DNA from: Brevundimonas goettingensis
GTDB taxonomy: Bacteria; Pseudomonadota; Alphaproteobacteria; Caulobacterales; Caulobacteraceae
Length of the DNA: 64,000 nucleotides
NCBI RefSeq assembly: GCF_017487405.1
Contig: NZ_CP062222.1
Coordinates: 3,729,501-3,793,500, forward strand
Direction: 5' to 3'
Below, in pieces: positions 1-64,000 of the stretch. The notes under the pieces were generated by a model. The model did no database searches and was not told where the DNA came from. It saw only the letters and a program-made list of their open reading frames with translations. Position 1 is the stretch's first letter. Every line of letters begins with the position of its first letter. The position numbers and the translations under genes were made by a program.

Positions 1-1264
1 AGATCAGCGAGGTGTTGACGCCGTACCGGTGGGTGTTGGTCACCGACGGGTTCATCACGCGAACGGTGTCGAGCGTGTCGCCGTCCTTGTTGATGTCCAC
101 GCCCGAGGTCGGGGTGGTGGAGGCGATGGTGCCGCGGATCGTGGCGTCACGTTCCGAGATCGTCACGTTCTGGGTGCCGCCGTCGGCCAGGGTGTACTGG
201 AACGAGGGGTCGAAGGTGAAGGTCAGGCCGTGGCCTAGGGTGAACTTCGACTGGCCGCGGATGTTGCCCGTGTTCGACGGGTTGATGCGCAGGCCGTAGA
301 AGGCCGTGCCGTTCGAGTCCACGTCGGCGGTGCCGTTGCGGAAGGTCGGGGCGGTGTAGGTCGGGGTCAGGTCGACGTTCCAGCCGAAGGCGTTGGTCGG
401 GTCATTGACCTGATCGACGCAGACCTGGGTCCTGGCGACGTCGCAGAAGCCGGTGGCCGTACGCAGGTTCGGGCCGAGGTAGTTGTTGTTGCGGTTGACG
501 TTGTAGTGCGCCGACAGCGACATGAAGTCGCCGTTGTCACCCAGCGGCTGGTAGATGCGGAAGTTGTACTGGGTCTTGCGGAGCTCGCCGAGGCCCTTGA
601 ACTTGTCGTACTCCTGCTTGGAGACGGCGAACCAGGCCGAGGTGCCCCACGGGCCGATCTCGCCGGTGTCGACCAGGCCCATGATGCGGCGCATGCCGAA
701 GTCACCCAGGGTGCCCTGGACCCAGCCGCCGAAGTCCGAAGCCGGACGGCGGACGGTGTAGTTGATGGTGCCGCCGGTCGCCGAGGCGGTCGGGCTGTCG
801 ACGTCGGTGGTGCCGGTGTTGACCGAGGCGCGCTCGATCAGTTCCGGGTCCAGCTGCTGGTTCGAGTAGGTGGCGTAGTTGCCGGTGTCGTTCAGCGGAA
901 TGCCGTCGAAGGTCAGCGAAACGCGGTTGCCGTCGAAGCCGTGCAGACGGATGTTGCCGCCCGACGAACCGTAGGGGTCGTTGTTGGTGAAGTTCAGACC
1001 CGGGGTCAGGTTCAGGGTCTGCAGGATGGTTTGACCGGCGGCCTGCTTGCCGATGAACTCTTGCGTGATCGTGTTGCGGCTCTTGCCGGCGTCTTCAGCG
1101 ACGATGGCGCCGTCGATGGTGCGCGGGCCGCGCGTGCCGGTGACGACGACCTGTTCGACTTCGGTCGCTTCCGTACCGGTCGATTGGGCGGAGGCGGCGC
1201 CGGCGAGAACCATGCCGGTAAAGAGGGCGGATGTCGCCCAGAACACGCGTTTGCGGTTCATCAT
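1..1264 (-). CDS. TonB-dependent receptor, N-terminal part (runs off left edge)
   Basis: An open frame starts at a tandem ATG-ATG (1264/1261) and runs without a stop to the window edge, giving about 421 residues. The N-terminus MMNRKRVFWATSALF... ending GAASA is a good Sec signal peptide. It is followed by a TonB-box-like stretch EVEQVVVTGTR and a plug domain (LNLTPGLNF, GGNIRLHGFDGNRVSLTFDGIPLND), then the start of the beta-barrel. Such receptors import scarce nutrients across the outer membrane using TonB energy. The ligand cannot be read from this part. The Pho-box-like repeats upstream suggest expression under phosphate limitation, which is inference. The C-terminal half is outside the window, so the total length is unknown. 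Confidence 0.93.
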   Translation of the reverse strand, partial: MMNRKRVFWATSALFTGMVLAGAASAQSTGTEATEVEQVVVTGTRGPRTIDGAIVAEDAGKSRNTITQEFIGKQAAGQTILQTLNLTPGLNFTNNDPYGSSGGNIRLHGFDGNRVSLTFDGIPLNDTGNYATYSNQQLDPELIERASVNTGTTDVDSPTASATGGTINYTVRRPASDFGGWVQGTLGDFGMRRIMGLVDTGEIGPWGTSAWFAVSKQEYDKFKGLGELRKTQYNFRIYQPLGDNGDFMSLSAHYNVNRNNNYLGPNLRTATGFCDVARTQVCVDQVNDPTNAFGWNVDLTPTYTAPTFRNGTADVDSNGTAFYGLRINPSNTGNIRGQSKFTLGHGLTFTFDPSFQYTLADGGTQNVTISERDATIRGTIASTTPTSGVDINKDGDTLDTVRVMNPSVTNTHRYGVNTSLI

Positions 1265-1367
1265 TGTATCTGTATCCCCAGATGAATGCGGGCAAGCGGG
1301 CCCATGGCCGTCAGATGGCTGACCTGACGAAATCTCGCCCCATCTAGTTGGGCTCTTGTAACGTCGG

Positions 1368-1396
1368 ACGACAGTGATGTGACAGTGATATGACAG
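1368..1396 (-). promoter_or_regulatory. Pho-box-like direct repeats upstream of the TonB receptor
   Basis: On the minus strand three heptamers CTGTCAT, CTGTCAC and CTGTCGT follow each other with an 11-bp period, the first two separated by ATCA. This is the arrangement of PhoB half-sites. The last heptamer ends about 100 bases before the receptor ATG. A weak -10 candidate (TTACAA, 1361-1356) follows. PhoB binding is inferred. Confidence 0.6.
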
Positions 1397-1462
1397 CGCC
1401 ACAGGGTTGCCCCTCGGCCACAGTTGTTAACCTGTCATCGTTCCTTGAACAGAGTCAGTCGC

Positions 1463-2140
1463 TTAGGCTCCCCATACCGCTCTCAGGCGAGCGGCGCGGC
1501 CACAGAATCGCGAATAACCTGCATAGCGGGCGGGATTCAAGCGGGCAAAATCCTGGTGATAAGCCTCGGCGGGCCAGAACCGGCCTGCATCCCGGACCGG
1601 AGTGGTGAAGCGGCGGGCGCCGATGACGGCCATGGCGGCCTGGCGCGAGGCCTCGGCAGCGGGCTTCTGCGCGGAGGTGGCGAAGACCGCCGTGCCATAG
1701 GCCGGGCCCGTGTCGCAGAACTGGCCCCGGGCGTCGGTGGGGTCGATGGTGCGCCAGAAGCGGTCAACCAGCTGGCGATAGCTGATCCGGCCGGGATCAA
1801 AGGTGACCTGGACGGCCTCGACATAGCCGTTGCCGGCCTCGACGGCCTCATAGGTGGGGCGGGGCGAGGTTCCGCCCGCATAGCCCGATACGGCGCTGAC
1901 TACGCCGGGGATATGTTCCATGTTTGATTCCACCGACCAGAAGCAGCCGCCGGCGAAGACGGCGACCTCGCGGCGGCCGGTGTCGCGCTGTGCCGGGGTC
2001 GTCTGGGCCGGAGTCGTTTGGGCTGGGGTCGTTTGAGCCGAGGCCGGCGCCTCGCTCTGGGAGCAGGCCGCGGCGGTCAGGATGGCGGCGACGGCGATCA
2101 GTCTGGGGCGAAGAATCAGTTTGGGGCGAATGGCGGACAT
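1463..2140 (-). CDS. msrA: Peptide-methionine (S)-S-oxide reductase MsrA, exported lipoprotein type
   Basis: MsrA reduces methionine-S-sulfoxide in oxidised proteins. The 225-residue product begins MSAIRPKL, has a hydrophobic segment ending AAACSQSE (a possible though imperfect lipobox Cys near residue 26), then three copies of TTPAQ. The catalytic motif GGCFWSVE follows at about residue 65, with the family's later motifs YHQDF and the CG near the C-terminus. The open frame extends further upstream to 2299, but the family-like signal sequence begins at 2140, so that start is chosen. The N-terminal export signal means it probably protects periplasmic proteins rather than cytoplasmic ones. It lies downstream of the KpsS-like gene on the same strand, 115 bases apart. 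Confidence 0.9.
   Translation of the reverse strand: MSAIRPKLILRPRLIAVAAILTAAACSQSEAPASAQTTPAQTTPAQTTPAQRDTGRREVAVFAGGCFWSVESNMEHIPGVVSAVSGYAGGTSPRPTYEAVEAGNGYVEAVQVTFDPGRISYRQLVDRFWRTIDPTDARGQFCDTGPAYGTAVFATSAQKPAAEASRQAAMAVIGARRFTTPVRDAGRFWPAEAYHQDFARLNPARYAGYSRFCGRAARLRAVWGA
1993..2037 (-). repeat. Three 15-bp tandem repeats inside msrA
   Basis: Three near-identical 15-bp units (1993-2007, 2008-2022, 2023-2037) encode the TTPAQ repeats of the linker between the signal sequence and the MsrA domain. Copy number is likely to vary between strains, without frame loss. Confidence 0.8.
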
Positions 2141-2255
2141 GGCGATCTGGCTCTCGACGAAGGAGGATCGGCGCCGGGTTTCCGTTCCCGAAAATGGCGT
2201 CGTCAGCAGATACGTCTGAAAAGCCCGGCCGGATACATGCCGGCCCGCCGGGGAC

Positions 2256-3632
2256 CTAGAGGGGGCCGCCGCGGGTTTCGAACACCGTGGCCAGGGCAAG
2301 CGCCGTCGGCAGCATCGACCGGGGCTCGTGATAGTTGCCGTTGACCTGGCTACGCGCGATGACGTGGGCGCGGAAACGATTGAACAGGCCGGTGTCGGGC
2401 TGCTTCGGATCCGACCAGAAGGCGTCCAGCGGCTTCTGGTCGGTCAGGCCTTCGAAGTCGAAGAAGGCCTGGCCCAGGGCCTTGACCGGAGTGTGGAAGC
2501 CCAGGGCCGACAGGGCGGCGCTGGAATTGTTGACCACCATGCCCCGCGACGCGCGGCACAACTGGGCCAGGTTGCCGCCGTCGATGAAGTCGACCCGATC
2601 GGACAAGCCGCGTTCTTCCGCCAGGGCGCGGGTGATCCGGCCCAGATTGACCAGGCCGGGGTCGAGCGGATGGTTCTTGACCACCAGCCGGGCCTCGGGC
2701 GGAGCATGGGCGGCGAAGCTGTTCAGGACCTCGGCGAGGAAGGCCGCGTTGTCGGCAAAACGCGAATAGCGCAGCAGCTGGGCGTCGCCCTCGCGCTGGA
2801 GGCAGGCGATGAAGAAGGGGCCGCGGCGGGCAATGACGTCCGTGTCGGTCCGGCTGCGCGGTTGGAAGGCCAGGCCGAAATAGCGCCGGATATGGCCCGC
2901 GCACTGAAGCCAGGGCGCCTGGGTATAGGGAGCGACATAGCGCGGGAAGAGCCAGCGACCCGGCAGCTGGATCAGGTGATAGATGCTGATGTTGAGCACA
3001 TGGTACGGCAGGATGCGGCCGACCGGTCGGGTTACCGGGGTCTCGGGGACCGGGGGCTCGTAGGCCAGCCGGTGGCGGGGGAGGGCGCTGGAAGCATTCA
3101 CGCCGTTGCGCTCGACCGTGACCCAGTCGGGTCGGAAATAGCCGTTCTCGAGCACCCAGACCCGGACGCCATAGGCTGCGGCGTCGCGCAACACGGCCTG
3201 GTTGTATGCGCCGCCTTCGCCGAAGACGATGACGTCGGTATAGTCGGGCAGGAGGGCTTTCAGCCGCTCGGGCCACTGGGCCGCGGGGCCCTTGAACCGC
3301 ATCGCACCTGCGCCCTGCCAGTACAGGACGTCGCCGGCGTTGAAGAGCATTCGCGTGACGTCCGCGCCGCGGGAGCGCAGCGCCTGGGTCAGGACTCGCC
3401 CGAACGGCCCGAATGGCGCGGTGACGATCAGAAAACGCCGACCCGTCAGCCCGTCGGTCGCCGCGCCCACCATGACGGGGGAGGGCGCTTCCGGATAATC
3501 GGGGTCGAGACTGGCGAGCAAACCCGTGGACTTTCTGAGTTCTGCGCTGAGGTCTCTCTTACTAGAGCGCCACCTTGGCCGCTGACAAGGCGGCTCGCGC
3601 ATGGGTCGTGTGAAAGATGTCGATTCCGTCAT
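2256..3632 (-). CDS. KpsS-like capsular polysaccharide biosynthesis protein
   Basis: The 458-residue product resembles the Capsule_synth (KpsS/LipB) family, which in group 2 capsules adds Kdo residues to the lipid anchor. Visible features are RFLIVTAPFGPFGR near residue 67, VIVFGEGGAYNQAV, VWVLENGYFRPDWVTVE, VVKNHPLDPG and VVNNSSAALSALG, which match the order seen in this family. The start is uncertain: the first Met is at 3632, others are at 3602 and 3473, and none has a clear ribosome-binding site. The conserved part begins after the Met at 3473. No capsule gene is adjacent; the KpsMTE exporter of this window lies more than 55 kb away. The exact transferase activity is inference. Confidence 0.8.
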   Translation of the reverse strand: MTESTSFTRPMREPPCQRPRWRSSKRDLSAELRKSTGLLASLDPDYPEAPSPVMVGAATDGLTGRRFLIVTAPFGPFGRVLTQALRSRGADVTRMLFNAGDVLYWQGAGAMRFKGPAAQWPERLKALLPDYTDVIVFGEGGAYNQAVLRDAAAYGVRVWVLENGYFRPDWVTVERNGVNASSALPRHRLAYEPPVPETPVTRPVGRILPYHVLNISIYHLIQLPGRWLFPRYVAPYTQAPWLQCAGHIRRYFGLAFQPRSRTDTDVIARRGPFFIACLQREGDAQLLRYSRFADNAAFLAEVLNSFAAHAPPEARLVVKNHPLDPGLVNLGRITRALAEERGLSDRVDFIDGGNLAQLCRASRGMVVNNSSAALSALGFHTPVKALGQAFFDFEGLTDQKPLDAFWSDPKQPDTGLFNRFRAHVIARSQVNGNYHEPRSMLPTALALATVFETRGGPL

Positions 3633-3824
3633 GGCGGGGGCGAAAAGTGACGCCCGGACGGACGACCCTCGCCCGGAATGCTTCGGCTCGCCGGGGGTTC
3701 CCGCGCCAGGGCGACCCGGCCGCGGAGTGTGGAGTTTCGGATACTCCCTTCAGGGCCGAGGTCTGCGGCGTCCTGCGGAGAGCGGTGCGATTCCGCGACC
3801 AGAATGCACAACCGCCGAACGCAG

Positions 3825-3857
3825 AAACGCCGGCCTCGCTTGCGCGGGCCGGCGTTT
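3825..3857. terminator. Hairpin, possible bidirectional terminator downstream of ompA
   Basis: Perfect 11-bp arms AAACGCCGGCC (3825-3835) and GGCCGGCGTTT (3847-3857) with an 11-base loop. Short T tracts flank both sides. It lies between the convergent-facing end of ompA and the start region of the KpsS-like gene. Confidence 0.5.
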
Positions 3858-3884
3858 CAAAGTCTTCGACATCCGAAGACCGTC

Positions 3885-3906
3885 GGGGCCTGCCGGAGCA
3901 GGCCCC
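3885..3906 (-). terminator. Hairpin directly after the ompA stop codon
   Basis: Perfect 9-bp arms GGGGCCTGC (3885-3893) and GCAGGCCCC (3898-3906) around a CGGA loop, only 7 bases beyond the ompA stop. A further small hairpin (GTCTTCG 3862-3868 / CGAAGAC 3874-3880) follows. No long T tract is present, so this may stabilise the mRNA end rather than terminate alone. Confidence 0.45.
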
Positions 3907-3913
3907 TCGGGAC

Positions 3914-5079
3914 TTAGAAGTTGATGTCGATGGTGGCGCGGCGGTTCAGCGGCTCGCGGACACCGTCGGCGGTGGCGCGGGCCAGCTGGGTTTCGCCCTT
4001 GCCGTCCAGCGAGATCACGCCGCCGGCGACGCCTTGAGCGACCAGGGCGTCAGCCGTGGTGCGGGCGCGGCGGTTCGACAGGCCGATGTTGTACGCGGCC
4101 GAACCCGAGGTGTCGGCGTGGCCGACGACCAGGATGCGGGTCGCAGCGCCGGTCTTCGAGTAGGCGGCGGCTTGGGCGATGACCGATTGGGCTTCCGTGG
4201 TCAGGTCCGAACGATCCCAGTCGAAGTAAACGACGAACTGGCGAGCGGCGGGCTTCGGAGCCACCGGCGGACGCGGGGCCGGCGGGGGCGACCGGCGGCG
4301 GGGCCGGCGGAGCCACGTACGGCGGCGGGGCCGGCGGGGGCGACCGGCTCGGCGCCGAAGGCGTAGCGCAGACCCAGGGTCACGGTGTGGCTGTTGTCGT
4401 AATCGCCTTCGAAGGTGCCCTGAGCATAGCTCGCGACCGAGGTGGTCGTGGCGAACTCGGCGTCGCCGGTCAGGTAGCGGTAGGTCAGGTCGATGTTGGC
4501 GCGATCCGACAGCGACCAGGCCAGACCGGCGATGGCTTGCGCGGCGAACTTGGTGGAGCTGTCGTCGGCGGCGAAGCCGACGGTGCGGTTGTTGCGCAGG
4601 CGGCCCACAACGTCGGTGTTGACGTGGTTCACGCCGGCGCCGATGCCGACGAACGGACGAACGCCCCAGGCTTCGTAGCCGAAGTCATAGATGACGTTGG
4701 CCATCAGGGTGGTGGATTCGATGTCGCCGTCCGGCGAGTAGCAGCCGCCGGTGGCAGGCGTCAGGTTGCAGACGCCGTTGGCGCCGGTGACGGCGCGAAT
4801 CTTGCCGACGTCGCCCGAGCGGTAGCCGCCCTCGACTTCGACGCGCCAGTTGGGGTTGAAGCGGTAGCCCAGACGGACGAACGCGGCCCAGCCGTCGTTG
4901 ACTTCGAAGTTCCAGTTGTTGCCGGTGGTCTGGGACTCGGCGTTGATGCCGTCTTCCATGGTGTGGAAGCCGGCGTCGACGGCGCCGTACCAGCCGTCCG
5001 GCTCAGCCGAAGCGGCGCCGGCCGACAGGGCGATAGCCGCCGCGGCGCTGGACGCCAGAAAAACACTCTTAATACGCAT
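3914..5079 (-). pseudogene. OmpA-family outer-membrane protein, frame broken twice in the linker as given
   Basis: The first frame (5079 down to the linker) encodes a Sec signal (MRIKSVFLASS...AGAASA) and an eight-stranded OmpA-type barrel of about 230 residues ending LGLRYAFGAEPVAPAGP. The C-terminal peptidoglycan-binding OmpA domain (QFVVYFDWDRSDLT, VVGHADTSGSAAYN, LSNRRA) is in another frame, ending at 3914. Between them lie two copies of one 20-base motif (4325-4344 and 4273-4292). Removing a single base from GCCGGCCCCG in each copy restores one continuous Pro/Ala-rich linker through PPPYVAPPAPPPVAP to PRPPVAPKPAARQF. GGAGGG lies 9 bases before the ATG. OmpA proteins tether the outer membrane to peptidoglycan. 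Either the sequence has two errors or the gene is inactive; I favour errors. Confidence 0.85.
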
Positions 5080-5138
5080 GGGTGTGAGCCCTCCGCAGCC
5101 AATATTGTTTCATGCGGCGGTCTCACCGCCTCAGGCCT

Positions 5139-5159
5139 TCTAACAGCGTTGCCGTTAGA
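5139..5159. promoter_or_regulatory. Inverted repeat between divergent ompA and neuB
   Basis: Arms TCTAAC (5139-5144) and GTTAGA (5154-5159) are separated by 9 bases. They sit in the 230-bp divergent promoter region of ompA and neuB. It could be an operator or a leader hairpin; no cognate regulator is visible nearby. Confidence 0.3.
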
Positions 5160-5309
5160 GGTCGAGCCGATATCGCCGGTATATGCCGCGTGCCCGTTCA
5201 ACCGTGACGCTGATGCTACACGGAAAAATAATGCAGTGTTTCGGTGGCTTCGGCGGTTGGAACACCGGCGTCTTCCGGCAGCGACCGAACCGTCCTATGC
5301 ACTGTCGGC

Positions 5310-6392
5310 ATGACATCCGACGCCCCGCGCTGTGAAATCATCGCCGAAGCCGGCGTGAACCATGACGGACGGGAGGCGCTGGCCTTGCGGCTGGTCGAGG
5401 CCGCGGCCGAGACGGGGGCGGACACCGTCAAATTCCAGACCTTCGATCCCGCCGAACTGTCCACGGCGGCCGCGCCGACCGCCGCCTATCAGGCCGAGGC
5501 GGGACAGGGGGCCGTCCAGGCCGAAATGCTGTCGCGGCTGGTCCTGCCCCGCGACGCCTTGTCGCGCGTCGTCGATCACGCCCGGGCCTGCGGCGTCCGC
5601 TTCCTGTCGACGCCCTTCGATATCGGCTCTGCCCATATGCTGGTCGACGATCTGGGCATGGAGCGGATCAAGGTCGGCTCGGGCGAACTGACCAATCTCC
5701 CCTTCCTGCTGGCCCTCGCCCGGATGGATCGCCCACTGCTGCTCTCGACCGGGATGGCGACGATGGACGATGTCGAACAGGCGCTGGGCTGTGTGGTGTT
5801 CGGCCGGATCGCGGGATCGTCGGACGCACCGTCGCTGGGCGCCTTCGCCGAGGCCTTCGCCTCGCCCGAGGCCACCCCGGTCCTCGCCGGGACCGTGGTG
5901 ATGCAGTGCACGACCCAGTACCCCGCGCCCCATGAGCAGGCCAATCTGAGGGTGATGGACGCCTATGCGGCGCTCGGCGTCCGGCCCGGCTATTCGGACC
6001 ACACCCTGGGCATCGATATCGCACTGGCCGCCGTGGCGCGCGGGGCGACCGTGATCGAGAAGCACCTGACCCTGGACCGCACCGCCGAGGGCCCGGATCA
6101 CAAGGCCTCGCTGGAGCCTGATGAGATGGCCGCTCTGGTCGCCGGGGCGCGACGGGTCTCGCAGGCCTTGGGTGATCCGGTCAAGCGGCCGGTGGCGGCC
6201 GAAATCCCCAACATCGCCGTGGCGCGGCGCGGATTGGTGGCGGCCCGGCCCATCGCGGCGGGCGAGGCCTTCAGCGCGGAGAATCTGGCGGCGCGGCGCG
6301 CGGGCGGCGGACTGGCGCCGGGACGGCTGTGGGATCTGATCGGTCTGACCGCGACCCGGGCCTATGCCGCCGACGAGATCATCGAGGCGTGA
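5310..6392 (+). CDS. neuB: NeuB-family nonulosonic acid synthase (legionaminate/neuraminate synthase type)
   Basis: NeuB-type enzymes condense a six-carbon amino sugar with phosphoenolpyruvate to make a nine-carbon nonulosonic acid. The 360-residue product shows CEIIAEAGVNHDG near the start, ADTVKFQTF, the lysine/serine region IKVGSGELTNLPFL, STGMA, CTTQYP, GYSDHTLG and EKHLTLDR. A C-terminal SAF (antifreeze-like) domain contains ARRGLVAARPI. The ATG at 5310 gives the family-like N-terminus; the open frame extends upstream but that part is not conserved. No Shine-Dalgarno is evident, so translation may be leaderless. The stop overlaps the neuC start (GTGA). Whether the product is legionaminic, pseudaminic or neuraminic acid is inferred from the neighbours, which favour legionaminic. 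Confidence 0.92.
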   Translation: MTSDAPRCEIIAEAGVNHDGREALALRLVEAAAETGADTVKFQTFDPAELSTAAAPTAAYQAEAGQGAVQAEMLSRLVLPRDALSRVVDHARACGVRFLSTPFDIGSAHMLVDDLGMERIKVGSGELTNLPFLLALARMDRPLLLSTGMATMDDVEQALGCVVFGRIAGSSDAPSLGAFAEAFASPEATPVLAGTVVMQCTTQYPAPHEQANLRVMDAYAALGVRPGYSDHTLGIDIALAAVARGATVIEKHLTLDRTAEGPDHKASLEPDEMAALVAGARRVSQALGDPVKRPVAAEIPNIAVARRGLVAARPIAAGEAFSAENLAARRAGGGLAPGRLWDLIGLTATRAYAADEIIEA

Positions 6393-7582
6393 GCGCGACG
6401 GCTCCCGCGCGGATCGGCGTCTTTACCGGGACCCGGGCCGAATACGGCCTGCTGCGCCCGGTCCTGACCCGGCTGGAGGCCTCGGCGCGGCTTGAAGCCG
6501 TCCTGATCGTCAGCGGAACCCATCTGTCGGAGCGGCACGGAGCGACGGTGTCGGAGATCGAGGCGGACGGGCGGACGATCGCGGCGCGGATCCCGGTTCC
6601 TCTGGCGGGCGACGACGGCGTGTCGGTTGCGAACGACATGGCGGCGGTCCTGGCCGGGGCGGCCGTGGCCTATGCTGAGCTGAAACTCGACGCCGTCATG
6701 ATCCTGGGCGACCGGACGGAGGCGCTGGCGGCGGCCGCGGCGGCGGTCCCGCTGGGCCTGCCGATCCTGCATCTGGAGGGCGGGCATCGGACGGCGGGCG
6801 CCGTGGACGACGCCGCCCGCCATGCGATCACCAAGCTGGCGGCCCTGCATTTCACCGCCGCCGAACCGTACAGCCGACGCATCGTCCAGATGGGCGAGGC
6901 GGCCGGGCGCGTTTTCACGGTCGGCGCGACCGGGGTCGACAACCTGGTCGCTTTCGGTCGGGCGAGCCGGGCCGAGGTCGCGGTGATGCTGGGCCTGGCG
7001 CCGGACGGGCTGGAGCCGGGGTTCGTAGTCGTCACCTTCCATCCGGAGACCCTCGCGGCGACATCGACCGAGGCGCAGATCGCGGCCTTCCTGAAAGGGC
7101 TGGCGACGGTCGAGGGTCGGAAGATCGTCATCACCCTGCCCAATGCCGACGCGGGCGCCAGGGCGGTCCGGGCAGCGCTGAAGGCCTTCGCGGACGAACG
7201 GCCCGATCAGGTCCTGACCTTCGAATCCCTCGGCGCGCGGCGCTATGCGGCCGCCCTGACGGCCTGCGACGCCGTGGTCGGCAACTCCTCCAGCGGGGTG
7301 ATCGAGGCCCCGGCGGCGGGGACGCCCTCAGTCAATGTCGGAGAGCGACAGTCGGGACGGCTGAAGCCGCCCAGCGTCATCGACTGCGCCAATAGGCCTG
7401 ATGCGGTGGCCGCGGCCCTGAAACAGGCGCTGGATCCGATCTTCCGAACGGCGGCGCGCCATCAGCCTGCGCCCTTCGGCGACGGACGGGCGGCGGAGCG
7501 GATCGTCGAGGTGCTGGAGCGGACGGATTTCTCCGGGCTGGCGCGCAAGCCTTTCGTGGATATGGCTCCGGGATCGAACTAG
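6389..7582 (+). CDS. neuC: NeuC/LegG-type UDP-sugar 2-epimerase (hydrolysing)
   Basis: These enzymes release the manno-configured amino sugar used by NeuB from a UDP-amino sugar, inverting C2. The 397-residue protein begins with ARIGVFTGTRAEYGLLRPVL and keeps the GT-B-like epimerase motifs VMILGDRTE, HLEGGHRTAG, HAITKLAALHFTA, TVGATGVDNL, VTFHPET and VVGNSSSGVIEAP. The start is a GTG at 6389 that shares bases with the neuB stop, indicating translational coupling. Its end overlaps the convergent neuA-like gene by 4 bases. Substrate (UDP-GlcNAc or UDP-diacetylbacillosamine) cannot be decided from sequence alone. Confidence 0.9.
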   Translation: MSATAPARIGVFTGTRAEYGLLRPVLTRLEASARLEAVLIVSGTHLSERHGATVSEIEADGRTIAARIPVPLAGDDGVSVANDMAAVLAGAAVAYAELKLDAVMILGDRTEALAAAAAAVPLGLPILHLEGGHRTAGAVDDAARHAITKLAALHFTAAEPYSRRIVQMGEAAGRVFTVGATGVDNLVAFGRASRAEVAVMLGLAPDGLEPGFVVVTFHPETLAATSTEAQIAAFLKGLATVEGRKIVITLPNADAGARAVRAALKAFADERPDQVLTFESLGARRYAAALTACDAVVGNSSSGVIEAPAAGTPSVNVGERQSGRLKPPSVIDCANRPDAVAAALKQALDPIFRTAARHQPAPFGDGRAAERIVEVLERTDFSGLARKPFVDMAPGSN

Positions 7583-8271
7583 CGCCGAACCCCGCCGAGG
7601 TCGTCGCCTGCCCTCACATGAGGCCAGAGGGCCTCGCAGACGACGAAGTCGAACAGGGTGTCGACGTCCCAGCCGCGCTCTGGCGGCATGGCCCAGGTCA
7701 GGGTTCCTTCGGACTGGAAGGAACAGTCGCGACGCAGGATGTCGGGCCTTCCCACATAGATCGCGCCGTTGATAATGACGGCTTCGTCCGTAGACGGATC
7801 GTTGCGCCTCCACAGGCCGCTTTCGTCGACGGCGCCGTAGAAGCCGGGCGGCTTGGGCATGGGGGAGACGCCGATCACCGAGGGGGCGTTGCGGGCGTTG
7901 CAGAGGGCCACGGCGCCGTCGATGTCGGCGACGGTGCGTAGCGGCGAGGTCGGCTGGAGCAGAACCACATAGTCCCAATCCTCTCCGATGGAGGTCAGGG
8001 CGTGGTCGATGGCGTCGATGACCGAGGCCTGGGCGTCGGCCAGTTCGGCGGGGCGGCGCAGGGTCTCGACGCCCAGGGTTTCGGCCAGCGCGATGACGGC
8101 ATCGTCGTCGGTCGTGATCACCAGCCGGTCGAGCGTGGTCGAGGCCTGACCGGCGATCAGGGTCCAGCCGATCATCGGGCGTCCCGCGAGCGGACGCAGG
8201 TTCTTGCCGGGCAGGCCTTGCGAGCCCGCGCGGGCGGGGACGAGGCCCAGCACCCGTTTGCCGTCGATCAT
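7579..8271 (-). CDS. neuA: CMP-nonulosonate cytidylyltransferase (NeuA/LegF family)
   Basis: This family activates the nonulosonic acid with CTP before transfer to protein or glycan. The 230-residue protein has the nucleotide-binding motif VPARAGSQGLPGKNLRPL near residue 10, then ITTDDDAVIALAE, VVLLQPTSPLR and VIINGAIYVGR, the standard order for CMP-NeuAc/CMP-Leg synthetases. It is on the opposite strand to all its pathway partners and overlaps the neuC end tail-to-tail by 4 bases. Its promoter must lie in 8272-8394, divergent from the legB-like gene. A good match in length to the family; sugar specificity is inferred. Confidence 0.9.
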   Translation of the reverse strand: MIDGKRVLGLVPARAGSQGLPGKNLRPLAGRPMIGWTLIAGQASTTLDRLVITTDDDAVIALAETLGVETLRRPAELADAQASVIDAIDHALTSIGEDWDYVVLLQPTSPLRTVADIDGAVALCNARNAPSVIGVSPMPKPPGFYGAVDESGLWRRNDPSTDEAVIINGAIYVGRPDILRRDCSFQSEGTLTWAMPPERGWDVDTLFDFVVCEALWPHVRAGDDLGGVRR

Positions 8272-8394
8272 GCGGTCCTCCTCGAAACATAGGGAGTAAT
8301 GCCGGGCCCGGCCTTACGCGCGGTTAACCACGTCCGGAGAATCATGGGCGCGACAGCGGCTCGCCGGGGAGCGGGGCCGCACGGAGCAGACGGC

Positions 8395-9393
8395 GTGGAC
8401 GATCTCTTGAAAGCCTATTCGGGCAAGCGCGTGCTGGTCACGGGCGCGGGCGGCTTCATCGGCAGCCGGTTGACCGAGCGTCTGGTCGAGCTCGGCGCCG
8501 ATGTGCGGGCGCTGGTGCGTTACACCTCGGACGGCGAGGCGGGCTGGCTGGATCGGTCGTCGGTGCGGCCGGACCTCGACGTGCGGCGCGGCGATCTGGC
8601 CGACCGCGACAGCGTCTACAACGCCGTGAAGGACCGGGAGGTCGTCTTCCACCTCGGCGCCCTGATCGCCATTCCGTACTCGTATCTCGCGCCGGAAAGC
8701 TACGTCCGGACCAATATGATGGGTACGCTGAACGTGCTGCAGGCGGTGCGGGAGCTGGGCGTGGGCCGTCTGGTCCATACCTCGACCAGCGAGGTCTATG
8801 GCTCGGCCCAGACCATTCCGATGACCGAGGCCCATCCTCTGGTCGGCCAGTCGCCCTATTCCGCCACCAAGATCGCCGCCGACAAATTGGCCGAGAGCTA
8901 TCATCGCTCGTTCGAGACCCCGGTGGTGACGCTGAGGCCGTTCAACACCTTCGGGCCACGCCAGAGCGCCCGGGCGGTGATCCCGTCGATCACCATGCAG
9001 GCTCTGGCGGGGCGGCCGGTCATGCTGGGCGATACCCGACCGACGCGCGACTTCGTCTTCGTCGACGACACGGCCGACGCCTTCCTGCGGGCGGGGATCG
9101 TTCCGGGCATTGAGGGGCTGACGGTCCATACCGGCGGCGGGCGCGAGGTCCGTGTCGGCGACCTGCCGGCCATGATCGGCAAGGCCGCCGGGATCGAGGT
9201 TCAGGTGGTCGAGGACAAGCAGCGCATCCGTCCGCCGGCCAGCGAGGTCGAGCGGCTGATCGCCGACGCCTCGCTCGCGAAGGCGAAGCTGGGCTGGGCC
9301 ACCACGGTCAGCGTCGAGGAAGGCCTGGCCCGCACCGCCGACTTCATTCGCGAACACCCGCAGCTGTACCGCCCGGCGGAGTATGCGGTGTGA
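8395..9393 (+). CDS. legB: LegB-type NAD-dependent 4,6-dehydratase
   Basis: An extended SDR: Rossmann motif VLVTGAGGFIGSRL near residue 12, active-site region TSTSEVYGSAQT, and YSATK with the catalytic Tyr/Lys, then RPFNTFGPRQSARAVIPS. This pattern is typical of LegB, which dehydrates GDP- or UDP-GlcNAc to the 4-keto-6-deoxy sugar at the start of the legionaminic acid route. I choose GTG 8395, which has GGAG 8 bases upstream and gives a family-like N-terminus and 332 residues. ATG 8344 (GGAG 5 bases upstream) and ATG 8299 are alternatives. Its stop overlaps the next gene's GTG start. The aminotransferase and acetyltransferase expected for later steps are not in this window. Confidence 0.85.
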   Translation: MDDLLKAYSGKRVLVTGAGGFIGSRLTERLVELGADVRALVRYTSDGEAGWLDRSSVRPDLDVRRGDLADRDSVYNAVKDREVVFHLGALIAIPYSYLAPESYVRTNMMGTLNVLQAVRELGVGRLVHTSTSEVYGSAQTIPMTEAHPLVGQSPYSATKIAADKLAESYHRSFETPVVTLRPFNTFGPRQSARAVIPSITMQALAGRPVMLGDTRPTRDFVFVDDTADAFLRAGIVPGIEGLTVHTGGGREVRVGDLPAMIGKAAGIEVQVVEDKQRIRPPASEVERLIADASLAKAKLGWATTVSVEEGLARTADFIREHPQLYRPAEYAV

Positions 9394-10478
9394 CCGTCTC
9401 TTCCAGACTGCCGACCAGCTCTCCCTCCAATCTCGAGGCCCAGATGATGGGGCCGGAGACGCCGCTTCTGGCCGCCATCGAGCGGCTGGATCAGGTACGG
9501 CGCAAGCTCATCCTCGTCGTCGACGAAGAACGGCGGCTGGTGGGTTCGGTGTCGGATGGCGACATCCGCCGGGGTCTGATGCGGCGCCTGACCATGGACG
9601 CGCCGCTCAGCGCGGTAATGAACGCCAATCCGGTGTCGCTGAAGTCCGGGGTCTCGGACAAGGATGCGGTGCGCGCCCTGTCGGATCGCGGCGTCGGCCT
9701 GGCGCCGCTGGTCGACGGCAAGGGCCGGGTCATCGGTCTCTATCCCGATGTGCTGGGGGTCGCCGCGCCGCGCGACAATCTGGTGGTTCTGATGGCGGGC
9801 GGGCGCGGGGCGCGGCTGTTTCCCCTGACCCAGAACTGTCCCAAGCCGATGCTGAAGGTGGCGGGGCGACCCCTGCTCCAGACCATCATCGAACGGCTGC
9901 AGGCCCAGGGCTTCCGGCGCTTCCGTCTGGCGGTCAACTATCTGGCCGAGATGATCGAGGATCATTTCGGTGACGGCTCATCGCTCGGTGTCGAGATCGA
10001 GTACCTGCGCGAGGATCATCCGCGCGGCACCGCCGGCGCCCTGTCTCTGCTGACCGAGACGACGGATCAGCCCATGCTGGTCATGAACGGCGACCTCCTG
10101 ACCCGGATGAGCTTCGGCGAGCTGATCGACTTCCATGTCGAGCATCAGGCCAGGGCGACCCTGTGCGTGCGCGAACACGCCTTCCAGTCACCGCACGGGG
10201 TGGTGGAGACCGACGGGCCGCGCGTCACCAGCCTGACCGAAAAGCCGACCTTCCGCTGGCTGGCCAACGCCGGGGTCTACTGTCTGTCGCCTGAGGTTCT
10301 GGCGCGGGTGCCGGCCGAGGGGATGTACGACATGCCTGACCTGCTCAACGCCCTGAACGCGGATGGAGAGACGGTCGGCGCCTATCCGATCCACGAATAC
10401 TGGCTGGATATCGGACGCCCCCCGGACTTCGAGAGCGCCCAGGCGGAGTTCACCGCCATCTTCGATCCGGCGGAATAG
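9390..10478 (+). CDS. ptmE: PtmE-like sugar-1-phosphate nucleotidyltransferase with N-terminal CBS pair
   Basis: The 362-residue protein has two CBS-type segments in its first 125 residues (LILVVDEERRLVGSVSDGDIRRGL; GLAPLVDGKGRVIGLYP). A nucleotidyltransferase domain follows, with GGRGARLFPLT, CPKPMLKVAGRPLL, FRLAVNYLAE, VMNGDLLT and YWLDIGRP. In legionaminic acid loci the enzyme of this build (PtmE) makes GDP-glucosamine from glucosamine-1-phosphate; I infer the same role from its overlap with the legB-like gene (GTGA). CBS domains commonly bind adenosyl ligands and may regulate the enzyme. The start codon is GTG at 9390. It abuts the convergent zinc-ribbon gene with no spacing. Confidence 0.85.
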   Translation: MTVSSRLPTSSPSNLEAQMMGPETPLLAAIERLDQVRRKLILVVDEERRLVGSVSDGDIRRGLMRRLTMDAPLSAVMNANPVSLKSGVSDKDAVRALSDRGVGLAPLVDGKGRVIGLYPDVLGVAAPRDNLVVLMAGGRGARLFPLTQNCPKPMLKVAGRPLLQTIIERLQAQGFRRFRLAVNYLAEMIEDHFGDGSSLGVEIEYLREDHPRGTAGALSLLTETTDQPMLVMNGDLLTRMSFGELIDFHVEHQARATLCVREHAFQSPHGVVETDGPRVTSLTEKPTFRWLANAGVYCLSPEVLARVPAEGMYDMPDLLNALNADGETVGAYPIHEYWLDIGRPPDFESAQAEFTAIFDPAE

Positions 10479-10655
10479 TCAGCCGCCGCCGGTGCGGCCC
10501 GTGGCCTTGCCCGTGCCCTCGCAGACCGGACAGGTTTCGCCAGCGGGCAGGGTCCCGGTTCCCTCGCATTCGGGACACAGGGTCGCATCGTGATGCTGGG
10601 CCTCGGCCGGATCGACCGGGGTGAGGCCGTGGTCGTCGATGTCGTGCTCTTTCAT
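10479..10655 (-). CDS. Small CxxCxGxG zinc-ribbon protein
   Basis: A 58-residue protein starting MKEHDIDDHGLTPVD. It has two DnaJ-like half-motifs, CPECEGTG and CPVCEGTG, that together provide four cysteines for one zinc ion, and ends in a Gly-rich tail. The ATG at 10655 has a strong AAGGAGG ribosome-binding site 6 bases upstream, which settles this start over the longer open frame to 10730. It is divergent from argB. The function is unknown; similar ribbons in DnaJ bind unfolded protein, but this protein has no J domain. The stop touches the end of the convergent ptmE-like gene. Confidence 0.75.
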   Translation of the reverse strand: MKEHDIDDHGLTPVDPAEAQHHDATLCPECEGTGTLPAGETCPVCEGTGKATGRTGGG

Positions 10656-10753
10656 GAAGCCCTCCTTCTCAAAGGCTGAACGGTCAGGCGGGGCGTGGAG
10701 TTTCATGGCCTTTCGCCGTGACAGCGCCACGCTTCGCGTTTATCAGCCCGCCG

Positions 10754-11683
10754 ATGATGGACGAAGTTGAACGCCAGTCGGAGGAGCGCGGCTGGGCCAC
10801 GGCGAAAACCCTGGCCGAGGCCCTGCCCTATATCCAGATCTACGACCGCGAGACGGTGGTGATCAAATACGGGGGCCACGCCATGGGCGAGACCGCCGTG
10901 GCGAAGCAATTCGCCGCCGACGTGGTCCTGCTCAAGCTGATGGGCGTGAACCCCGTGGTGGTCCACGGCGGCGGGCCGCAGATCAGCGCCATGCTGGACA
11001 AGGCCGGGGTGAAGTCGAACTTCATCGATGGCCTGCGGGTCACCGACCGGGACACGATGGTCGTCGCCGAGATGGTTCTGTCCGGCGCCGTGAACAAGGA
11101 GATCGCCCACTGGATCAGTGTCGCGGGCAAGGAGGCCGATGTGCGCGGCATCGGCCTGTCGGGCAAGGACGCCGGCCTGCTGACCGTCGAGAAGACGACG
11201 CGCACGCGCCGCGACCCCGACAGCCTGATCGAACACGAGGTCGATCTGGGCTTCGTCGGCGAGCCGACCAAGGTCGATCCCAAGCTGATCGCCGGCCTGA
11301 TCGCGTCGGAGACCGACGACTGGGTGCCGGTCATCGCCCCGATCGGCGTCGCCGAAGACGGCATGACCTATAACGTCAATGCCGATACCGTCGCGGGCGC
11401 CGTGGCCGGATCGCTGAACGCCAAGCGCATGCTGTTGCTGACCGACGTCAAGGGCGTGCTGGACAAGAACGGCCAGCTGATCCGCCAGATGACGGTCGCG
11501 GAGGCGCAAGGCCTGATCGACGACGGCACCGCCTCGGGCGGGATGATCCCCAAGTTGCAGACGGCCATGGACGCCGTGAAGGCCGGGGTCGAGGCCGTGG
11601 TCATTCTGGACGGCCGCCGTCCCCACGCCATGCTGGTCGAGCTGTTCACCGAACACGGCGCCGGCACCCTGGTGAAGGCGTGA
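10754..11683 (+). CDS. argB: Acetylglutamate kinase
   Basis: ArgB phosphorylates N-acetylglutamate in arginine synthesis. The protein has [12 protein letters not shown] near residue 40, [20 protein letters not shown], and the C-terminal ATP-binding part [15 protein letters not shown] and [13 protein letters not shown], all in the amino-acid kinase order. I choose ATG 10754 (309 residues). A GTG at 10718 would add 12 residues; neither has a strong ribosome-binding site. The stop overlaps the GTG start of the HAD gene (GTGA), so argB, the HAD gene and dapD form a coupled operon. Confidence 0.93.
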
Positions 11684-12399
11684 CGGCTGAACCTGTCGCG
11701 GCGCCGATCGAAACAGGCGAACCGGCGACCGAGCTTTCCGCCGACCTGACCGGGATCACCACCTGGCTGTTCGATCTGGACGACACCCTCTATCCGCCCG
11801 AGCGCCAGATTCTGAAGCGGGTTTCGGGCCGGATCTTCGACTATATGGTGCGGCTGACCGGCTTGCCGGAGGACGAGGCGCGGGCGCTGCAGCTGCGCTA
11901 TCTGACCGACCACGGGGCGACGCTCGGCGGGCTGCTGCAGGACTACAAATTCGATCCGGCGGACTTCCTCGCCGATGTCCACGATGTGCCGCTGGACGGG
12001 CTGGACCCCGAGCCGGGCCTGCGTCTGGCGCTGGAGCGGCTGCAAGGCCCCCGCTACGTCTTCACCAACGGCTCGACCGAACACGGGCGGCGGGTGCTGG
12101 AGGCGCTCGGCCTGACCGATCTGTTCAGCGGCCTGTTTTCCATCGAGGACGCCGAGCTTCTGCCCAAGCCGGCGCCCGAGACCTTCGCGAAGATGATCGC
12201 CCGCTTCGGCATCGATCCGACGCGCACCGCCTTCTTCGAGGACACGCCGCGCAACCTGCAGCCGGCCAAGGTCCTGGGAATGACCACAGTGCTGGTCGGC
12301 CCGAGGGCGCTGACCTCGACAGACGCCTATATCGATTTTCGGGCTGCCGCCCTCGGCCCCTTCCTCGCCACCGCCCATCTTGCGGAGACTAAAGCATGA
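11680..12399 (+). CDS. HAD-superfamily pyrimidine 5'-nucleotidase-like hydrolase
   Basis: The 239-residue protein has HAD motif [12 protein letters not shown] near residue 31, motif [10 protein letters not shown], motif III KPAPETF and motif [11 protein letters not shown]. The D-x-D-D-T-L-Y-P opening is characteristic of the Sdt1/Phm8-like pyrimidine 5'-nucleotidases found next to argB in alphaproteobacteria. It probably dephosphorylates a nucleoside monophosphate or related phosphoester in the cytoplasm. It overlaps argB and dapD by 4 bases each. Start codon GTG. Confidence 0.85.
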
Positions 12400-13265
12400 C
12401 CTTCGATCGCGCCCAGCTGGAAACCGTCATCGAAAAAGCGTGGGATGACCGCGCCGAGCTGTCGCCCTCGACCCATGGTGACGTCCGTCATGCCGTCGAA
12501 CAGGCCCTGACCCTGCTCGACTCGGGCGAGGCCCGCGTCGCCACGCGCGGCGACGACGGCGTCTGGACCACGCATCAGTGGCTGAAGAAGGCGGTGCTGC
12601 TGTCCTTCCGCCTGAACGACAACCAGATCATGCGCGCCGGCGAACGCGCCGTGGCCAGCCCGACCTCGGGCGCGCCAGGCGTCGGCCCCTTCTGGGACAA
12701 GGTGCCCAACAAGTTCGGTGACTGGACCGCGGCCGACTATCAGGCCGCCGGCTTCCGCTCCGTGCCCGGATCGATCGTCCGTCAGGGCGCTCACATTGCG
12801 AAGAACGTCGTCCTGATGCCGTCGTTCGTGAACATCGGCGCCTTCGTCGACGAGGGGACCATGGTCGACGCCTGGGCGACGGTCGGCTCCTGCGCCCAGA
12901 TCGGCAAGAACGTCCATCTTTCGGGCGGCGCCGGCATCGGCGGGGTGCTGGAGCCCCTGCAGGCCAATCCGACCATCATCGAGGACGGCTGTTTCATCGG
13001 CGCCCGCGCCGAGGTCGCCGAGGGCGTGATCGTGCGCGAGGGCGCGGTCCTGGCCATGGGCGTCTATCTGTCGGGCTCGACCAAGATCGTCGACCGCGCC
13101 ACGGGCGAAGTCTTCCGCGGCGAGGTGCCTGCATATTCCGTGGTGGTGCCGGGTTCGCTGCCCGATCCGAACGGCGGGCCGTCTCTCTACTGCGCGGTCA
13201 TCGTCAAGCGCGTCGACGCCCAGACCCGGGCCAAGACCGGCGTCAACGAACTGCTTCGCGACTAA
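12396..13265 (+). CDS. dapD: 2,3,4,5-tetrahydropyridine-2,6-dicarboxylate N-succinyltransferase
   Basis: DapD succinylates tetrahydrodipicolinate in lysine and diaminopimelate synthesis. The 289-residue protein has an alpha-helical N-terminal region ([23 protein letters not shown]) and a left-handed beta-helix of hexapeptide repeats ([37 protein letters not shown]). It ends with VVVPGSLP and [10 protein letters not shown], as in the family. Its ATG overlaps the HAD gene stop. Its end overlaps the convergent TadG gene by 4 bases, so no terminator lies between them. Confidence 0.95.
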
Positions 13266-14890
13266 CCGACAAGGACGGGGCGCCCGGCGCCGTCCGGGCA
13301 GACGGCACCGAGCACGGTGACATCCGCCTCGCCGAACCGGAGACCGAGGGCGTCGAGGATCGGATTGATCACGGCGTCCAGAACGGGGCCAAGCGGCGCC
13401 AGCAGGGTCCCGAGCGCGCTGACCAGTCCGCCCAGCCCCAACGGCAGGCCGACGATGTTGACCGTCACGTCCAGCTTCTGAAGCAGGCTGACCACGACGC
13501 CATTGACCAGTCCGGTGGCATGGACCGTCTTCATCGTCTGCGCCGTGATCTCCGCATCGCTGAAGGCGAGGGGTTTGAAGCCCTGATCCGCCGCCTCGAC
13601 GGTGGCGCGGCCGGTCAGGCTGACCAGACCGGCGACCGACATCAACGTCGCCGGCGCCGGGGTCAGGGTCTGTTTGAAATCATCCAGCTTCGTCTCGTCG
13701 ACCACCCCGATGTCCGCCCGCGCCAGACCAGGGCGCACGCCGAGGGTGACTGTGCGCGACGGCTTGCAGGTCATGGTGTCCAGCCGCGCCTCCGACGAGG
13801 CGAGCTCGATCAGGATCGGCAGATTGACCTGGGCAAGGCCGGAGAGTTTCTGGCTGGTCCGTGCACGGACGTATAGGCGGGTCTGGGCCGTGCGGACGAT
13901 CGGCTGGCCTTTCGAGGTGACGGTGATCCACGGGGAATGATTGGGCCGCTCGCCGATGGCGAGGCGGATATGAAGGTCGGCGATCCCGGTCTGGGCCGCG
14001 GTGGTCAGGGCGATCTGGCGGTCGCCTCCGCCGATCTCCAGCATGGCCATGGCGAGGTCCATCGCCGAGACGGAGGCGTCAAGGCCCTGGGCCAGGCCGT
14101 GAGCGGCGTCGGCCTCGGCGCCGATCAGATCGCCGACCTTGAGCCGGGTTCCGACGGCGGCGGCGCCGAGGCGCGACAGGGCGCTCGAGGACTGGCCCCC
14201 GGCGAGGGCGCCGAGAACCCGCAGGGCCTGACCGGCGTCGACTTCATGGGCCAGAAGGGCGTCATAGTCTCCGGCCTGGATCCCGATGTCCGCGGCGAGG
14301 GCGTCGGTGAAGGCCAGCAGATTCACCTTGGCTGCGGCCAGGGCGTTGTAGTCCATGACGCTGAGCGAGACGCTGCTGCCGGTCAGGCCGCTGAGCAGCT
14401 GATTGGCGACGCCGCCGTCCAGCGCGGCCAGTCGCGAGCCGATGGAGAAAAGGGCGCGGGGCTCTCCCGGCGTCGCCGCCGTGCCCGACCGGGTGATCTC
14501 CAGCGTGTTCTTGCCGAGAATCCAACGCCCGAAATAGAGCGGCGCCTGGCTGGTCAGGGTCACCCTGACCGCGTTCGGTTCCGGCGCGTCGGTGGTGAAG
14601 CGTTGGGCTGGGGCGAGCGTCCGGTCGGAGACGTAGCGGCCCTTCAGGACGGTCGCGGCCACGCCCGTCCCGGCGTTGGCCTGGGCCGTCGCCCTGGCGG
14701 CGGCCTCGGCATGATCGAGATCCCGGGCGCCGGACAGGGCGGCCAGATCGGCCGCGCCCTGAAGCTGGCGGGCGTGCAGGGCTAGGGAGCCGATGTCGAC
14801 CGTCAGGGCGGCCAGGGCGCAGAACAGGCCGCCCGCGACGGCGGCCATGACCGCGATTCCACCCCTTCGGTCGGAGAGGAGGCGGCGCAT
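13262..14890 (-). CDS. TadG-like pilus assembly protein
   Basis: The 542-residue protein starts [21 protein letters not shown], a TadE/TadG-type leader with one transmembrane segment at about residues 11-33. The conserved [19 protein letters not shown] follows; this region places the rest outside the inner membrane. The remainder is a long, weakly conserved, Ala/Leu-rich region with two cysteines far apart (TMTCKPS, GAVCPDG). No von Willebrand factor A motif is visible. Tad systems assemble Flp-type adhesive pili. It is encoded one base after the TadE-like gene, and the rest of the tad cluster is not in the window. Confidence 0.8.
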
Positions 14891-14891
14891 C

Positions 14892-15332
14892 TCAATAGCC
14901 GCCGATCCGCACGGTGGCGGAGCGTTCGATCAGGGCAGGGGGTTTGGGCAGGGGGCCGGCCAGCAGCATCACCGGGTTGGTGCGGGCGTCATAGGTGACT
15001 TGGACGCGGATCGCCTGGGCGTCGCTGGTGACGCTGACGGTGACGAGGACGGGATCCAGTCCGGCGGCGGCGTCCGCCTGGTCGGTCACGAAGGCCCGCG
15101 CCAGGTGTTCCCGCTCCGCGGCGTCCAGCCCTCCGACGGCCGCCCGCGCCCCCTCCGTAGCCAGGGATTGCACGGACTGCGCGAGCCAGAACCAGCCGCC
15201 GTAAACGACCATTCCGGCGAGGAGCAGAATCATCATCGGTCCGACGAGGGCGAATTCGATCGCCGCCGATCCTTGTCGCCGAACGCGCGTCGAACACCGC
15301 CTCGTCGCCTTGTCCCGAAATCCCCGTTTCAT
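14892..15332 (-). CDS. TadE-like pilus assembly protein
   Basis: The 146-residue product has the TadE leader RRQGSAAIEFALVGPMMILL with the G/E arrangement of a prepilin-like protein, one transmembrane segment (about residues 30-52) and a small periplasmic domain. TadE is a pseudopilin of the Tad secretion machine. It lies directly upstream of the TadG-like gene, one base apart. The AT-rich region just upstream contains a CtrA-like box, which would fit cell-cycle control of pili in Caulobacterales. Confidence 0.82.
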   Translation of the reverse strand: MKRGFRDKATRRCSTRVRRQGSAAIEFALVGPMMILLLAGMVVYGGWFWLAQSVQSLATEGARAAVGGLDAAEREHLARAFVTDQADAAAGLDPVLVTVSVTSDAQAIRVQVTYDARTNPVMLLAGPLPKPPALIERSATVRIGGY

Positions 15333-15374
15333 GACGCTCGCCCCGTTTCGAATGGAAAAGGTCGCAGATCATCG

Positions 15375-15389
15375 TTAAACAATGATTAT
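15375..15389 (-). promoter_or_regulatory. CtrA-like box upstream of tadE
   Basis: TTAA (15375-15378), seven bases, then TTAT (15386-15389): one mismatch from the CtrA consensus TTAA-N7-TTAA. It lies 42 bases upstream of the tadE-like ATG. CtrA use is inferred from the Caulobacterales context. Confidence 0.4.
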
Positions 15390-15462
15390 GCATCGTCCGT
15401 CATCAATATATGATGCACTCAACGAGTGTCGGGGCGGACGGCTCAGTCCCATCGAGAAGGGT

Positions 15463-15483
15463 TCAAATTGTAATATGATTTGA
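15463..15483. promoter_or_regulatory. AT-rich inverted repeat upstream of the large TonB receptor
   Basis: Arms TCAAAT (15463-15468) and ATTTGA (15478-15483) with 9 bases between. It stands 18 bases before the -35 box of the receptor promoter, a position suitable for an activator. Another small inverted repeat (CATCA / TGATG) lies at 15401-15415. Confidence 0.35.
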
Positions 15484-15501
15484 TCTTTTCCGACGTGTGA
15501 C

Positions 15502-15530
15502 TTGACACCGGTGTCACGCGTCAGGATAGG
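15502..15530 (+). promoter_or_regulatory. Promoter with overlapping LacI-type palindromic operator
   Basis: A perfect -35 TTGACA (15502-15507) is followed 17 bases later by GATAGG (15525-15530). A perfect 14-bp palindrome TGACACCGGTGTCA (15503-15516) covers the -35. Its central CG is typical of LacI-family operators, so repression by blocking RNA polymerase is likely. The transcript would have a leader of about 65 bases. Confidence 0.6.
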
Positions 15531-15603
15531 TAACCGGGCCGAAACACGGCGAGATTCTGTTCAGCCTCCAGAGAGGGGCGGACGTCTTGGGAGGAGAACA
15601 GAA

Positions 15604-18600
15604 ATGAACACGCTTCGCGTGCGCGCCCTGCAGTGCGTATCCGCCACCGCCCTGATCATGGGTGTCCTGTCCGCGCAACCCGTACTGGCCCAGACGGCGC
15701 CGATCCAGACCGCGCCTGACGATGACGCCGCCCAGGTCGACGAAGTCGTGGTGACCGGCATCCGCGGCGCCCTGCGCAGCGCCCTGAGCACCAAGCGCAA
15801 TGCGAACGTGATGGTCGACGCCATCAACGCCGAGGACATCGCCGACTTCCCTGACGCCAACCTGGCGGAATCGCTGCAGCGCCTGCCGGGCGTCTCGATC
15901 GACCGCGACAACGGCGAAGGCCGCACCATTACCGTTCGTGGCCTCGGTTCGGACTTCACCCGCGTGCGCCTGAACGGCGTCGAGGCCCTGTCGACCGCCG
16001 GCGCCTCGATCGCGGGCGACAGCCCCAACCGTTCGCGCGGCTTCGACTTCAACACCTTCGCCTCGGAACTCTTCAACTCGCTGAAGGTCCAGAAGACCGC
16101 CTCGGCCGAGACGGAAGAGGGCTCGCTGGGCGCCACCGTCGATCTGCAGACCGGCCGTCCGTTCGACTATCGCGGCGCCCGCTACGCCTTGTCGGTCCAG
16201 GACGCCTATTACGAGAACGGCGAGACCAACAACCCGCGCGTCGCCGCCCTGGTCTCGGACCGCTGGCGCTTCAACCACGTCGGTGAAATCGGCCTGCTGG
16301 GCTCGATCGCCTACAACAAGCGCGACCAGACCATCGACAGCTACCAGCGTCAGGCCGGTCAGTCGGACTACACCTATCGCGGCGCGACCTTCGCCGGGAC
16401 GCCGAACATCGCCGCCGGGACCTCGATCCAGACTCGTCAGGGCTTCGCCGCCCCGATCGGCACGAGCTGCAACAACGGCGTCATTCCCGGCGTCAACATC
16501 ACCAATATCTCGTACTGCGACGCCCTGCGCGGTTCGAACCTGGCGGCCTATAACCTGATCAACAACCCGATCGGTTCGACGCTGAGGAATAACAACGCCA
16601 GCGGCACCGCCGCCGGCACGACCGTGGCTCCGGGCTCGCTGGTCCGCATCCCGGCCCTGCCGACCCTGAACCAGCAGGACCTGAGCCAGGAGCGCGTCGG
16701 CATGACCTTCGGCGCCCAATGGCGCCCGACGGACCGCACCACGATCAGCTTCGACGGCGTCTATTCGGAGCTGGAACAGGTCTCGACCAACTACCAGATC
16801 GTTCCGGTCGGTCTGAACCGCAACAACACCCAGGGCACCGCCAACCAGGCGACCTATCAGATGTCGAACGCCACGGCGGCCGGCACCCCGGCCCAGCGCC
16901 GCGCCCTGTACGCCTCCTGTACGGCGCGCGCCGAGACAGACATCCTGGCCGGCATCGACTGCGGCCAGCAGATGTACGGCAACACCGTGCTCCCGGGGAT
17001 GACCGCCAGCTACAACCCGAACAACCTCGAGCCGTTCGACTACTACAACGCCACGACCTCGCGCGGTTACGTCGCTGACTCGCTCGGTCTGGCGATGCGT
17101 AACGCCCTGATCGGCCGTCCGTCGATCCGCCTGATCGACGCCGCCCTGAGCCCGAATGGCCAGAACGCCGATTATCTGGTGCTCGGCAATGTCGACATGC
17201 GTTCGGCGGCTGACGAAGCTCGCTTCAAGACGATCTTCTCGCAGGGCACGATCAATATCGATCACCAGTTCAGCGACACCTTCCGGGTGCACGCCATCTA
17301 CGGCGAGAGCCGGTCGGTGAACAAATCCCAGGGCTCGCTGGTCGAGTTCACCCGCCTGAACTCGGGCACGGGCGCCGCCGGCGACGGCTATTTCGTCTAT
17401 GACGCCCGCGGCGGTGGCGACATGCCGTCGATGAATTTCGGCTTCGACGTCGCCGACCCGACCAAGTGGGACGTGGTCAAGGGTTTCTCGGCCATCCGCT
17501 ATTTCGAGCGGACGGTGGACAACCACTATGAAGGCGGCTCGTTCGACTTCGCCTGGGACGCCAACGAGAATATCACCCTGAAGTTCGGCGCCTCGCAACG
17601 CCGCTACACCTTCTACACCACCGCCCTGCAACGGGAATCGGCGCGCGAGACCCTGAACCCCAGCCTGATCGAGGCCGGGACGACCATCGACAAGGTCGGC
17701 AGCCTGCACACCTTCGGCCAGGGCCTGGACCTGCCGGCGGGCACCCCGACCAGCTTCTACGCCCCGGATCTGGACGCCTTCCGTTCGCTGTTCGACTTCG
17801 AGTGCAACTGCGTCAACAAGTGGAACGACTGGCGGATCTCGACGAAGTACAACTTCGCCCAGACCTATCAGGTCGAGGAAACCGACAACTCCTTCTTCGG
17901 CCAGGTCGACTTCAACTTCCCGGTCTTCGGCCGCACCCTGCGCGGCAACGTCGGCCTGCGTCGCGCGATCACCGACGTGTCCTCGGACGGCTTCACCAAC
18001 CGCGGCCGGGCGATCAACGCGACCAACAACTACGAAAACGACCTGCCGTCGCTGAACATGGCCTACGAGGTCGCGGACAATATGCTGATCCGCCTCGGCA
18101 TTTCGAAGGTCATGTCGCGTCCGCTGCTCGGCAACCTGGCGCCCAGCGTCACCGCCTTCACCGTGCCGAACGCTCTCGGCGCGACCACCGGCGGCGCGAT
18201 CACGATCGGCAACCCGAAGCTGGCCCCGTTCACGGCGACCAACTACGACCTCAGCTTCGAATGGTACTTCCAGCCGGACGCCCTGTTCTCGATCGCCATC
18301 TTCGACAAGGAGATCGAGAGCTTCCCGCAGACCCTGGTCGGCGACGGCACCCTGTCCTCGATCATGGACTCGGCCTCCGTCGCCGAACTGCGCGCCGAGT
18401 TCGAGGCTATCGTCAACGACCCGGCGACGACCGCGGCCAACCGTGTCCTGGCCCAGAACCAGATCGACTACATCAATGCCGACCGTACGTTCGCCATCCG
18501 TCAGTTCCGTGACGCGCCGGGCGGCTATATCCGCGGCGTCGAGGTCAACTATCAGCAAAACCTGACCTTCCTGCCCTGGTACTTCGAGAACCTCGGCGTC

Positions 18601-19041
18601 CAGGCCAACTACACCCACCTCGAATCCGAGCTGAATTACATCCTGACGCCGCAGCCGCTGATCACGGGCGTGGGCCCGTTCACCGGCGCCTCGCCGGACG
18701 CCTTCAACTTCACGCTCTTCTACGAAGTGCCGAAGTTCTCGGCCCGAGTTTCGGCCGCCTATCGCGCGGAATATGTGACCCAGTACCCGATCGCCTCGGG
18801 CACCACCGACCCGGGCTATTCGGACTCGCCGCTGGTCAACGACTTCCTGGGTTCGGAAGAGACGCTGAACGTCGACGCGTCGATGACCTACAAGGTCTCC
18901 AAGCAGGTCACCCTGACGCTGGAAGCCCTGAACCTGACCAACCAGACGACGAACCGTTGGGGTTACGCGGATGATCCCGTGGTGACCAACTACGGCTCGA
19001 CGGGCCGCCAGTTCTTCATCGGCGCCCGCGCAGTCTTCTAG
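15604..19041 (+). CDS. Large TonB-dependent receptor (TIGR01782-type), probable oligosaccharide transporter
   Basis: The 1145-residue protein has a signal peptide ending PVLAQ, a TonB box DEVVVTGIRGALRSAL, and a plug with DFPDANLAESLQRLPGVSID and the GEGRTITVRGLGSDFTRVR signature. This signature defines the large proteobacterial receptors that often import plant glycans. The barrel ends GSTGRQFFIGARAVF, with the terminal Phe needed for outer-membrane insertion. GGAGAAC lies just before the ATG. Neighbouring acetylesterase, GH43 and xylose genes suggest a pectin- or xylan-derived substrate (inference). A very long open frame on the opposite strand is only a codon-bias shadow. Regulation is probably by the palindrome over its -35 box. 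Confidence 0.95.
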   Translation: MNTLRVRALQCVSATALIMGVLSAQPVLAQTAPIQTAPDDDAAQVDEVVVTGIRGALRSALSTKRNANVMVDAINAEDIADFPDANLAESLQRLPGVSIDRDNGEGRTITVRGLGSDFTRVRLNGVEALSTAGASIAGDSPNRSRGFDFNTFASELFNSLKVQKTASAETEEGSLGATVDLQTGRPFDYRGARYALSVQDAYYENGETNNPRVAALVSDRWRFNHVGEIGLLGSIAYNKRDQTIDSYQRQAGQSDYTYRGATFAGTPNIAAGTSIQTRQGFAAPIGTSCNNGVIPGVNITNISYCDALRGSNLAAYNLINNPIGSTLRNNNASGTAAGTTVAPGSLVRIPALPTLNQQDLSQERVGMTFGAQWRPTDRTTISFDGVYSELEQVSTNYQIVPVGLNRNNTQGTANQATYQMSNATAAGTPAQRRALYASCTARAETDILAGIDCGQQMYGNTVLPGMTASYNPNNLEPFDYYNATTSRGYVADSLGLAMRNALIGRPSIRLIDAALSPNGQNADYLVLGNVDMRSAADEARFKTIFSQGTINIDHQFSDTFRVHAIYGESRSVNKSQGSLVEFTRLNSGTGAAGDGYFVYDARGGGDMPSMNFGFDVADPTKWDVVKGFSAIRYFERTVDNHYEGGSFDFAWDANENITLKFGASQRRYTFYTTALQRESARETLNPSLIEAGTTIDKVGSLHTFGQGLDLPAGTPTSFYAPDLDAFRSLFDFECNCVNKWNDWRISTKYNFAQTYQVEETDNSFFGQVDFNFPVFGRTLRGNVGLRRAITDVSSDGFTNRGRAINATNNYENDLPSLNMAYEVADNMLIRLGISKVMSRPLLGNLAPSVTAFTVPNALGATTGGAITIGNPKLAPFTATNYDLSFEWYFQPDALFSIAIFDKEIESFPQTLVGDGTLSSIMDSASVAELRAEFEAIVNDPATTAANRVLAQNQIDYINADRTFAIRQFRDAPGGYIRGVEVNYQQNLTFLPWYFENLGVQANYTHLESELNYILTPQPLITGVGPFTGASPDAFNFTLFYEVPKFSARVSAAYRAEYVTQYPIASGTTDPGYSDSPLVNDFLGSEETLNVDASMTYKVSKQVTLTLEALNLTNQTTNRWGYADDPVVTNYGSTGRQFFIGARAVF

Positions 19042-19076
19042 GGCGAGCCGAGTCCTTCCCCGGGCTTCCGTCCCTG

Positions 19077-19108
19077 CCGGAGTGTCGAAAGACACTCCGG
19101 TTCTTTTT
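19077..19108 (+). terminator. Rho-independent terminator 1 after the large TonB receptor
   Basis: A perfect 10-bp stem CCGGAGTGTC / GACACTCCGG with a GAAA tetraloop is followed by TTCTTTTT, 35 bases after the receptor stop. Confidence 0.9.
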
Positions 19109-19116
19109 AAGACGTT

Positions 19117-19147
19117 CGGGGCGTCGAAAGACGCTCCGGTTCTTTTT
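19117..19147 (+). terminator. Rho-independent terminator 2, near copy of the first
   Basis: A 9-bp stem CGGGGCGTC / GACGCTCCG (one G-U pair) with the same GAAA loop and the same CTCCGGTTCTTTTT tail as the first hairpin. This indicates a local duplication. Confidence 0.85.
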
Positions 19148-19152
19148 GCATC

Positions 19153-19190
19153 AGGCCGGGCCGTCGCGAGACGGTCCGGCCTCTTGTTTG
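19153..19190 (+). terminator. Third consecutive hairpin after the large TonB receptor
   Basis: A 13-bp stem AGGCCGGGCCGTC / GACGGTCCGGCCT (one G-U pair) with a GCGA loop, then CTTGTTTG. The T tract is weaker than in the first two. Confidence 0.6.
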
Positions 19191-19211
19191 ATCAGTTGAT
19201 CAGTTGATCAG
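19188..19211. repeat. Three tandem copies of TTGATCAG spanning a stop codon
   Basis: Three exact 8-bp units (19188-19195, 19196-19203, 19204-19211). The middle unit contains the stop codon of the acetylesterase-like gene, and the repeat encodes its last residues LIN. Each unit contains the palindrome TGATCA. Confidence 0.85.
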
Positions 19212-20123
19212 GTTGCGGCGCAGGGCCGGGACGGCGAGGGCCAGTTCGCGGGTCACCATGGCCGAGAAGAAGGCGGCGCCGGTCGGGCCGAGGTGGGTGT
19301 AGTCGAACGACAGTTTGGCGTCCCCCATCGGCTCGACGGCGGCGTTGTTCTGGGTGGGAGCAGGAGCCGCGCCGGCCGCGGGCGCCGCCGGAACGGGCGC
19401 GCCGGTGTTGGCCGGAACCGTCGTGCCAGTCAGCAGGGCGGCGGCGACAATCGGTGAAGGCGGCGACTGGGCGAAGCCGGCGGCCAAACTGGGCCCCATG
19501 GCCTCGACGGCGGCGGCGCTGTCGGCGTTCAAATCGAGCAGCGGGGTGTTGGTCTCGGCGGCGACGGCGCGGATCGAGGCCGCCCAGGGCTCCAGATCAT
19601 TGTCGAGCTTTCCGTCCACGAACTGACGGCGGGTCAGGGGGGTGACCAGGACCGGAATGGCGCCCTTGGCCCGCACTTCGGCGACGTAGCGGCGCAGGTT
19701 CTGCGGGAATTCGGTAGCCAGGTCGGTCGAGCGGCCCGGCTTGCCCGGCTGGTCGTTATGGCCGAACTGGATCAGCACATAGGTGTCGACATAGGCGCCG
19801 GTCGACATCTCAGCGAGGGCGATGTCCCACGAGCCTTCCGCCCGGTAGTTGCTGGTGCTGCGCCCGCCGCGCGCCAGGTTCAGGCAGGCGACGAAGGAGA
19901 CGACGTGGTCCGAGCAGAACCGGCCACCCCAGCCGCTGTTCGACTGGGTGGTCGAATCGCCGATCAGAATGATCTTGGAGGCGCGGATCGGCCGCACGGG
20001 CTCGGGCGGCGCCGCGGCAGCGGGTGCGGTCGTAGCGCTCTGGGCGAAGGCGGCGGGCGCGGCGGACGCGAGCAGGGCGCCGGCGAGGGCCACCGTCAGC
20101 AGGCGGGTCACGTAATGGCTCAT
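19200..20123 (-). CDS. SGNH-family rhamnogalacturonan acetylesterase-like hydrolase, exported
   Basis: The 307-residue protein has a Sec signal ending AAFAQS. SGNH blocks follow: block I IILIGDSTTQ with the nucleophile Ser, block II NLARGGRSTSNYR, block III LIQFGHNDQ and block V DYTHLGPTGA with the Asp-His pair. This pattern matches CE12 rhamnogalacturonan acetylesterases, which remove acetyl groups from pectin side regions. A low-complexity insert of Ala, Pro and Thr (about residues 225-265) separates blocks III and V, which is unusual for the family. It is divergent from the GH43 gene, with a small hairpin (CCGAAG / CTTCGG, 20155-20172) in the shared promoter region. Confidence 0.85.
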   Translation of the reverse strand: MSHYVTRLLTVALAGALLASAAPAAFAQSATTAPAAAAPPEPVRPIRASKIILIGDSTTQSNSGWGGRFCSDHVVSFVACLNLARGGRSTSNYRAEGSWDIALAEMSTGAYVDTYVLIQFGHNDQPGKPGRSTDLATEFPQNLRRYVAEVRAKGAIPVLVTPLTRRQFVDGKLDNDLEPWAASIRAVAAETNTPLLDLNADSAAAVEAMGPSLAAGFAQSPPSPIVAAALLTGTTVPANTGAPVPAAPAAGAAPAPTQNNAAVEPMGDAKLSFDYTHLGPTGAAFFSAMVTRELALAVPALRRNLIN

Positions 20124-20247
20124 AGGGACGTCAACTCTCCGAAATCGGCGGGCCCCGAAGGCGATTCTTCGGTCCAGCCCCTTGTCGCCGTCTATCGCGG
20201 CGCTACGATGGATTTATAATACAAATCGGCTCGACGAGGAAACAGCC

Positions 20248-21888
20248 ATGAAGATGACGAGACGCGGAGCCTTCGGTCTGGCCGCCCTGGGCGTGGCCGC
20301 GCCGACCCTCGCCAAGGCCCAGACTTCCGCGGTGGAAACCCCGGCGGCGCCCCTGAACCGCGACGCGGCCCGCGCCTTCGGCGACTGGACCTCCATGACC
20401 TGGCCCAAGGGCATCGAGGGTCAGCGTCTGGCCGACCTCGGCGACGGGACCTTTCTCAATCCGATCCTGGCCGGCGATCACCCCGATCCGTCGATCCTGA
20501 AGGACGGCGACACCTATTACATGACCCATTCGTCGTTTGAATCCGTGCCCGGATTGACGATCTGGGCGTCGAAGGATCTGGTCAACTGGACCCCGATCGT
20601 GGCGGCCCTGACGAAGAACATCGGCTCGGTCTGGGCGCCGGAGCTGTGCAAGCACGACGGCCGCTTCTTCCTCTATATTCCCGCCCGCACGGACGAGTAC
20701 CGCTCCAGCTATGTCATCCATGCCGAGAAGATCGAGGGGCCGTGGAGCGAGCCGGTGGATCTGCATCTGCCCAACCATATCGACCCCGGACACGTCGTCG
20801 GCGAGGACGGCAAACGCTATCTCTTCCTCAGCGGCGGCGACATGATCCAGCTGACGGACGACGGCATGGCCACGGTCGGCGAGGTCCGCCACGTCTATGA
20901 GCCCTGGCGCTATCCGGTCGACTGGGACGTCGAGGGCTTCTCGCCCGAGGGGCCCAAGGTCCTGAAGCACGGCGACTGGTTTTACATGATCACCGCCGTG
21001 GGCGGCACGGCGGGTCCGCCGACCGGCCATATGGTCATCGTCGCCCGTTCGAAGTCGGTCTTCGGCCCGTGGGAGAACCATCCGCGCAACCCCATCGTCC
21101 GCACCGCCACCGCGCGCGAGAAGTGGTGGTCGCGTGGTCACGCGACCCTGATCGAGGGGCCTGCCGGCGACTGGTGGACCGTCTATCACGGCTATGAAAA
21201 CGCCTTCTGGACCCTGGGCCGCCAGACCCTGCTGGACAAGATCGTCTGGTCGGCGGACGGCTGGCCCGACGCGGTCGGTGGCGACCTGTCGCACCCGATG
21301 GCCAAGCCCGCCAACCTGCCCGGCCAGAAGCACGGCATGGCCCTGTCGGACGACTTCTCGACCGACAAGTTCGGCGTGCAGTGGAGCTTCTACAATCCGG
21401 GTTCGGACGAAGGCCGCCGTTTCCGCCGTGAGGGCGGGGTGCTGCACATGGCCGCCAAGGGCGCCGCGCCCAAGGACTGTTCGCCCCTGACCTTCGTCCA
21501 GGGCGAGCACGCCTATGAGATCGAGTGCGAGATCGAGATCGACGAGGGCGTGACCGCGGGCCTGCTGCTCTTCTACGACTTTGGCCTCTACGCCGGCCTG
21601 GGCTTCGACGAGAAGCGCTTCGTGACCCATACCTACGGGATGGAACGCGGGCGGCCGGGCCATCAGAACGGTCGCCACATGCATATGCGGATGACGAACG
21701 ATAACCACATCGTCACCTGCTACTCGAGCGCGGACGGCGTGACCTGGACCAAGTTCGACCGCCAGATGGAGGTCTCGGGCTATCACCAGAACGTGCGCGG
21801 CGGCTTCATGATGCTGCGGCCCGGCATCTATGCGGCCGGGGGCTCGGGCGAGGCCCGGTTCAAGAACTTCAAATACCGGGCGCTCTAG
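20248..21888 (+). CDS. GH43-family glycoside hydrolase, Tat-type signal, C-terminal beta-sandwich
   Basis: The 546-residue protein begins MKMTRRGAFGLAALG, a twin-arginine-like export signal. The GH43 five-bladed propeller starts with GDHPDPSILKDGDTYYM, which carries the catalytic base Asp. WAPELCKHDGRFFLYI and GFSPEGPKVLKHGDWFYM follow, the second with the probable acid Glu. A C-terminal concanavalin-like domain (about residues 380-546, DDFSTDKFGVQWSF onward) is usual for GH43 beta-xylosidases and arabinofuranosidases. AGGAAA precedes the ATG. The stop overlaps the convergent GntR gene by 4 bases. With xylose catabolism next door, beta-xylosidase or arabinofuranosidase action is the best guess. 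Confidence 0.88.
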   Translation: MKMTRRGAFGLAALGVAAPTLAKAQTSAVETPAAPLNRDAARAFGDWTSMTWPKGIEGQRLADLGDGTFLNPILAGDHPDPSILKDGDTYYMTHSSFESVPGLTIWASKDLVNWTPIVAALTKNIGSVWAPELCKHDGRFFLYIPARTDEYRSSYVIHAEKIEGPWSEPVDLHLPNHIDPGHVVGEDGKRYLFLSGGDMIQLTDDGMATVGEVRHVYEPWRYPVDWDVEGFSPEGPKVLKHGDWFYMITAVGGTAGPPTGHMVIVARSKSVFGPWENHPRNPIVRTATAREKWWSRGHATLIEGPAGDWWTVYHGYENAFWTLGRQTLLDKIVWSADGWPDAVGGDLSHPMAKPANLPGQKHGMALSDDFSTDKFGVQWSFYNPGSDEGRRFRREGGVLHMAAKGAAPKDCSPLTFVQGEHAYEIECEIEIDEGVTAGLLLFYDFGLYAGLGFDEKRFVTHTYGMERGRPGHQNGRHMHMRMTNDNHIVTCYSSADGVTWTKFDRQMEVSGYHQNVRGGFMMLRPGIYAAGGSGEARFKNFKYRAL

Positions 21889-22646
21889 GCCTGATGTTCG
21901 CTTTCGACCCGACGGAAGCCCGCGTCGATGACGGCGAGCATGGCGACGGCGGCCCCCGGGCCGTCGCGCGCCTCGATGCGGTCGACGATGCGTTCGTGGG
22001 CGTCGACGGTTTCACGATGCAGGTCGGGAGCGCGGGTCGGCGGGCTGAGGGTGAAGGCCTCCAGCAGGGCCGTCTCGATGACGCTGGCGATCGAGCGCAT
22101 CATGGGATTGTTCGACGCCGCCCCGATGGCCAGGTGCAGCGACAGGTCGGCGCGGGCGAATCCGTATTCGGAACGGGTCTCGGCCCGCATGGCGGCGATG
22201 GCCAGCCGCATGGCCATGATGTCGGCGTCCGTCCGGTGCAGTGCCGCCAGCTCCGCCGCCGCCGGCTCCACCGCGCGGCGCATCTCGGCCAGATGGCGGC
22301 GGAAGTCGGCGTCCATGCCGGTGCGCACCTTCCACGACAGGACTTCGGGATCGAACAGGTTCCAGCGCACCCGGTCCGAGACCTTGGTGCCGACGCGGGT
22401 CTTGACCACCAGAAGCCCCTTGGCCGTCAGGGTCTTGATCGCCTCGCGCAGCGAGGTGCGCGAAACCCCGAACCGGTCCAGCAACTCGGGCTCGGGCGGC
22501 AGCTTCTCGCCGGAGGCGAAGCGGCCCGCCAGGATGTCTTCGCCGAGGGTGCGGACGATCTGGGCGTGACCCGAAAGGGCGCGGTCGCCGCGTTCGGGCT
22601 GACCCTCGTGTCCGATTCGGGAAGTTCTGGTCGTGCGTCTGGCCAT
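21885..22646 (-). CDS. GntR/FadR-family (FCD) transcriptional regulator
   Basis: The 253-residue protein has a winged-helix DNA-binding domain (GRFASGEKLPPEPELLDRFGVSRTSLREA, residues about 40-70) and a C-terminal all-helical FCD ligand domain. The FCD domain has metal-binding-type residues (DLSLHLAIGAASNNPMM, DAHERIVDRI). FCD regulators usually sense sugar acids or other carboxylates. It is divergent from xylD, with inverted repeats between them, so it probably controls xylD and itself in response to xylonate or a related acid. This is inference. It overlaps the GH43 end by 4 bases. Confidence 0.88.
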   Translation of the reverse strand: MARRTTRTSRIGHEGQPERGDRALSGHAQIVRTLGEDILAGRFASGEKLPPEPELLDRFGVSRTSLREAIKTLTAKGLLVVKTRVGTKVSDRVRWNLFDPEVLSWKVRTGMDADFRRHLAEMRRAVEPAAAELAALHRTDADIMAMRLAIAAMRAETRSEYGFARADLSLHLAIGAASNNPMMRSIASVIETALLEAFTLSPPTRAPDLHRETVDAHERIVDRIEARDGPGAAVAMLAVIDAGFRRVESEHQA

Positions 22647-22678
22647 ATGTCTCCGGCTCTACAGCCCTTTGAGCTCAA

Positions 22679-22707
22679 CGACAAAGCGCCGATTTGTCGG
22701 ATGATAA
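22679..22707. promoter_or_regulatory. Candidate GntR/FCD operator between gntR and xylD
   Basis: Two overlapping inverted repeats: CGACAA (22679-22684) with TTGTCG (22694-22699), and TTGTC (22694-22698) with GATAA (22703-22707, one mismatch). They lie midway in the 107-bp divergent region, where one site could act on both promoters. Confidence 0.5.
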
Positions 22708-22753
22708 CACCAAACCCCCTCTTGAAGCGCCGCCTTGGCGCAGGACGACCCGC

Positions 22754-24559
22754 GTGACCGAGACCCCGATGAAGACTCAAAAGCCTCTCCGTTCGCGCGC
22801 CTGGTTCGACAATCCGGCCAATCCGGACATGACGGCCCTCTATCTGGAGCGCTATCTGAACTATGGCCTGACGCTGGAGGAGCTGCGCTCGGGCAAGCCG
22901 ATCATCGGCATCGCCCAGACCGGTTCGGACCTCGCGCCCTGCAACCGCCACCACATCGAACTGGCCAAGCGGGTCCGCGAAGGCATCCGCGAGGCGGGCG
23001 GCATCGCCATGGAGTTTCCGGTCCACCCGATCCAGGAGACCGGCAAGCGGCCGACCGCCGGTCTGGACAGGAACCTGGCCTATATGGGTCTGGTCGAGCT
23101 GCTCTACGGCTATCCTCTGGACGGCGTCGTCCTGACCATCGGCTGCGACAAGACCACCCCCGCCTGTCTGATGGCGGCGGCGACGGTCGATATTCCGGCC
23201 ATCTGCCTGTCGGTCGGGCCGATGCTGAACGGCTGGCTGAAGGGCGAGCGGATCGGGTCGGGCTCGATCATCTGGAAAGCGCGAGAGATGATGGCGCGCG
23301 GCGAGCTGGACTATGAGGGCTTCATCGATCTGGTGGCCACCTCGGCGCCGTCGGTCGGCTATTGCAACACCATGGGCACGGCCTCGACGATGAACTCCCT
23401 GGCCGAGGCCCTGGGCATGTCGCTGCCGGGCTCGGCGGCCATTCCGGCGCCCTATCGCGAACGGCCCCAGGTCGCCTATCAGACCGGCAGGCGGATCGTG
23501 GAGATGGTGCATGAGGACCTCAAGCCGTCCGACATCCTGACCCCCGAGGCCTTCCACAACGCCATCGTCGTCAACTCGGCCATCGGCGGGTCGACCAATG
23601 CCCCGATCCACATTACCGCCCTGGCGCGTCATTCGGGCGTCGATCTCCCGATCAAGGACTGGGAGACCGTGGGCCACGCCGTGCCGTTGCTGGTCAATCT
23701 GCAACCGGCGGGGACCTATCTGGGCGAGGACTTCCATCAGGCAGGCGGGGTGCCGGCGGTGATCAATCAGCTGATGGAGCAGGGGCTGATCCGCGAGGGC
23801 GCCCGGACCGTCAACGGCAGGACGATGGGCGAGAACTGCAAGGGCGCGGAGATCGTCCTGCCCGACGTCATCCGGCCGTTCGATCAGGCCCTGATGACCG
23901 ACGCGGGCTTCCTGGTGCTCGGCGGCAATCTGTTCGAGAGCGCCATCATGAAGACGAGCGTGATCTCACCGGAGTTCCGCGAGCGCTATCTGACCAACCC
24001 GGAAGATCCGGAGGCCTTCGAAGGCCCCGCCGTCGTCTTCGACGGGCCCGAGGACTATCACCATCGCATCGACGACCCGGCGACGGGGATCACCGAGCAC
24101 AGCGTCCTGTTCATGCGCGGCGCCGGGCCGATCGGCTATCCGGGCGCGGCCGAGGTCGTGAATATGCGCCCCCCCTCCTGGCTGATCGAGAAGGGGGTGC
24201 TGGCCATCGCCTGCATCGGCGACGGGCGGCAGTCAGGCACCTCGGGCTCGCCCTCGATCCTCAACGCCTCGCCGGAAGCGGCGGCCGGCGGCAATCTGGC
24301 GCTGCTGCGCGAAGGCGACTGGATCCGCGTCGATCTGAAGACCCGCCGCGTCGATGCGAGGGTGTCGGACGAGCAGATGGCCGAACGCCGCGCCGCGCTG
24401 GAGGCTGCGGGCGGCTTCCAGTACCCGCCGTCGCAGACGCCCTGGCAGGAGTTGCAGCGCGCCACGGTCGGACCGCTGCAGACCGGCGCCGTGCTGGAGC
24501 CGGCGGTGAAGTATCACCGGATCATCGACAAATTCGGCAACCCTCGCGACAATCACTGA
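22754..24559 (+). CDS. xylD: D-xylonate dehydratase (IlvD/Edd family)
   Basis: This enzyme dehydrates D-xylonate to 2-keto-3-deoxy-xylonate in the oxidative xylose pathway. The 601-residue protein has [37 protein letters not shown], the iron-sulfur Cys motif [32 protein letters not shown] and [20 protein letters not shown]. These match sugar-acid dehydratases rather than the amino-acid enzyme IlvD. I choose GTG 22754, with AGGA 8 bases upstream; ATG 22769 is an alternative 5 codons in. It ends 12 bases from the convergent galM-like gene. L-arabonate dehydratase is the main alternative; the xylX/xylB/xylA neighbours favour xylonate. Confidence 0.88.
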
Positions 24560-24571
24560 GGGGCGAGGGCG

Positions 24572-25402
24572 TCAGTCCCGGCCGATGGTCATCCAGAGCG
24601 ACAGGGTTTCGCCGGGCGGAAGCACGGTGAAGCCCTGCTCGCCGGGCTGCGCCTGATTGAAGACATCGGGGCGGTGGCTGACCGGTTCGACGCAGAGGAA
24701 GTCCTCGCCGGTCGGAACATAGATGTGCAGGCGGTCGGCCGAGGCGCGGACAGTGGTGGTCCCGGCGGCGTCTGACAGTCGCGCCTCGCCGCTCCAGCCT
24801 TCGAAGCAGTGATCTACGAAGGGGGCGTCGGCGACCGGCTTGTCGGTCCAGTCGATGACCTCGGCAAGGGGGGCGAGGCGGTCGGGGACGATGTCCTCGC
24901 CGGTCCAGACGCCGGTCGCCGGGGCGTCCAGACGGCTGTCCGCATGGCGCGGGAAATAGGGATGGAGGCCGATCCCTGCGGGCATGGGCGTGGTGTCGCG
25001 ATTGATCACGGCGAGGTCGATGCGCAGGCCGTCATCGGACAGGCTGAGTGTCTGGCGCGCCTCATAGCGCCAGGGCCAGCCGTCGGCGCCGAAGCTGAGG
25101 GTGAGGCGGTCGGCGGCCTGCTCGAGCACGGTCCAGACGCCCAGCCAGCCCTCGCCGTGCAGGGCGTGGGGCGCAAACCGGGGCAGGACCGGCAGGCGGA
25201 TCTCGCGACCGTCGAAGCTGAATCGGCCCTGGGCGATGCGGTTGGCGTAGGGAACGAGGGGGAAGCAGGCGAAGTCGAGGATGTCGGTCGCGCCCCTGGG
25301 CGTCGGACGCAGGACGTCCTCGCCCCCCTTGCTCAGGGCGGCGACCGCGCCGCCCTGAAGCGTGATCGTCGCCGACCAGTCGCCGTGTCGGAGCCGGATC
25401 AT
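24572..25402 (-). CDS. Aldose 1-epimerase (mutarotase) family protein
   Basis: Mutarotases interconvert alpha and beta anomers of sugars so that the dehydrogenase meets the right form. The 276-residue protein has the two catalytic-type histidines in HALHGEGW and GIGLHPYFPRH, and late conserved parts VDHCFEGW and LCVEPVSHRPDVFN with the Glu expected as base. Its ATG overlaps the stop of the upstream aldehyde dehydrogenase (ATGA), making it the last gene of the xylX operon. Xylose is the likely substrate from context. Confidence 0.87.
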   Translation of the reverse strand: MIRLRHGDWSATITLQGGAVAALSKGGEDVLRPTPRGATDILDFACFPLVPYANRIAQGRFSFDGREIRLPVLPRFAPHALHGEGWLGVWTVLEQAADRLTLSFGADGWPWRYEARQTLSLSDDGLRIDLAVINRDTTPMPAGIGLHPYFPRHADSRLDAPATGVWTGEDIVPDRLAPLAEVIDWTDKPVADAPFVDHCFEGWSGEARLSDAAGTTTVRASADRLHIYVPTGEDFLCVEPVSHRPDVFNQAQPGEQGFTVLPPGETLSLWMTIGRD

Positions 25403-26841
25403 CCTGCCGAGTACGAGGTCTTGGTCTGGGTGAAGAACTCCTGCGCCGCGAAGCCCTGTTCACGCGCGCCATAGCTGGACTTTTTCGTGCCGCCGAACGG
25501 CACGTGATAGTCGACCCCGGCGGTCGGCAGATTGACCATGGTCATCCCCGCCCTGGCGCGGCGCTGGAAGTCGCGGGCGTGCTTCAGAGACGAGGTGACG
25601 ATGCCGGCGGACAGGCCGAACTCGACGCCGTTGGCGACGGCGAGCGCCTCCTCATAGGACTTGACGCGCAGGGTCGAGGCGACGGGGCCGAAGACCTCTT
25701 CATTGTTGATCTTCATGTCGGGCGCGGTGTCGGCGATCAGGGTCGGCTGGACATACCAGCCGGGCGTTTCCAGCGTCAGCCGCTCGCCGCCGACGGCGAT
25801 CCGGCCGCCCTCATTCTTCGCGATGTCGATGTAGCGATAGGAGGTCTCCATCTGGGCCTCCGACACCGCCGGGCCCATCTGGCTGGTCGGGTCGAGCGCA
25901 GGGCCGACCTTCAGCGCTTTCAGCTTCTCGGCGAGGGCGGCGACGAATTTGTCGTGGATGCCGTCCTGAACAATCAGGCGGCTGGATGCCGTACAGCGCT
26001 GGCCGGTGGCGAAGAAGGAGCCGTCGAGCGCGATGGCCACGGCCCGCTCGAGGTCGGCGTCGTCGAGCACGATCAGCGGGTTCTTGCCGCCCATCTCGAG
26101 CTGGACGCGGGCCTGACGCGCGACCGCGCCGGCCGCCACGCCCGCGCCGACGCTCTGGGAGCCGGTGAAGGAGACGGCGTCGATGTCCTTGTGGTCGACG
26201 ATGGCCTGACCGACGCCGCCGCGGCCGATGATCATGTTGACGACACCCTTGGGCAGGCCCGCTTCATGCAGGATGGCCACGAGCGCTTCGGCGGTCGCCG
26301 GGGTCAGGCCGGCGGGCTTGATGACGACCGTGTTCCCGAAGGCGAGGGCGGGCGCCATCTTCCAGGCCGGAATGGCGATGGGGAAGTTCCAGGGCGTGAT
26401 CAGGCCGACGACGCCGACCGCCTGACGATAGGTCTGGATCTCGACGCCCGGCCGGGTCGAGGCCAGGTTCTGGCCGTGCAGGCGCAGGGCCTCGCCGGCG
26501 AAATATTTGAGGATGCGTCCCGCGCGGACGGTCTCGCCGATACCTTCCGGCAGGGTCTTGCCCTCTTCGCGCGACAGCAGACGACCGAGTTGTTCGCGGC
26601 GTTCCATGACGAGGGTCCCGGCGCGGTCCAGCACATCGGAACGGACCTCCGGTGAGGCCTCCGACCAGCTCTCGAACGCGGCCTTGGCGGCGGCGACCGC
26701 CTGATCGACCTCTGCGACGCCGCCGTCGGGCGTGCGGGCCACGACCTCGCGAGTATCGGACGGGTTCAGACCCTGTCCCGGACGGTCGGCGGAGACTTTC
26801 TCGCCATTGATCCAGTGGGAGAGTTCGAGGGTGTCGGTCAT
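25399..26841 (-). CDS. xylA: 2,5-dioxovalerate (alpha-ketoglutarate semialdehyde) dehydrogenase
   Basis: The 480-residue aldehyde dehydrogenase has the NAD(P)-binding ITPWNFPIAIPAWK, the general-base Glu in LEMGGKNPL and the nucleophile Cys in FATGQRCTASS, followed by NNEEVFGPV. In the Weimberg pathway it oxidises alpha-ketoglutarate semialdehyde to 2-oxoglutarate, the last step. In Caulobacter this enzyme is named XylA and must not be confused with xylose isomerase. The substrate is inferred from the operon. A perfect inverted repeat lies in the 70-bp gap to the transporter gene upstream. Confidence 0.85.
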   Translation of the reverse strand: MTDTLELSHWINGEKVSADRPGQGLNPSDTREVVARTPDGGVAEVDQAVAAAKAAFESWSEASPEVRSDVLDRAGTLVMERREQLGRLLSREEGKTLPEGIGETVRAGRILKYFAGEALRLHGQNLASTRPGVEIQTYRQAVGVVGLITPWNFPIAIPAWKMAPALAFGNTVVIKPAGLTPATAEALVAILHEAGLPKGVVNMIIGRGGVGQAIVDHKDIDAVSFTGSQSVGAGVAAGAVARQARVQLEMGGKNPLIVLDDADLERAVAIALDGSFFATGQRCTASSRLIVQDGIHDKFVAALAEKLKALKVGPALDPTSQMGPAVSEAQMETSYRYIDIAKNEGGRIAVGGERLTLETPGWYVQPTLIADTAPDMKINNEEVFGPVASTLRVKSYEEALAVANGVEFGLSAGIVTSSLKHARDFQRRARAGMTMVNLPTAGVDYHVPFGGTKKSSYGAREQGFAAQEFFTQTKTSYSAG

Positions 26842-26860
26842 GGGGATGCCTTCAAATGAA

Positions 26861-26888
26861 ATCGGGCGGCGGGGGAGCGCCGCCCGAT
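26861..26888 (-). promoter_or_regulatory. Perfect hairpin inside the xyl operon, between transporter and xylA
   Basis: Perfect 11-bp arms ATCGGGCGGCG (26861-26871) and CGCCGCCCGAT (26878-26888) with a 6-base loop, 20 bases upstream of the xylA start. On the transcript it is followed by TTTCATTTG, too weak for a full terminator. It may attenuate or protect the mRNA so that transporter and enzyme levels differ. Confidence 0.6.
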
Positions 26889-26911
26889 AGGGGATGGATG
26901 TCAGCCGGGGA

Positions 26912-28339
26912 TCAGCCCTGCATGTCTTCCAGTTCCTTGCCCTTGGTCTCCTTGATGAAGGAGCGGACCAGGAAGATGCTGATCACGGCCGCGACCGTGT
27001 AGAGGGCGTAGGTGCCGACCAGGCCGATGCCCTCGGCCATGGCCGGGAAGCTCTGGACGACCAGATAGTTGGCGCCCCACTGGGCCAAGCCGCAGATGGC
27101 CAGGGCCGAACCGCGCATCTGGTTGGGGAACATCTCGCCCAGCATGACCCACATGACCGGGCCCCAGCTGAAGTTGAAGAAGATGACATAGAGGTTGGCC
27201 GCCACCAGGGCCGTCAGACCGGCGGTGGGGTTCAGGGTCAGGTTGCCGGCCGCGTCGGCGCCGGCGCCCGAGAAGGCCCAGGTCATGGCGCCGAGGGTGA
27301 TGGCCATGCCGACCGAACCGATCAGCAGCAGGGGCTTGCGGCCGACCTTGTCGATCACCGCCAAGGCCACAAGGACGGCGGCGATGGACACCGCGCCGGA
27401 GAGAATGTTGCGCTCAAGGGCGACTTCCTCGGACACCCCGGCCAGACGCCACAGGGTCTCGCCGTAGTAGAAGATGATGTTGATGCCGACGAACTGCTGG
27501 AAGGTGGCCAGCACGAGACCCGCCCAGACGATCGGGCGGAAACCGGCCTTGCCGACGACGTCGCGGAAGCTGGGGCGATGGCCCTGGCTGAAGCTGGCGC
27601 GGATCTCGCCGATCTTTCGGTCGGCCGCCTCGGCGCCGAACAGCTTGGTCAGGACGGCGCGGGCCGCCTCGTCCTTGCCCTTCATGACCAGATAGCGCGG
27701 GCTTTCCGGGATCAGGAACAGGGCCAGCAGGAAGACTGCGGCGGGCGCGGCCTGGGCCAGATACATCCAGCGCCAGGCGGTCGTGCCGGCCAATTCGCCC
27801 ACGCTGCTGCCGGCCTGTTTGGCCAGGAAGTAGTTCACGAGGAAGGCGGCGGTCAGGCCGCTGATGATCATCACCTGCTGCACCGTGCTCATCCGGCCGC
27901 GCACCCTGGCGGGGGCGACTTCGGAGATGTAGAGCGGCGACAGGACGCTGGCCGCGCCCACGGCCATGCCGGCGGCGAAGCGGGCGCAGACGAACAGGAT
28001 ATGGGTGTCGGTCAGGCCCTGGATCAGGGCGCCCACCAGGAACAGGACGGCGGCGACGATCATCACCGAGCGGCGACCGACCAGGTCGGCCAGGCGGCCG
28101 GCGAAGAAGGCGCCGAAGGCGCAACCGATCAGCAGGGAGCCGACCGTGAAGCCCAGACCGTTGGCGTCCAGATGGAACTGCGCCTGCAGGCCCGCCTGGG
28201 TGCCGTTCACTGCCCCCGAGTCATAGCCGAAGAGCAGACCGCCGATGGTCGCGACCGCGACGATGGCGATGATGAAGCCGAGATTAACCTTGTCGGTCCC
28301 GGCGATGTCGGGGCCATTGCCCCCGGTGGGTCCTGCCAT
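26912..28339 (-). CDS. MFS sugar porter (D-xylose:H+ symporter type)
   Basis: The 475-residue inner-membrane protein has 12 predicted helices and sugar-porter signatures: GLLFGYDSGAVNGTQ in helix 1, LADLVGRRSVM between helices 2 and 3, PESPRYL before the central loop, WRWMYLAQAAPA, and the terminal KETKGKELEDM. These place it with XylE/GalP-type proton symporters. It lies between xylB and xylA on one transcript, so xylose is the obvious candidate substrate. The spacing is 60 bases to xylB and 70 bases to xylA. Confidence 0.9.
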   Translation of the reverse strand: MAGPTGGNGPDIAGTDKVNLGFIIAIVAVATIGGLLFGYDSGAVNGTQAGLQAQFHLDANGLGFTVGSLLIGCAFGAFFAGRLADLVGRRSVMIVAAVLFLVGALIQGLTDTHILFVCARFAAGMAVGAASVLSPLYISEVAPARVRGRMSTVQQVMIISGLTAAFLVNYFLAKQAGSSVGELAGTTAWRWMYLAQAAPAAVFLLALFLIPESPRYLVMKGKDEAARAVLTKLFGAEAADRKIGEIRASFSQGHRPSFRDVVGKAGFRPIVWAGLVLATFQQFVGINIIFYYGETLWRLAGVSEEVALERNILSGAVSIAAVLVALAVIDKVGRKPLLLIGSVGMAITLGAMTWAFSGAGADAAGNLTLNPTAGLTALVAANLYVIFFNFSWGPVMWVMLGEMFPNQMRGSALAICGLAQWGANYLVVQSFPAMAEGIGLVGTYALYTVAAVISIFLVRSFIKETKGKELEDMQG

Positions 28340-28399
28340 TTGCCTCTTCTCCTCCGCATGGGGCTCTGACGGCCCCTGTTGTGATGATGGACTGTTGCC

Positions 28400-29158
28400 T
28401 CAGCGCCAGCCGGCGTCGACCCAGTATTCGTGGCCTGTAATGAAACGTGCGTCGTCCGAGGCGAGGAACATGGCGAGGGACGCGACGTCCTTCGGCTCGA
28501 TCCGGCCCTTGAGGCACTGGGCGGCGACGATCTCGGCCTCGCCCTCCGGCGTGTACCACTTCATCTGACGCGGGGTTTTGACGTTGCCGGGCACGATACA
28601 GGCGACGCGTACGCCGTCGACGCCCAGCTCGCGCGCCAGACCCCGGGTCATGCCCTCGATCCCGGCCTTGGCGGTCTCATAGAGCGACAGGTCGGGCAGA
28701 CCGAGGTGCCAGGAGATGGAACCGAGGTTCAGGATCACGCCCTGACCCGTCGCCTTCATGCCGGGCGCCACGGCCTGGGCCGCGAAATAGAGGTGGCGCA
28801 GATTGACCGCGATCCGGTCGTCCCAATAGGCGGGCGTGACCTCGGCCAGAGAGTGGCGGTCGTCATTGGCGGCGTTGTTGACCAGGACCTCGATCGGCCC
28901 GACCTCGGTCGCGATCGCCTCCAGCGTCGCCTGCAGGGCGGCGAGGTCGGTCAGGTCGCAGCGGCGATAGACGGGGGCGGGCGTGAGGCCCGACAGGGTG
29001 TCGGCCAAGGCCGCCGAATCCGCGTCGGCGACGTCGAGGAAGACGACCCGGGCGCCCTGACGTGCGAAGCCTTCGGTCAGAGCCGCGCCGATGCCCGAGC
29101 CGCCGCCCGTGACGACCACGACCTTGCCGGCCAAGGAAGGGTAGGTGTTGCTGCTCAT
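28400..29158 (-). CDS. xylB: D-xylose 1-dehydrogenase (SDR family, XylB type)
   Basis: The enzyme oxidises D-xylose to xylonolactone with NAD. The 252-residue protein has the SDR cofactor motif VTGGGSGIGAAL, LVNNAANDDRHSLAEVT, the catalytic Ser in LNLGSISWHLGLPDLS, the YETAK Tyr-Lys pair, VPGNVKTPRQMKWYTPEGEA and a C-terminus ITGHEYWVDAGWR. From memory this closely follows the Caulobacter XylB sequence through the substrate loop. The ATG overlaps the xylX stop by one base (TGATG). It is the first oxidative step of the Weimberg route. Confidence 0.92.
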   Translation of the reverse strand: MSSNTYPSLAGKVVVVTGGGSGIGAALTEGFARQGARVVFLDVADADSAALADTLSGLTPAPVYRRCDLTDLAALQATLEAIATEVGPIEVLVNNAANDDRHSLAEVTPAYWDDRIAVNLRHLYFAAQAVAPGMKATGQGVILNLGSISWHLGLPDLSLYETAKAGIEGMTRGLARELGVDGVRVACIVPGNVKTPRQMKWYTPEGEAEIVAAQCLKGRIEPKDVASLAMFLASDDARFITGHEYWVDAGWR

Positions 29159-30303
29159 CAGGCGGCTCCCAGAAGGCCGCGGCCGGCGAGGTTCTTGATC
29201 AGGGCCATGACGCCCATGGTCCAGGGCGGTGCGATGTCGCAGGTGGTGACCTCGTTCTCCAGCACGCCGAGGCGCGGGGAGGAGACCTTCACCCTGTCGC
29301 CGACCTTGTGGGTGAAGCCGCCGCCGGGCGTGTCACGATCCTGGATCGGGGCGAACATGGTCCCGAGGTAGAGGGCGAAGCCGTCGGGGTACTGGTGGTT
29401 CTTGCCGGACGCCTGTCTGGCCAGATCCTCCGGATCGCGGCTGATCAGGCGCATGGAGCTGGCGCCCGCCAGGACGAAGCCCTCGGGGCCTTTGACTTCG
29501 AGCGAGACCGTGGCGTCGCGGACGTCGTCCATCGAGAAGGTCTGGTCGAACAGGCGGATGAACGGGCCGACCGAGGCGGCGGCGTTGTTGTCCTTGGCCT
29601 TGCCGAGCAGCAGGGCCGAACGGCCCTCGATGTCGCGCAGATTGACGTCATTGCCGAGCGCGGCGCCGACCGGCTTGCCGGACGGATCGACGACGATGAC
29701 GACCTCGGGCTCCGGGTTGTTCCAATGGGAGTCCCCGCGAACCCCGACATGGGCGCCCCAACCCACGGAGGACAGGCACGGGGCCTTGGTGAAGATCTCG
29801 GCGTCGGGGCCGATGGCGACCTCCAGATACTGGGACCACAGGCCGTCGGCGATCAGGGCGGCCTTGAGCTCGGCGGCCTGTTCGGAGCCGGGCTTGACCT
29901 TGGCCATGTCACCGCCGATGCGCTCGGAGAGGCGTTCGCGGATGCCGGCGGCGACGGAGGCTTCGCCCCGCGCCCGCTCCTCGATGACCCGCTCCAGGGC
30001 GGATACGGCGAAGGTCACGCCCGAGGCCTTCACGCACTGAAGATCGAGCGGTGAGAGGAGTTTGAGGTCGCCATCTTCCCAGACCGAGGCCACGCTCAGG
30101 TCCTCGATCGCGCCGAGATCCGGGCCGGTCGCCGTGGCCAGTTCCGCGCGCGACAGGGCCTCGGCCGAGGTCGGGGCGAAGGCGGAGATGTTGAGGGCAC
30201 GGCCCGCGTGCAACAGGACCGGGGTCGGGCCCTCGGCGGTTTGAATACGGCCTAGAAGGGTCGCGTCGCGCCAGTCCTCGGGCAGGATGTCCGTCAGCTG
30301 CAT
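29158..30303 (-). CDS. xylX: 2-keto-3-deoxy-D-xylonate dehydratase (FAH family, XylX type)
   Basis: XylX converts 2-keto-3-deoxyxylonate to alpha-ketoglutarate semialdehyde. The 381-residue protein starts MQLTDILPEDW and has the fumarylacetoacetate-hydrolase fold core: VTFAVSALERVIEERA, GVRGDSHWNNPEPEVVIVV with the metal-binding acidic residues, NDVNLRDIEG and LGTMFAPIQDR. A GGAGGAA site 6 bases upstream fixes the ATG at 30303. It is the first gene of the operon xylX-xylB-transporter-xylA-galM, behind a palindromic operator. Confidence 0.88.
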   Translation of the reverse strand: MQLTDILPEDWRDATLLGRIQTAEGPTPVLLHAGRALNISAFAPTSAEALSRAELATATGPDLGAIEDLSVASVWEDGDLKLLSPLDLQCVKASGVTFAVSALERVIEERARGEASVAAGIRERLSERIGGDMAKVKPGSEQAAELKAALIADGLWSQYLEVAIGPDAEIFTKAPCLSSVGWGAHVGVRGDSHWNNPEPEVVIVVDPSGKPVGAALGNDVNLRDIEGRSALLLGKAKDNNAAASVGPFIRLFDQTFSMDDVRDATVSLEVKGPEGFVLAGASSMRLISRDPEDLARQASGKNHQYPDGFALYLGTMFAPIQDRDTPGGGFTHKVGDRVKVSSPRLGVLENEVTTCDIAPPWTMGVMALIKNLAGRGLLGAA

Positions 30304-30344
30304 CTGTTCCTCCGCCCCGGTCGGCGTCCGCCGGGGTCGTCTTG

Positions 30345-30384
30345 TGTTAGCGCTAACATCGACTGGCGCGAGCCGGGTTGTCAA
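30345..30384 (-). promoter_or_regulatory. xylX promoter with perfect LacI-type operator
   Basis: On the minus strand a perfect -35 TTGACA (30384-30379) lies inside the end of the lacI-type gene. About 17-18 bases later a -10 candidate (GATGTT) runs into the perfect palindrome TGTTAGCGCTAACA (30345-30358). The GCGC centre is typical of LacI-family operators and resembles the xyl operator known in Caulobacter. Binding there would block the -10 and start site. Confidence 0.75.
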
Positions 30385-31382
30385 GACGCTGTCAGGCGGG
30401 GCGGGGCCGAGGTGCCCCGTTCGATCAGGGCGTGGGGGAATACGAGGTCGCTACCGGTCGCGCCTTCGGCCAGCAATGCCACGGCCTCGGCGGCCATGCG
30501 GGCGACCGGCTGGCGGACGGTGGTCAGGGGCGGCCAGACCGCCGTGGCCATGGGGATGTCGTCGAAGCCGACCACGGTCAGGTCGCGCGGAACATCCAGT
30601 CCTCTCTGATGCGCAACCGCGACGGCGCCCAGGGCCATGTCGTCGTTGGAGGCGAAGATCGCCGTCGGCGGGCGGGGCCGGTCCAGCAGAAGGCCAGCGG
30701 CGTCGAGTCCGGAGCGATAGGTGAAATCGCCCGCCTCGATGATGGCTTCCGCGCCAGGGCAGGCGTCGATTTCGGACTGGAAGCCGATCACCCGCTCGGC
30801 GCTGGCGCTCTGGTTGGCGGCGCCGGTGATCAGGCCGATCCGGCGATGGCCGAGGTCGAGCAGGCGTCGCGTCATGACGCCGGCGGCGGCTCGGTCGTCG
30901 ATGCGGACGGCCCCGGCCTCCGAGCGGAAGCTCCCGGCGGCGACGGCCACCACCTTCAGACCCAGCCGCTCTGCCTCCGCCAGGGCCGCGATGGACTCGC
31001 CATGCGGCGGGGGAAGGACCAGACCCTTGGCGCCGCCCGCCGCCAGACGGCGCACCGCCGCGACCTCGCTCTCGGCGTCGTCGTCGCACTGTTCGACCAG
31101 AAGCTGGCCGCCGTGGTTCCGCACACCCTCCAAAGCGCCCAGCAGGAACTCACTCAGATAGCCGGCGCTGGGGTTGGACCAGATCAGGCCGATGCGATCG
31201 AGGCCGCCGAGCGCCAGGCTGCGCGCCGCGACATTGGGCGCATAGCCCAGGGCCTCGACGGCCCTGAGCACGGCTTCGCGCGTCTCGGGCTTCACCGCGC
31301 CGCGGTTGTTCATGACGCGCGACACGGTCATGGCCGAGACCCCGGCCCGCGCCGCGACGTCGCTGATCCTGATTCCGCTCAT
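30381..31382 (-). CDS. xylR: LacI-family transcriptional repressor (XylR-like)
   Basis: The 333-residue protein begins MSGIRISDVAARAGVSAMTVSRVMNN, the LacI helix-turn-helix and hinge (GYAPNVAARSLA). A periplasmic-binding-protein-like effector domain follows (RIGLIWSNPS, GHRRIGLITG, IFASNDDMALGA, VVGFDDIPMA). I choose ATG 31382 because the conserved domain starts there; the frame is open further upstream. Its end touches the xylX promoter, whose palindromic operator is its likely target, with xylose as probable inducer. The SDR gene lies 46 bases upstream on the same strand, so the two may share transcripts. Confidence 0.88.
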   Translation of the reverse strand: MSGIRISDVAARAGVSAMTVSRVMNNRGAVKPETREAVLRAVEALGYAPNVAARSLALGGLDRIGLIWSNPSAGYLSEFLLGALEGVRNHGGQLLVEQCDDDAESEVAAVRRLAAGGAKGLVLPPPHGESIAALAEAERLGLKVVAVAAGSFRSEAGAVRIDDRAAAGVMTRRLLDLGHRRIGLITGAANQSASAERVIGFQSEIDACPGAEAIIEAGDFTYRSGLDAAGLLLDRPRPPTAIFASNDDMALGAVAVAHQRGLDVPRDLTVVGFDDIPMATAVWPPLTTVRQPVARMAAEAVALLAEGATGSDLVFPHALIERGTSAPPRLTAS

Positions 31383-31428
31383 CCGCCGACCATGGGGCGC
31401 GGCGGGTGAAAGGTCCATCCGGCAGCGT

Positions 31429-32316
31429 TCAAGCGGGCACGGGCTCCGCGAGGGTGTGGCGGACCTCATGCTTGTACTGGGCGGCGCCCGAGTCGGGGAC
31501 CAGTTCGCCCGCGCGGTCCGAGATGACGCTCCATTGGGCCTGAACCTGTTCGGCGGCGTCACGGGCGTCGCCGACGTAGATTCCCTGGGTCATGGTGATG
31601 TGAGCCTGTTCGAAGGCGCCGGCGCCGGCCAGGAGGATGGTGCGGGTCGGGGCGCCCTCGGCGGCCAGGGCGACGACGCCGGGGCTGACCAAATCCGACG
31701 ACAGGCCCTTGAGGTCATCGGCGGAATAGAGGCCCTCGGTCATCTGGGTCGCGGCGCTGGGGGCCAGGCAGTTGACGTGGATGCCGGACTTGCGGCCCTC
31801 CAGCGCCAGGGTCTGCATCAGGCCGACGAGGGCCATCTTGGCCGCGCCGTAGTTCGACTGGCCGAAGTTTCCGTAGAGCCCCGAGGAGGAGGTGGTGAAG
31901 ATCACCCGGCCATAGCCCTGCGCCTGCATGAAGGGCCAGGCCGCCTTGGTGACATTGACCGACCCCATCAGATGGACCGACAGCACCAGCTCGAAATCGT
32001 CCAGCTCCATCTTGGCGAAGGTCCGGTCGCGCAGGATGCCGGCGTTGTTGACCAGGATGTCGATCGAGCCCCAGCGGTGGACGGCGCCCTGGATCATGGC
32101 GGAAACGGCCTGGCGGTCGGTCACGCTGCAGACGCAGCCGACGGCCTCGCCGCCCGCGGCGGTGATCTCGGCGACCACGGCCTCGACGCCGGGGGCCGAC
32201 ATGTCGTTGATCACGACCTTGGCGCCATGGCGGGCGAGGGCCATGGCGTGGGTGCGGCCCAGGCCGCCGCCCGCGCCCGTGACGACGGCCACGCGGCCGG
32301 TGAGATCGATGGTCAT
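31429..32316 (-). CDS. SDR-family oxidoreductase, MFE-2-like 3-hydroxyacyl-CoA dehydrogenase type
   Basis: The 295-residue protein has the NAD-binding VVTGAGGGLGRTHAMALA, LVNNAGILRDRTF, the catalytic Ser in TTSSSGLYGNFGQSNYGAAKM together with the Tyr-Lys pair, and a C-terminal extension of about 60 residues. GLGRTHA and YGNFGQSNYGAAK are the signatures of the dehydrogenase unit of peroxisomal multifunctional enzyme type 2 and its bacterial relatives, which act on 3-hydroxyacyl-CoAs, including steroid side chains. It is divergent from a TonB receptor and near an acyl-CoA synthetase, supporting a role in degrading an acyl-CoA. The substrate is unknown. Confidence 0.83.
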   Translation of the reverse strand: MTIDLTGRVAVVTGAGGGLGRTHAMALARHGAKVVINDMSAPGVEAVVAEITAAGGEAVGCVCSVTDRQAVSAMIQGAVHRWGSIDILVNNAGILRDRTFAKMELDDFELVLSVHLMGSVNVTKAAWPFMQAQGYGRVIFTTSSSGLYGNFGQSNYGAAKMALVGLMQTLALEGRKSGIHVNCLAPSAATQMTEGLYSADDLKGLSSDLVSPGVVALAAEGAPTRTILLAGAGAFEQAHITMTQGIYVGDARDAAEQVQAQWSVISDRAGELVPDSGAAQYKHEVRHTLAEPVPA

Positions 32317-32380
32317 GGTCTTCGTCCCTGAGATGCAGCAGCCGGACTGCGCCGACCTTCATGGGTGCAATGCAGCAAAT

Positions 32381-32416
32381 ACTAGCCGGATGGTCAATCT
32401 TCACCGGACGGCTAGT
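32381..32416. promoter_or_regulatory. Candidate TetR-type operator between divergent SDR and TonB receptor
   Basis: Perfect 8-bp arms ACTAGCCG (32381-32388) and CGGCTAGT (32409-32416) are separated by 20 bases. GGT and ACC are also symmetric further inside. The site lies centrally in the divergent promoter region, and a TetR gene lies 4 kb downstream in the same cluster. Alternatively it forms two separate half-sites. Confidence 0.5.
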
Positions 32417-32503
32417 GAATGTTGACGGCCGTCGAAAAGGGTGAGAGGCTTCGCTTCGATGGCGCCGTCAGAGCGTCCGAGGAACATCGAGGGAGGACTG
32501 ACC

Positions 32504-34684
32504 ATGGGCCGCAAGCTCTGGATAACGACATCTGCCGCCGCTCTGCTGTGGTGCGCCGCCGCATCGGCCCAGGCGCAACAAGCTGACACCGACAACACCC
32601 GCTCCGAGCAGGAACAATCGACCAGCGTCGCCGACGTGGTCGTCACCGCCGAGCGCCGGACCAGCAACCTGCAGACGACCGCCGTCGCCGCCACGGTCCT
32701 GAGCGGTCAGGATCTGGAGAACAAGGCCGTCACCTCGCTGGACCAGCTGCAGTTCGCGGCGCCGTCCACGACGATCCAGAATTTCGGCCAGGGCAATTTC
32801 TTCAACGTGCGCGGCATCGGCAAGTCCGAGGCCACCACGGCCGTCGGCGTGGGCGTGATTACCTATCGCGACGGCGTCGCCGCCTTCCCCGCCTATTTCC
32901 AGACCGAGCCCTACTACGACATCGGCAGCCTTGAGCTGCTGCGCGGGCCGCAGGGCACCTTCGCCGGCGCCAACGCGACGGGCGGCGCGGTTTTCATCAC
33001 CGCCCGCAACCCGGACTTCACCGGCATCAACGGCTATGCCTTCGCCCAGGCCGGCAACTACAACGACATCAAGCTGCAGGGCGCGATCAACCTGCCCCTG
33101 ACCGACACGGTCGCGATGCGTCTGGCCTTCAACCACGAGACCCGCGACAGCTTCTACACCGTCACCGGCGCCTATCGCGGCCACCCGGGCGTGGTGGATT
33201 CCAACAGCGTGCGCGCCAGCCTGCTGTGGCAGCCGACCGACGCCCTGAGGGTGCTGTGGAAGACCGACTACAACAACATCGACCTGGGCGGTTACATGGC
33301 CGACCCGGCCCTGGCGACCAACGATCCCTTCATCATCACCTCGAACGGCCCGAACGAGGCGCATGACGAGTTCGTCCGGACCTCGCTGAACGTCAGCTAC
33401 GTCTTCGAGAACGGCATGACCCTGAAGTCGATCACCGGCTATCAGAACGGTGTCTCGCGCTTCGCCACCGACCTGGACGGCACCTCGGCCGGCAACAACA
33501 CCTTCTACGACCAGCTGGACGAACAGGTCTGGTCGCAGGAGTTCAACCTGCTGTCGCCGGATAATCAGCGCCTGACCTGGCTGCTGGGCCTCTACTATCA
33601 GAACGACATGGCCCAGTTCCCGCCGACCACGCCGGGCAGGGGCGAATACCGCATCGGCTTCCCCGAGAATGTGCTCGACATCTATCTGTACGGCGACACG
33701 CCCAAGGAAACTTCGGCGGCCTTCGGTCAGATCAGCTACGACATCTCCGACAAGCTTCAGCTGCAGGTCGGCGCCCGCTACGCCCATTCGGTCTCGACCA
33801 ATGACGACGTCTACCAGACCTATCCGCAGTTCGGGATCGTGCTGTTCCAGGACGACAAGGTCGAGGACGACAAGCTGACCGGCAAGGTCACGCTGAACTG
33901 GAAGCTGAACGACACCAACTTCGTCTACGGCTTCGTGGCGACAGGCCACAAGATGGGCGGGTTGAACGGTCCGAACCTCTATCAGCCGGCCGCGTCCTTC
34001 AACGCCGAGAACCTGGTCGACTACGAGCTGGGCTGGAAGTCGACGATGATGGGCGGTCGCCTGCGCACCCAGCTGGGCGCCTACTACACCGTCTACGAAG
34101 ACTACCAGGTCAACATCGGCGACCCGCAGTACCCGCAGATCAGCCGCATCCAGAACGTCATCGGCGACACGACGATGATGGGTCTGGAAGCCTCGGCCCA
34201 GGGCCGGTTCGGGCCGCTGTCGTTCGATATCGCCGGATCGGTGTCGAGCTCGGAGATGGGCGACTTCTTTGCCGCCGATCCGCGTCTCGGCCGCACCGGA
34301 GTCTGCAATCCCGCGACCGGTCCGACCAGCGCCAACTGCGTGAACATCTCGGGCAACACTAAGAACTACGCGCCGGAGTTCACCTTCAACGCGGGCATCC
34401 AATACGCCTTCGCCCTGGGGTCGAACATGACCCTGACGCCGCGGGTCGACTACGCCCACATCGGCAAGAGCTGGACGACCATCTTCAACAACGCCGCCCT
34501 GGGCGACCGCCTGTCGGAGCGTGACATCGTCAACGCCTCGATCAAGCTGAACACGGGTGAGTGGACCTGGGCGGCCTACGCCATGAACGCCACCGACGAG
34601 ACCTATATCGCCGCGATCAACTCGGGCCTGCGCTACGCCGGACCGCCGCGTCAGTACGGGATCAACCTGACCAAGACCTTCTAG
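32504..34684 (+). CDS. TonB-dependent receptor of the catabolic island
   Basis: The 726-residue protein has a signal peptide ending ASAQAQ, a TonB box-like VADVVVTAERRTSNLQ, and a plug with the GQGNFFNVRGIGKSE region. LELLRGPQGTFAGANATGGAVFI, typical of ligand-specific receptors, follows. The barrel ends YGINLTKTF with the terminal Phe. GGAGG lies 8 bases before the ATG at 32504. Its neighbours (SDR, acyl-CoA synthetase, carboxylesterase) point to a hydrophobic ester or carboxylate as ligand rather than iron. It is divergent from the SDR gene and shares the inverted-repeat operator region. Confidence 0.92.
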   Translation: MGRKLWITTSAAALLWCAAASAQAQQADTDNTRSEQEQSTSVADVVVTAERRTSNLQTTAVAATVLSGQDLENKAVTSLDQLQFAAPSTTIQNFGQGNFFNVRGIGKSEATTAVGVGVITYRDGVAAFPAYFQTEPYYDIGSLELLRGPQGTFAGANATGGAVFITARNPDFTGINGYAFAQAGNYNDIKLQGAINLPLTDTVAMRLAFNHETRDSFYTVTGAYRGHPGVVDSNSVRASLLWQPTDALRVLWKTDYNNIDLGGYMADPALATNDPFIITSNGPNEAHDEFVRTSLNVSYVFENGMTLKSITGYQNGVSRFATDLDGTSAGNNTFYDQLDEQVWSQEFNLLSPDNQRLTWLLGLYYQNDMAQFPPTTPGRGEYRIGFPENVLDIYLYGDTPKETSAAFGQISYDISDKLQLQVGARYAHSVSTNDDVYQTYPQFGIVLFQDDKVEDDKLTGKVTLNWKLNDTNFVYGFVATGHKMGGLNGPNLYQPAASFNAENLVDYELGWKSTMMGGRLRTQLGAYYTVYEDYQVNIGDPQYPQISRIQNVIGDTTMMGLEASAQGRFGPLSFDIAGSVSSSEMGDFFAADPRLGRTGVCNPATGPTSANCVNISGNTKNYAPEFTFNAGIQYAFALGSNMTLTPRVDYAHIGKSWTTIFNNAALGDRLSERDIVNASIKLNTGEWTWAAYAMNATDETYIAAINSGLRYAGPPRQYGINLTKTF

Positions 34685-34692
34685 CCGGACTG

Positions 34693-34723
34693 CGAGCGTG
34701 GGCGGCGATCCCGTCCACGCTCG
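34693..34723 (+). terminator. Weak hairpin after the TonB receptor
   Basis: Perfect 9-bp arms CGAGCGTGG (34693-34701) and CCACGCTCG (34715-34723) with a 13-base loop, then TCCTTTG. It is 9 bases after the receptor stop. It may only reduce read-through into the acyl-CoA synthetase gene. Confidence 0.4.
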
Positions 34724-34779
34724 TCCTTTGTCAAGTTTGCCCATTGGCTTGACGTCTGCCTCCCCGAAAGCCGCCTTTG

Positions 34780-36354
34780 ATGACCCTCGATCCCGGTTTC
34801 ATGCAGGACTACGCCCTGACGGTGGACCGCTTCCTCGACCACGGCGCCAAATGGCACGGCGGGGCGCGGATCGTGACGGCGGGTCTCGAGGGCGATGACA
34901 ACGTCGCCGGCTATGCCGACATCCGCGACCGCGCCAATCGTCTGTCGGGGGCCTTCCTCGATCTGGGACTGAAGCCCGGCGAGCGCGTCGCCACCCTGGC
35001 CTGGAACACCCGCCATCACCTCGAAGTCTGGTACGGGGCCATGGGCGTGGGCCTCGTCTGCCACACCCTCAATCCCCGCCTGACCGTCGCCCATCTGGCG
35101 GCCATGATCGTCCAGGCTGAGGACCGCGTCCTGATCGTGGGCGCGGGTCTGGCCGCCATGGGCCGGACCCTGATGGACGAATGCCCCTGCCTGGAGCGGC
35201 TGATCCTGCTGGACGGTGACCAGGCCTCCGTCGCCGTCATGCTGGAAGAGCTTCTGGCCGCCTCGGGTCGTCCCGCCGTCTGGGGCGACTTCGATGAGCG
35301 GACCCCCGCGGGCCTGTGCTTCACCTCGGGCACCACGGGCGCGCCCAAGGGCGTCGTCTATACCCACCGCTCCAACTATCTGCATACGATCCGGTCCTTG
35401 CAGGCCGACGCCATGGCCCTGACCGATGTGGATACGGTGCTGGTCGCGGTGCCCATGTTCCACGCCAATGCCTGGGGCCTGCCGTTCGCGGCGCCGGCGG
35501 TGGGGGCGAGCCTGGTCCTTCCCGGCCGGGTCACCGACGGGCCGTCGCTGGCGCGGCTGATCAATACGCATGGCGTCACCGTCGCCGTCGGGGTGCCGAC
35601 GGTGTGGATCGGCCTGCTGGATCATCTCGACGCCACCGGCGAGGACGTCCCCACCCTGAACCGCGTCATGATCGGCGGCTCCAGCTGCCCCGACACCCTT
35701 CTGAAGCGGATGGAGAGCCGGCTCGGCGTCACCGTCCAGACCAGCTGGGGTATGACCGAGCTGTCGCCGCAGGGGACCATATCCCCCATGACCACGCCCG
35801 ACGGCGTGTCGCGCGGCTCGGGCCGCCCGCCGATGGGGATGGATCTGCTGCTGACCGACGCCTCGGGCGCCGCCCTGCCGGAGCAGAGGAATGTCGTCGG
35901 CCATCTGAAGGTGCGGGGCCACTCGGTCGTCGGCCGCTACTTCGGCGCCGGGCAGCCCGCCGTCGGCGACGACGGCTGGTTCGACACCGGGGATCTGGCG
36001 ATCATCGACGACAACGGCGCCCTGACCCTGGCCGGCCGGTCCAAGGACCTGATCAAGTCGGGCGGGGAGTGGATCAATCCCGTCGAGATCGAGGAGATCG
36101 TCGGGGCCCTGCCCTCGGTGGGCTTGGTCGCGGTGATCGGACGCGCCGACCCCAAATGGGGCGAGCGACCCCTGATGGTCATCGAACCGCGTCAGGGGCA
36201 GGCCATCGAGGACGCGGAACTGAAGGCCAGTCTCAAGGGCCGTGTCGCCGACTGGTGGATCCCGGACCGGATCGTGCGGGTGCCGGCCATGCCTCTGGCG
36301 GCGACCGGCAAGATCAACAAGATCCAGCTCCGCGCCACCTACGGAGCGGCCTGA
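34780..36354 (+). CDS. Acyl-CoA synthetase (AMP-forming, ANL superfamily)
   Basis: The 524-residue protein has the ANL motifs in order: A3 CFTSGTTGAPKGVVYTHRS near residue 185, VPMFHANAWGLPF, the A5 region TSWGMTELSPQ, A7-A8 DGWFDTGDLAIID and GRSKDLIKSGGEWINPVEIE, and the C-terminal catalytic Lys in PLAATGKINK. It forms an acyl-adenylate and then the CoA thioester. The family is related to medium- and long-chain fatty acyl-CoA ligases. The true acid is unknown, but the cluster suggests the product of the carboxylesterase. ATG 34780 is preferred over the TTG just upstream. Confidence 0.9.
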   Translation: MTLDPGFMQDYALTVDRFLDHGAKWHGGARIVTAGLEGDDNVAGYADIRDRANRLSGAFLDLGLKPGERVATLAWNTRHHLEVWYGAMGVGLVCHTLNPRLTVAHLAAMIVQAEDRVLIVGAGLAAMGRTLMDECPCLERLILLDGDQASVAVMLEELLAASGRPAVWGDFDERTPAGLCFTSGTTGAPKGVVYTHRSNYLHTIRSLQADAMALTDVDTVLVAVPMFHANAWGLPFAAPAVGASLVLPGRVTDGPSLARLINTHGVTVAVGVPTVWIGLLDHLDATGEDVPTLNRVMIGGSSCPDTLLKRMESRLGVTVQTSWGMTELSPQGTISPMTTPDGVSRGSGRPPMGMDLLLTDASGAALPEQRNVVGHLKVRGHSVVGRYFGAGQPAVGDDGWFDTGDLAIIDDNGALTLAGRSKDLIKSGGEWINPVEIEEIVGALPSVGLVAVIGRADPKWGERPLMVIEPRQGQAIEDAELKASLKGRVADWWIPDRIVRVPAMPLAATGKINKIQLRATYGAA

Positions 36355-36427
36355 GATGGCGGCTGATTTCATCACGGAGGCGGCGGACCGGTTTTCCGGA
36401 GCGTCGAACCGTGCTGAGGTTCAGCCC

Positions 36428-37182
36428 ATGTCCGAGACGCCCCCAAAACGGCCCCGAAAACGCCCGCCCGCCCCGCCGCCAAACCCGCCACGCGAACCCC
36501 GCGCCGCAAGGCCGAACAGCGCGCCGAGAGTCTGGAGCAGATTCTCGATGCCGCCGAGGAGCTGTTCTCCCTGCACGGCCTGCACGGGGTGACGGTGCGC
36601 GACATCGCCGACAAGGTCGGTGTCCACAAGTCGCTGATCCACTACTATTTCACCGACAAACAGGACGTCTTCGACAAGGTCCTGGCCCGCCGGGCGCCGG
36701 TGACCTCCGGCCGCCGGATGGAGGCGCTTGACGCCTATGAGATCGCCTGCGGCGGCAAGCCGACGGTCGAGGGGGCGCTTCGGGCCTTCCTCGACACCGA
36801 TCTGGACACCTATTCGACGGGCGGAAACGGGTGGCGCAATTTCGGCGTGCTCGGCGCCCAGATCAACAACACCCCGGCCTGGGGCGCCGAGGTCATGGAC
36901 CGGCTCTATGACCCGGTGGTGCTCAAGCTGATCGGCCTGCTGAAGAAGGCCATGCCCGAGAGTTTGGACGAGGACATCTTCTGGGGCTACCACTTCGTCA
37001 CCGGAGCCCTGACCCTGAGCCTGGCGCGTACCGGGCGTATCGATCACCTGTCCGGCGGCCTGTGCCGGTCCGACGACTTCGAGGCCATCAAGGAGCGGAT
37101 GGCCGCCTTCATGGCCTACGGCTTCATCGGCATCTGCCAAAGCCGGGCGGCCGAACGCGCCGCGAACGCGCCGCCCGGCTAA
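36428..37182 (+). CDS. TetR-family regulator; start region apparently frameshifted
   Basis: The conserved TetR helix-turn-helix (ILDAAEELFSLHGLHGVTV, RDIADKVGVHKSLIHYYFTDK) lies in the frame ending at 37182. In that frame the opening goes back only to 36418 and contains no ATG, GTG or TTG before the conserved helix. An ATG at 36428 with GAGG 8 bases upstream is in another frame. Adding one base near 36438-36441 (GACGCCCCC reading as GACGGCCCCC) would join it to TAPKTPARPAAKPATRTPRR, a normal basic TetR leader. The GTG at 36589 is in frame but would delete helix 1. It probably represses the surrounding catabolic genes. As given the start is broken, either by a sequence error or a real mutation. 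Confidence 0.78.
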
Positions 37183-37244
37183 GCCGGACTTTCCATCTTC
37201 CAGAACAGAGACGGGTCTGAAGGCCCGCAGTCCGAGGAAAAGAC

Positions 37245-38564
37245 ATGAGCGAGATCGAGGCGACTGCGACGCCGGGTGGAACCCGACCGTCATCCGTGGG
37301 GGCGAGAGCCTGGATCGCCCTGGCGACCCTGTGGTTCATCTATGTGCTGAACTTCCTCGACCGGCAGCTGCTGTCGATTTTGGCCAAGCCGATCCAGGAC
37401 ACCCTGCACGTCACCGACAGCCAGCTCGGTCTGCTCGGTGGGCTCTACTTTGCCTTCTTCTATTGTTTCATCGCCATCCCCGTCGGCTGGCTGGCCGACC
37501 GGACCAACCGGGTGGCGGTGGTCTCCGTCGCCTGCGGCATCTGGAGCGCGGCGACCATGGCCTGCGGCCTGTCGCGCAATTTCGGCGAACTGGCGACGGC
37601 GCGGATGACCGTCGGCTTCGGCGAGGCCGGGGGCGTGCCGCCGTCCTACGCCATCATCACCGACTATTTCCCGTCGGGCAGGCGCGGCATGGCGCTTGGT
37701 CTCTTCAACCTCGGTCCGCCCGTGGGCGCGGCCCTGGGCATCGCCTTCGGGGCGACCATCGCCGCCGTCTTCAGCTGGCGTGACGCCTTCGTCGCCATCG
37801 GGATCGTCGGCCTGATCGTCGCCGTCGCCACCCCCTTCCTGGTCAAGGAGCCGAAACGCGGCGGTCTGGACCAGGTCGAGGGCGCCCCCGCGACCGCGCC
37901 GGCCAAGGCTCCCTTCTGGGCCACGGTGAAAATGTTCTTCTCCCGGCCCGCTTTGGTGCTGGCGGCGCTGGCCAGCGGCATCACCCAGATCATCACCTAC
38001 GGCATGGGCAATTTCTCCGTCCTGTTCCTGATGCGGGAGAAGGGCATGGGGCTGGGCGACGTCGCTGTCTGGTACGCCCTGGTCGTGGCCATCGGCATGA
38101 GCGGCGGCATCTTCGTCTCCGGCTGGCTGCTGGACCGGTTCACGCGCAAGTCGAAGAAGGCCTATGCCCTCCTGCCCGCCATCTCGCTCAGCCTGGCCCT
38201 GCCCTTCTACATCGCCTTCGTCTGGGCCCCCTCCTGGCCGCTGGCCTTGGCCCTGCTCAGCGGCCCGACCTTCCTGAACTACTTCTATCTGTCGTCCTCG
38301 GTGGCCCTGGTGCAGGAGGAGGTGAAGCCCCATCAACGCGTCATGTCCGGTGCTCTTTTGCTGCTGGTGATGAACTTCATCGGCATGGGAGTGGGGCCGA
38401 CCTTCGTGGGCGCGGCCAGCGACTTCTTCCACGCCGCCCACCCTGAGAATTCGCTGCAGATCGCCCTTTACGCCCTCGCGCCCATCTACCTCGTCGCCAT
38501 CGGCCTGTTCCTGTGGCTCGCGAAGGTACTGGGCCGCAAAATCCAATCCAACGGAGACGCCTGA
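37245..38564 (+). CDS. Spinster-type MFS transporter
   Basis: The 439-residue membrane protein has about 12 helices and the spinster-like opening LWFIYVLNFLDRQLLSILAK. The MFS loop GWLADRTNRVAVV and GFGEAGGVPPSYAIITDYFP follow. Relatives occur beside aromatic, bile-acid and ester catabolism genes and move organic acids or lipophilic compounds across the inner membrane. GAGGAAA lies just before the ATG. The stop overlaps the carboxylesterase ATG (TGATG), so the two are co-translated, supporting import of the ester or its product. Confidence 0.88.
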   Translation: MSEIEATATPGGTRPSSVGARAWIALATLWFIYVLNFLDRQLLSILAKPIQDTLHVTDSQLGLLGGLYFAFFYCFIAIPVGWLADRTNRVAVVSVACGIWSAATMACGLSRNFGELATARMTVGFGEAGGVPPSYAIITDYFPSGRRGMALGLFNLGPPVGAALGIAFGATIAAVFSWRDAFVAIGIVGLIVAVATPFLVKEPKRGGLDQVEGAPATAPAKAPFWATVKMFFSRPALVLAALASGITQIITYGMGNFSVLFLMREKGMGLGDVAVWYALVVAIGMSGGIFVSGWLLDRFTRKSKKAYALLPAISLSLALPFYIAFVWAPSWPLALALLSGPTFLNYFYLSSSVALVQEEVKPHQRVMSGALLLLVMNFIGMGVGPTFVGAASDFFHAAHPENSLQIALYALAPIYLVAIGLFLWLAKVLGRKIQSNGDA

Positions 38565-40216
38565 TGTTCGCGCGTAGCCTGCTGACCGCCGCCGTCGCCG
38601 CGGTCGCCTTGCTGACGACCGCCTTCGCGCCGCCCCCTCCTGCCGGGACTTCGGACCGCCCCACGGTCCACGCCTCCGCCGGCGCGGTTCAGGGCCGGGA
38701 GGCCGACGGCATCCAGGCCTTCAAGGGCATCCCGTACGCCGCCCCGCCGGTGGGCCAGAACCGTTGGCGGCCGCCCGCGCCGATCGCGGCCTGGTCGGGC
38801 GTGCGCGACGCCTCCGACTATGGCGCCGCCTGCATCCAGCCCTCGCGCGCGCCGGCCTCGATCTATTCTTCCGATCTGGGCCGCACCAGCGAGGACTGCC
38901 TGACCCTGAACGTCTGGACCCCGGCGACGACCGGCAAGGCGCCGGTCATGGTCTGGATCCACGGCGGCGCCCTGGTCGCCGGGTCGAGCAAGGAGCCCCT
39001 CTATGACGGCGCCGCCCTGGCGAAACAGGGGATCGTCGTCGTCTCGATCAACTATCGGCTCGGCGTCCTCGGCTTCCTCGCCCATCCGGACCTCAGCGCG
39101 GAATCCCCGGTCGGAATCTCGGGCAACTATGGGCTGATGGATCAGGTCGCGGCCCTGACCTGGGTCAAGCGGAACATCGCTTCCTTCGGCGGCGATCCGG
39201 ATCAGGTGACCATCGCGGGTGAATCTGCCGGCGGGCTCAGCGTCATGTATCTGATGGCCTCGCCGATCGCCCGGGGCCTGTTCCAGCGCGCCATCGCCCA
39301 GAGCGCCTATATGATCTCCACGCCCGAGCTGAAGGAGGCCCGCTACGGCGCCCCCTCGGCCGAGACGGCGGGGACCACTCTGGCCCGCGCCCTTCAGGCG
39401 CCCAGCCTGCAGGTGCTGCGTGGGAAGGATGCGCAGGAGCTTACCGACGCCGCGGCCATGTCCGGCTTCTCGCCCTTCGGCGCCGTGGACGGCAAGGTCC
39501 TGACCGGCCAGCTGGTCGATGTCTTCGCGCAGGGGCGCCAGGCGCCCGTTCCGATCCTGGCCGGGTTCAACAGCGGCGAGATCCGCTCGCTGCGGGTCCT
39601 CGCCCCGCCCGCCCCGCGCACCGCCGCCGACTATGAGGCCGTGATCCGCGCCCGCTACGGCGATCTGGCCGACGAATTCCTGCGTCTCTATCCCTCGTCC
39701 GACCTCGGAGAGAGCGTCCTCGCCACCACCCGCGACGCCCTCTACGGCTGGACCTCCGAGCGGCTGGTGCGCGACCAGACGGCGCTGGGCAAGCCGTCCT
39801 TCCTCTATCTGTTCGACCACGGCTATCCGGCGGCGGATCAGGCGAACCTGCACGGCTTCCACGCCTCGGAACTGCCCTTCATGTTCGGCAATATCGACCG
39901 CACCACGCCGCGCTGGCCCGCCATCCCCGACACGGCTGAGGAGCATGCCCTCTCAGCGGCCATGGTCGGCTACTGGGCCTCCTTCGTGAAGACGGGCCGC
40001 CCCGAGGCCCCGGGCGCCGCCGTCTGGGCCCCTTACGGTACGGATGAGGCCTGGATGGCCTTCAAGGCGGCGCCCAAGGCCGGCCGCGACCTCATGCCCG
40101 GCATGTTCGACCTGCATCGCGCCGCCGTCTGCCGCCGCCAGGCCCTGAACCTGGCCTGGAACTGGAACGTCGGGGTGGTGTCGCCGGACCTGTCGGCGGG
40201 GCCGGCCGGCTGCTGA
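38564..40216 (+). CDS. Type-B carboxylesterase, exported
   Basis: The 550-residue alpha/beta hydrolase has a signal peptide (MFARSLLTAAVAAVALL), the oxyanion-hole motif VWIHGGALVAG, the disulfide-type motif SEDCLTLNVW, the nucleophile elbow TIAGESAGGLSVM with the catalytic Ser, the acid in FNSGEIRSL and the His in GFHASELPFMFGN. It hydrolyses carboxylic esters, probably in the periplasm. The chosen ATG 38564 overlaps the transporter stop by one base. The frame is open upstream within the transporter gene but that part is not conserved. A strong bidirectional terminator follows. Confidence 0.9.
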   Translation: MFARSLLTAAVAAVALLTTAFAPPPPAGTSDRPTVHASAGAVQGREADGIQAFKGIPYAAPPVGQNRWRPPAPIAAWSGVRDASDYGAACIQPSRAPASIYSSDLGRTSEDCLTLNVWTPATTGKAPVMVWIHGGALVAGSSKEPLYDGAALAKQGIVVVSINYRLGVLGFLAHPDLSAESPVGISGNYGLMDQVAALTWVKRNIASFGGDPDQVTIAGESAGGLSVMYLMASPIARGLFQRAIAQSAYMISTPELKEARYGAPSAETAGTTLARALQAPSLQVLRGKDAQELTDAAAMSGFSPFGAVDGKVLTGQLVDVFAQGRQAPVPILAGFNSGEIRSLRVLAPPAPRTAADYEAVIRARYGDLADEFLRLYPSSDLGESVLATTRDALYGWTSERLVRDQTALGKPSFLYLFDHGYPAADQANLHGFHASELPFMFGNIDRTTPRWPAIPDTAEEHALSAAMVGYWASFVKTGRPEAPGAAVWAPYGTDEAWMAFKAAPKAGRDLMPGMFDLHRAAVCRRQALNLAWNWNVGVVSPDLSAGPAGC

Positions 40217-40241
40217 TCGCAGGCTCCGGAAGTCGAACAGC

Positions 40242-40277
40242 AAAAAGCCCCGTCATCTTGCGATGGCGGGGCTTTTT
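40242..40277. terminator. Strong bidirectional terminator
   Basis: A 16-bp stem runs from AAAAAGCCCCGTCATC to GATGGCGGGGCTTTTT (one G-U pair) with a TTGC loop. The A and T tracts allow it to end both the esterase transcript and the opposite-strand tRNA-Arg transcript. Confidence 0.92.
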
Positions 40278-40293
40278 AGTCGCTGAAGGAGAA

Positions 40294-40370
40294 TGGCGCA
40301 CCCGGAACGATTCGAACGTCCGACCCTCAGATTCGTAGTCTGATGCTCTATCCAGCTGAGCTACGGGTGC
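40294..40370 (-). tRNA. tRNA-Arg (ACG)
   Basis: The minus strand folds as a cloverleaf: acceptor GCACCCG / CGGGTGC, D arm GCTC...GAGC, anticodon stem CAGA/TCTG around CTACGAA with anticodon ACG, T loop TTCGAAT, discriminator G and an encoded CCA (40294-40296). Length 77. Confidence 0.96.
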
Positions 40371-40394
40371 GTACTGCCTCTCGGCGAGGGCGGC

Positions 40395-40423
40395 TATCTA
40401 GCGGCTCGCTCCGGCGGGCGCAA
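40395..40423 (-). promoter_or_regulatory. Promoter of tRNA-Arg
   Basis: On the minus strand TTGCGC (40423-40418), 17 bases, TAGATA (40400-40395), ending 24 bases before the tRNA 5' end. Confidence 0.7.
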
Positions 40424-40781
40424 GCGCCTTTCGTCACAATCGTCACATGATGTCGGCGCGGATCGTGCGGGGCTGGCGCCGGGGGCATGATCAGAAGACG
40501 CGCGCCCGGCGGCAGTCCGCCTAGGCGGATGGTGACGCCCCGACTTTTCCAGCACGGCGAACCGGTCATTTGAATGCCGACCCCCAAGGGCCGACTTCCC
40601 GATCAACGTCGCGCACCCCTGTGTCAGCCGCTCCAGACCCCCCGTCTAAGGGATCATTTTCGGACCAGAAGGTTGTTGCCGACGTCGCCGTAAAGGCGTC
40701 ATCCGGCGCGGTTCGGGCCGGGGGTCGGGACGGGGTTCGCGCGCTGTCGGGACAGGCCGGAAAAATGGCCGAGAAAGGCCC
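40424..40781. other. Non-coding spacer between the two tRNA promoters
   Basis: About 360 bases hold no gene I can support. Short open frames exist on both strands, but they lack ribosome-binding sites and family motifs and carry no conserved composition. No further hairpin with a T tract was seen. Confidence 0.6.
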
Positions 40782-40810
40782 TTGCGGTATGCGGCGATCA
40801 CGGGCTATAG
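40782..40810 (+). promoter_or_regulatory. Promoter of tRNA-Val
   Basis: TTGCGG (40782-40787), 17 bases, CTATAG (40805-40810) within GCTATAGAC, which matches the -10 form common for Caulobacter housekeeping promoters. The leader to the tRNA is about 45 bases. Confidence 0.75.
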
Positions 40811-40862
40811 ACCGCGCCTTCCCGTTCCGAAGCCGCTGCGGCGACATCGGAACCGCCAAGGC

Positions 40863-40937
<75 letters not shown>

Positions 40938-40972
40938 TTTCTTCCATCCATCATCCAAAGCCCGACAGGCGC

Positions 40973-41845
40973 TTATGGGGTCTGGCGTGTCTTTTTCAGG
41001 CCCAGAGCCCTCAGCGCGCGGTTGGCGCTGCTTCTGACAAGGTGCGGCGGCGGCGGCGGCGGCGGCGGTGGTGACGGCGTCGGCGGCGAGGAGAACAGGT
41101 CCTTGGCCGCAATGCCGCTCTCAAAGGGCGTGATCGTCCCGGCGGCGATGCGCTCGCCCAGCTCGCCCAGGAACTGCTCGGGCTCGTCGAAGCGCATCGC
41201 CCCGAAGTGGGGGAAGGCATACCGCCACCATGCGCTGGCCAGCAGGGCCTCGATCATCGGGTCGGGAAAACGCATGCGGATAATGCGTGCGGGGTTGCCC
41301 GCCACCAAGGCGTAGGGCGGCACCGACTTTGTCACCACAGAACCTGTGCCGACGGCGCAACCGTGCCCCAGGGTGATGCCCCGGGCCAAGGTGGCGTCCT
41401 GACCAATCCAGACATCGTGGCCGATGACCGGAGCGGGAGCCAGGGGGGCGGGCGAATATCGAGGCACGAAGCCGGTATCGCCGAAATCCTCGATCGCCGC
41501 GCGAAAGGGAGCCAGCTCAATGTCGCCTGTGCACGATGAGGTGGTCAGGAACTGCAGGGGGTGATTGCCCGGGAAGACGGTGACGTTCCCTGCAATGGAG
41601 CAGTAGCGACCGATCTTCAGGTCCATGTCCAGCGTGTTGAAATGCGACCAGCTGTAGGAGAAGGCGCCCATGGTGCAGAAGATCAGCCCCGAGAAATGAC
41701 CCGAGTATTTCTCGATCACCACATCGGGGTTGAACGAAACCGTCTCACCGGGCGTCAACCGATCGGAACCATCGGGAGTCGTGAAGATCCTGTTCTGGCG
41801 CAGCGCGGCCAGATCCTGGACGGTCAGGGTGCGGCGGATGGTCAT
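40973..41845 (-). CDS. Hexapeptide-repeat acyltransferase (CatB/LbetaH type) with polyproline tail
   Basis: The 290-residue protein has a left-handed beta-helix of the xenobiotic/capsule O-acetyltransferase type: IGRYCSIAGNVTVFPGNHP, IGHDVWIGQDATLARGITLGHG, and AVGTGSVVTKSVPPYALVAGNPARIIRMRF, which is the classic CatB-like ending. A C-terminal helical part and an unusual tail with nine consecutive prolines (about residue 262) follow. It likely acetylates or otherwise acylates a sugar of the surface polysaccharide. It lies between tRNA-Val and the first glycosyltransferase gene, which is 56 bases upstream on the same strand. Confidence 0.85.
   Translation of the reverse strand: MTIRRTLTVQDLAALRQNRIFTTPDGSDRLTPGETVSFNPDVVIEKYSGHFSGLIFCTMGAFSYSWSHFNTLDMDLKIGRYCSIAGNVTVFPGNHPLQFLTTSSCTGDIELAPFRAAIEDFGDTGFVPRYSPAPLAPAPVIGHDVWIGQDATLARGITLGHGCAVGTGSVVTKSVPPYALVAGNPARIIRMRFPDPMIEALLASAWWRYAFPHFGAMRFDEPEQFLGELGERIAAGTITPFESGIAAKDLFSSPPTPSPPPPPPPPPHLVRSSANRALRALGLKKTRQTP
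41043..41069. repeat. GGC/GCC trinucleotide run in the acyltransferase gene
   Basis: About nine GGC-type triplets in a row encode the nine-proline tract near the C-terminus. Such runs expand and contract by whole codons, changing tail length without a frameshift. Confidence 0.75.
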
Positions 41846-41901
41846 GAGTCTTCTTTCGCCATGAGACCCCGAAAGGGGCTCCTGGAGGCCCCTATGGGGC
41901 T

Positions 41902-44043
41902 CTAGACGGTATCGAACTCGATGGCGTCGCGCAGGTCCATGCGCGCCCGCAAATTGGACGAGCCGGTATAGCCGAGGGCCTTGAGGCCGAGGACAAAGTC
42001 CCGGAAGTCGATGCTCGGCACCTCATAGACGCCGTTGACGGTGATGGAGACGCTGCACAGCCCATCGGCGCCTACCTTGCCGAACAGCCGCATCATGCGT
42101 CCGCCCGCCAGAGAGGCGACATCGAACTTGAGCGCCTTTTTCGGATCTCCGCCGCCGACGGCGATGGTCACCTCGGTGTCAGCGTGCCAAGGCGCGCAGT
42201 GCATCTGGATGAAGACGGTGATCTCCTCGTCGCGGGGCAGGTCCGTCTTGAAGACGATTTCGCTGAAGCGGCCCTTCATCCAGGCGCCGTGGTCCTCCGG
42301 ATCGTAGAACTGGTCGGCGATCAGCAGCCGGAACGGCGAGTGCATATACTCCTGGATCGAGAAGCCGGGGCCGATCAGCGAGCGCGGCTGGAACAGATAA
42401 CCCTCCGGGAGCGAGACGCTGCCCACCGGGGTGACCGGCCCCTGACTGAACTCCGCGATGCGCGACAACATGTCGGCCGTAACTTCCTCCCACGAGCGCG
42501 GAACGAAATTCTCGACGATGTTGAGGCGGCGTTGCTCGAGGTAGTCGGCGTCGACGATCATCTTGCGGAAGGTTTCGATCCCTTCACGCAGGTTCAGGGG
42601 ATCGACGTAATCGACAAAGTCGCCGCCGACCTCCGGGATGGAGGAGCTGTTGGACGCGACGCAGGGCTTGCCATGCATCAGGCTTTCGCCGACCGGCAGT
42701 CCCCAGCCTTCGACATAGCTGGTGAAGACAGTGAACTGGCAGTGTTCATATACGGCGTTGAGCTCGGAGTCCGTCAGGTCGTGCACGAACTGGACCTTGC
42801 CGTCCAGGTTGTCGGTGCCGTCCAGAAGATCCATCAGGCCGTCGATGCGCCAGCCGTAGCGGCCGACGAAGATCAGGTGCGGGGTTTCCACCCCTTCCAG
42901 CGCCAGTTGACGCCAGGCGCTGACGACATAGGCGTGGTTCTTGCGCCCCTCGATGGTGGAGACATAGGCGACGTATGGCTTTCCCTTCAGGGCGTTGAGC
43001 TTGGCCGGCCACTGGCTGCCGGGCGAGCGGGCCGTTAAGGAGTGGGCCAAGGGCACTGCGGCGGCCGGGAAGGTCCGGTCGCTGTATTTGCCCATGAAGT
43101 CCAGTAAAGTGTCCCTGGTGCTGACCGAGATGGTCAGGACGAAGTCGACGATCCGGCACAGTTCGCTGACCGACCGGGAGAAGTCGCGCACCAGGCCGGC
43201 GTCGCAGAACTCGGGGTGCGAGATCGGGATGATGTCGTAGATATAGGCGCCGATGCGGGCGCCAGCGCGCTTGGCCGTGATGAAGCGGTCGGCAGTGTTG
43301 CCGTGGCTCCAGAAGCAGCCCAGCAGGATGATCGTCGAACCGTGCCCCGGATAGACAGCGGTGGCGTTGGCCTCGCAGATATCCAGCTTGGCGCGCAGAC
43401 GGGTGTGATCGACACTGGTCCCGGACGCATAGGCTATCAGATCGGCCAGATCGTCGGGACGGATCTTCCAGAAGACGCTGCGTTCGATGTTTCCGTTCAG
43501 GTCATTGACGATGAAATGGGTGTTGGGCCGGTTCTGGGCGATGCAGTCGGCAGCGATGCCGGCCTGGACCCGCTGAATGCCCGACATGGTCGGATGCGCC
43601 TTCAGATAGCCGAACAGGTCCTGGATCGAGAACAGAACCGCGCCATCGGGAAGCTCGCTGGCCAGCAGGCGGTCCGCATCGGCCAGGATGGAATGGGCGC
43701 GACCGCCGCTTTCGCTATGGGGGTCCTGATTGTGCGCCCGGATATACAGGGTCAGGGCGTCGGAGTTGCGGCCCTCGGCCTTGGCGACGTCGCCCATCTT
43801 GGCCAGCAGGACGGCGTTGGCGGGCTCGATCGACAGGGCGCGAGCGAAGAATTGACCTGCCTCGACAGGGCGGTTCGCTGCCAGGGCCACGTCCCCGACG
43901 GTAATGAGGGCGGCTGCAGAACCGCCTTGTTCCTGGACGTACTGACCCAGGGAGGTGACGCCCTCGACCGGCCGGTCCGTGTCGAAATAAGCCTGGGCCT
44001 CCAGGAGCCTGTCGACGAGCTTGGACTTCTGCTGACTAAACAT
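41902..44043 (-). CDS. TPR-GT4 glycosyltransferase with C-terminal beta domain
   Basis: The 713-residue protein has three parts. Residues 1-130 are helical TPR-like repeats (AALITVGDVALAANRPVEAGQFF; NSDALTLYIRAHNQ). Residues about 130-560 form a GT-B domain with SGIQRVQAGIA, YVSTIEGRKNHAYVVSAW, HLIFVGRYGWRIDGL, and the nucleotide-sugar site FTSYVEGWGLPVGESLMHGKPCVAS. A final 130 residues look like a beta-sandwich (EEITVFIQMHCAPW, VSITVNGVYEVPSIDF). The start is taken at ATG 44043 (MFSQQKSKL). It resembles mannosyl/rhamnosyl transferases of the GT4 group. The donor may be the GDP-sugar made by gmd and rmd next door, which is inference. Confidence 0.85.
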   Translation of the reverse strand: MFSQQKSKLVDRLLEAQAYFDTDRPVEGVTSLGQYVQEQGGSAAALITVGDVALAANRPVEAGQFFARALSIEPANAVLLAKMGDVAKAEGRNSDALTLYIRAHNQDPHSESGGRAHSILADADRLLASELPDGAVLFSIQDLFGYLKAHPTMSGIQRVQAGIAADCIAQNRPNTHFIVNDLNGNIERSVFWKIRPDDLADLIAYASGTSVDHTRLRAKLDICEANATAVYPGHGSTIILLGCFWSHGNTADRFITAKRAGARIGAYIYDIIPISHPEFCDAGLVRDFSRSVSELCRIVDFVLTISVSTRDTLLDFMGKYSDRTFPAAAVPLAHSLTARSPGSQWPAKLNALKGKPYVAYVSTIEGRKNHAYVVSAWRQLALEGVETPHLIFVGRYGWRIDGLMDLLDGTDNLDGKVQFVHDLTDSELNAVYEHCQFTVFTSYVEGWGLPVGESLMHGKPCVASNSSSIPEVGGDFVDYVDPLNLREGIETFRKMIVDADYLEQRRLNIVENFVPRSWEEVTADMLSRIAEFSQGPVTPVGSVSLPEGYLFQPRSLIGPGFSIQEYMHSPFRLLIADQFYDPEDHGAWMKGRFSEIVFKTDLPRDEEITVFIQMHCAPWHADTEVTIAVGGGDPKKALKFDVASLAGGRMMRLFGKVGADGLCSVSITVNGVYEVPSIDFRDFVLGLKALGYTGSSNLRARMDLRDAIEFDTV

Positions 44044-44205
44044 TCCGGATTCCCTTATGCCGCTCCGGCTGTCACCCGCGTCATCGACCATCCGCGACCT
44101 GGACGCGCCCGGCAGGGGGGATCAAGGGGATGCGCCCGGTCGGACGATGAAGATTCACTAACCTATTTGTCGCTCGCCCGGCAAACGGAACGGGCGTGTC
44201 GGCCA

Positions 44206-45162
44206 TCAGGCCGAAGCGACGGCGGCGTCGGCAAGAACGTCGCGCAACATCTGGTCCAGAGTGCGCGTCGGTCGCCAGCCGGTAGTCTCGGAAAGACGCC
44301 GGGCGTCGACGCACGCCATTGGGATGTCGAGGGGCCGCAGGCGCGCGGGGTCCACCACGACCGAGGCCTGGCTGCCGGACAATTCCAGCAGGCGGTCCAG
44401 AAGGTCTGAAATCACCCGCGGAATCCCGGAGGCGATGTTGAAGACCGAACGTTCGGGCAAGGTCGGCGCCGCGGCGATCAGGCTCATATAGGCGTCGATC
44501 GCGTCGTCCACGTGCAGGAAGTCGCGCTTGGCGGACAGGTTGCCGACGTGGATTTCGGCAGCGCCCGCGCGGATCTGCTCGGCGAACGACGGCAGTACGA
44601 AGCGGGGATCCTGGCCGGCGCCCCCCTGGTTGGAGGGGCGGGCGACGATCAGTTTGCAGCTGTCCAGAACGTCGGCGAACATCATCTCCGCCGCCAGCTT
44701 TGAGCGGGCGTAGGCGGTCAGGGGCTCCGGAACGGTGTCCTCTGAAACCGGGAAGTCGCCGAAGGCGCCGCCATAGACTTCCGAGGAGCTGGCGTAGAGC
44801 AGGGTGGCGTCGGGCGTATGGGTCGCCATGGCCCGGGCCAACGCCAGGCTGCCGCCGAAATTGACCGCCCATGTCGTGCCTGCGGTCCTGATCGCCTGTC
44901 CGACCGAGGCCCGTGCAGCCAGGTGGATCACCAGGTCGGGGCGAACCTCGGCGACGGCGGCGGCAACCGAGGCACCGTCCTCCAGGTCGATCTGGATCTC
45001 CGACAGGCCTTGCTGATTCGGCGCCCCCGAATGCCCGGCGGCGACCAGCCGCGATCCGGCCGGCAGGGCATCGCGCAGCCGTCGGCTGAGCCGACGGCCG
45101 ACGAAGCCGGTGCTGCCCGTGATCATGACCACGGCGGGAGCCGGATTGACCTCAGAAAACAA
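44206..45162 (-). CDS. rmd: GDP-4-dehydro-6-deoxy-mannose reductase-like SDR (Rmd)
   Basis: An extended SDR with MITGSTGFVGRRLS, VIHLAARASVGQA, YASSSEVYGGAFG, AYARSKLAAEM with the catalytic Tyr-Lys, and NLSAKRDFLHVDDAIDAY. The last is the hallmark of GDP-mannose-derived reductases. It lies 48 bases downstream of gmd and probably reduces the 4-keto sugar to GDP-D-rhamnose. GDP-fucose synthase is less likely, as it usually has a different active-site pattern. The start is uncertain: TTG 45162 with GGGA about 9 bases upstream is chosen (318 residues); GTG 45132, ATG 45126 and TTG 45192 are possible. Confidence 0.82.
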   Translation of the reverse strand: MFSEVNPAPAVVMITGSTGFVGRRLSRRLRDALPAGSRLVAAGHSGAPNQQGLSEIQIDLEDGASVAAAVAEVRPDLVIHLAARASVGQAIRTAGTTWAVNFGGSLALARAMATHTPDATLLYASSSEVYGGAFGDFPVSEDTVPEPLTAYARSKLAAEMMFADVLDSCKLIVARPSNQGGAGQDPRFVLPSFAEQIRAGAAEIHVGNLSAKRDFLHVDDAIDAYMSLIAAAPTLPERSVFNIASGIPRVISDLLDRLLELSGSQASVVVDPARLRPLDIPMACVDARRLSETTGWRPTRTLDQMLRDVLADAAVASA

Positions 45163-45210
45163 GACTTCGGTTCCCTGGAATTCGCGACGCAACGGGGTAC
45201 GGGACAGGGA

Positions 45211-46200
<990 letters not shown>

Positions 46201-46261
46201 TCAGGATCCTTCGTCTTGTCATCAGGGGTCTGCGACCCCGTTTCGGGTTTTAAAAGGCGGC

Positions 46262-46594
46262 TCAGGACTGCGCCGTCGCCAGGAATTTGTCATTCGGCGC
46301 GGACGGCGCCTTGACCACCACGGTGACGCAGTCGGTCAGTGCGAGGAAGTCGGTTGTCTCACCCGGTTCGATCGTCAGGATGTCCCCCGCCGACCAATCC
46401 TTGCCTAGCATACGCACCGATCCGCTGACGATGGCCGTTATCTCGGTGGCTACCCTATGAAAATGCGCAGCTTCGTGGTCGCCAGCCCTATAATGTTTAA
46501 TGGCGACTTCGCAATCCGTAGATCGCAACACATGCGGGTCGAAATCGCCCACGAACCAACCTTTGGTCATTCCTTCGAGGCGGTCATGACGCAT
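46262..46594 (-). CDS. Cupin-domain protein
   Basis: The 110-residue protein has one cupin barrel: CEVAIKHYRAGDHEAAHFHRVATEITAIVSGSVRML for the first motif with two histidines and a glutamate, then GDILTIEPGETTDFLAL for the second motif. Small cupins in polysaccharide loci often are sugar or sugar-acid isomerases or binding proteins. The reaction here is unknown. Its ATG overlaps the upstream nucleotidyltransferase gene by 11 bases, with GAGGAAG as the ribosome-binding site. It is the last gene of the five-gene cassette, and its base composition is slightly less GC-rich than its neighbours. Confidence 0.8.
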   Translation of the reverse strand: MRHDRLEGMTKGWFVGDFDPHVLRSTDCEVAIKHYRAGDHEAAHFHRVATEITAIVSGSVRMLGKDWSAGDILTIEPGETTDFLALTDCVTVVVKAPSAPNDKFLATAQS

Positions 46595-47330
46595 GGCGCT
46601 TCCTCTCGTCGATCTGATAGTCGAGGCTGAGCACCTGACGTTGGTCCTTCAGCGGGTGATAGAGCTGCGGGTCGATGGCGGTAACCGCGATCCGCTTGTT
46701 CCGGAGCACCATCTCGTTCAGCGAGGGGCTGATGTAGAAGACGCCGTTCAGGTGCGCGTCCTTCAGTATCATCCGCTGGACGCTGTCGATGAAGTCGCGC
46801 GCGCGGGCGTACCAGTAGAAGCCTGCGTTGGCCTGCCGGCTGATGGGGCGCTTTTCCGCCGCCTCCAGCACCCAGCCGTCGGCGTCGGTGGTGACGAACG
46901 AATAGCGCGGATGCAGGGAATCGAAGGTCAGGATGCCGGCGTCGGCCTGTCGCGTCCGGAAGCCGGCGACCACGGCGTCGTAGTCGACCTCGATATGATC
47001 CGTCGCGCTGACAATGATCAGTTCTTCGTCCAGGTTGATATGGCTGATCGCCAGCAGGGCCGTGCAGGCGGCGCCGGCCGTGCGCCGGCGCACCTCGACC
47101 ACGGCCGCGTCGGAGGCGAGCTGGCGGGCGATATCGTCGACGTGCTGGGCGTCGATGTCGGCCCCGCGGAAGGCGAAGATGAATTTCGACCCTTCCTGAA
47201 GTCGCAGGGCATTGACCTGCCGCTCCAGCAGGAGCTTGCCGTCGATCTCCGAGAGCCAGATCGGATAGCCGGCCGGCGCATCCGGAGCCGTCGTGTCACC
47301 GCCGCCGGCGGCCAGGATCAGGATGTTCAT
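46584..47330 (-). CDS. Nucleotidyltransferase-like (GT-A fold) protein 2 of the cassette
   Basis: The 248-residue protein starts MNILILAAGGGDTTAPDAP, a nucleotidyltransferase opening that lacks the usual GxGxRL loop but keeps the AAGG. PIWLSEIDGKLLLERQVNAL, IIVSATDHIEVDYDAVV (the N/D-x-D-like metal site), GILTFDSLHPRYSFV and NAGFYWYARARDFI follow. This resembles the second nucleotidyltransferase that accompanies HAD phosphatases in capsule loci. It may bind rather than turn over a nucleotide sugar. It overlaps the HAD gene by 4 bases. Confidence 0.75.
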   Translation of the reverse strand: MNILILAAGGGDTTAPDAPAGYPIWLSEIDGKLLLERQVNALRLQEGSKFIFAFRGADIDAQHVDDIARQLASDAAVVEVRRRTAGAACTALLAISHINLDEELIIVSATDHIEVDYDAVVAGFRTRQADAGILTFDSLHPRYSFVTTDADGWVLEAAEKRPISRQANAGFYWYARARDFIDSVQRMILKDAHLNGVFYISPSLNEMVLRNKRIAVTAIDPQLYHPLKDQRQVLSLDYQIDERKRHAS

Positions 47331-47956
47331 GCGCCCCGCTCCTCGATCTCGAGAATGCGGGCGTCGATATTGGCCAGGTTGACGTCTTCCACGCCCCTGA
47401 CCACCAGGACGTGGGCGCCAGAGGCCCGGGCGGCCCGAATGCCGTGGTCATTGTCCTCGACGATCAGCGTTTCTTCCGGCGCCACGCCCAGCCGCTCCAT
47501 GGCCAGGGTGTAGATATCGGGTTCGGGCTTGGGCCTGGCGACATCCTCATTGGACAGCATCAGCTTCAGATAGGCATCCAGCCCGGACTTGCGCATCATG
47601 GTCTCCACGCTGTTGCGCACGGAGTTGGAGGCCACCGCCAGCTTCAGACCGCGCCGCGACAGTGTGGAAAGGGCGTATTCGTGGATAAAGGTGGGTTTGC
47701 ACAGCGCGTGCACGATCTCCATCGTGTAGTTCTGCTTCAGCTCGTTGACGAAGCTGTGCAGTTCCAGCGGAAACCGTTCCGTGATGGTCAGCAACTCAAG
47801 TTTGCGACGAGTCGGAAGGCCATCGAAGGTCGTCAGATGGTCCGCCAGGCTGATCTCGAGGCCGAACAGCCGCAGGGCGCGGTTCAGGGCCTCGTAGTGC
47901 CAATCCTTGGCGTCGATCAGGACGCCGTCCATGTCGAAGACGACAGCCTTGATCAT
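47327..47956 (-). CDS. HAD-family phosphatase of the cassette
   Basis: The 209-residue protein has HAD motif I VFDMDGVLIDAKDWHYEALN near residue 7, motif II ASNSVRNS, motif III around KPEPDIYTLA and motif IV IVEDNDHGIRAARASG. A four-helix cap (LADHLTTFDGLPTRRKLE) lies between motifs I and II, as in beta-phosphoglucomutase-like phosphatases. It probably removes phosphate from a sugar or polyol phosphate in the cassette's pathway. It overlaps both neighbours by 4 bases. Confidence 0.85.
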   Translation of the reverse strand: MIKAVVFDMDGVLIDAKDWHYEALNRALRLFGLEISLADHLTTFDGLPTRRKLELLTITERFPLELHSFVNELKQNYTMEIVHALCKPTFIHEYALSTLSRRGLKLAVASNSVRNSVETMMRKSGLDAYLKLMLSNEDVARPKPEPDIYTLAMERLGVAPEETLIVEDNDHGIRAARASGAHVLVVRGVEDVNLANIDARILEIEERGA

Positions 47957-48567
47957 GCGAAATGGCTCCGGGCGAGGTCGGGCCGGTCGGTACAGAGCAT
48001 GAGTTGTCCTTCAGTGTCCGAAAAGCCCTTGAGTAGCGGCCACAGGGTGTCCGGATCGCGGCCATGCAGTTCGGGCGAAACGACGCAGACCCGTTTCCCG
48101 GCGGCCAGATGCGTTTCGATCACCGACCGGTCGAACCAGATAGGGCCGAACGAATCCAGCCACACGCCCGCCGCCTGATCGTAAAGGATCGGGGTGGTCT
48201 CGATATCGCTGTGCCGGGTCAGGAAGGGCAGGCTGGCCGTCGCATACCGCAGAGTTTCCGGCCCCGACATGTCGAAGGCGAACCAGTCGATGTCGCGACC
48301 CGCGAAGGCGCGGGCCAGAGCGTCCGACAGGCCGTCGGACTTGACGTTCACCGCCAGGGGCAGGCCCTTGCCCTCGAACAGGTCCAGCACCTCTGACCAG
48401 GGCTGCGCGCCTGTAAGCGCGGGATCGTGCGACACGACCAGATCGCCGACCAGGTCGCGCACATCGGTTTCGGTCCCGAAGGCCTCCGCAACGGTGCGTT
48501 CGAAGGCGACGGGCCGGTTCTTTTCGTCAGGCGTGCGCCAGAAGCCCCGATGGCTCAGGATGATCAT
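47953..48567 (-). CDS. GDPD-like phosphodiesterase, short form
   Basis: The 204-residue protein starts MIILSHRGFWRTPDEKNRPV and keeps the glycerophosphodiester phosphodiesterase signatures: His-Arg at residues 6-7, the acidic ETDVRD, and VVSHDPALTG with the second catalytic His. It is shorter than usual (about 250 residues) and has no signal peptide, so it acts in the cytoplasm. Genes of this form between a nucleotidyltransferase and a HAD phosphatase suggest it processes a phosphodiester intermediate, not lipid head groups. It overlaps both neighbours by 4 bases. Confidence 0.78.
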   Translation of the reverse strand: MIILSHRGFWRTPDEKNRPVAFERTVAEAFGTETDVRDLVGDLVVSHDPALTGAQPWSEVLDLFEGKGLPLAVNVKSDGLSDALARAFAGRDIDWFAFDMSGPETLRYATASLPFLTRHSDIETTPILYDQAAGVWLDSFGPIWFDRSVIETHLAAGKRVCVVSPELHGRDPDTLWPLLKGFSDTEGQLMLCTDRPDLARSHFA

Positions 48568-49316
48568 GCGGTGGCTCGCAAGGGCGCCGAGACATCAAGC
48601 GAGAGGAACAGTTCCAGATCGGCGGGCGTGCCGAGGCCGTACATGCCCTCGGCCTCGGCGCCGATGTTGTAGGTCGCGACCTGCTGCCCCTCGGCGATCA
48701 GCTCGTTGTAGACTGGCGCCACGTAGAACTCGCCGTTGACGCGACGATCCGCCGCGATCATCTCGTCCGCCGCACGGACGAAATCAGCGCCCGAGCCGAA
48801 ATTATAGATGCCGACGGTGGCCTCGTTGGAGATGACCTCCTTTTCGACGACGCGGGTGACGCGGCCGGCCTCGTCGAGGCCGACGAACGACCATTTCGGA
48901 TCGTCGGCGCGCATGGTCATGATCAGTCCGTCGACCCCGTCCTGGGCCGCCAGATAGTTGTCGATGGGGATGTCGACGTACTGATCGCTGTTTGCGATCA
49001 TGATCGGATCAGCGTCGATCAGGTCCCGGGCCTTGAGGACGGTGCAGGCCGCGCCCTCGGTCACGCCGTCGATCTCGATGATCTCGCAGCCCGGCGCCCA
49101 GGCCTGGAGGCGCTCGCGCAGCCCGTAAGCGGCGACGTGTTCGGCCTGGCAGATGAAGATGAACCGGTGCGGTCGCGACGGCGTCAGGTTGTCGATGACG
49201 ACCTTGATCATCGGCGATTCACCGACCGGGATCAGCGGCTTGGGATCCTGGTAGCCGACAGCGCTGAAGCGGCTGCCGCGTCCCGCCATCGGTATGATGA
49301 TCGATAGAAGGCTCAT
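48564..49316 (-). CDS. Nucleotidyltransferase 1 of the cassette (sugar-phosphate NTP transferase family)
   Basis: The 250-residue protein has the full nucleotidyltransferase opening IIIPMAGRGSRFSAVGYQDPK, PLIPVGESPMIKVVIDNL, GAACTVLKARDLI, the metal site IANSDQYVDI, WSFVGLDEAGRVTRVVEK, and NGEFYVAPVYNELI. It closely resembles the small dTDP-glucose-pyrophosphorylase-like enzymes in capsule loci. It starts a tight five-gene operon. I choose ATG 49316; the frame remains open far upstream, but that part has no conserved sequence. The nucleotide and phosphate substrate are unknown. Confidence 0.85.
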   Translation of the reverse strand: MSLLSIIIPMAGRGSRFSAVGYQDPKPLIPVGESPMIKVVIDNLTPSRPHRFIFICQAEHVAAYGLRERLQAWAPGCEIIEIDGVTEGAACTVLKARDLIDADPIMIANSDQYVDIPIDNYLAAQDGVDGLIMTMRADDPKWSFVGLDEAGRVTRVVEKEVISNEATVGIYNFGSGADFVRAADEMIAADRRVNGEFYVAPVYNELIAEGQQVATYNIGAEAEGMYGLGTPADLELFLSLDVSAPLRATA

Positions 49317-49413
49317 CGGTTTCCGTTGCTGAACGTTGAGGCGACCGCCGGATCGGGGTCTAGGCTGGACCGTTCGGTTTGTAAATTGCCGATAGTCGCC
49401 CGCTGCGCCGGGA

Positions 49414-49436
49414 CCGCCGGTTGTACACGCCGGCGG
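49414..49436. promoter_or_regulatory. Inverted repeat in the divergent region before the cassette
   Basis: Perfect 7-bp arms CCGCCGG (49414-49420) and CCGGCGG (49430-49436) around 9 bases, within the 210-bp divergent region between the cassette and the gene at 49527. Confidence 0.35.
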
Positions 49437-49468
49437 CGAACACTGGTCCGCAAGCAAATCGCCAGACA

Positions 49469-49493
49469 CCGCTTGCCAACCCCGGGCAAGCGG
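49469..49493. promoter_or_regulatory. Perfect 9-bp inverted repeat upstream of the 49527 gene
   Basis: Arms CCGCTTGCC (49469-49477) and GGCAAGCGG (49485-49493) with a 7-base loop, 33 bases before the GTG start at 49527. No T tract follows, so an operator or leader hairpin is more likely than a terminator. Confidence 0.45.
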
Positions 49494-49526
49494 TAAACAT
49501 AGGATGCGCCGCAGCCCGAGAGTTCC

Positions 49527-50330
49527 GTGTCCAAACCGCCTGTCGTCGCCATCGTCTGTCGAGGTCCGTTGAGGACTCCGATGGAACATCTTGCCCGCCG
49601 GATCGATAATCTTCGTGGTGAATTCACCGCCGCCGGGGTCGAGACGCGGGTCTTTCTTGCGACCTGGAACCAGCCATTCAACGGCGTTGACGAGATCGTT
49701 TTTGGCGACCGGTTCGACGACGTCATGATGATTCAGCCTCCCACTGAGGAGGAGGTGGTGGAGATGATCGGCCTGACGACCCTGGCCGACGACCGCTTCG
49801 GGGTGCGCAACACCTTCTACCAGTATTTCCTGGCGCGGCTGGCGCTGAACGCCGTCAATCTGACCGGGGACTACGACTTCATCGTCCACACCCGGTCCGA
49901 CCTGAACATCGCCCTCGGCCCGTTCTTGCCGGAATGGCTCGCGCGCCCTGATCTCTATACGACCATCCATTGTCGCGAGGACGGCCAGGCCTTCATCAAC
50001 GACCAGTTTTCCGTGGCGGGGCCGAAGGTCATGCTCGATGCCTGGACCTACCGGTCGTTGGAGGATCTGCGGGAGCTGTTCTCCACCGCGGTCATTCCCG
50101 AGGACATCCTCCAGTCCATGCTGACCCGATCGGGGATCACGGCGCGCCAGATCCAGATCACCCAGTGGGAACTGGATCCCGTGCGCGGGTCGCCCTACGA
50201 GCCGGCGCCGGCGCCGGCCCCGCCCGAACCTGAACTCGTCCCCGTGGAATCGGTCGCCGCCTTCGAGCCGGTCGCCGCGCCGGAAAGCCAACCAGAGAAT
50301 GCGCCGGTGACGGCGATCGATGCGGTCTGA
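49527..50330 (+). CDS. WavE-like putative glycosyltransferase
   Basis: I do not recognise this firmly. The 267-residue protein has VVAIVCRGPLRTPMEHLA, FLATWNQPFNGVDEIVFGD, FGVRNTFYQYFLARLALN, YDFIVHTRSDLNIALGPFLP and FINDQFSVAGPKVML. The order WxQ-D...N-x-x-x-Q-x...Y-x-x-x-x-x-R-S-D resembles WavE-family lipopolysaccharide synthesis proteins, in which the R-x-D region is the sugar-nucleotide metal site. The last 50 residues are Pro/Ala/Glu-rich and look disordered. Start is GTG 49527 with GAGAG upstream. It lies alone on the plus strand between the minus-strand cassette and the WcbI-like gene. Confidence 0.6.
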   Translation: MSKPPVVAIVCRGPLRTPMEHLARRIDNLRGEFTAAGVETRVFLATWNQPFNGVDEIVFGDRFDDVMMIQPPTEEEVVEMIGLTTLADDRFGVRNTFYQYFLARLALNAVNLTGDYDFIVHTRSDLNIALGPFLPEWLARPDLYTTIHCREDGQAFINDQFSVAGPKVMLDAWTYRSLEDLRELFSTAVIPEDILQSMLTRSGITARQIQITQWELDPVRGSPYEPAPAPAPPEPELVPVESVAAFEPVAAPESQPENAPVTAIDAV

Positions 50331-50344
50331 GCCGCGGCTCCCGC

Positions 50345-51583
50345 CTATTTGTTCACGAGCGACAGAAGAGTCTTCCTGGCCCGTTTCCAACCAGCGGGCC
50401 TGGGCTGAGGCGTCTGCGGCGTCGCGTCGGGACGGCGCGGGCGTTCTGGCGCAGCGATCACTGGAGGGGCGTCGACTTCCAGGCCAGTGCGGGCGCGGAA
50501 GCCTTCGACGCCGCCGGTCTGGGCGAACTCGGCCGAGTTGACGAAGACGGCGATGACCACCTCAGGTCCATGCCGACGCAGGGTCTGGAGATGGTGGAAG
50601 ACCTCGTCGGAGCTGGGCGAGCGGTTGTTGAACACCTTGTAGAGGGCCTCGATGAGGGGCCGCTCGTCATGGGTGACTTCCACCGCCCGGGCCCGGCGAT
50701 AGCGGTCGAGATAGGCGTTGATTTCCAGGTCCACCGCCACGCCCGTCGCGACGGCTTCGGGGCCGAGCGACTTGTAGATCGCGAAGACCTCGCGGAAGAA
50801 ATCGCGCCGGGTCTCGATCCGTCCATCGACCCGGACCTCGTCCAGCCAGACCCCCGCGCCGGTATGGCCCAACGCCAGGAGGGTCGACAGATAGGGGGGC
50901 ATGACGAATCCGTCGAGCATGTCGACGCCTTCCAGCCGGGCGCGCTCGGGCCGTTCCAGCTTGTCGAGCGCCTGATCCGCCAGCTCGCACATCACCGAAC
51001 GAGTGGGATGGTTCACCGTGTGCAGAGGCTGTTCCGTGGTCAGCCGCCCCGCGATGATCTCGGAGACGCGCAGGTCAGTCGCGGCGGCGTGCTCGCGACG
51101 CATCAGCTCTAGCGTGGTCTGGGACAGTTCGGCATGAACCAGTCCGGCGGGCAGAAAATCGGACGTGCTGGTGTCGTCCACGAATTGGTCCGCCTCCTTG
51201 CCGCGCAGGAAATAGTCCAGGGCGTGGGCGTCGTGATAGGCCAGCCGGCCGTTGTGCCAGGCTGTCATCGCGAAACACTGCGGCAGCTGACCCCGGTGAT
51301 AGACGACGGGGAAGGTCAGGATCTTGGCGTCTGAACGGGCATTGGCCCTGATCCATTGGGTCGAAAGAATCTCGGTGCCGCGGTAGTTCTCACCAACGGG
51401 CTGGGCCAGGATGACGTCCGCGGTAGCGACGTCGCGGCGATAGTCCTCGACCTCGGCATCCAGGTCGATGCTGAACACCTGACGCGTCACCACCTCGACC
51501 GAAGGACCGCAGGCTTCGGCCAGCAGGTCGCCGAGCGTGGGCGCCTGACAGTTGCCGTGCACGTAGATTTTCAAGCTCTTCAT
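50345..51583 (-). CDS. WcbI-family polysaccharide biosynthesis protein with DUF4214-like C-terminal helices
   Basis: The 412-residue protein opens with KIYVHGNCQAPTLGDLLAE, the WcbI family signature GNCQ. VILAQPVGENYRGTEIL, FPVVYHRGQLPQCF and SQTTLELMRREHAAATDLRVS follow, the last resembling the WcbI helical region. WcbI is needed for capsule synthesis in Burkholderia, where an acetyltransferase-like role has been proposed. Residues about 300-350 (LIEALYKVFNNRSPSSDEVF...VFVNSAEFA) resemble one DUF4214 repeat, and the tail is Pro/Arg-rich. It faces the 49527 gene, 14 bases apart. Confidence 0.75.
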   Translation of the reverse strand: MKSLKIYVHGNCQAPTLGDLLAEACGPSVEVVTRQVFSIDLDAEVEDYRRDVATADVILAQPVGENYRGTEILSTQWIRANARSDAKILTFPVVYHRGQLPQCFAMTAWHNGRLAYHDAHALDYFLRGKEADQFVDDTSTSDFLPAGLVHAELSQTTLELMRREHAAATDLRVSEIIAGRLTTEQPLHTVNHPTRSVMCELADQALDKLERPERARLEGVDMLDGFVMPPYLSTLLALGHTGAGVWLDEVRVDGRIETRRDFFREVFAIYKSLGPEAVATGVAVDLEINAYLDRYRRARAVEVTHDERPLIEALYKVFNNRSPSSDEVFHHLQTLRRHGPEVVIAVFVNSAEFAQTGGVEGFRARTGLEVDAPPVIAAPERPRRPDATPQTPQPRPAGWKRARKTLLSLVNK

Positions 51584-51672
51584 CCGAAACGCGGAGACCG
51601 CATCCGTTCGACCTTTCGATCCTGCAGCGGGCGCCTGTCAAGACGGCCCGCGGGCGAACCGGGGCGCCGCGC

Positions 51673-52851
51673 TCAGAACGGCAGCTGGTCGCGGGATGCG
51701 AGGCTGTCGATCAGGGCGGCCTTCAGCGCCGGGCCGGAAAGGGTGGATCGCGAACCGTTCAGAACGCCCGAAATCCGGTCGGCCATGGCGGCGTGGTCCG
51801 AGGGACCCACGCATAGATCAGGGTTCAGATTGATCTCGGGACAGGAGGAGACGTTGGACGAGATCACCGGCACCCCGTGGTTCTGGGCCTCCAGGATGGG
51901 CAAGCCCAAGCCCTCGTAGAAGGAGGGAAACACCAAGGCGTCGGCCTCGGCGTAGAGACGCGCCAGACAGTCGTCGGACGCCTGGCGGAACCAGCGCACC
52001 CGGTGCCCTGAGGCCGCCAGGGCGTCGAAGAAGCGGGCGACCTGTTTCAACGGCACGCGCTCGCGGCCGACGACATCGATGTCAAAGCCTTCGCCCGTCT
52101 GCGCGGCCCGCTCCAGACTGGCGCGGGCGCCGCTGAAATTCTTGCGGATATCCAGAACATTCACCAGCAACAGGCGTTTGCGTTCGCCCGCGCGGCCGAT
52201 GTCGACCTTCACCCGGGCGCCGGGGTCGGGAATGAAGGGAATGACGGAGCGCACCTTGTCGCCCTCCGCCCCTTCCAGCCGATAGAAGGCGACGAAGTCG
52301 CGAGCACTGCTCTGACTGACGCAGAGAATTCGGGTGGCGTTGCGAATATAGGCCCGATAGCCGAGGTCGTGATCATGGGCGAAGGCGTAGATGTCCATCA
52401 CCGCCCCCAGGTTCAGGGCGCCGCAGGCGACGAGATTGGGCACCATGTCGTGAACGATGCCGATGGTGAAGGCGACATCGGGCATGCCCTGGCGGCACAG
52501 CCAGGGATCGGTCAGGACCGAGATCTCGAAATCCTCGATCCGGACGGCGTTCCGGGTCCAGCGGAAGACCCTGGGGGCGCGCGGCGCGGCGAACCGGTCC
52601 GGGAGGGGCAGGCCGGAAGCGGACGTCCAGTCCGGGGCGTCGTCCCGGCGATCGCCGACCATGGCCAGGGTCTGGTCCAGCGACAGGGCGGGGCCGCGCA
52701 GGATTCGCCCGTCTTCGGGCGTGCCGAGGGTGACGGAATAGCCGGCCCGCTGCAGCTGACGCCAATAGTGGAAGGTGACCCGGCGCACACCGACATGTTC
52801 GGTCAGGAAGTCGCGGTCGACGATCAGGATGGCGGTCTTCGACATCGTCAT
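51673..52851 (-). CDS. GT4-family glycosyltransferase
   Basis: The 392-residue GT-B protein has VGVRRVTFHYWRQLQ at its N-terminus, IGIVHDMVPNLVACG, ILCVSQSSARDFVAFY, LLLVNVLDIRKNFSGARASL and the donor-binding FPSFYEGLGLPILEAQNHGVPVISSNVSSCPE. This places it in GT4 with mannosyl and rhamnosyl transferases. The ATG at 52851 overlaps the upstream gene's stop (ATGA); this coupling decides the start over the longer frame. It probably extends the capsule or surface polysaccharide. The linkage is unknown. Confidence 0.87.
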   Translation of the reverse strand: MTMSKTAILIVDRDFLTEHVGVRRVTFHYWRQLQRAGYSVTLGTPEDGRILRGPALSLDQTLAMVGDRRDDAPDWTSASGLPLPDRFAAPRAPRVFRWTRNAVRIEDFEISVLTDPWLCRQGMPDVAFTIGIVHDMVPNLVACGALNLGAVMDIYAFAHDHDLGYRAYIRNATRILCVSQSSARDFVAFYRLEGAEGDKVRSVIPFIPDPGARVKVDIGRAGERKRLLLVNVLDIRKNFSGARASLERAAQTGEGFDIDVVGRERVPLKQVARFFDALAASGHRVRWFRQASDDCLARLYAEADALVFPSFYEGLGLPILEAQNHGVPVISSNVSSCPEINLNPDLCVGPSDHAAMADRISGVLNGSRSTLSGPALKAALIDSLASRDQLPF

Positions 52852-55052
52852 CGACCCTCCACGAGGGCGCACTTCACCAGGCCGACGCCCAGAAGCCGGT
52901 CGTCGATCCCACCGGGTTGGGCGGCGTGAGAGATCAGCCGCTTGGAGCGGAAGGTCAGGCGGATTTCACGGCTGTCGAGCCGGCGCGGCAAGGCGACGCG
53001 GACCTCGCGGCGCGAGCGCAGCGGCGACAGGGTCCAGCGGCCCAGCTCCTTGTCGCCGAAATGGATGCTGACCACCTGCTCGGGCAGGGCGGGCCCGGCC
53101 ACAGTCTGGATCGTCGACACGAATTTGAGACGCCGCCGGGGCGGTTCGGCCAGGTGGAAGATCAGTTCAGCGGAACGGTCCGCCGCCCAGACGCCCCAGC
53201 TCTCCTGCGGCCGCCAGCCGCGTCCCATGACCAGCTTGCCGGCGCCGTCCGAGGCGAAGACGATTTCCTTGCCCGGGCGATAGGCGAAATCGTCGTGTCG
53301 GCGGCTGACCCGCACCGACGTCAGGGTCACGGGGGACAGCGGCGTCAGCGGCCCGACGGGCGGCCGCACCAGCCAGACATGGAAAAGATGGCTCTCGGTG
53401 GCGTCGAGGTGGGGCAGGCGGACCTGAAGCGTCCGGTCGTCGACGACCTCGAACGGGCGATCCATCGCATTGACCCGAATCCCAAGAAGTCCCGCCAGAT
53501 CACCTGCCGTGGCGAAGCTAATGCGCAGGGAGACATCGTCGTCCAGCACCGGCAGGCGGAAGCTGAACACCGGCGCCTCAGCCCCTGACCACCTGAGGCC
53601 CGGGCCGGTCGGCCGCCAATCCCGGGGCAGGATCAGGCCTTGGGCGACGAAGGCCGAGGGGGATTTCGCTCCGGTGAGGTCGAGTTCGGCCTCCATCTCG
53701 ATGGGCGCGTTTCCCGCCACCCTGCGCGGCGCCTCGGCCAGGGCCAGGCCCATGGGGCCGATGGGCGTCTCGCCGCCCCAGTCGGGGGCCTCGGTCTGAG
53801 CATAGGCGTCTTCCAGCCAGGGCAGGCGTTCGAAACCCTCGATGAAGCCCTTGCGCGGCGGCTCGCTGGTCAGCAGCAACGAACGGCAGGGACGGGCGAC
53901 GATCCCGGCCCTGTCCAGGCGTCGTGACAGATCGACGTCCTCCGCCTGGCCCCAGAGCAGCAGTTCGCTCCAACGGATCGCGGCCAGCAGGCGGGTCTTG
54001 GCGATGATCACGCCGCCGTTCACATAGGCGAACGGGTGATAGTCGCCGAACTCCATCCAGCCAGGCGTGGTCCAGTTCAGATCGTCGGACAGCATGACCC
54101 AATCGGGCAGGCCGAACCCTTCGGTGGTCACCTGATGCGGCACGACGACGCCGAAATCGCCGCCGAAATCGGCCATGCGCAGCAGGAAGTCGTCCGGGAC
54201 CGAATAGCGGTCGTGGGCGATCAGGACGTTCTCGCGGGTCGCCTTTGCGACCAGGGCGTTCTTCTTGTGAGTGATCCAGCCGACGCTGGCGAAGCGGTCG
54301 GACTGGGGCACATGCACGATGCGTTTGGCCAACGGCCCCAGGTCGGACAGGATCGAATCCGGGCCGCAGATCAGGATCTCGCTCGATGCCCCCCCGTGAT
54401 GATCCGCCCTCAGTACACTGCGAATGAAGGTCTTCACCGCTTCGGGGCGGCGCCCGTCGGTAATGATCGCGAAGGAGAAGTCGGCCGCCGACGCCGGGCG
54501 GGGCGCGCCGTGACCCAGCCGCAGGCTGATCACGAACTGCAGGTCGGACAGCGTCTGGTCGATGAGTTCGTAGGCGCCGCCGGTCCAGCGTTCGATGAAA
54601 TTGGCGAACTGGAACACGCTGAGGAAGGCGGACTGCCGGGCCCGCACGACCAGAACGCCGCCAGGCCGCAGCGCGCGCAACGCCTCGTCGAGGACCAGAG
54701 GCCATTGCTTGATCTGACCCAGATCCCGCTCGACCAGATAGGCGATATCGAAGGCCTGATGCGAGCCAGGCGGCAGGCGAAAGTCCTGGTGCGGATCGAA
54801 CAGGGCGCTGCCGTCGACCATGTCCGCGCGCGGCGGCAGCGAACCGGCCCACAGGACGTCACCCGAAAGGCCGGCCAGAATCTCAGGAACGATAGGCTGC
54901 AAGTCGGCCGTCTCCGAAGCCGTCTCGACGGCGACCCTGTCCTGAGGAACCGGGACTGAATGGTCAAGTGCGGCTGTGCGGCGCGCGGCTCGCGAAGCCG
55001 GTCGGGGAAGAGCGTGCCCCCACTTCACCGCATTGACCTGCGCGGACGGCAT
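52848..55052 (-). CDS. Large multidomain glycosyltransferase with degenerate methyltransferase-like N-terminus
   Basis: The 734-residue protein appears to have three parts. Residues about 60-175 look like the second half of a SAM methyltransferase (DIAYLVERDLGQIKQW, VLDEALRALRPGGVLVVRAR) but lack the glycine-rich SAM loop. Residues about 190-430 form a GT-A domain: IITDGRRPEAVKTFIRSVL, NALVAKATRENVLIAHDRY with a D-x-x-like metal site, MEFGDYHPFAYVNGGVIIAK, WGQAEDVDLSRRLDRAG. Residues about 450-730 are predicted beta-sandwiches (VFSFRLPVLDDDVSLRISF, LRSRREVRVALPRRLDSREI). It is divergent from the gene at 55111 and coupled to the GT4 gene downstream. Acceptor and donor are unknown. Confidence 0.75.
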   Translation of the reverse strand: MPSAQVNAVKWGHALPRPASRAARRTAALDHSVPVPQDRVAVETASETADLQPIVPEILAGLSGDVLWAGSLPPRADMVDGSALFDPHQDFRLPPGSHQAFDIAYLVERDLGQIKQWPLVLDEALRALRPGGVLVVRARQSAFLSVFQFANFIERWTGGAYELIDQTLSDLQFVISLRLGHGAPRPASAADFSFAIITDGRRPEAVKTFIRSVLRADHHGGASSEILICGPDSILSDLGPLAKRIVHVPQSDRFASVGWITHKKNALVAKATRENVLIAHDRYSVPDDFLLRMADFGGDFGVVVPHQVTTEGFGLPDWVMLSDDLNWTTPGWMEFGDYHPFAYVNGGVIIAKTRLLAAIRWSELLLWGQAEDVDLSRRLDRAGIVARPCRSLLLTSEPPRKGFIEGFERLPWLEDAYAQTEAPDWGGETPIGPMGLALAEAPRRVAGNAPIEMEAELDLTGAKSPSAFVAQGLILPRDWRPTGPGLRWSGAEAPVFSFRLPVLDDDVSLRISFATAGDLAGLLGIRVNAMDRPFEVVDDRTLQVRLPHLDATESHLFHVWLVRPPVGPLTPLSPVTLTSVRVSRRHDDFAYRPGKEIVFASDGAGKLVMGRGWRPQESWGVWAADRSAELIFHLAEPPRRRLKFVSTIQTVAGPALPEQVVSIHFGDKELGRWTLSPLRSRREVRVALPRRLDSREIRLTFRSKRLISHAAQPGGIDDRLLGVGLVKCALVEGR

Positions 55053-55110
55053 CGTCTAGCAACGGGGCGCCGGATGATGCCGATCCGGCAGGCCGAACGG
55101 GTGGATTATT

Positions 55111-56055
55111 GTGGCTGAGAGCATGAAACGGCGGTTCGCCCGCGTCACCCGTCCGCTCCGCGAAGATTTTTCCATGAAGGGGTTCGCTCGCATGACGCGG
55201 CCCTGGCGGATGAAGCGCCAGGAGCGGAGGGCCGCCGCCGCCCTGAGCGCCAGCCGACCGGCGACTCCCATCCCTTCCCATATCGACCATGCCCGACTGA
55301 CCTCGCTGGAGGGGCGGGTCGAGCGGCTGCAGGCCGGCTGGAACCAGCACCTTCCTGGTCTTCTGAACAGCGTCACCCTGGCGGTGAGCGAGGCGCGGAG
55401 CGCCGACCGCGTACATGCGCGCATTGACGCTCTGCGTGAGGATATGGACCGGCTGACCGCGAGGCTCGACCTGGGCCTGCTCGACCTCAAGGCCCGCATG
55501 GACCAGTTCACGCCGTCCGGTCCTGACGAGGGTGGAGCGCGGATCCTGTCGATGGGCGCAGTCGCCGAGGCCCTGGCCGGGGAGTTGACCTTGCAGTTCG
55601 TCGCAGGGGACGCGCCGAAGCCCGGCACGATCGTCGTCGCTCGCGCAGCGGCGCCGGGCGTCGATGTGGTGTCTCCTGACGCGGATCTGTCCTTTGGGCA
55701 GGGGCGGGTCAAGGAGATCGTCGTCGAGGCGGGCTATCCCCTCGGCGCTGACGAGGCCGCGACGCGGGCCCTGATGGCGCAATGGTTCAACCTTCTCGAC
55801 GCCGGTGGTCGGCTTACGCTTCACCGTTTCGATGTGCTGGACATGGTCGGCGCCTTGTCGAACGGGAGTCTGACCTTGGACGACGCGCGCGCTCGACTGT
55901 CGGCGGCGCCCCTGCAGGCCTCGCCCGCCGGCCTGTCCGCAGAGTCCCTGAAGACCGCCGCCGCCGCCGCCGGATTGCGCGAGGTGCGGATCACCCGCGG
56001 CAAGGCCAGCCTTGGCTTCACGGTCCAGGGCCGGCGGCCCGCGGCGAAGTCCTGA
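55111..56055 (+). CDS. Coiled-coil protein with methyltransferase-like C-terminal fold, unknown function
   Basis: I do not recognise a named family. The 314-residue protein has a basic N-terminus (about 40 residues, rich in Arg and Lys), a coiled-coil-like region at residues about 60-130 (LTSLEGRVERLQAGW; ALREDMDRLTARLDLGL), and a C-terminal part. EIVVEAGYPLGADEAATRALM, FNLLDAGGRLTLHRFDVLDM and AAAAGLREVRIT in that part look like the late strands of a SAM methyltransferase without the SAM-binding loop. The same degenerate fold appears in the divergent 734-residue gene. Start: GTG 55111 chosen; ATG 55123 is possible. The stop lies 4 bases before the GT4 gene. Confidence 0.6.
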   Translation: MAESMKRRFARVTRPLREDFSMKGFARMTRPWRMKRQERRAAAALSASRPATPIPSHIDHARLTSLEGRVERLQAGWNQHLPGLLNSVTLAVSEARSADRVHARIDALREDMDRLTARLDLGLLDLKARMDQFTPSGPDEGGARILSMGAVAEALAGELTLQFVAGDAPKPGTIVVARAAAPGVDVVSPDADLSFGQGRVKEIVVEAGYPLGADEAATRALMAQWFNLLDAGGRLTLHRFDVLDMVGALSNGSLTLDDARARLSAAPLQASPAGLSAESLKTAAAAAGLREVRITRGKASLGFTVQGRRPAAKS

Positions 56056-56059
56056 GCGG

Positions 56060-57241
56060 ATGGGCGCGGCGGATCGACCCCTTCAGGTCGTCGTCGTCTG
56101 CCCGTGGTTTTTCCGGGGTGACGCCGTCGGCGCGGCGGCGCGCGAGACCTACGCCCAGCTCGCGGCCCGGCCGGATATGCGAGTCACGGGCCTGTGGACC
56201 GCGAACGACTACGACGAGGTGAAGGGCCGCAAGGTCGAGACCCTGGCCGACCTTCTGCTGGACCCCGACTTTCTGCGCGCCGATGTGATCGTCTACGTCT
56301 TCGCCGTCTACCATCCGTTCTTCGATGCGGTCCTGCTGGGCAACGGCCATGCGAAACAAGTCGTTCGTTTTCACAACGTCACCCCCAAACGGCTGATGCC
56401 CGAGAAGCACTGGCCGGTGATCGAGAAGTCGTTCGTCCAGATCCAGGCCTTCTCCGGCGCCGATGCCCTCTGGGCCGACAGTCGCGAGAACGCCGAGGAA
56501 CTGGCGCGCAACGGCCAGGGCGGGGCCCGGGTCTCGGTGGTCCCCCTCGGGGTCGAATTCCCGGCTCGCGCGCGTCTGGCTGACAAGCCGCGCGCCCGGA
56601 TCGAACTGCTCTATGTCGGCCGGTTCTTCCAGTCCAAGGGCGTACACGAGTTGATCCAGGCGGCGGACCGGCTGCGGCGAATTTCGACGACGCCCTTCGT
56701 GCTGCGGCTGGTCGGCAATCTGCGCTTTTCCGACCCGGACTATGTCGAAGGGCTTCACGCGCTGCTGCGTGAGCTGGATTTGGGCGACAGCATCGATTTC
56801 GTCGGCGCCGTATCTGACGCCGAAATGGCCGCCGCCTACCGCCGCGCCCATGTGCTGGTCACCGGTTCGCGCCACGAGGGCTTTTGCGTCCCGGTGATCG
56901 AGGGGCTGGCCGCCGGCTGCGTGCCCGTCAGCTATGCGATCAGCAACCTCCGCTATATCGCAGACGGGCTCGGCGTCCTGGCTCTGGACGATACGCCCGA
57001 GGCTCTGGCGGAGGCGTTGAAAGGCGTGATCGACGCCCTGGGCGCGGACGGGGCGCGGCGGCTGTGGCTGGATCGCGGGTCGATGTCTGTCGAGGCATTC
57101 GACCTCGCCGGATCGGCCTATGTCGAGGGTTTCACCCGCGAGCGCTTCGGCGAGCGGATCGCCGGGCGGGTCCGCGATCTGGCCAACCCGCCCCCGTCGC
57201 CCGGGACAGACGCCTGGTACGGCGGCCTCCCCCTCGAGTGA
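56060..57241 (+). CDS. GT4-family glycosyltransferase
   Basis: The 393-residue protein shows VVVVCPWFFRGDAVGAAARETYAQL, VRFHNVTPKRLMPEKHW, ALWADSRENAEELARNG, VVPLGVEF, ELLYVGRFFQSKGVHELIQAA and the donor site VTGSRHEGFCVPVIEGLAAGCVPVSY. This is the GT4 glycosyltransferase order. The ATG at 56060 lies 4 bases after the stop of the coiled-coil gene, so they form a two-gene operon. The tail is Pro-rich. It faces the 298-residue unknown gene at 57249, 7 bases apart. Confidence 0.87.
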   Translation: MGAADRPLQVVVVCPWFFRGDAVGAAARETYAQLAARPDMRVTGLWTANDYDEVKGRKVETLADLLLDPDFLRADVIVYVFAVYHPFFDAVLLGNGHAKQVVRFHNVTPKRLMPEKHWPVIEKSFVQIQAFSGADALWADSRENAEELARNGQGGARVSVVPLGVEFPARARLADKPRARIELLYVGRFFQSKGVHELIQAADRLRRISTTPFVLRLVGNLRFSDPDYVEGLHALLRELDLGDSIDFVGAVSDAEMAAAYRRAHVLVTGSRHEGFCVPVIEGLAAGCVPVSYAISNLRYIADGLGVLALDDTPEALAEALKGVIDALGADGARRLWLDRGSMSVEAFDLAGSAYVEGFTRERFGERIAGRVRDLANPPPSPGTDAWYGGLPLE

Positions 57242-57248
57242 CGCGGGG

Positions 57249-58145
57249 TCAGGCGGCGGCTTCGGGCTCTGGCAGCGCCGCCGGCGGTTCGCTCTCCAGG
57301 GGCGAGAAGCTGACGCGGCAGCCGGTGATCTCGAGATCGCCGTCGAACACCGACCGGTCCAGCCAGACCCGCAGTTCCACGACAGCCGGTTCGGTCCAGA
57401 CCTTGGAAAGCGTCAGGGCGTAGACGCCGGACGTGGTGAGCAGGTGGGTCGCGACGTCCACGTCGTGCTGGGTGCCCCATTCGAATCGAAGCTCGACCTT
57501 GGCGCGATCGATCCTCAAGGCGAAGTCCACATCCACGGTCCAGCGCCCGGGGCTGAGTTCAAGATAGGGGCCGTAACGCAGAAGACGGCGGCGGCCGGTC
57601 AGGTCCGTCATCCTCCGGCCCGGACCACTGGCCTCGGTGCTCAGGACGATGTCTGTCGGCCAGTTGACCGAGACGCCCGGCGTCGGGGGCAAGGTGCGAT
57701 AGAAGGCCAGAGGTCCCTCGGCGCCGCGCACCGTCGGCGGCGGGCCCTCGCGGGTGATCGTCCCCAGACCCGGAAAATCCAGGCTCTGCAGGCGGCCGTC
57801 GGCGACGGGCCAGCCGGCTGCGGCCATTTCTGCTGCCCGGGCGTATTGCACCGCGACGACCCGGGTGGCGGCATCTCGGTCCAGGGCGTGCACCGTCTCG
57901 AACGCCTCGGCAGCCCGGTCCGGGTCATCAGCGATGATCAGCCGCTGCAACGGCGCGCAGACTTCGCCCAGACGGGCCTCGAACACATGGATCAGCGTGT
58001 CGTGCGCGTCATCCGGAGGGGTTTGGTCGGGGCCGAGTTCGACGATGCGCCAGCCGGCGGCGGCGGCGGCGGCGTTGGCCGCGTCGCGCCAGGCCGTCCC
58101 TTGGGCGGCGGGCAGGTGAACCAGGCAGAGGCGATGCGCGCTCAT
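57249..58145 (-). CDS. Unknown protein coupled to the capsule exporter, probable beta-sandwich C-terminus
   Basis: The 298-residue product has no motif I can name. Its first 140 residues look alpha/beta and Ala-rich (LVHLPAAQGTAWRDAANAA; AHDTLIHVFEARLGEV). Residues about 160-285 look like a beta-sandwich (RYGPYLELSPGRWTVDVDF, KVELRFEWGTQHDVDV, GVYALTLSKVWTEPAVVELR, VFDGDLEITGCRVSFSPL). The ATG overlaps the kpsT-like stop by 4 bases (ATGA), so it is made together with the ABC exporter. In some exporters the ATPase carries a C-terminal carbohydrate-binding domain that reads the polymer end. Here the ATPase is short, and this protein might supply that function separately (inference). Confidence 0.6.
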   Translation of the reverse strand: MSAHRLCLVHLPAAQGTAWRDAANAAAAAAGWRIVELGPDQTPPDDAHDTLIHVFEARLGEVCAPLQRLIIADDPDRAAEAFETVHALDRDAATRVVAVQYARAAEMAAAGWPVADGRLQSLDFPGLGTITREGPPPTVRGAEGPLAFYRTLPPTPGVSVNWPTDIVLSTEASGPGRRMTDLTGRRRLLRYGPYLELSPGRWTVDVDFALRIDRAKVELRFEWGTQHDVDVATHLLTTSGVYALTLSKVWTEPAVVELRVWLDRSVFDGDLEITGCRVSFSPLESEPPAALPEPEAAA

Positions 58146-58819
58146 GCGGCGCGCAGCCAGGTGTAGATATCGACGGCCTCCTCGATGTCGTCGAACATCT
58201 TGGCCTTTCCGCTCTCGATGATCAGCGCCCGCGAGCAGTGCTGGGCGATCAGATTGGTGTCGTGAGACGCCATCATGAAGGCTCGGCCGGCGCGGTGCTG
58301 GAACAGTTCACGCTGGCATTTTTCCTGAAAACGGGCGTCACCCACCGCGACCAGTTCGTCGATCAGATAGCAGTCGAACTCGATCGCCAGCGACAGGCCG
58401 AAGGCCAGCCGCGCCCTCATCCCCGACGAATAGTGTTTGACCGGCAATTTGAGCGAGGCGCCCAGCTCGGCGAAGTCTTCGACCCGGTCGTAGATTTCGC
58501 GGAAGTTGCGATTATAGAGCCGAGCCAGGAATCGCATGTTGTCGATGCCGGTCAGGCTGCCCTGAAACCCGCCGCCCAGACCGATCGGCCAGGACGCCGT
58601 CATCGTCCAGTTGATCCGGCCGCTGCTTGGGGCGAGCACCCCGCCGAGAATTTTGATCAGCGTGGACTTTCCCTGGCCGTTTCGACCGAGGATCGCCAAC
58701 CGGCCGTCGCGCGGAAGATCGAAGCTGAGATCGCGGAACACAGCGCTGTGACCCGTCGGATAGGTCTTGCTGACCTCCTGAACGCGAAGGCCGATATTGG
58801 CGGGGACCAGGTCCTTCAC
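58142..58819 (-). CDS. kpsT: Capsular polysaccharide ABC exporter, ATP-binding protein (KpsT type)
   Basis: The 225-residue ATPase has Walker A LGRNGQGKSTLIK near residue 44, the signature YSSGMRARLAFGLSLA, Walker B CYLIDELVAVGD and the switch His in MMASHD. The length and the TKTYP-like opening SKTYPTGHSAVF fit the KpsT/CtrD group rather than Wzt, which has an extra C-terminal domain. It powers export of capsule polymer through KpsM. Overlaps: 4 bases with kpsE and 4 bases with the 298-residue unknown gene. Confidence 0.93.
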   Translation of the reverse strand: MKDLVPANIGLRVQEVSKTYPTGHSAVFRDLSFDLPRDGRLAILGRNGQGKSTLIKILGGVLAPSSGRINWTMTASWPIGLGGGFQGSLTGIDNMRFLARLYNRNFREIYDRVEDFAELGASLKLPVKHYSSGMRARLAFGLSLAIEFDCYLIDELVAVGDARFQEKCQRELFQHRAGRAFMMASHDTNLIAQHCSRALIIESGKAKMFDDIEEAVDIYTWLRAA

Positions 58820-59979
58820 GTCTGCTGGTGCTCCTTGATCCCGGCCCAGATCAGCCAGCCCACGCCGTACAGCATCAGGCTGGTGAACAGTACGGTCAGG
58901 AAGCTCATCAGACGGCGCGGCTGGGTCGATTTGTCGGCCAGATCCGGATTCACGACCCGGTCGAGATACAGTCTCTGGCGACTGGCGTCCTGCTGGGCCG
59001 ACAGCACGGCGGCCGTGGCCTGGGCCAGTTCGCGGTCGGCGAATTCGCGGGCCAGCACCAGGTTTTCATAATCGGCGATCTTGGGCGCAAGCGACCCGGA
59101 GTCGCCCACGATTTTGGCGCGCTCCGCGGCGATCTGGCTTTCATAGGCGGCGATGCGGCCGTCGATGCCCGGCAGTTGCGGGCTCTGCGGCGCCTGGTTG
59201 GCGATCTGGGCCCGCTCGGCGCGCAGGCCCGCGACGGTTTCCAGCAGGCCGCCGATGAGCGAGCCGCTCTCGGTCGCGCTGCGCGCCGGGTCGATGAATT
59301 TCTCACGGTTGCGGAAGTTGGTGATGTCGATCTGCGCCTTGGTCAGCTTGGCCCGGGCCTGTTCGACGGCCGACTGGGCGTTGGTGACGGCGTCGGTCGA
59401 GGCCCGCTCATTCATCCGGTTGATCAGCTGTTCGCCGCCCTCCAGGAGGCCTTCGGCCATGGCCCGGGCGTCCTGCGGACTGAAAGCCTCGGTGCGCAAG
59501 GTGCTTATGCCGGTGGTGGAATCATATCCGACGACGATCCGCTTCTGATAAGCGTGGAAGGTGTCCTCTTCGTTCGGCGTTTGCCAAGGCGACGGATAGC
59601 GCGAGAAAATGTCGGCGTTTCGGCCCTTCAGGATGGCCTTGACGTTGATGCGGCGGGACAGATCGCGCAGGCCGTCGCGGCTGTTGACGTATTCGTGCAC
59701 GGCGAATGCGTCTGAAGACCCCGTCGACAGGCCGACGCCCTGGAGCGCGACGCCCAGGCTGGAGGGCTGGGTCTGCTGCGGCATCCGCACGATAAACCGC
59801 GCCTCGGACACATAGCGATCGGAGGCGAGCAGGAAGAAGTAGAAGGCCGCGACCACGCTGGGGACGATCACGACGATCACGAAGGCGAGCGGCACCTTGC
59901 GCCAAAACGGCTTTGCCGGGCGCTGATAGGTGAGGGCCTCGGGAACGGGGCCGATGTAGTTCAGCTTCGGATCGCTCAT
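58816..59979 (-). CDS. kpsE: Capsule export inner-membrane protein (KpsE/CtrB family)
   Basis: The 387-residue polysaccharide co-polymerase-type protein has an N-terminal transmembrane segment (LAFVIVVIVPSVVAAFYFFLL, about residues 30-50) and a periplasmic domain opening SDRYVSEARFIVRMPQQ. A long coiled coil (about residues 190-345) and a C-terminal transmembrane segment (MSFLTVLFTSLMLYGVGWLIW) follow. This matches KpsE/BexC/CtrB, which links the inner-membrane ABC exporter to the outer-membrane channel. It lies 45 bases from kpsM and overlaps kpsT by 4 bases. No outer-membrane Wza/KpsD gene is in the window. Confidence 0.9.
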   Translation of the reverse strand: MSDPKLNYIGPVPEALTYQRPAKPFWRKVPLAFVIVVIVPSVVAAFYFFLLASDRYVSEARFIVRMPQQTQPSSLGVALQGVGLSTGSSDAFAVHEYVNSRDGLRDLSRRINVKAILKGRNADIFSRYPSPWQTPNEEDTFHAYQKRIVVGYDSTTGISTLRTEAFSPQDARAMAEGLLEGGEQLINRMNERASTDAVTNAQSAVEQARAKLTKAQIDITNFRNREKFIDPARSATESGSLIGGLLETVAGLRAERAQIANQAPQSPQLPGIDGRIAAYESQIAAERAKIVGDSGSLAPKIADYENLVLAREFADRELAQATAAVLSAQQDASRQRLYLDRVVNPDLADKSTQPRRLMSFLTVLFTSLMLYGVGWLIWAGIKEHQQT

Positions 59980-60024
59980 ACCGTATATCTGTCTGATGCG
60001 CCGCCAGGCGGGCGTTGGGCTGGG

Positions 60025-60801
60025 CTATTCCACATCGAGACGGTCTCGCGAGATAGCGATCAGGATGAAGCCGATGAAGTTCAGCGCGCAGCCGAACATG
60101 AAGGCGTAGTAGGTGTGATAGGTCGTCGGCACGAACTCGCCGAACACCCCGGCGCGAAGCATTTCGATCGGGTGGGGGAAGGGCATGTAGAGATAGATCG
60201 ACGCAATGTGGGCGGGCACCCAGGCGATCATGAAGAAGGCCCCTGACAGGGGGACCAGAACATACATGAGAAGGGTGATCAGCCGTTCCATCACCTCGAA
60301 CCGCATCGCCGCCCCGGCCAGGACCAGACCGGTCCCCATGCCGATCCACGCGAGCAGCATCCAACCAGAATACAACAGGATGTAGTCGTGCGGCAGGGAT
60401 ACCTGACCCAGACAGAACAGCACAGTATAGACGACGAGGAATGCGATGGTCGCACCGCCCAGTTCGAGCAGGTTACGGGCCAGGATGATGTGCACGGGTG
60501 TGATCAGCCGGTGGTGTAATAGACCCATGTTGGCCGGCATCGCGGTAACCGTGTAGGTCACTTGGTGGCGCAGCAGCAGCACGCACATATAGCCGGTCAT
60601 GGTGAAGGCCGAGACGCGGATGCCGTGCTCGTATTCCGGCTTGGTCGCCGTCCACAGGATGATGACGCCGAAGCAGAAGGACAGCGGCTCGAGAACGAGC
60701 CAGGCGAAGCCGAGTCCCTCACGGCCGAAGCGCGTGCTGGTTTCCCGCATCATCAGCGCGCCGATGATGCGCAAATGCTTGGAAATCGTCTTCAGTCCCA
60801 T
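60025..60801 (-). CDS. kpsM: Capsular polysaccharide ABC exporter permease (KpsM type)
   Basis: The 258-residue protein has about six transmembrane helices and ABC2-type export permease features: ALMMRETSTRFGREGLGFAW at the N-terminus, the amphipathic entry typical of KpsM; the helices FCFGVIILWTATK and IAFLVVYTVLFCLGQ; and ending FPHPIEMLRAGVFGEF in the conserved periplasmic loop. It is the first gene of the operon kpsM-kpsE-kpsT-298 aa unknown, reading toward lower coordinates. The start ATG 60801 has only a weak ribosome-binding site. Confidence 0.92.
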   Translation of the reverse strand: MGLKTISKHLRIIGALMMRETSTRFGREGLGFAWLVLEPLSFCFGVIILWTATKPEYEHGIRVSAFTMTGYMCVLLLRHQVTYTVTAMPANMGLLHHRLITPVHIILARNLLELGGATIAFLVVYTVLFCLGQVSLPHDYILLYSGWMLLAWIGMGTGLVLAGAAMRFEVMERLITLLMYVLVPLSGAFFMIAWVPAHIASIYLYMPFPHPIEMLRAGVFGEFVPTTYHTYYAFMFGCALNFIGFILIAISRDRLDVE

Positions 60802-61104
60802 ACGCTTAAGCTCGGCCCTTCCCGTATCAGCCAGACCACGGTCCCCATGCCGCGGCGCCGATGATCCCGGGTCAGGGAACGCCGGCGACCGGAGTTGGAC
60901 CGTTCCCGTGAAACTGCCCGCGTCAGGTGCTTATGTTAGTGATAATTCTCAAAAAACCGGGGTCGCGGGCCTTCATCCCGGGGCTTGGGTAGGGATTAGC
61001 AGTATTCCAAAATAGCATCCAGCATTTCCTAGCGCCGCAGTTAACCTCCCCAAACCCGGTCATCAGAGGGCGTTTTCTGGAGCGCGCGCATCGGACATCA
61101 GGCC
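60802..61104. promoter_or_regulatory. Spacer upstream of kpsM with an AT-rich promoter-like block
   Basis: About 300 bases between kpsM and the end of the 901-residue gene. No gene is supported. The AT-rich block at 60930-60957, in a GC-rich setting, is the likely place of the kpsM operon promoter on the minus strand, but no clear -35/-10 pair can be assigned. Confidence 0.35.
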
Positions 61105-63810
61105 TTATCCGACCCCCAGCCTTTTGAGCGTTGACGCCGCGCGCCAGGTGACGCCCTCCTTGATCGAAGCGAGTTCCGCCTGGCGATCCGCGAGTCGCTG
61201 GCCGAGGTCGTGACGCTCGGCGATGGCGCTGTCCCGTTCGGCGACGACGGCGTCGCGATCGGTCCCGGCCTGCTCGAGAGCCGCTTGCAGCCCGGCTTCG
61301 CGCGCCGCCGATTCCGCGAGTCGCCCAAGGGCGGCGGCGCGGCCTTCTTCCGCATCGGTCAGGGTCCGTGACAACGCCTCCAGTTCTTCCGACCGGGTCT
61401 CGGCGAGGCGCGCCAGCCGCATGTTCTCCTGAACCGCTCCGTCCATGCGAATCTGGAGGTCATCGCGCGCGGCCGCGATCTCGTCCCGGGCCTGTTGCAG
61501 AAGACCCAGTTCCTCTAACGCCGCCGCCAGATCCCCGGCGAGGCTCTCGGCCTGTTCCCTTGAGCGGGCGTCGTCCGCATGCGCGGCGGAGAGTTCGGCG
61601 TTGGTCTTCGCCGTCGCCGTCGTGGCGTGCTCCAGATCGTCCTGGGCCGCCCGGTGGGCGACTTCCAGATAGGCCAGGGCCCGTCGCGCCTCTGCGGCTT
61701 CCGCCGTGGCGGCCTCGCGGGCGATCCGTTCATAGTCGAGGGTCAGCCGCAAGCCCTCGAGCTCGGCCAGCAGTTCGGCGGCGCGTGCCGCCGATCGGGC
61801 CGCGTCCACCTCCAGATCGCCCTCGCGGGCGCGCGTCGCGTCGAACGCGAACATGATCCGACTCCGGTCGCGTTCCAGCGCCGCATTGGCGTTGACCTGG
61901 ATCTTGAGGGCCTTGAGCGTCGCGTCGGCCTCGTCCCGGACCGCAGCGGTTCCGGCCTCGGCGACCGACAAGGCTTCGGTCAGTTCCGCCTCGCGGGCCA
62001 CGGCGGCCAGCCGAAGCCCCTTTTCGTATTCGGCATCGGCCAAGGCGTTGTGGACGGCGGCGCGCGCGTGCGAGGCTTCCCTCGCGTTGTCCTCCTGATA
62101 AGCCTCCAGCATGGATCGGGTCTCGGCCAGTTCGGCGGTCAGGCTCTCGGCCCTGCCGTTCGTTTCGACCCATTGCTCGGTCAACGCGGTGTGGGCTTGC
62201 CGAAGCTCCATGGTCGCCGCTTCGGTGGCTTCGAACCCGACTTTCAACTGGTCAAGTTCGGCCGTCCGCGCCGCCAGGGCGGCCGCCTGGGCCGTGGCCT
62301 GGAGTTCAAGGGCGATCCTGAGATCGGTGAGTTCGGCCGCCTGCTCGGCGATTCGGACCTCATAGGTCTCCTGCAAGGCCGCGCCCGCAGCCTCCGAGGC
62401 CTCCAGCGCGACCTTCAGGCGTTGGGTCTCGGCGCCCGTGTAGGCCAGTATCGCGTCTCGCTCCTCCGCGACAATGGCGCGGCTGAGGGCCGTGCGTCGG
62501 TCTTCGGCCTCGGCGAACAAAGCTTCCTGGTCGATCAGGGCCTGGCGCGCATCGTTCAGATCTGACTGCAAGGCGTCGTTCTCGTCCTGCAGCGGCGAGG
62601 CCTCATCCTCGTACGTGACCGTCGTGGCGGAATAGCTGAGCGCACCTTGGGGGGCGCGCTGTCCCAGTCTTCGCGGCGCCGCATCGGCGGCCTCGAAATA
62701 GGCCTGGGTATAGGTCGCGTGGGCTCGATGCTCGGCCCAGGCCGAAGCCACCATCTCCTCGCCCAGCGCCTGTTCGGCCGAAGTGGCGCCAAGGGCCGCA
62801 TAAGCGCTGTCGACCAGAAGGCGGACGGTCAGTTTGGTCGTTTCCGGGTTCTGGATCGGTCGCCAGGGTGCATCGACATGAGTAGTCGCATCGCCCAGGT
62901 CGAGTGCCTGTCCGGTCGTTTCGCGAATCCGCGCCTCGGTCTTGAGGCGATAGGCGTCGTCGCTCGCGAGCCGCGTCACATCGATGACGATGTCGGCTGA
63001 TCGCGTCGCATGCAAGGTCATATACACGTGCCAGGCGACGAAGATGGCGAAGGCGTCATCGTAGCGACTTTCGATCGCCATCGGGAAATCGGTCTCGATG
63101 TCCGCCGGCGTGAAGGTCTTGAGCAGGTCCATGAACGCATCGTCGCGGGACCGCGCGATGATCAGGAACAGATATTCGAGGAAGTAGAGGTTGCCGGTCC
63201 GGTGCTGGCCCGAGAAAGAGTTCCATTGATGGAACAGGTTGCGATGGATCAGGATATGGGTCCCGCCAAACCGACGCTTCAAGGCGTCGGCCCGCCCCAG
63301 GGTGCGGGTGCAGGTGAGGACGGGAATACGGCCCGCATCCTGGGCGTTGGCGATCAGACCCGCGACATACTTCACCTCGCCGGAGGGGAGGTCGCCGCCG
63401 AGGCCGCCGTCGGGAAAGAAGGCGGCCGCAAGGGCGGGCTCGCCGGTGAAGCCGCGAATCCCGCCCGCCGGGTCCATCAGCGGAATGAATTCCAGAAAAT
63501 AGGGCGCGCCGGACGGGTGGCGCGAACGCCATTGATCGCTCTGCACGGTGCGGGCGGCGTCCATGCGCAACCCGCCGAGCGCCTCATGGAAGATTTCGTA
63601 ATAGGCGCGGAATGCCGGGCGCTCGCGAAAATGTTTCCACAACCAGGTGCTGGACGTCCGGAAGCCGGAATGAAGGAAGACTGGTGCGGGGCCGGCTGCG
63701 GCGGGAGGCGCGACCGTGATCGCCTTCTTCCCGGGAAGGGTTTCAGCGGTGGCGGTCACCGTGGCTTTGACCGGCGTTTTGGCCGGCCGGGGTCGAACGG
63801 CCTTGGTCAT
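61105..63810 (-). CDS. Sulfotransferase-like domain fused to a long coiled coil
   Basis: The 901-residue protein opens with a basic, Ala/Pro/Thr-rich leader (about 40 residues). A domain follows that begins PVFLHSGFRTSSTWLWKHF, a P-loop-like phosphosulfate-binding start with Arg-Thr-Ser-Ser. ILIHRNLFHQWNSFSG comes later and resembles the second PAPS site, where the phosphate-contacting Arg and Ser lie. From about residue 395 to 885 it is an almost unbroken coiled coil of Glu/Ala/Leu-rich heptads with repeated A-E-L-T patterns. It ends VTWRAASTLKRLG, similar to the S-x-x-W-R-x-T-x-P-L-R end motif seen on bacterial glycosyltransferases with coiled coils. It may modify or scaffold the polysaccharide assembly. 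The activity is inference. Confidence 0.7.
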   Translation of the reverse strand: MTKAVRPRPAKTPVKATVTATAETLPGKKAITVAPPAAAGPAPVFLHSGFRTSSTWLWKHFRERPAFRAYYEIFHEALGGLRMDAARTVQSDQWRSRHPSGAPYFLEFIPLMDPAGGIRGFTGEPALAAAFFPDGGLGGDLPSGEVKYVAGLIANAQDAGRIPVLTCTRTLGRADALKRRFGGTHILIHRNLFHQWNSFSGQHRTGNLYFLEYLFLIIARSRDDAFMDLLKTFTPADIETDFPMAIESRYDDAFAIFVAWHVYMTLHATRSADIVIDVTRLASDDAYRLKTEARIRETTGQALDLGDATTHVDAPWRPIQNPETTKLTVRLLVDSAYAALGATSAEQALGEEMVASAWAEHRAHATYTQAYFEAADAAPRRLGQRAPQGALSYSATTVTYEDEASPLQDENDALQSDLNDARQALIDQEALFAEAEDRRTALSRAIVAEERDAILAYTGAETQRLKVALEASEAAGAALQETYEVRIAEQAAELTDLRIALELQATAQAAALAARTAELDQLKVGFEATEAATMELRQAHTALTEQWVETNGRAESLTAELAETRSMLEAYQEDNAREASHARAAVHNALADAEYEKGLRLAAVAREAELTEALSVAEAGTAAVRDEADATLKALKIQVNANAALERDRSRIMFAFDATRAREGDLEVDAARSAARAAELLAELEGLRLTLDYERIAREAATAEAAEARRALAYLEVAHRAAQDDLEHATTATAKTNAELSAAHADDARSREQAESLAGDLAAALEELGLLQQARDEIAAARDDLQIRMDGAVQENMRLARLAETRSEELEALSRTLTDAEEGRAAALGRLAESAAREAGLQAALEQAGTDRDAVVAERDSAIAERHDLGQRLADRQAELASIKEGVTWRAASTLKRLGVG

Positions 63811-63967
63811 GGAATGCCTTCTCCGGCTGGACTCACCTGCCGCGACCGGTCCTCGAGCGTCGACATGGAGTCGAGTTTATCGAGCGCCGTCGATCCCGCG
63901 CAAGGCGGGACGTCGTTGTCGGCCGGTATTACAGATTTGCGACAAAGATCGAGGCGTTGCGGCGGGC

Positions 63968-64000
63968 CTATTGGCCGACGGTGCGGCGAAGCTCTTCGTA
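63968..64000 (-). CDS. Possible C-terminal end of a gene cut by the right edge
   Basis: On the minus strand an open frame enters the window and ends YEELRRTVGQ then TAG at 63970-63968. Only 10 codons are visible, so neither the gene nor its function can be confirmed. It leaves 157 bases before the 901-residue gene, enough for a promoter. Confidence 0.3.
   Translation of the reverse strand, partial: YEELRRTVGQ

Follow-up and report, generated by a model that had tools for sequence, protein, structure and literature searches.

The logic of heptose-type activation joins an isomerase, a kinase, a HAD phosphatase and a nucleotidyltransferase, and the CDP-2-glycerol pathway of pneumococcus likewise uses a nucleotidyltransferase and a HAD enzyme for an unusual unit. 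Both share this pair with a five-gene cassette in a 64,000-nucleotide stretch of the Brevundimonas goettingensis genome (hereafter the window). The cassette, however, has neither isomerase nor kinase, and it adds to both schemes a protein resembling glycerophosphodiester phosphodiesterases (GDPDs), a second nucleotidyltransferase-like protein (NT2) and a cupin; in the cyanophage S-SM2, genes annotated as phosphoheptose isomerase do lie beside a GDPD-like gene. The first nucleotidyltransferase (NT1) has motifs in common with the sugar-1-phosphate nucleotidyltransferases (PF00483; e.g., 4evw, RmlA, GlmU and HddC), but is paired with NT2 as a degenerate paralogue and scores below every NCBIfam cut-off. 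Similarly, the HAD enzyme shares its catalytic residues and H20 with the beta-phosphoglucomutase/YqaB HAD phosphatases (1lvh, 3kbb) but stays under the named-family cut-offs, whereas the GDPD-like protein shares the N-terminal HRG...ExD...HD signature of the PF03009 GDPDs (1o1z, 3no3, 2pz0) but has N-x-K for E-x-K and sits in a nucleotidyltransferase cassette. A further parallel is offered by AvrBs2 and agrocinopine synthase (ACS), both GDPD-derived: AvrBs2 converts UDP-galactose to a sugar phosphodiester and UMP, and R544 and D547 within the GDE domain form the AvrBs2/ACS clade-specific motif (PMC12807533). AvrBs2 uses a UDP-sugar and the window protein lies beside a presumed NDP-sugar maker; unlike the window protein, AvrBs2 is secreted as an effector and ACS is encoded on T-DNA.

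The cassette and its neighbours are as follows:

44206..45192, minus strand: SDR-family sugar-nucleotide epimerase/reductase-like protein, downstream (PF01370, 150.3 bits)
45211..46197, minus strand: GDP-mannose 4,6-dehydratase, next downstream and outside the conserved five (TIGR01472, 427.5 bits against a cut-off of 415)
46262..46594, minus strand: small cupin-like protein with an HxH...E motif (motif and cyanophage homologue)
46584..47330, minus strand: NT2, a degenerate NT1 paralogue without the glycine loop (4evw match, motif loss)
47327..47956, minus strand: HAD enzyme of the beta-phosphoglucomutase/YqaB type, phosphatase or mutase (PF13419)
47953..48567, minus strand: GDPD-like protein of the TIM-barrel phosphodiesterase family, 204 aa, unnamed subfamily (conserved residues, profile match)
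48564..49316, minus strand: NT1, sugar-1-phosphate-type nucleotidyltransferase with intact motifs (PF00483, 4evw, motifs)
49527..50330, plus strand: divergent neighbour, tentatively a WavE/cyanophage 'GQPR'-type transferase (weak partial profile matches)
50345..51583, minus strand: WcbI polysaccharide-biosynthesis protein, as context (PF18588, 123.5 bits)

The five overlapping minus-strand genes of 46262..49316, as first described from the sequence-only reading, are all present as open reading frames, with overlaps of 4, 4, 4 (ATGA) and 11 bases. The longest NT1 reading frame begins farther upstream, at a TTG at 50390; the ATG at 49316 is taken as the start because homologue lengths fit it and it leaves the divergent gene at 49527..50330 free. 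Plus-strand reading frames overlapping the cassette were treated as shadow ORFs. The GC content is 0.636 at 45–48 kb against 0.648–0.702 elsewhere, a dip too slight to argue from.

NT1 matches PF00483 (NTP_transferase) with 46.5 bits (cut-off 21.2), its only other Pfam match being PF12804, and its nearest solved structure is 4evw (E 1.2e-16). All the family motifs are in place: the GxGxRF loop (MAGRGSRF), PK (PKPL), the catalytic aspartate (ANSDQ), EK and GTPxD (GTPADL). Among the 53 rows labelled NT1 in the motif alignment—which excludes L001, L002, L006, L033–L054 and any domain scoring below 100 bits or shorter than 180 residues—the loop is found in 48 and the PK lysine in all; the five loop-less rows are the NT2-like L068_11255, L070_1 and L072_1 and the first domains of a distant group (L061, L062). 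Judged by these motifs, NT1 is the nucleotidyltransferase of the cassette competent for activation, its family being plain from the profile match and its substrate presumptive. NT2, on the other hand, has no Pfam match, and is recognized by its match to the nucleotidyltransferase structure 4evw (3.1e-8) and, as a paralogue, by its 28% likeness to NT1 over residues 38–218. It departs from the PF00483 motif set at three points: the GxGxRF loop is absent from the window copy, as had been noticed from the letters alone, and from all 33 copies aligned; the PK lysine is kept in 11 of these and lost in 22, the window copy among the losers; and the second aspartate (TPxD of GTPxD) survives in one (L027), with EK present in 32. 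With the loop gone and the lysine lost in two-thirds of the copies, NT2 probably performs no second nucleotidyltransferase step; thus, of the earlier description as 'second nucleotidyltransferase-like', the family likeness stands, while an NT1 paralogue with lost motifs is a poor candidate for the activity. The lost motifs, together with the fusions described below, suggest that NT2 is most likely NT1's partner or substrate-binding subunit.

The GDPD-like protein of the window matches no Pfam or NCBIfam family—zero Pfam families at E ≤ 10, PF03009 included—despite 2664 relatives at E ≤ 0.001, among which none of the 120 listed has a Pfam domain. Its earlier identification as a short GDPD-like protein is nonetheless upheld by the match of a profile of 37 relatives to the GDPD structure 1o1z (E 2.8e-6, best over 2–52) and by the HR, ExD and second-histidine catalytic residues of GDPDs, which are present and invariant in the 37-row alignment. 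The family conserves HRG, ExDxRD, HD and NxK, with H6 in 44, E33 in 45, D35 in 44 and H47 in 45 of 46 copies (numbering +2). The N74-x-K76 motif is found in all 46, and the acidic residue of ExK, which we take to be the third metal residue in GDPDs, is absent; with this replacement the activity could be altered or lost. Residue counts for this protein, the HAD enzyme and the cupin leave out L001, L032–L054 and low scorers, L002 being the window.

The HAD enzyme matches PF13419 (HAD_2) with 116.6 bits (E 1.7e-33) and stays under the TIGR02009 cut-off (110.2 against 153.35 bits), and its catalytic set of DxD, S/T, K and ED (D8, D10, S110, K143, E167, D168) is complete in 43 of 43 aligned copies. 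It scores against both mutases and phosphatases, the top match being the phosphatase TM_1254. The pair H20 and K74 was considered as proof of a mutase and dropped: K74 is not clearly aligned with what is presumably the beta-phosphoglucomutase lysine, and the H20-type residue also occurs in HAD phosphatases. The window cupin-like protein has no Pfam cupin match at E ≤ 10, and the call is made from its HxHx4E metal motif (H44, H46 and E51 in all 30 aligned copies) and from the match of the Bellamy-phage homologue to Cupin_2 (E 8e-5; 22.7 bits, under the cut-off of 27.2); a cyanophage homologue is 42% identical to the window protein.

With the GDPD-like protein as bait, 29 named genome loci were collected. 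HAD adjoins the GDPD-like gene in every one of them, and all five families are found in 21, spread over Proteobacteria, Actinobacteria and Verrucomicrobia (this count and those of NT2/NT3 being a recount after resolving cross-matches between nucleotidyltransferase profiles); of the eight incomplete loci, three stop at contig edges. Among 385 alphaproteobacterial genomes, a GDPD-like match at E ≤ 1e-60 occurs in five and NT1 at ≥50% identity in the same five, always on the same contig and within 2 kb; were the two sets independent and the genomes unrelated, such a coincidence would have a chance of ~1.5e-11. Since the set recurs across phyla, the cassette is more than chance, and both the 385-genome pairing and this recurrence support the earlier view of the five genes as one unit. 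A lack of conserved co-occurrence beyond close relatives, which the sequence-only reading had named as speaking against it, is thereby excluded.

Natural fusions tie the parts of the cassette together: HAD-NT1 in cyanophages, NT2'-NT1 in rhizobial and Azospirillum plasmids and three MAGs, and an NT2 remnant with the cupin in one MAG (L028), the listing of loci leaving out L001, L002 and L042–L054. Three loci (L012, L024, L029) have the NT2'-NT1 fusion with an NT3 and no cupin. Another, more distant GDPD-like group is also encoded close to a nucleotidyltransferase, here one with two domains, and aligns with the window group over 188 columns, nearly the full length (E 1.7e-26). Among phages, 16 records from 10 distinct phages encode a GDPD-like protein of 150 aa, and each of these records belongs to the 20 having an NT1 relative; this short protein was reached only via the neighbouring NT1, aligns with the window type over just 57 N-terminal columns, and the window protein itself has no match in the phage collection at E ≤ 1. 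NT1 relatives without a close GDPD are found in the other four phage records and in a Legionella plasmid locus.

WavE-family proteins exceed the Pfam cut-off in 12 of the 29 loci, while in a general sample of 372 alphaproteobacterial genomes only 3 have one, a comparison in which the loci span phyla and the background is alphaproteobacterial only and not exactly the 385-genome set. An iterated profile raises the count to 13, L031 being just under the Pfam cut-off (25.8 against 27); within the stretch examined, 17 loci have no WavE over the cut-off, nor does the window genome. For the protein of 49527..50330 only five proteins were found, itself included, of which one (38%) is encoded at L016:7240-7896, directly after the cupin; two profile matches, both weak and partial (82.7% and 39.6% probability), underlie its tentative assignment.

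These patterns can be read as one dedicated pathway to an NDP-linked unit, NDP-X, for the surface polysaccharide of this locus, with the GDPD-like enzyme in line, a proposal about which we stand evenly divided. The HAD enzyme would prepare X-1-phosphate, as mutase or bisphosphate phosphatase, from which NT1, with NT2 as its putative partner, would make NDP-X; the GDPD-like protein, presumably a metal-dependent enzyme of phosphodiester chemistry, would work on NDP-X or its product, the cupin may aid isomerisation or binding, and the WavE-type and related GT-A-like proteins would, to judge from the neighbourhood, add the unit to the glycan. The earlier 'activated building block' fits with one competent nucleotidyltransferase, the HAD enzyme and the WavE or glycosyltransferase neighbours. 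For the GDPD-like step, the version preferred has NDP-X as substrate, with NMP set free and X ending up in a phosphodiester, the chemistry of AvrBs2 with UDP-galactose; such a sugar phosphodiester synthetase, drawn by analogy, is a speculative and on the whole unlikely refinement. Equally speculative is that the protein would be the founding member of an envelope enzyme class making a cytoplasmic sugar phosphodiester from NT1's NDP-X, to be handled by NT2 and the cupin and added by WavE-type transferases. Counted for the in-line pathway were the conserved unit, the fusions, the distant GDPD group by a two-domain nucleotidyltransferase, the phage pairing, the nucleotidyltransferase motifs, WavE and AvrBs2; counted against it were the cyanophages, whose HAD-NT1 goes with a GDPD-like protein of far smaller size, the NT1 relatives without a close GDPD, the GDPD-like group without the ExK glutamate, the gene content of L012, L024 and L029, and the loci lacking WavE. 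The cassette could not be matched to any polysaccharide of known structure.

The rival that survives best, possible though on balance improbable, keeps the NDP-X pathway but makes the GDPD-like protein a side hydrolase, which either splits a diester to provide a sugar- or polyol-phosphate or clears away faulty products, the final unit being a plain NDP-sugar. The canonical HR, ExD and H residues are kept, the solved relatives are glycerophosphodiester phosphodiesterases, some sources label the family so, and, to judge from the HAD-NT1 fusions, activation may be all that the core does; yet no source of a diester substrate was recognised in the locus, the protein is repeatedly paired with nucleotidyltransferase domains, and the third metal residue is N throughout. 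That X might be a ketose or pentose-derived sugar is a good deal more doubtful. Related modules do join an NT1-like protein with such enzymes—an RpiB/LacAB isomerase, a PfkB-like kinase and a class II aldolase in the cyanophage Bellamy, and a phosphoribulokinase-like kinase, a RuBP-5-phosphatase-like HAD and a class II aldolase by the distant GDPD group—but cassettes of the window type have no isomerase, kinase or aldolase, the distant group's HAD belongs to another subfamily, and scores fall under the cut-offs (NCBIfam 205.5 against 236 and 168.2 against 330; PfkB 23 against 25.8). Fructose occurs in the V. cholerae core, H. influenzae e' and E. coli K4; for a set of nucleotidyltransferase, EcbF-HAD and WavE activating it, no support was found in the open-access literature among the matches listed.

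Quite improbable, too, is a glycerol-phosphate pathway, in which the GDPD would yield glycerol-3-phosphate (the usual product of such enzymes), NT1 would make CDP-glycerol and the polysaccharide would carry glycerol phosphate. It is placed low on account of the family of NT1, which is the PF00483 sugar type and not the TagD-type cytidylyltransferase; moreover, central metabolism already makes glycerol-3-phosphate, no CDP-glycerol glycerophosphotransferase was seen in two scanned sets of ten proteins, and the HAD step would be left without explanation. Mere co-location of five genes serving several pathways in a hypervariable polysaccharide locus is scarcely credible: such loci swap genes freely and the order differs in 4 of the 21 complete ones, but the coupling is conserved across phyla and backed by three kinds of fusion.

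The cassette, then, is a widespread and tightly conserved enzyme set for which, in agreement with the initial impression, no pathway name was found in the open-access literature among the matches listed, subscription papers lying outside this scope. With the pathway solved, many proteins that at present go by hypothetical, 'phosphodiesterase' or 'glycosyltransferase family 2' could be assigned a product, and the idea of GDPD-fold enzymes as biosynthetic synthetases in bacterial envelopes would be put to the test; the synthetase reading, if true, would imply a new activated glycan building block common to several bacterial phyla, with a reduced form in cyanophages. Apart from a reduced version in cyanophages and copies on plasmids of clinical Pseudomonas, the cassettes belong for the most part to surface-glycan loci of bacteria from the environment or associated with plants.

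The sequence-only reading had described tight packing of five minus-strand genes, and the ORFs bear this out:

46262-49316, minus strand, five cassette ORFs with mutual overlaps of 4, 4, 4 and 11 bases

After them on the same strand come genes for a GDP-mannose 4,6-dehydratase, for an SDR sugar-nucleotide enzyme and for a Glycos_transf_1-domain protein. Upstream are found, besides a divergent 267-aa gene, genes for a WcbI protein, a further glycosyltransferase and an ABC exporter; such neighbours suggest that the region is a surface-polysaccharide locus of the type with an ABC exporter. Brevundimonas and Phenylobacterium are among the named sources of protein relatives. The window genome is a single contig of 3.98 Mb, and the two other same-genus genomes in a draw of 385 alphaproteobacterial genomes gave no match to the GDPD-like protein at E <= 0.001 and none to NT1 at E <= 1e-20, so the cassette is probably accessory. 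Large window ORFs for which Pfam gives nothing at E <= 0.001 are:

38486-39946, minus strand
52848-55052, minus strand
56018-56875, minus strand
57249-58145, minus strand
58816-59979, minus strand
61105-63810, minus strand

A scan of one genome per species, baited with an alignment of 24 GDPD-like relatives, yielded 29 loci, all of which contain this protein by design; family counts come from resolved profile assignment. The HAD (a beta-phosphoglucomutase/YqaB-type enzyme) lies beside it in 29/29, in L012 and L028 a few genes apart in the same cluster. The single-pathway proposal turned on co-occurrence in other genomes, and all five families are indeed present in 21 of the 29 loci, across several phyla. 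The order NT1-GDPD-HAD-NT2-cupin is kept in 17 of these 21, including Methylobacterium, Ensifer, Gluconacetobacter, Paraburkholderia, Pseudomonas and Cellulomonas; the other four (L017, L025, L026, L027) read GDPD-HAD-NT2-cupin-NT1, with NT1 5.5 kb away in L027. The eight incomplete loci comprise three cut by a contig edge (L006, L015 and L019, the last a Butyrivibrio MAG with GDPD and HAD only before the edge), three with a fused NT2'-NT1 (NT2' being an NT2-type domain in fusions) and a third NT-like protein (NT3) but no cupin (L012, L024, L029), the Acetobacter pomorum locus L023, which lacks a cupin and has a weak NT2 (46 bits), and the rearranged L028, whose NT2 remnant scores 18 bits. In the 385-genome draw, GDPD matches at E <= 1e-60 fall in five genomes (G000, G010, G047, G148, G299), the same five in which NT1 matches reach 50% identity or more, on the same contig and within 2 kb. 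Weaker matches (GDPD at E <= 0.001 in 21 genomes in all, several short and N-terminal; NT1 at E <= 1e-20 in 10) are not always coincident, NT1 occurring without a GDPD match in G130 (46%) and G069. One further complete cassette is on a contig filed as viral, which is probably bacterial, part of a polysaccharide locus, and not phage:

L085 (IMG/VR UViG_2675903395_000004) 4554-7637, complete five-gene cassette

It adjoins apparent RmlD/RmlC-like and ABC-exporter genes. The Rhizobium plasmids L070 and L072 carry GDPD-HAD-[NT2'-NT1]-NT3 outside any annotated polysaccharide locus within 20.6 kb.

HAD-NT1 is a single protein in cyanophages S-CAM9, S-PRM1, B23 and DSL-LC03, NT2'-NT1 on Sinorhizobium, Rhizobium and Azospirillum plasmids as well as in L012, L024 and L029, and NT2-remnant-cupin in L028; HAD, NT1, NT2 and cupin are therefore linked by fusions in one chain. 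Of 93 NT domains tabulated, 53 rows are labelled NT1; 48 of these have the GxGxRF/L loop and all 53 the PK lysine; the five loop-less rows are three NT2-like and two from a distant group. The missing glycine loop reported for NT2, a degenerate NT1 paralogue, holds throughout, as 0/33 NT2-assigned domains keep it, with the PK lysine in 11/33, EK in 32/33 and the second Asp only in L027; the window NT2 has lost loop, PK lysine and second Asp. Because NT2 is still strongly conserved despite this motif loss, it has a job, probably as an NT1 partner or substrate-binding component. The HAD catalytic set is intact in 43/43 copies, and by sequence the enzyme may be a mutase or a phosphatase.

The GDPD-like protein has 2664 relatives at E <= 0.001, and the window protein matches nothing in Pfam at E <= 10; the profile built from 37 relatives does match the signature at the N-terminus of solved GDPDs (1o1z, E 2.8e-6). 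In the window protein's numbering (the alignment's is shifted by 2), H6 and D35 are each kept in 44, E33 and H47 each in 45, and N74 and K76 in all of 46 copies; N74-x-K76 takes the place of the E-x-K usual in GDPDs.

Families, motifs and coupling are established for the cassette, which we rate as a nucleotide-sugar-type pathway, known in kind, with an unexplained phosphodiesterase-like step as its new element. The HAD would supply X-1-phosphate, NT1 would convert this to NDP-X, and the GDPD-like enzyme would act on the phosphodiester of that intermediate. We give such an NDP-X pathway, with the GDPD-like enzyme in line, an even chance. A side hydrolase outside the main NDP-X line is somewhat unlikely; the version in which the enzyme would act as a synthetase, building a phosphodiester of X from NDP-X, is by itself unlikely, and cleavage in line takes what remains of the in-line reading. 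A precedent for the proposed GDPD-like step is in PMC12807533, where the GDPD-derived AvrBs2 converts UDP-galactose to a cyclic sugar phosphodiester and UMP and is close to agrocinopine synthase in the tree. The sequence-only reading knew of no named pathway with exactly this set, and among the results listed by word searches of an open-licence library no publication naming the five genes was found.

As to users of the product, WavE (PF07507) is above the Pfam cut-off in 12 of the 29 loci (L014, L017-L022, L025-L029) and in 3/372 alphaproteobacterial genomes, two of them (G047, G148) cassette-bearing, a rough comparison since the 29 loci span several phyla and the background is alphaproteobacterial. 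L085 has two WavE-like matches by custom profile only (37 and 51 bits), none by Pfam. In L014, L020, L028 and L057, the gene right after the cupin encodes a GT-like protein (about 590 aa). The scan of alphaproteobacterial genomes found no WavE in the window genome. The profile of its divergent 267-aa protein, a homologue of which (38%) directly follows the cupin in L016, resembles the cyanophage 'GQPR' proteins (82.7% probability, 65 columns) and, weakly, WavE (39.6% probability), so that this protein is only tentatively put forward as the transferase here. A minimal NT-HAD-WavE set without GDPD was also seen:

L081 4684-8839 (Legionella sainthelensi plasmid), consecutive genes for an APH/Bud32-like protein, an EcbF/BcbF-type HAD (below cut-off), an NT1-like protein and two annotated WavE

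A distant GDPD-like group belongs to the same family as the window group, with a profile match over 188 columns (E 1.7e-26). Its loci differ in kind from that of the window, with some variation among them:

L080 (E. coli plasmid NZ_CP145712.1), L082 (Azospirillum brasilense plasmid) and L059-L063, second locus type

Their genes encode a two-domain NT, GtrA (not always), GT2, the GDPD-like protein, a phosphoribulokinase-like kinase-membrane protein fusion, a HAD scoring best against RuBP-5-phosphatase (below cut-off) and a class II aldolase; the product is possibly a pentulose-derived unit. This GDPD gene is in 2/5,426 E. coli genomes, plasmid-borne in both.

A third GDPD-like type, of 150 aa, aligns with the window group over 57 columns only. 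Sixteen phage records, from 10 distinct Synechococcus phages, encode it; all of these belong to a set of 20 phage records that have an NT1 relative, and the other four of the set lack it. The HAD-NT1 fusion was observed together with it in these cyanophages:

L055/L056 10043-10501
L079 6711-7163
L084 4516-4977

The 150-aa protein is called hypothetical in the cyanophage records examined, DSL-LC03 excepted, and its conserved N-terminus lies upstream of the start annotated in S-CAM9 and S-PRM1. Phage Bellamy has its own glycan cluster:

L078 4788-8215 and 10926-12306, glycan cluster

It encodes a KdsC-like HAD, a weakly PfkB-like protein and an NT-RpiB/LacAB isomerase domain fusion, together with a cupin homologue (42%), a GQPR-type protein, a class II aldolase and a GDPD-like gene.
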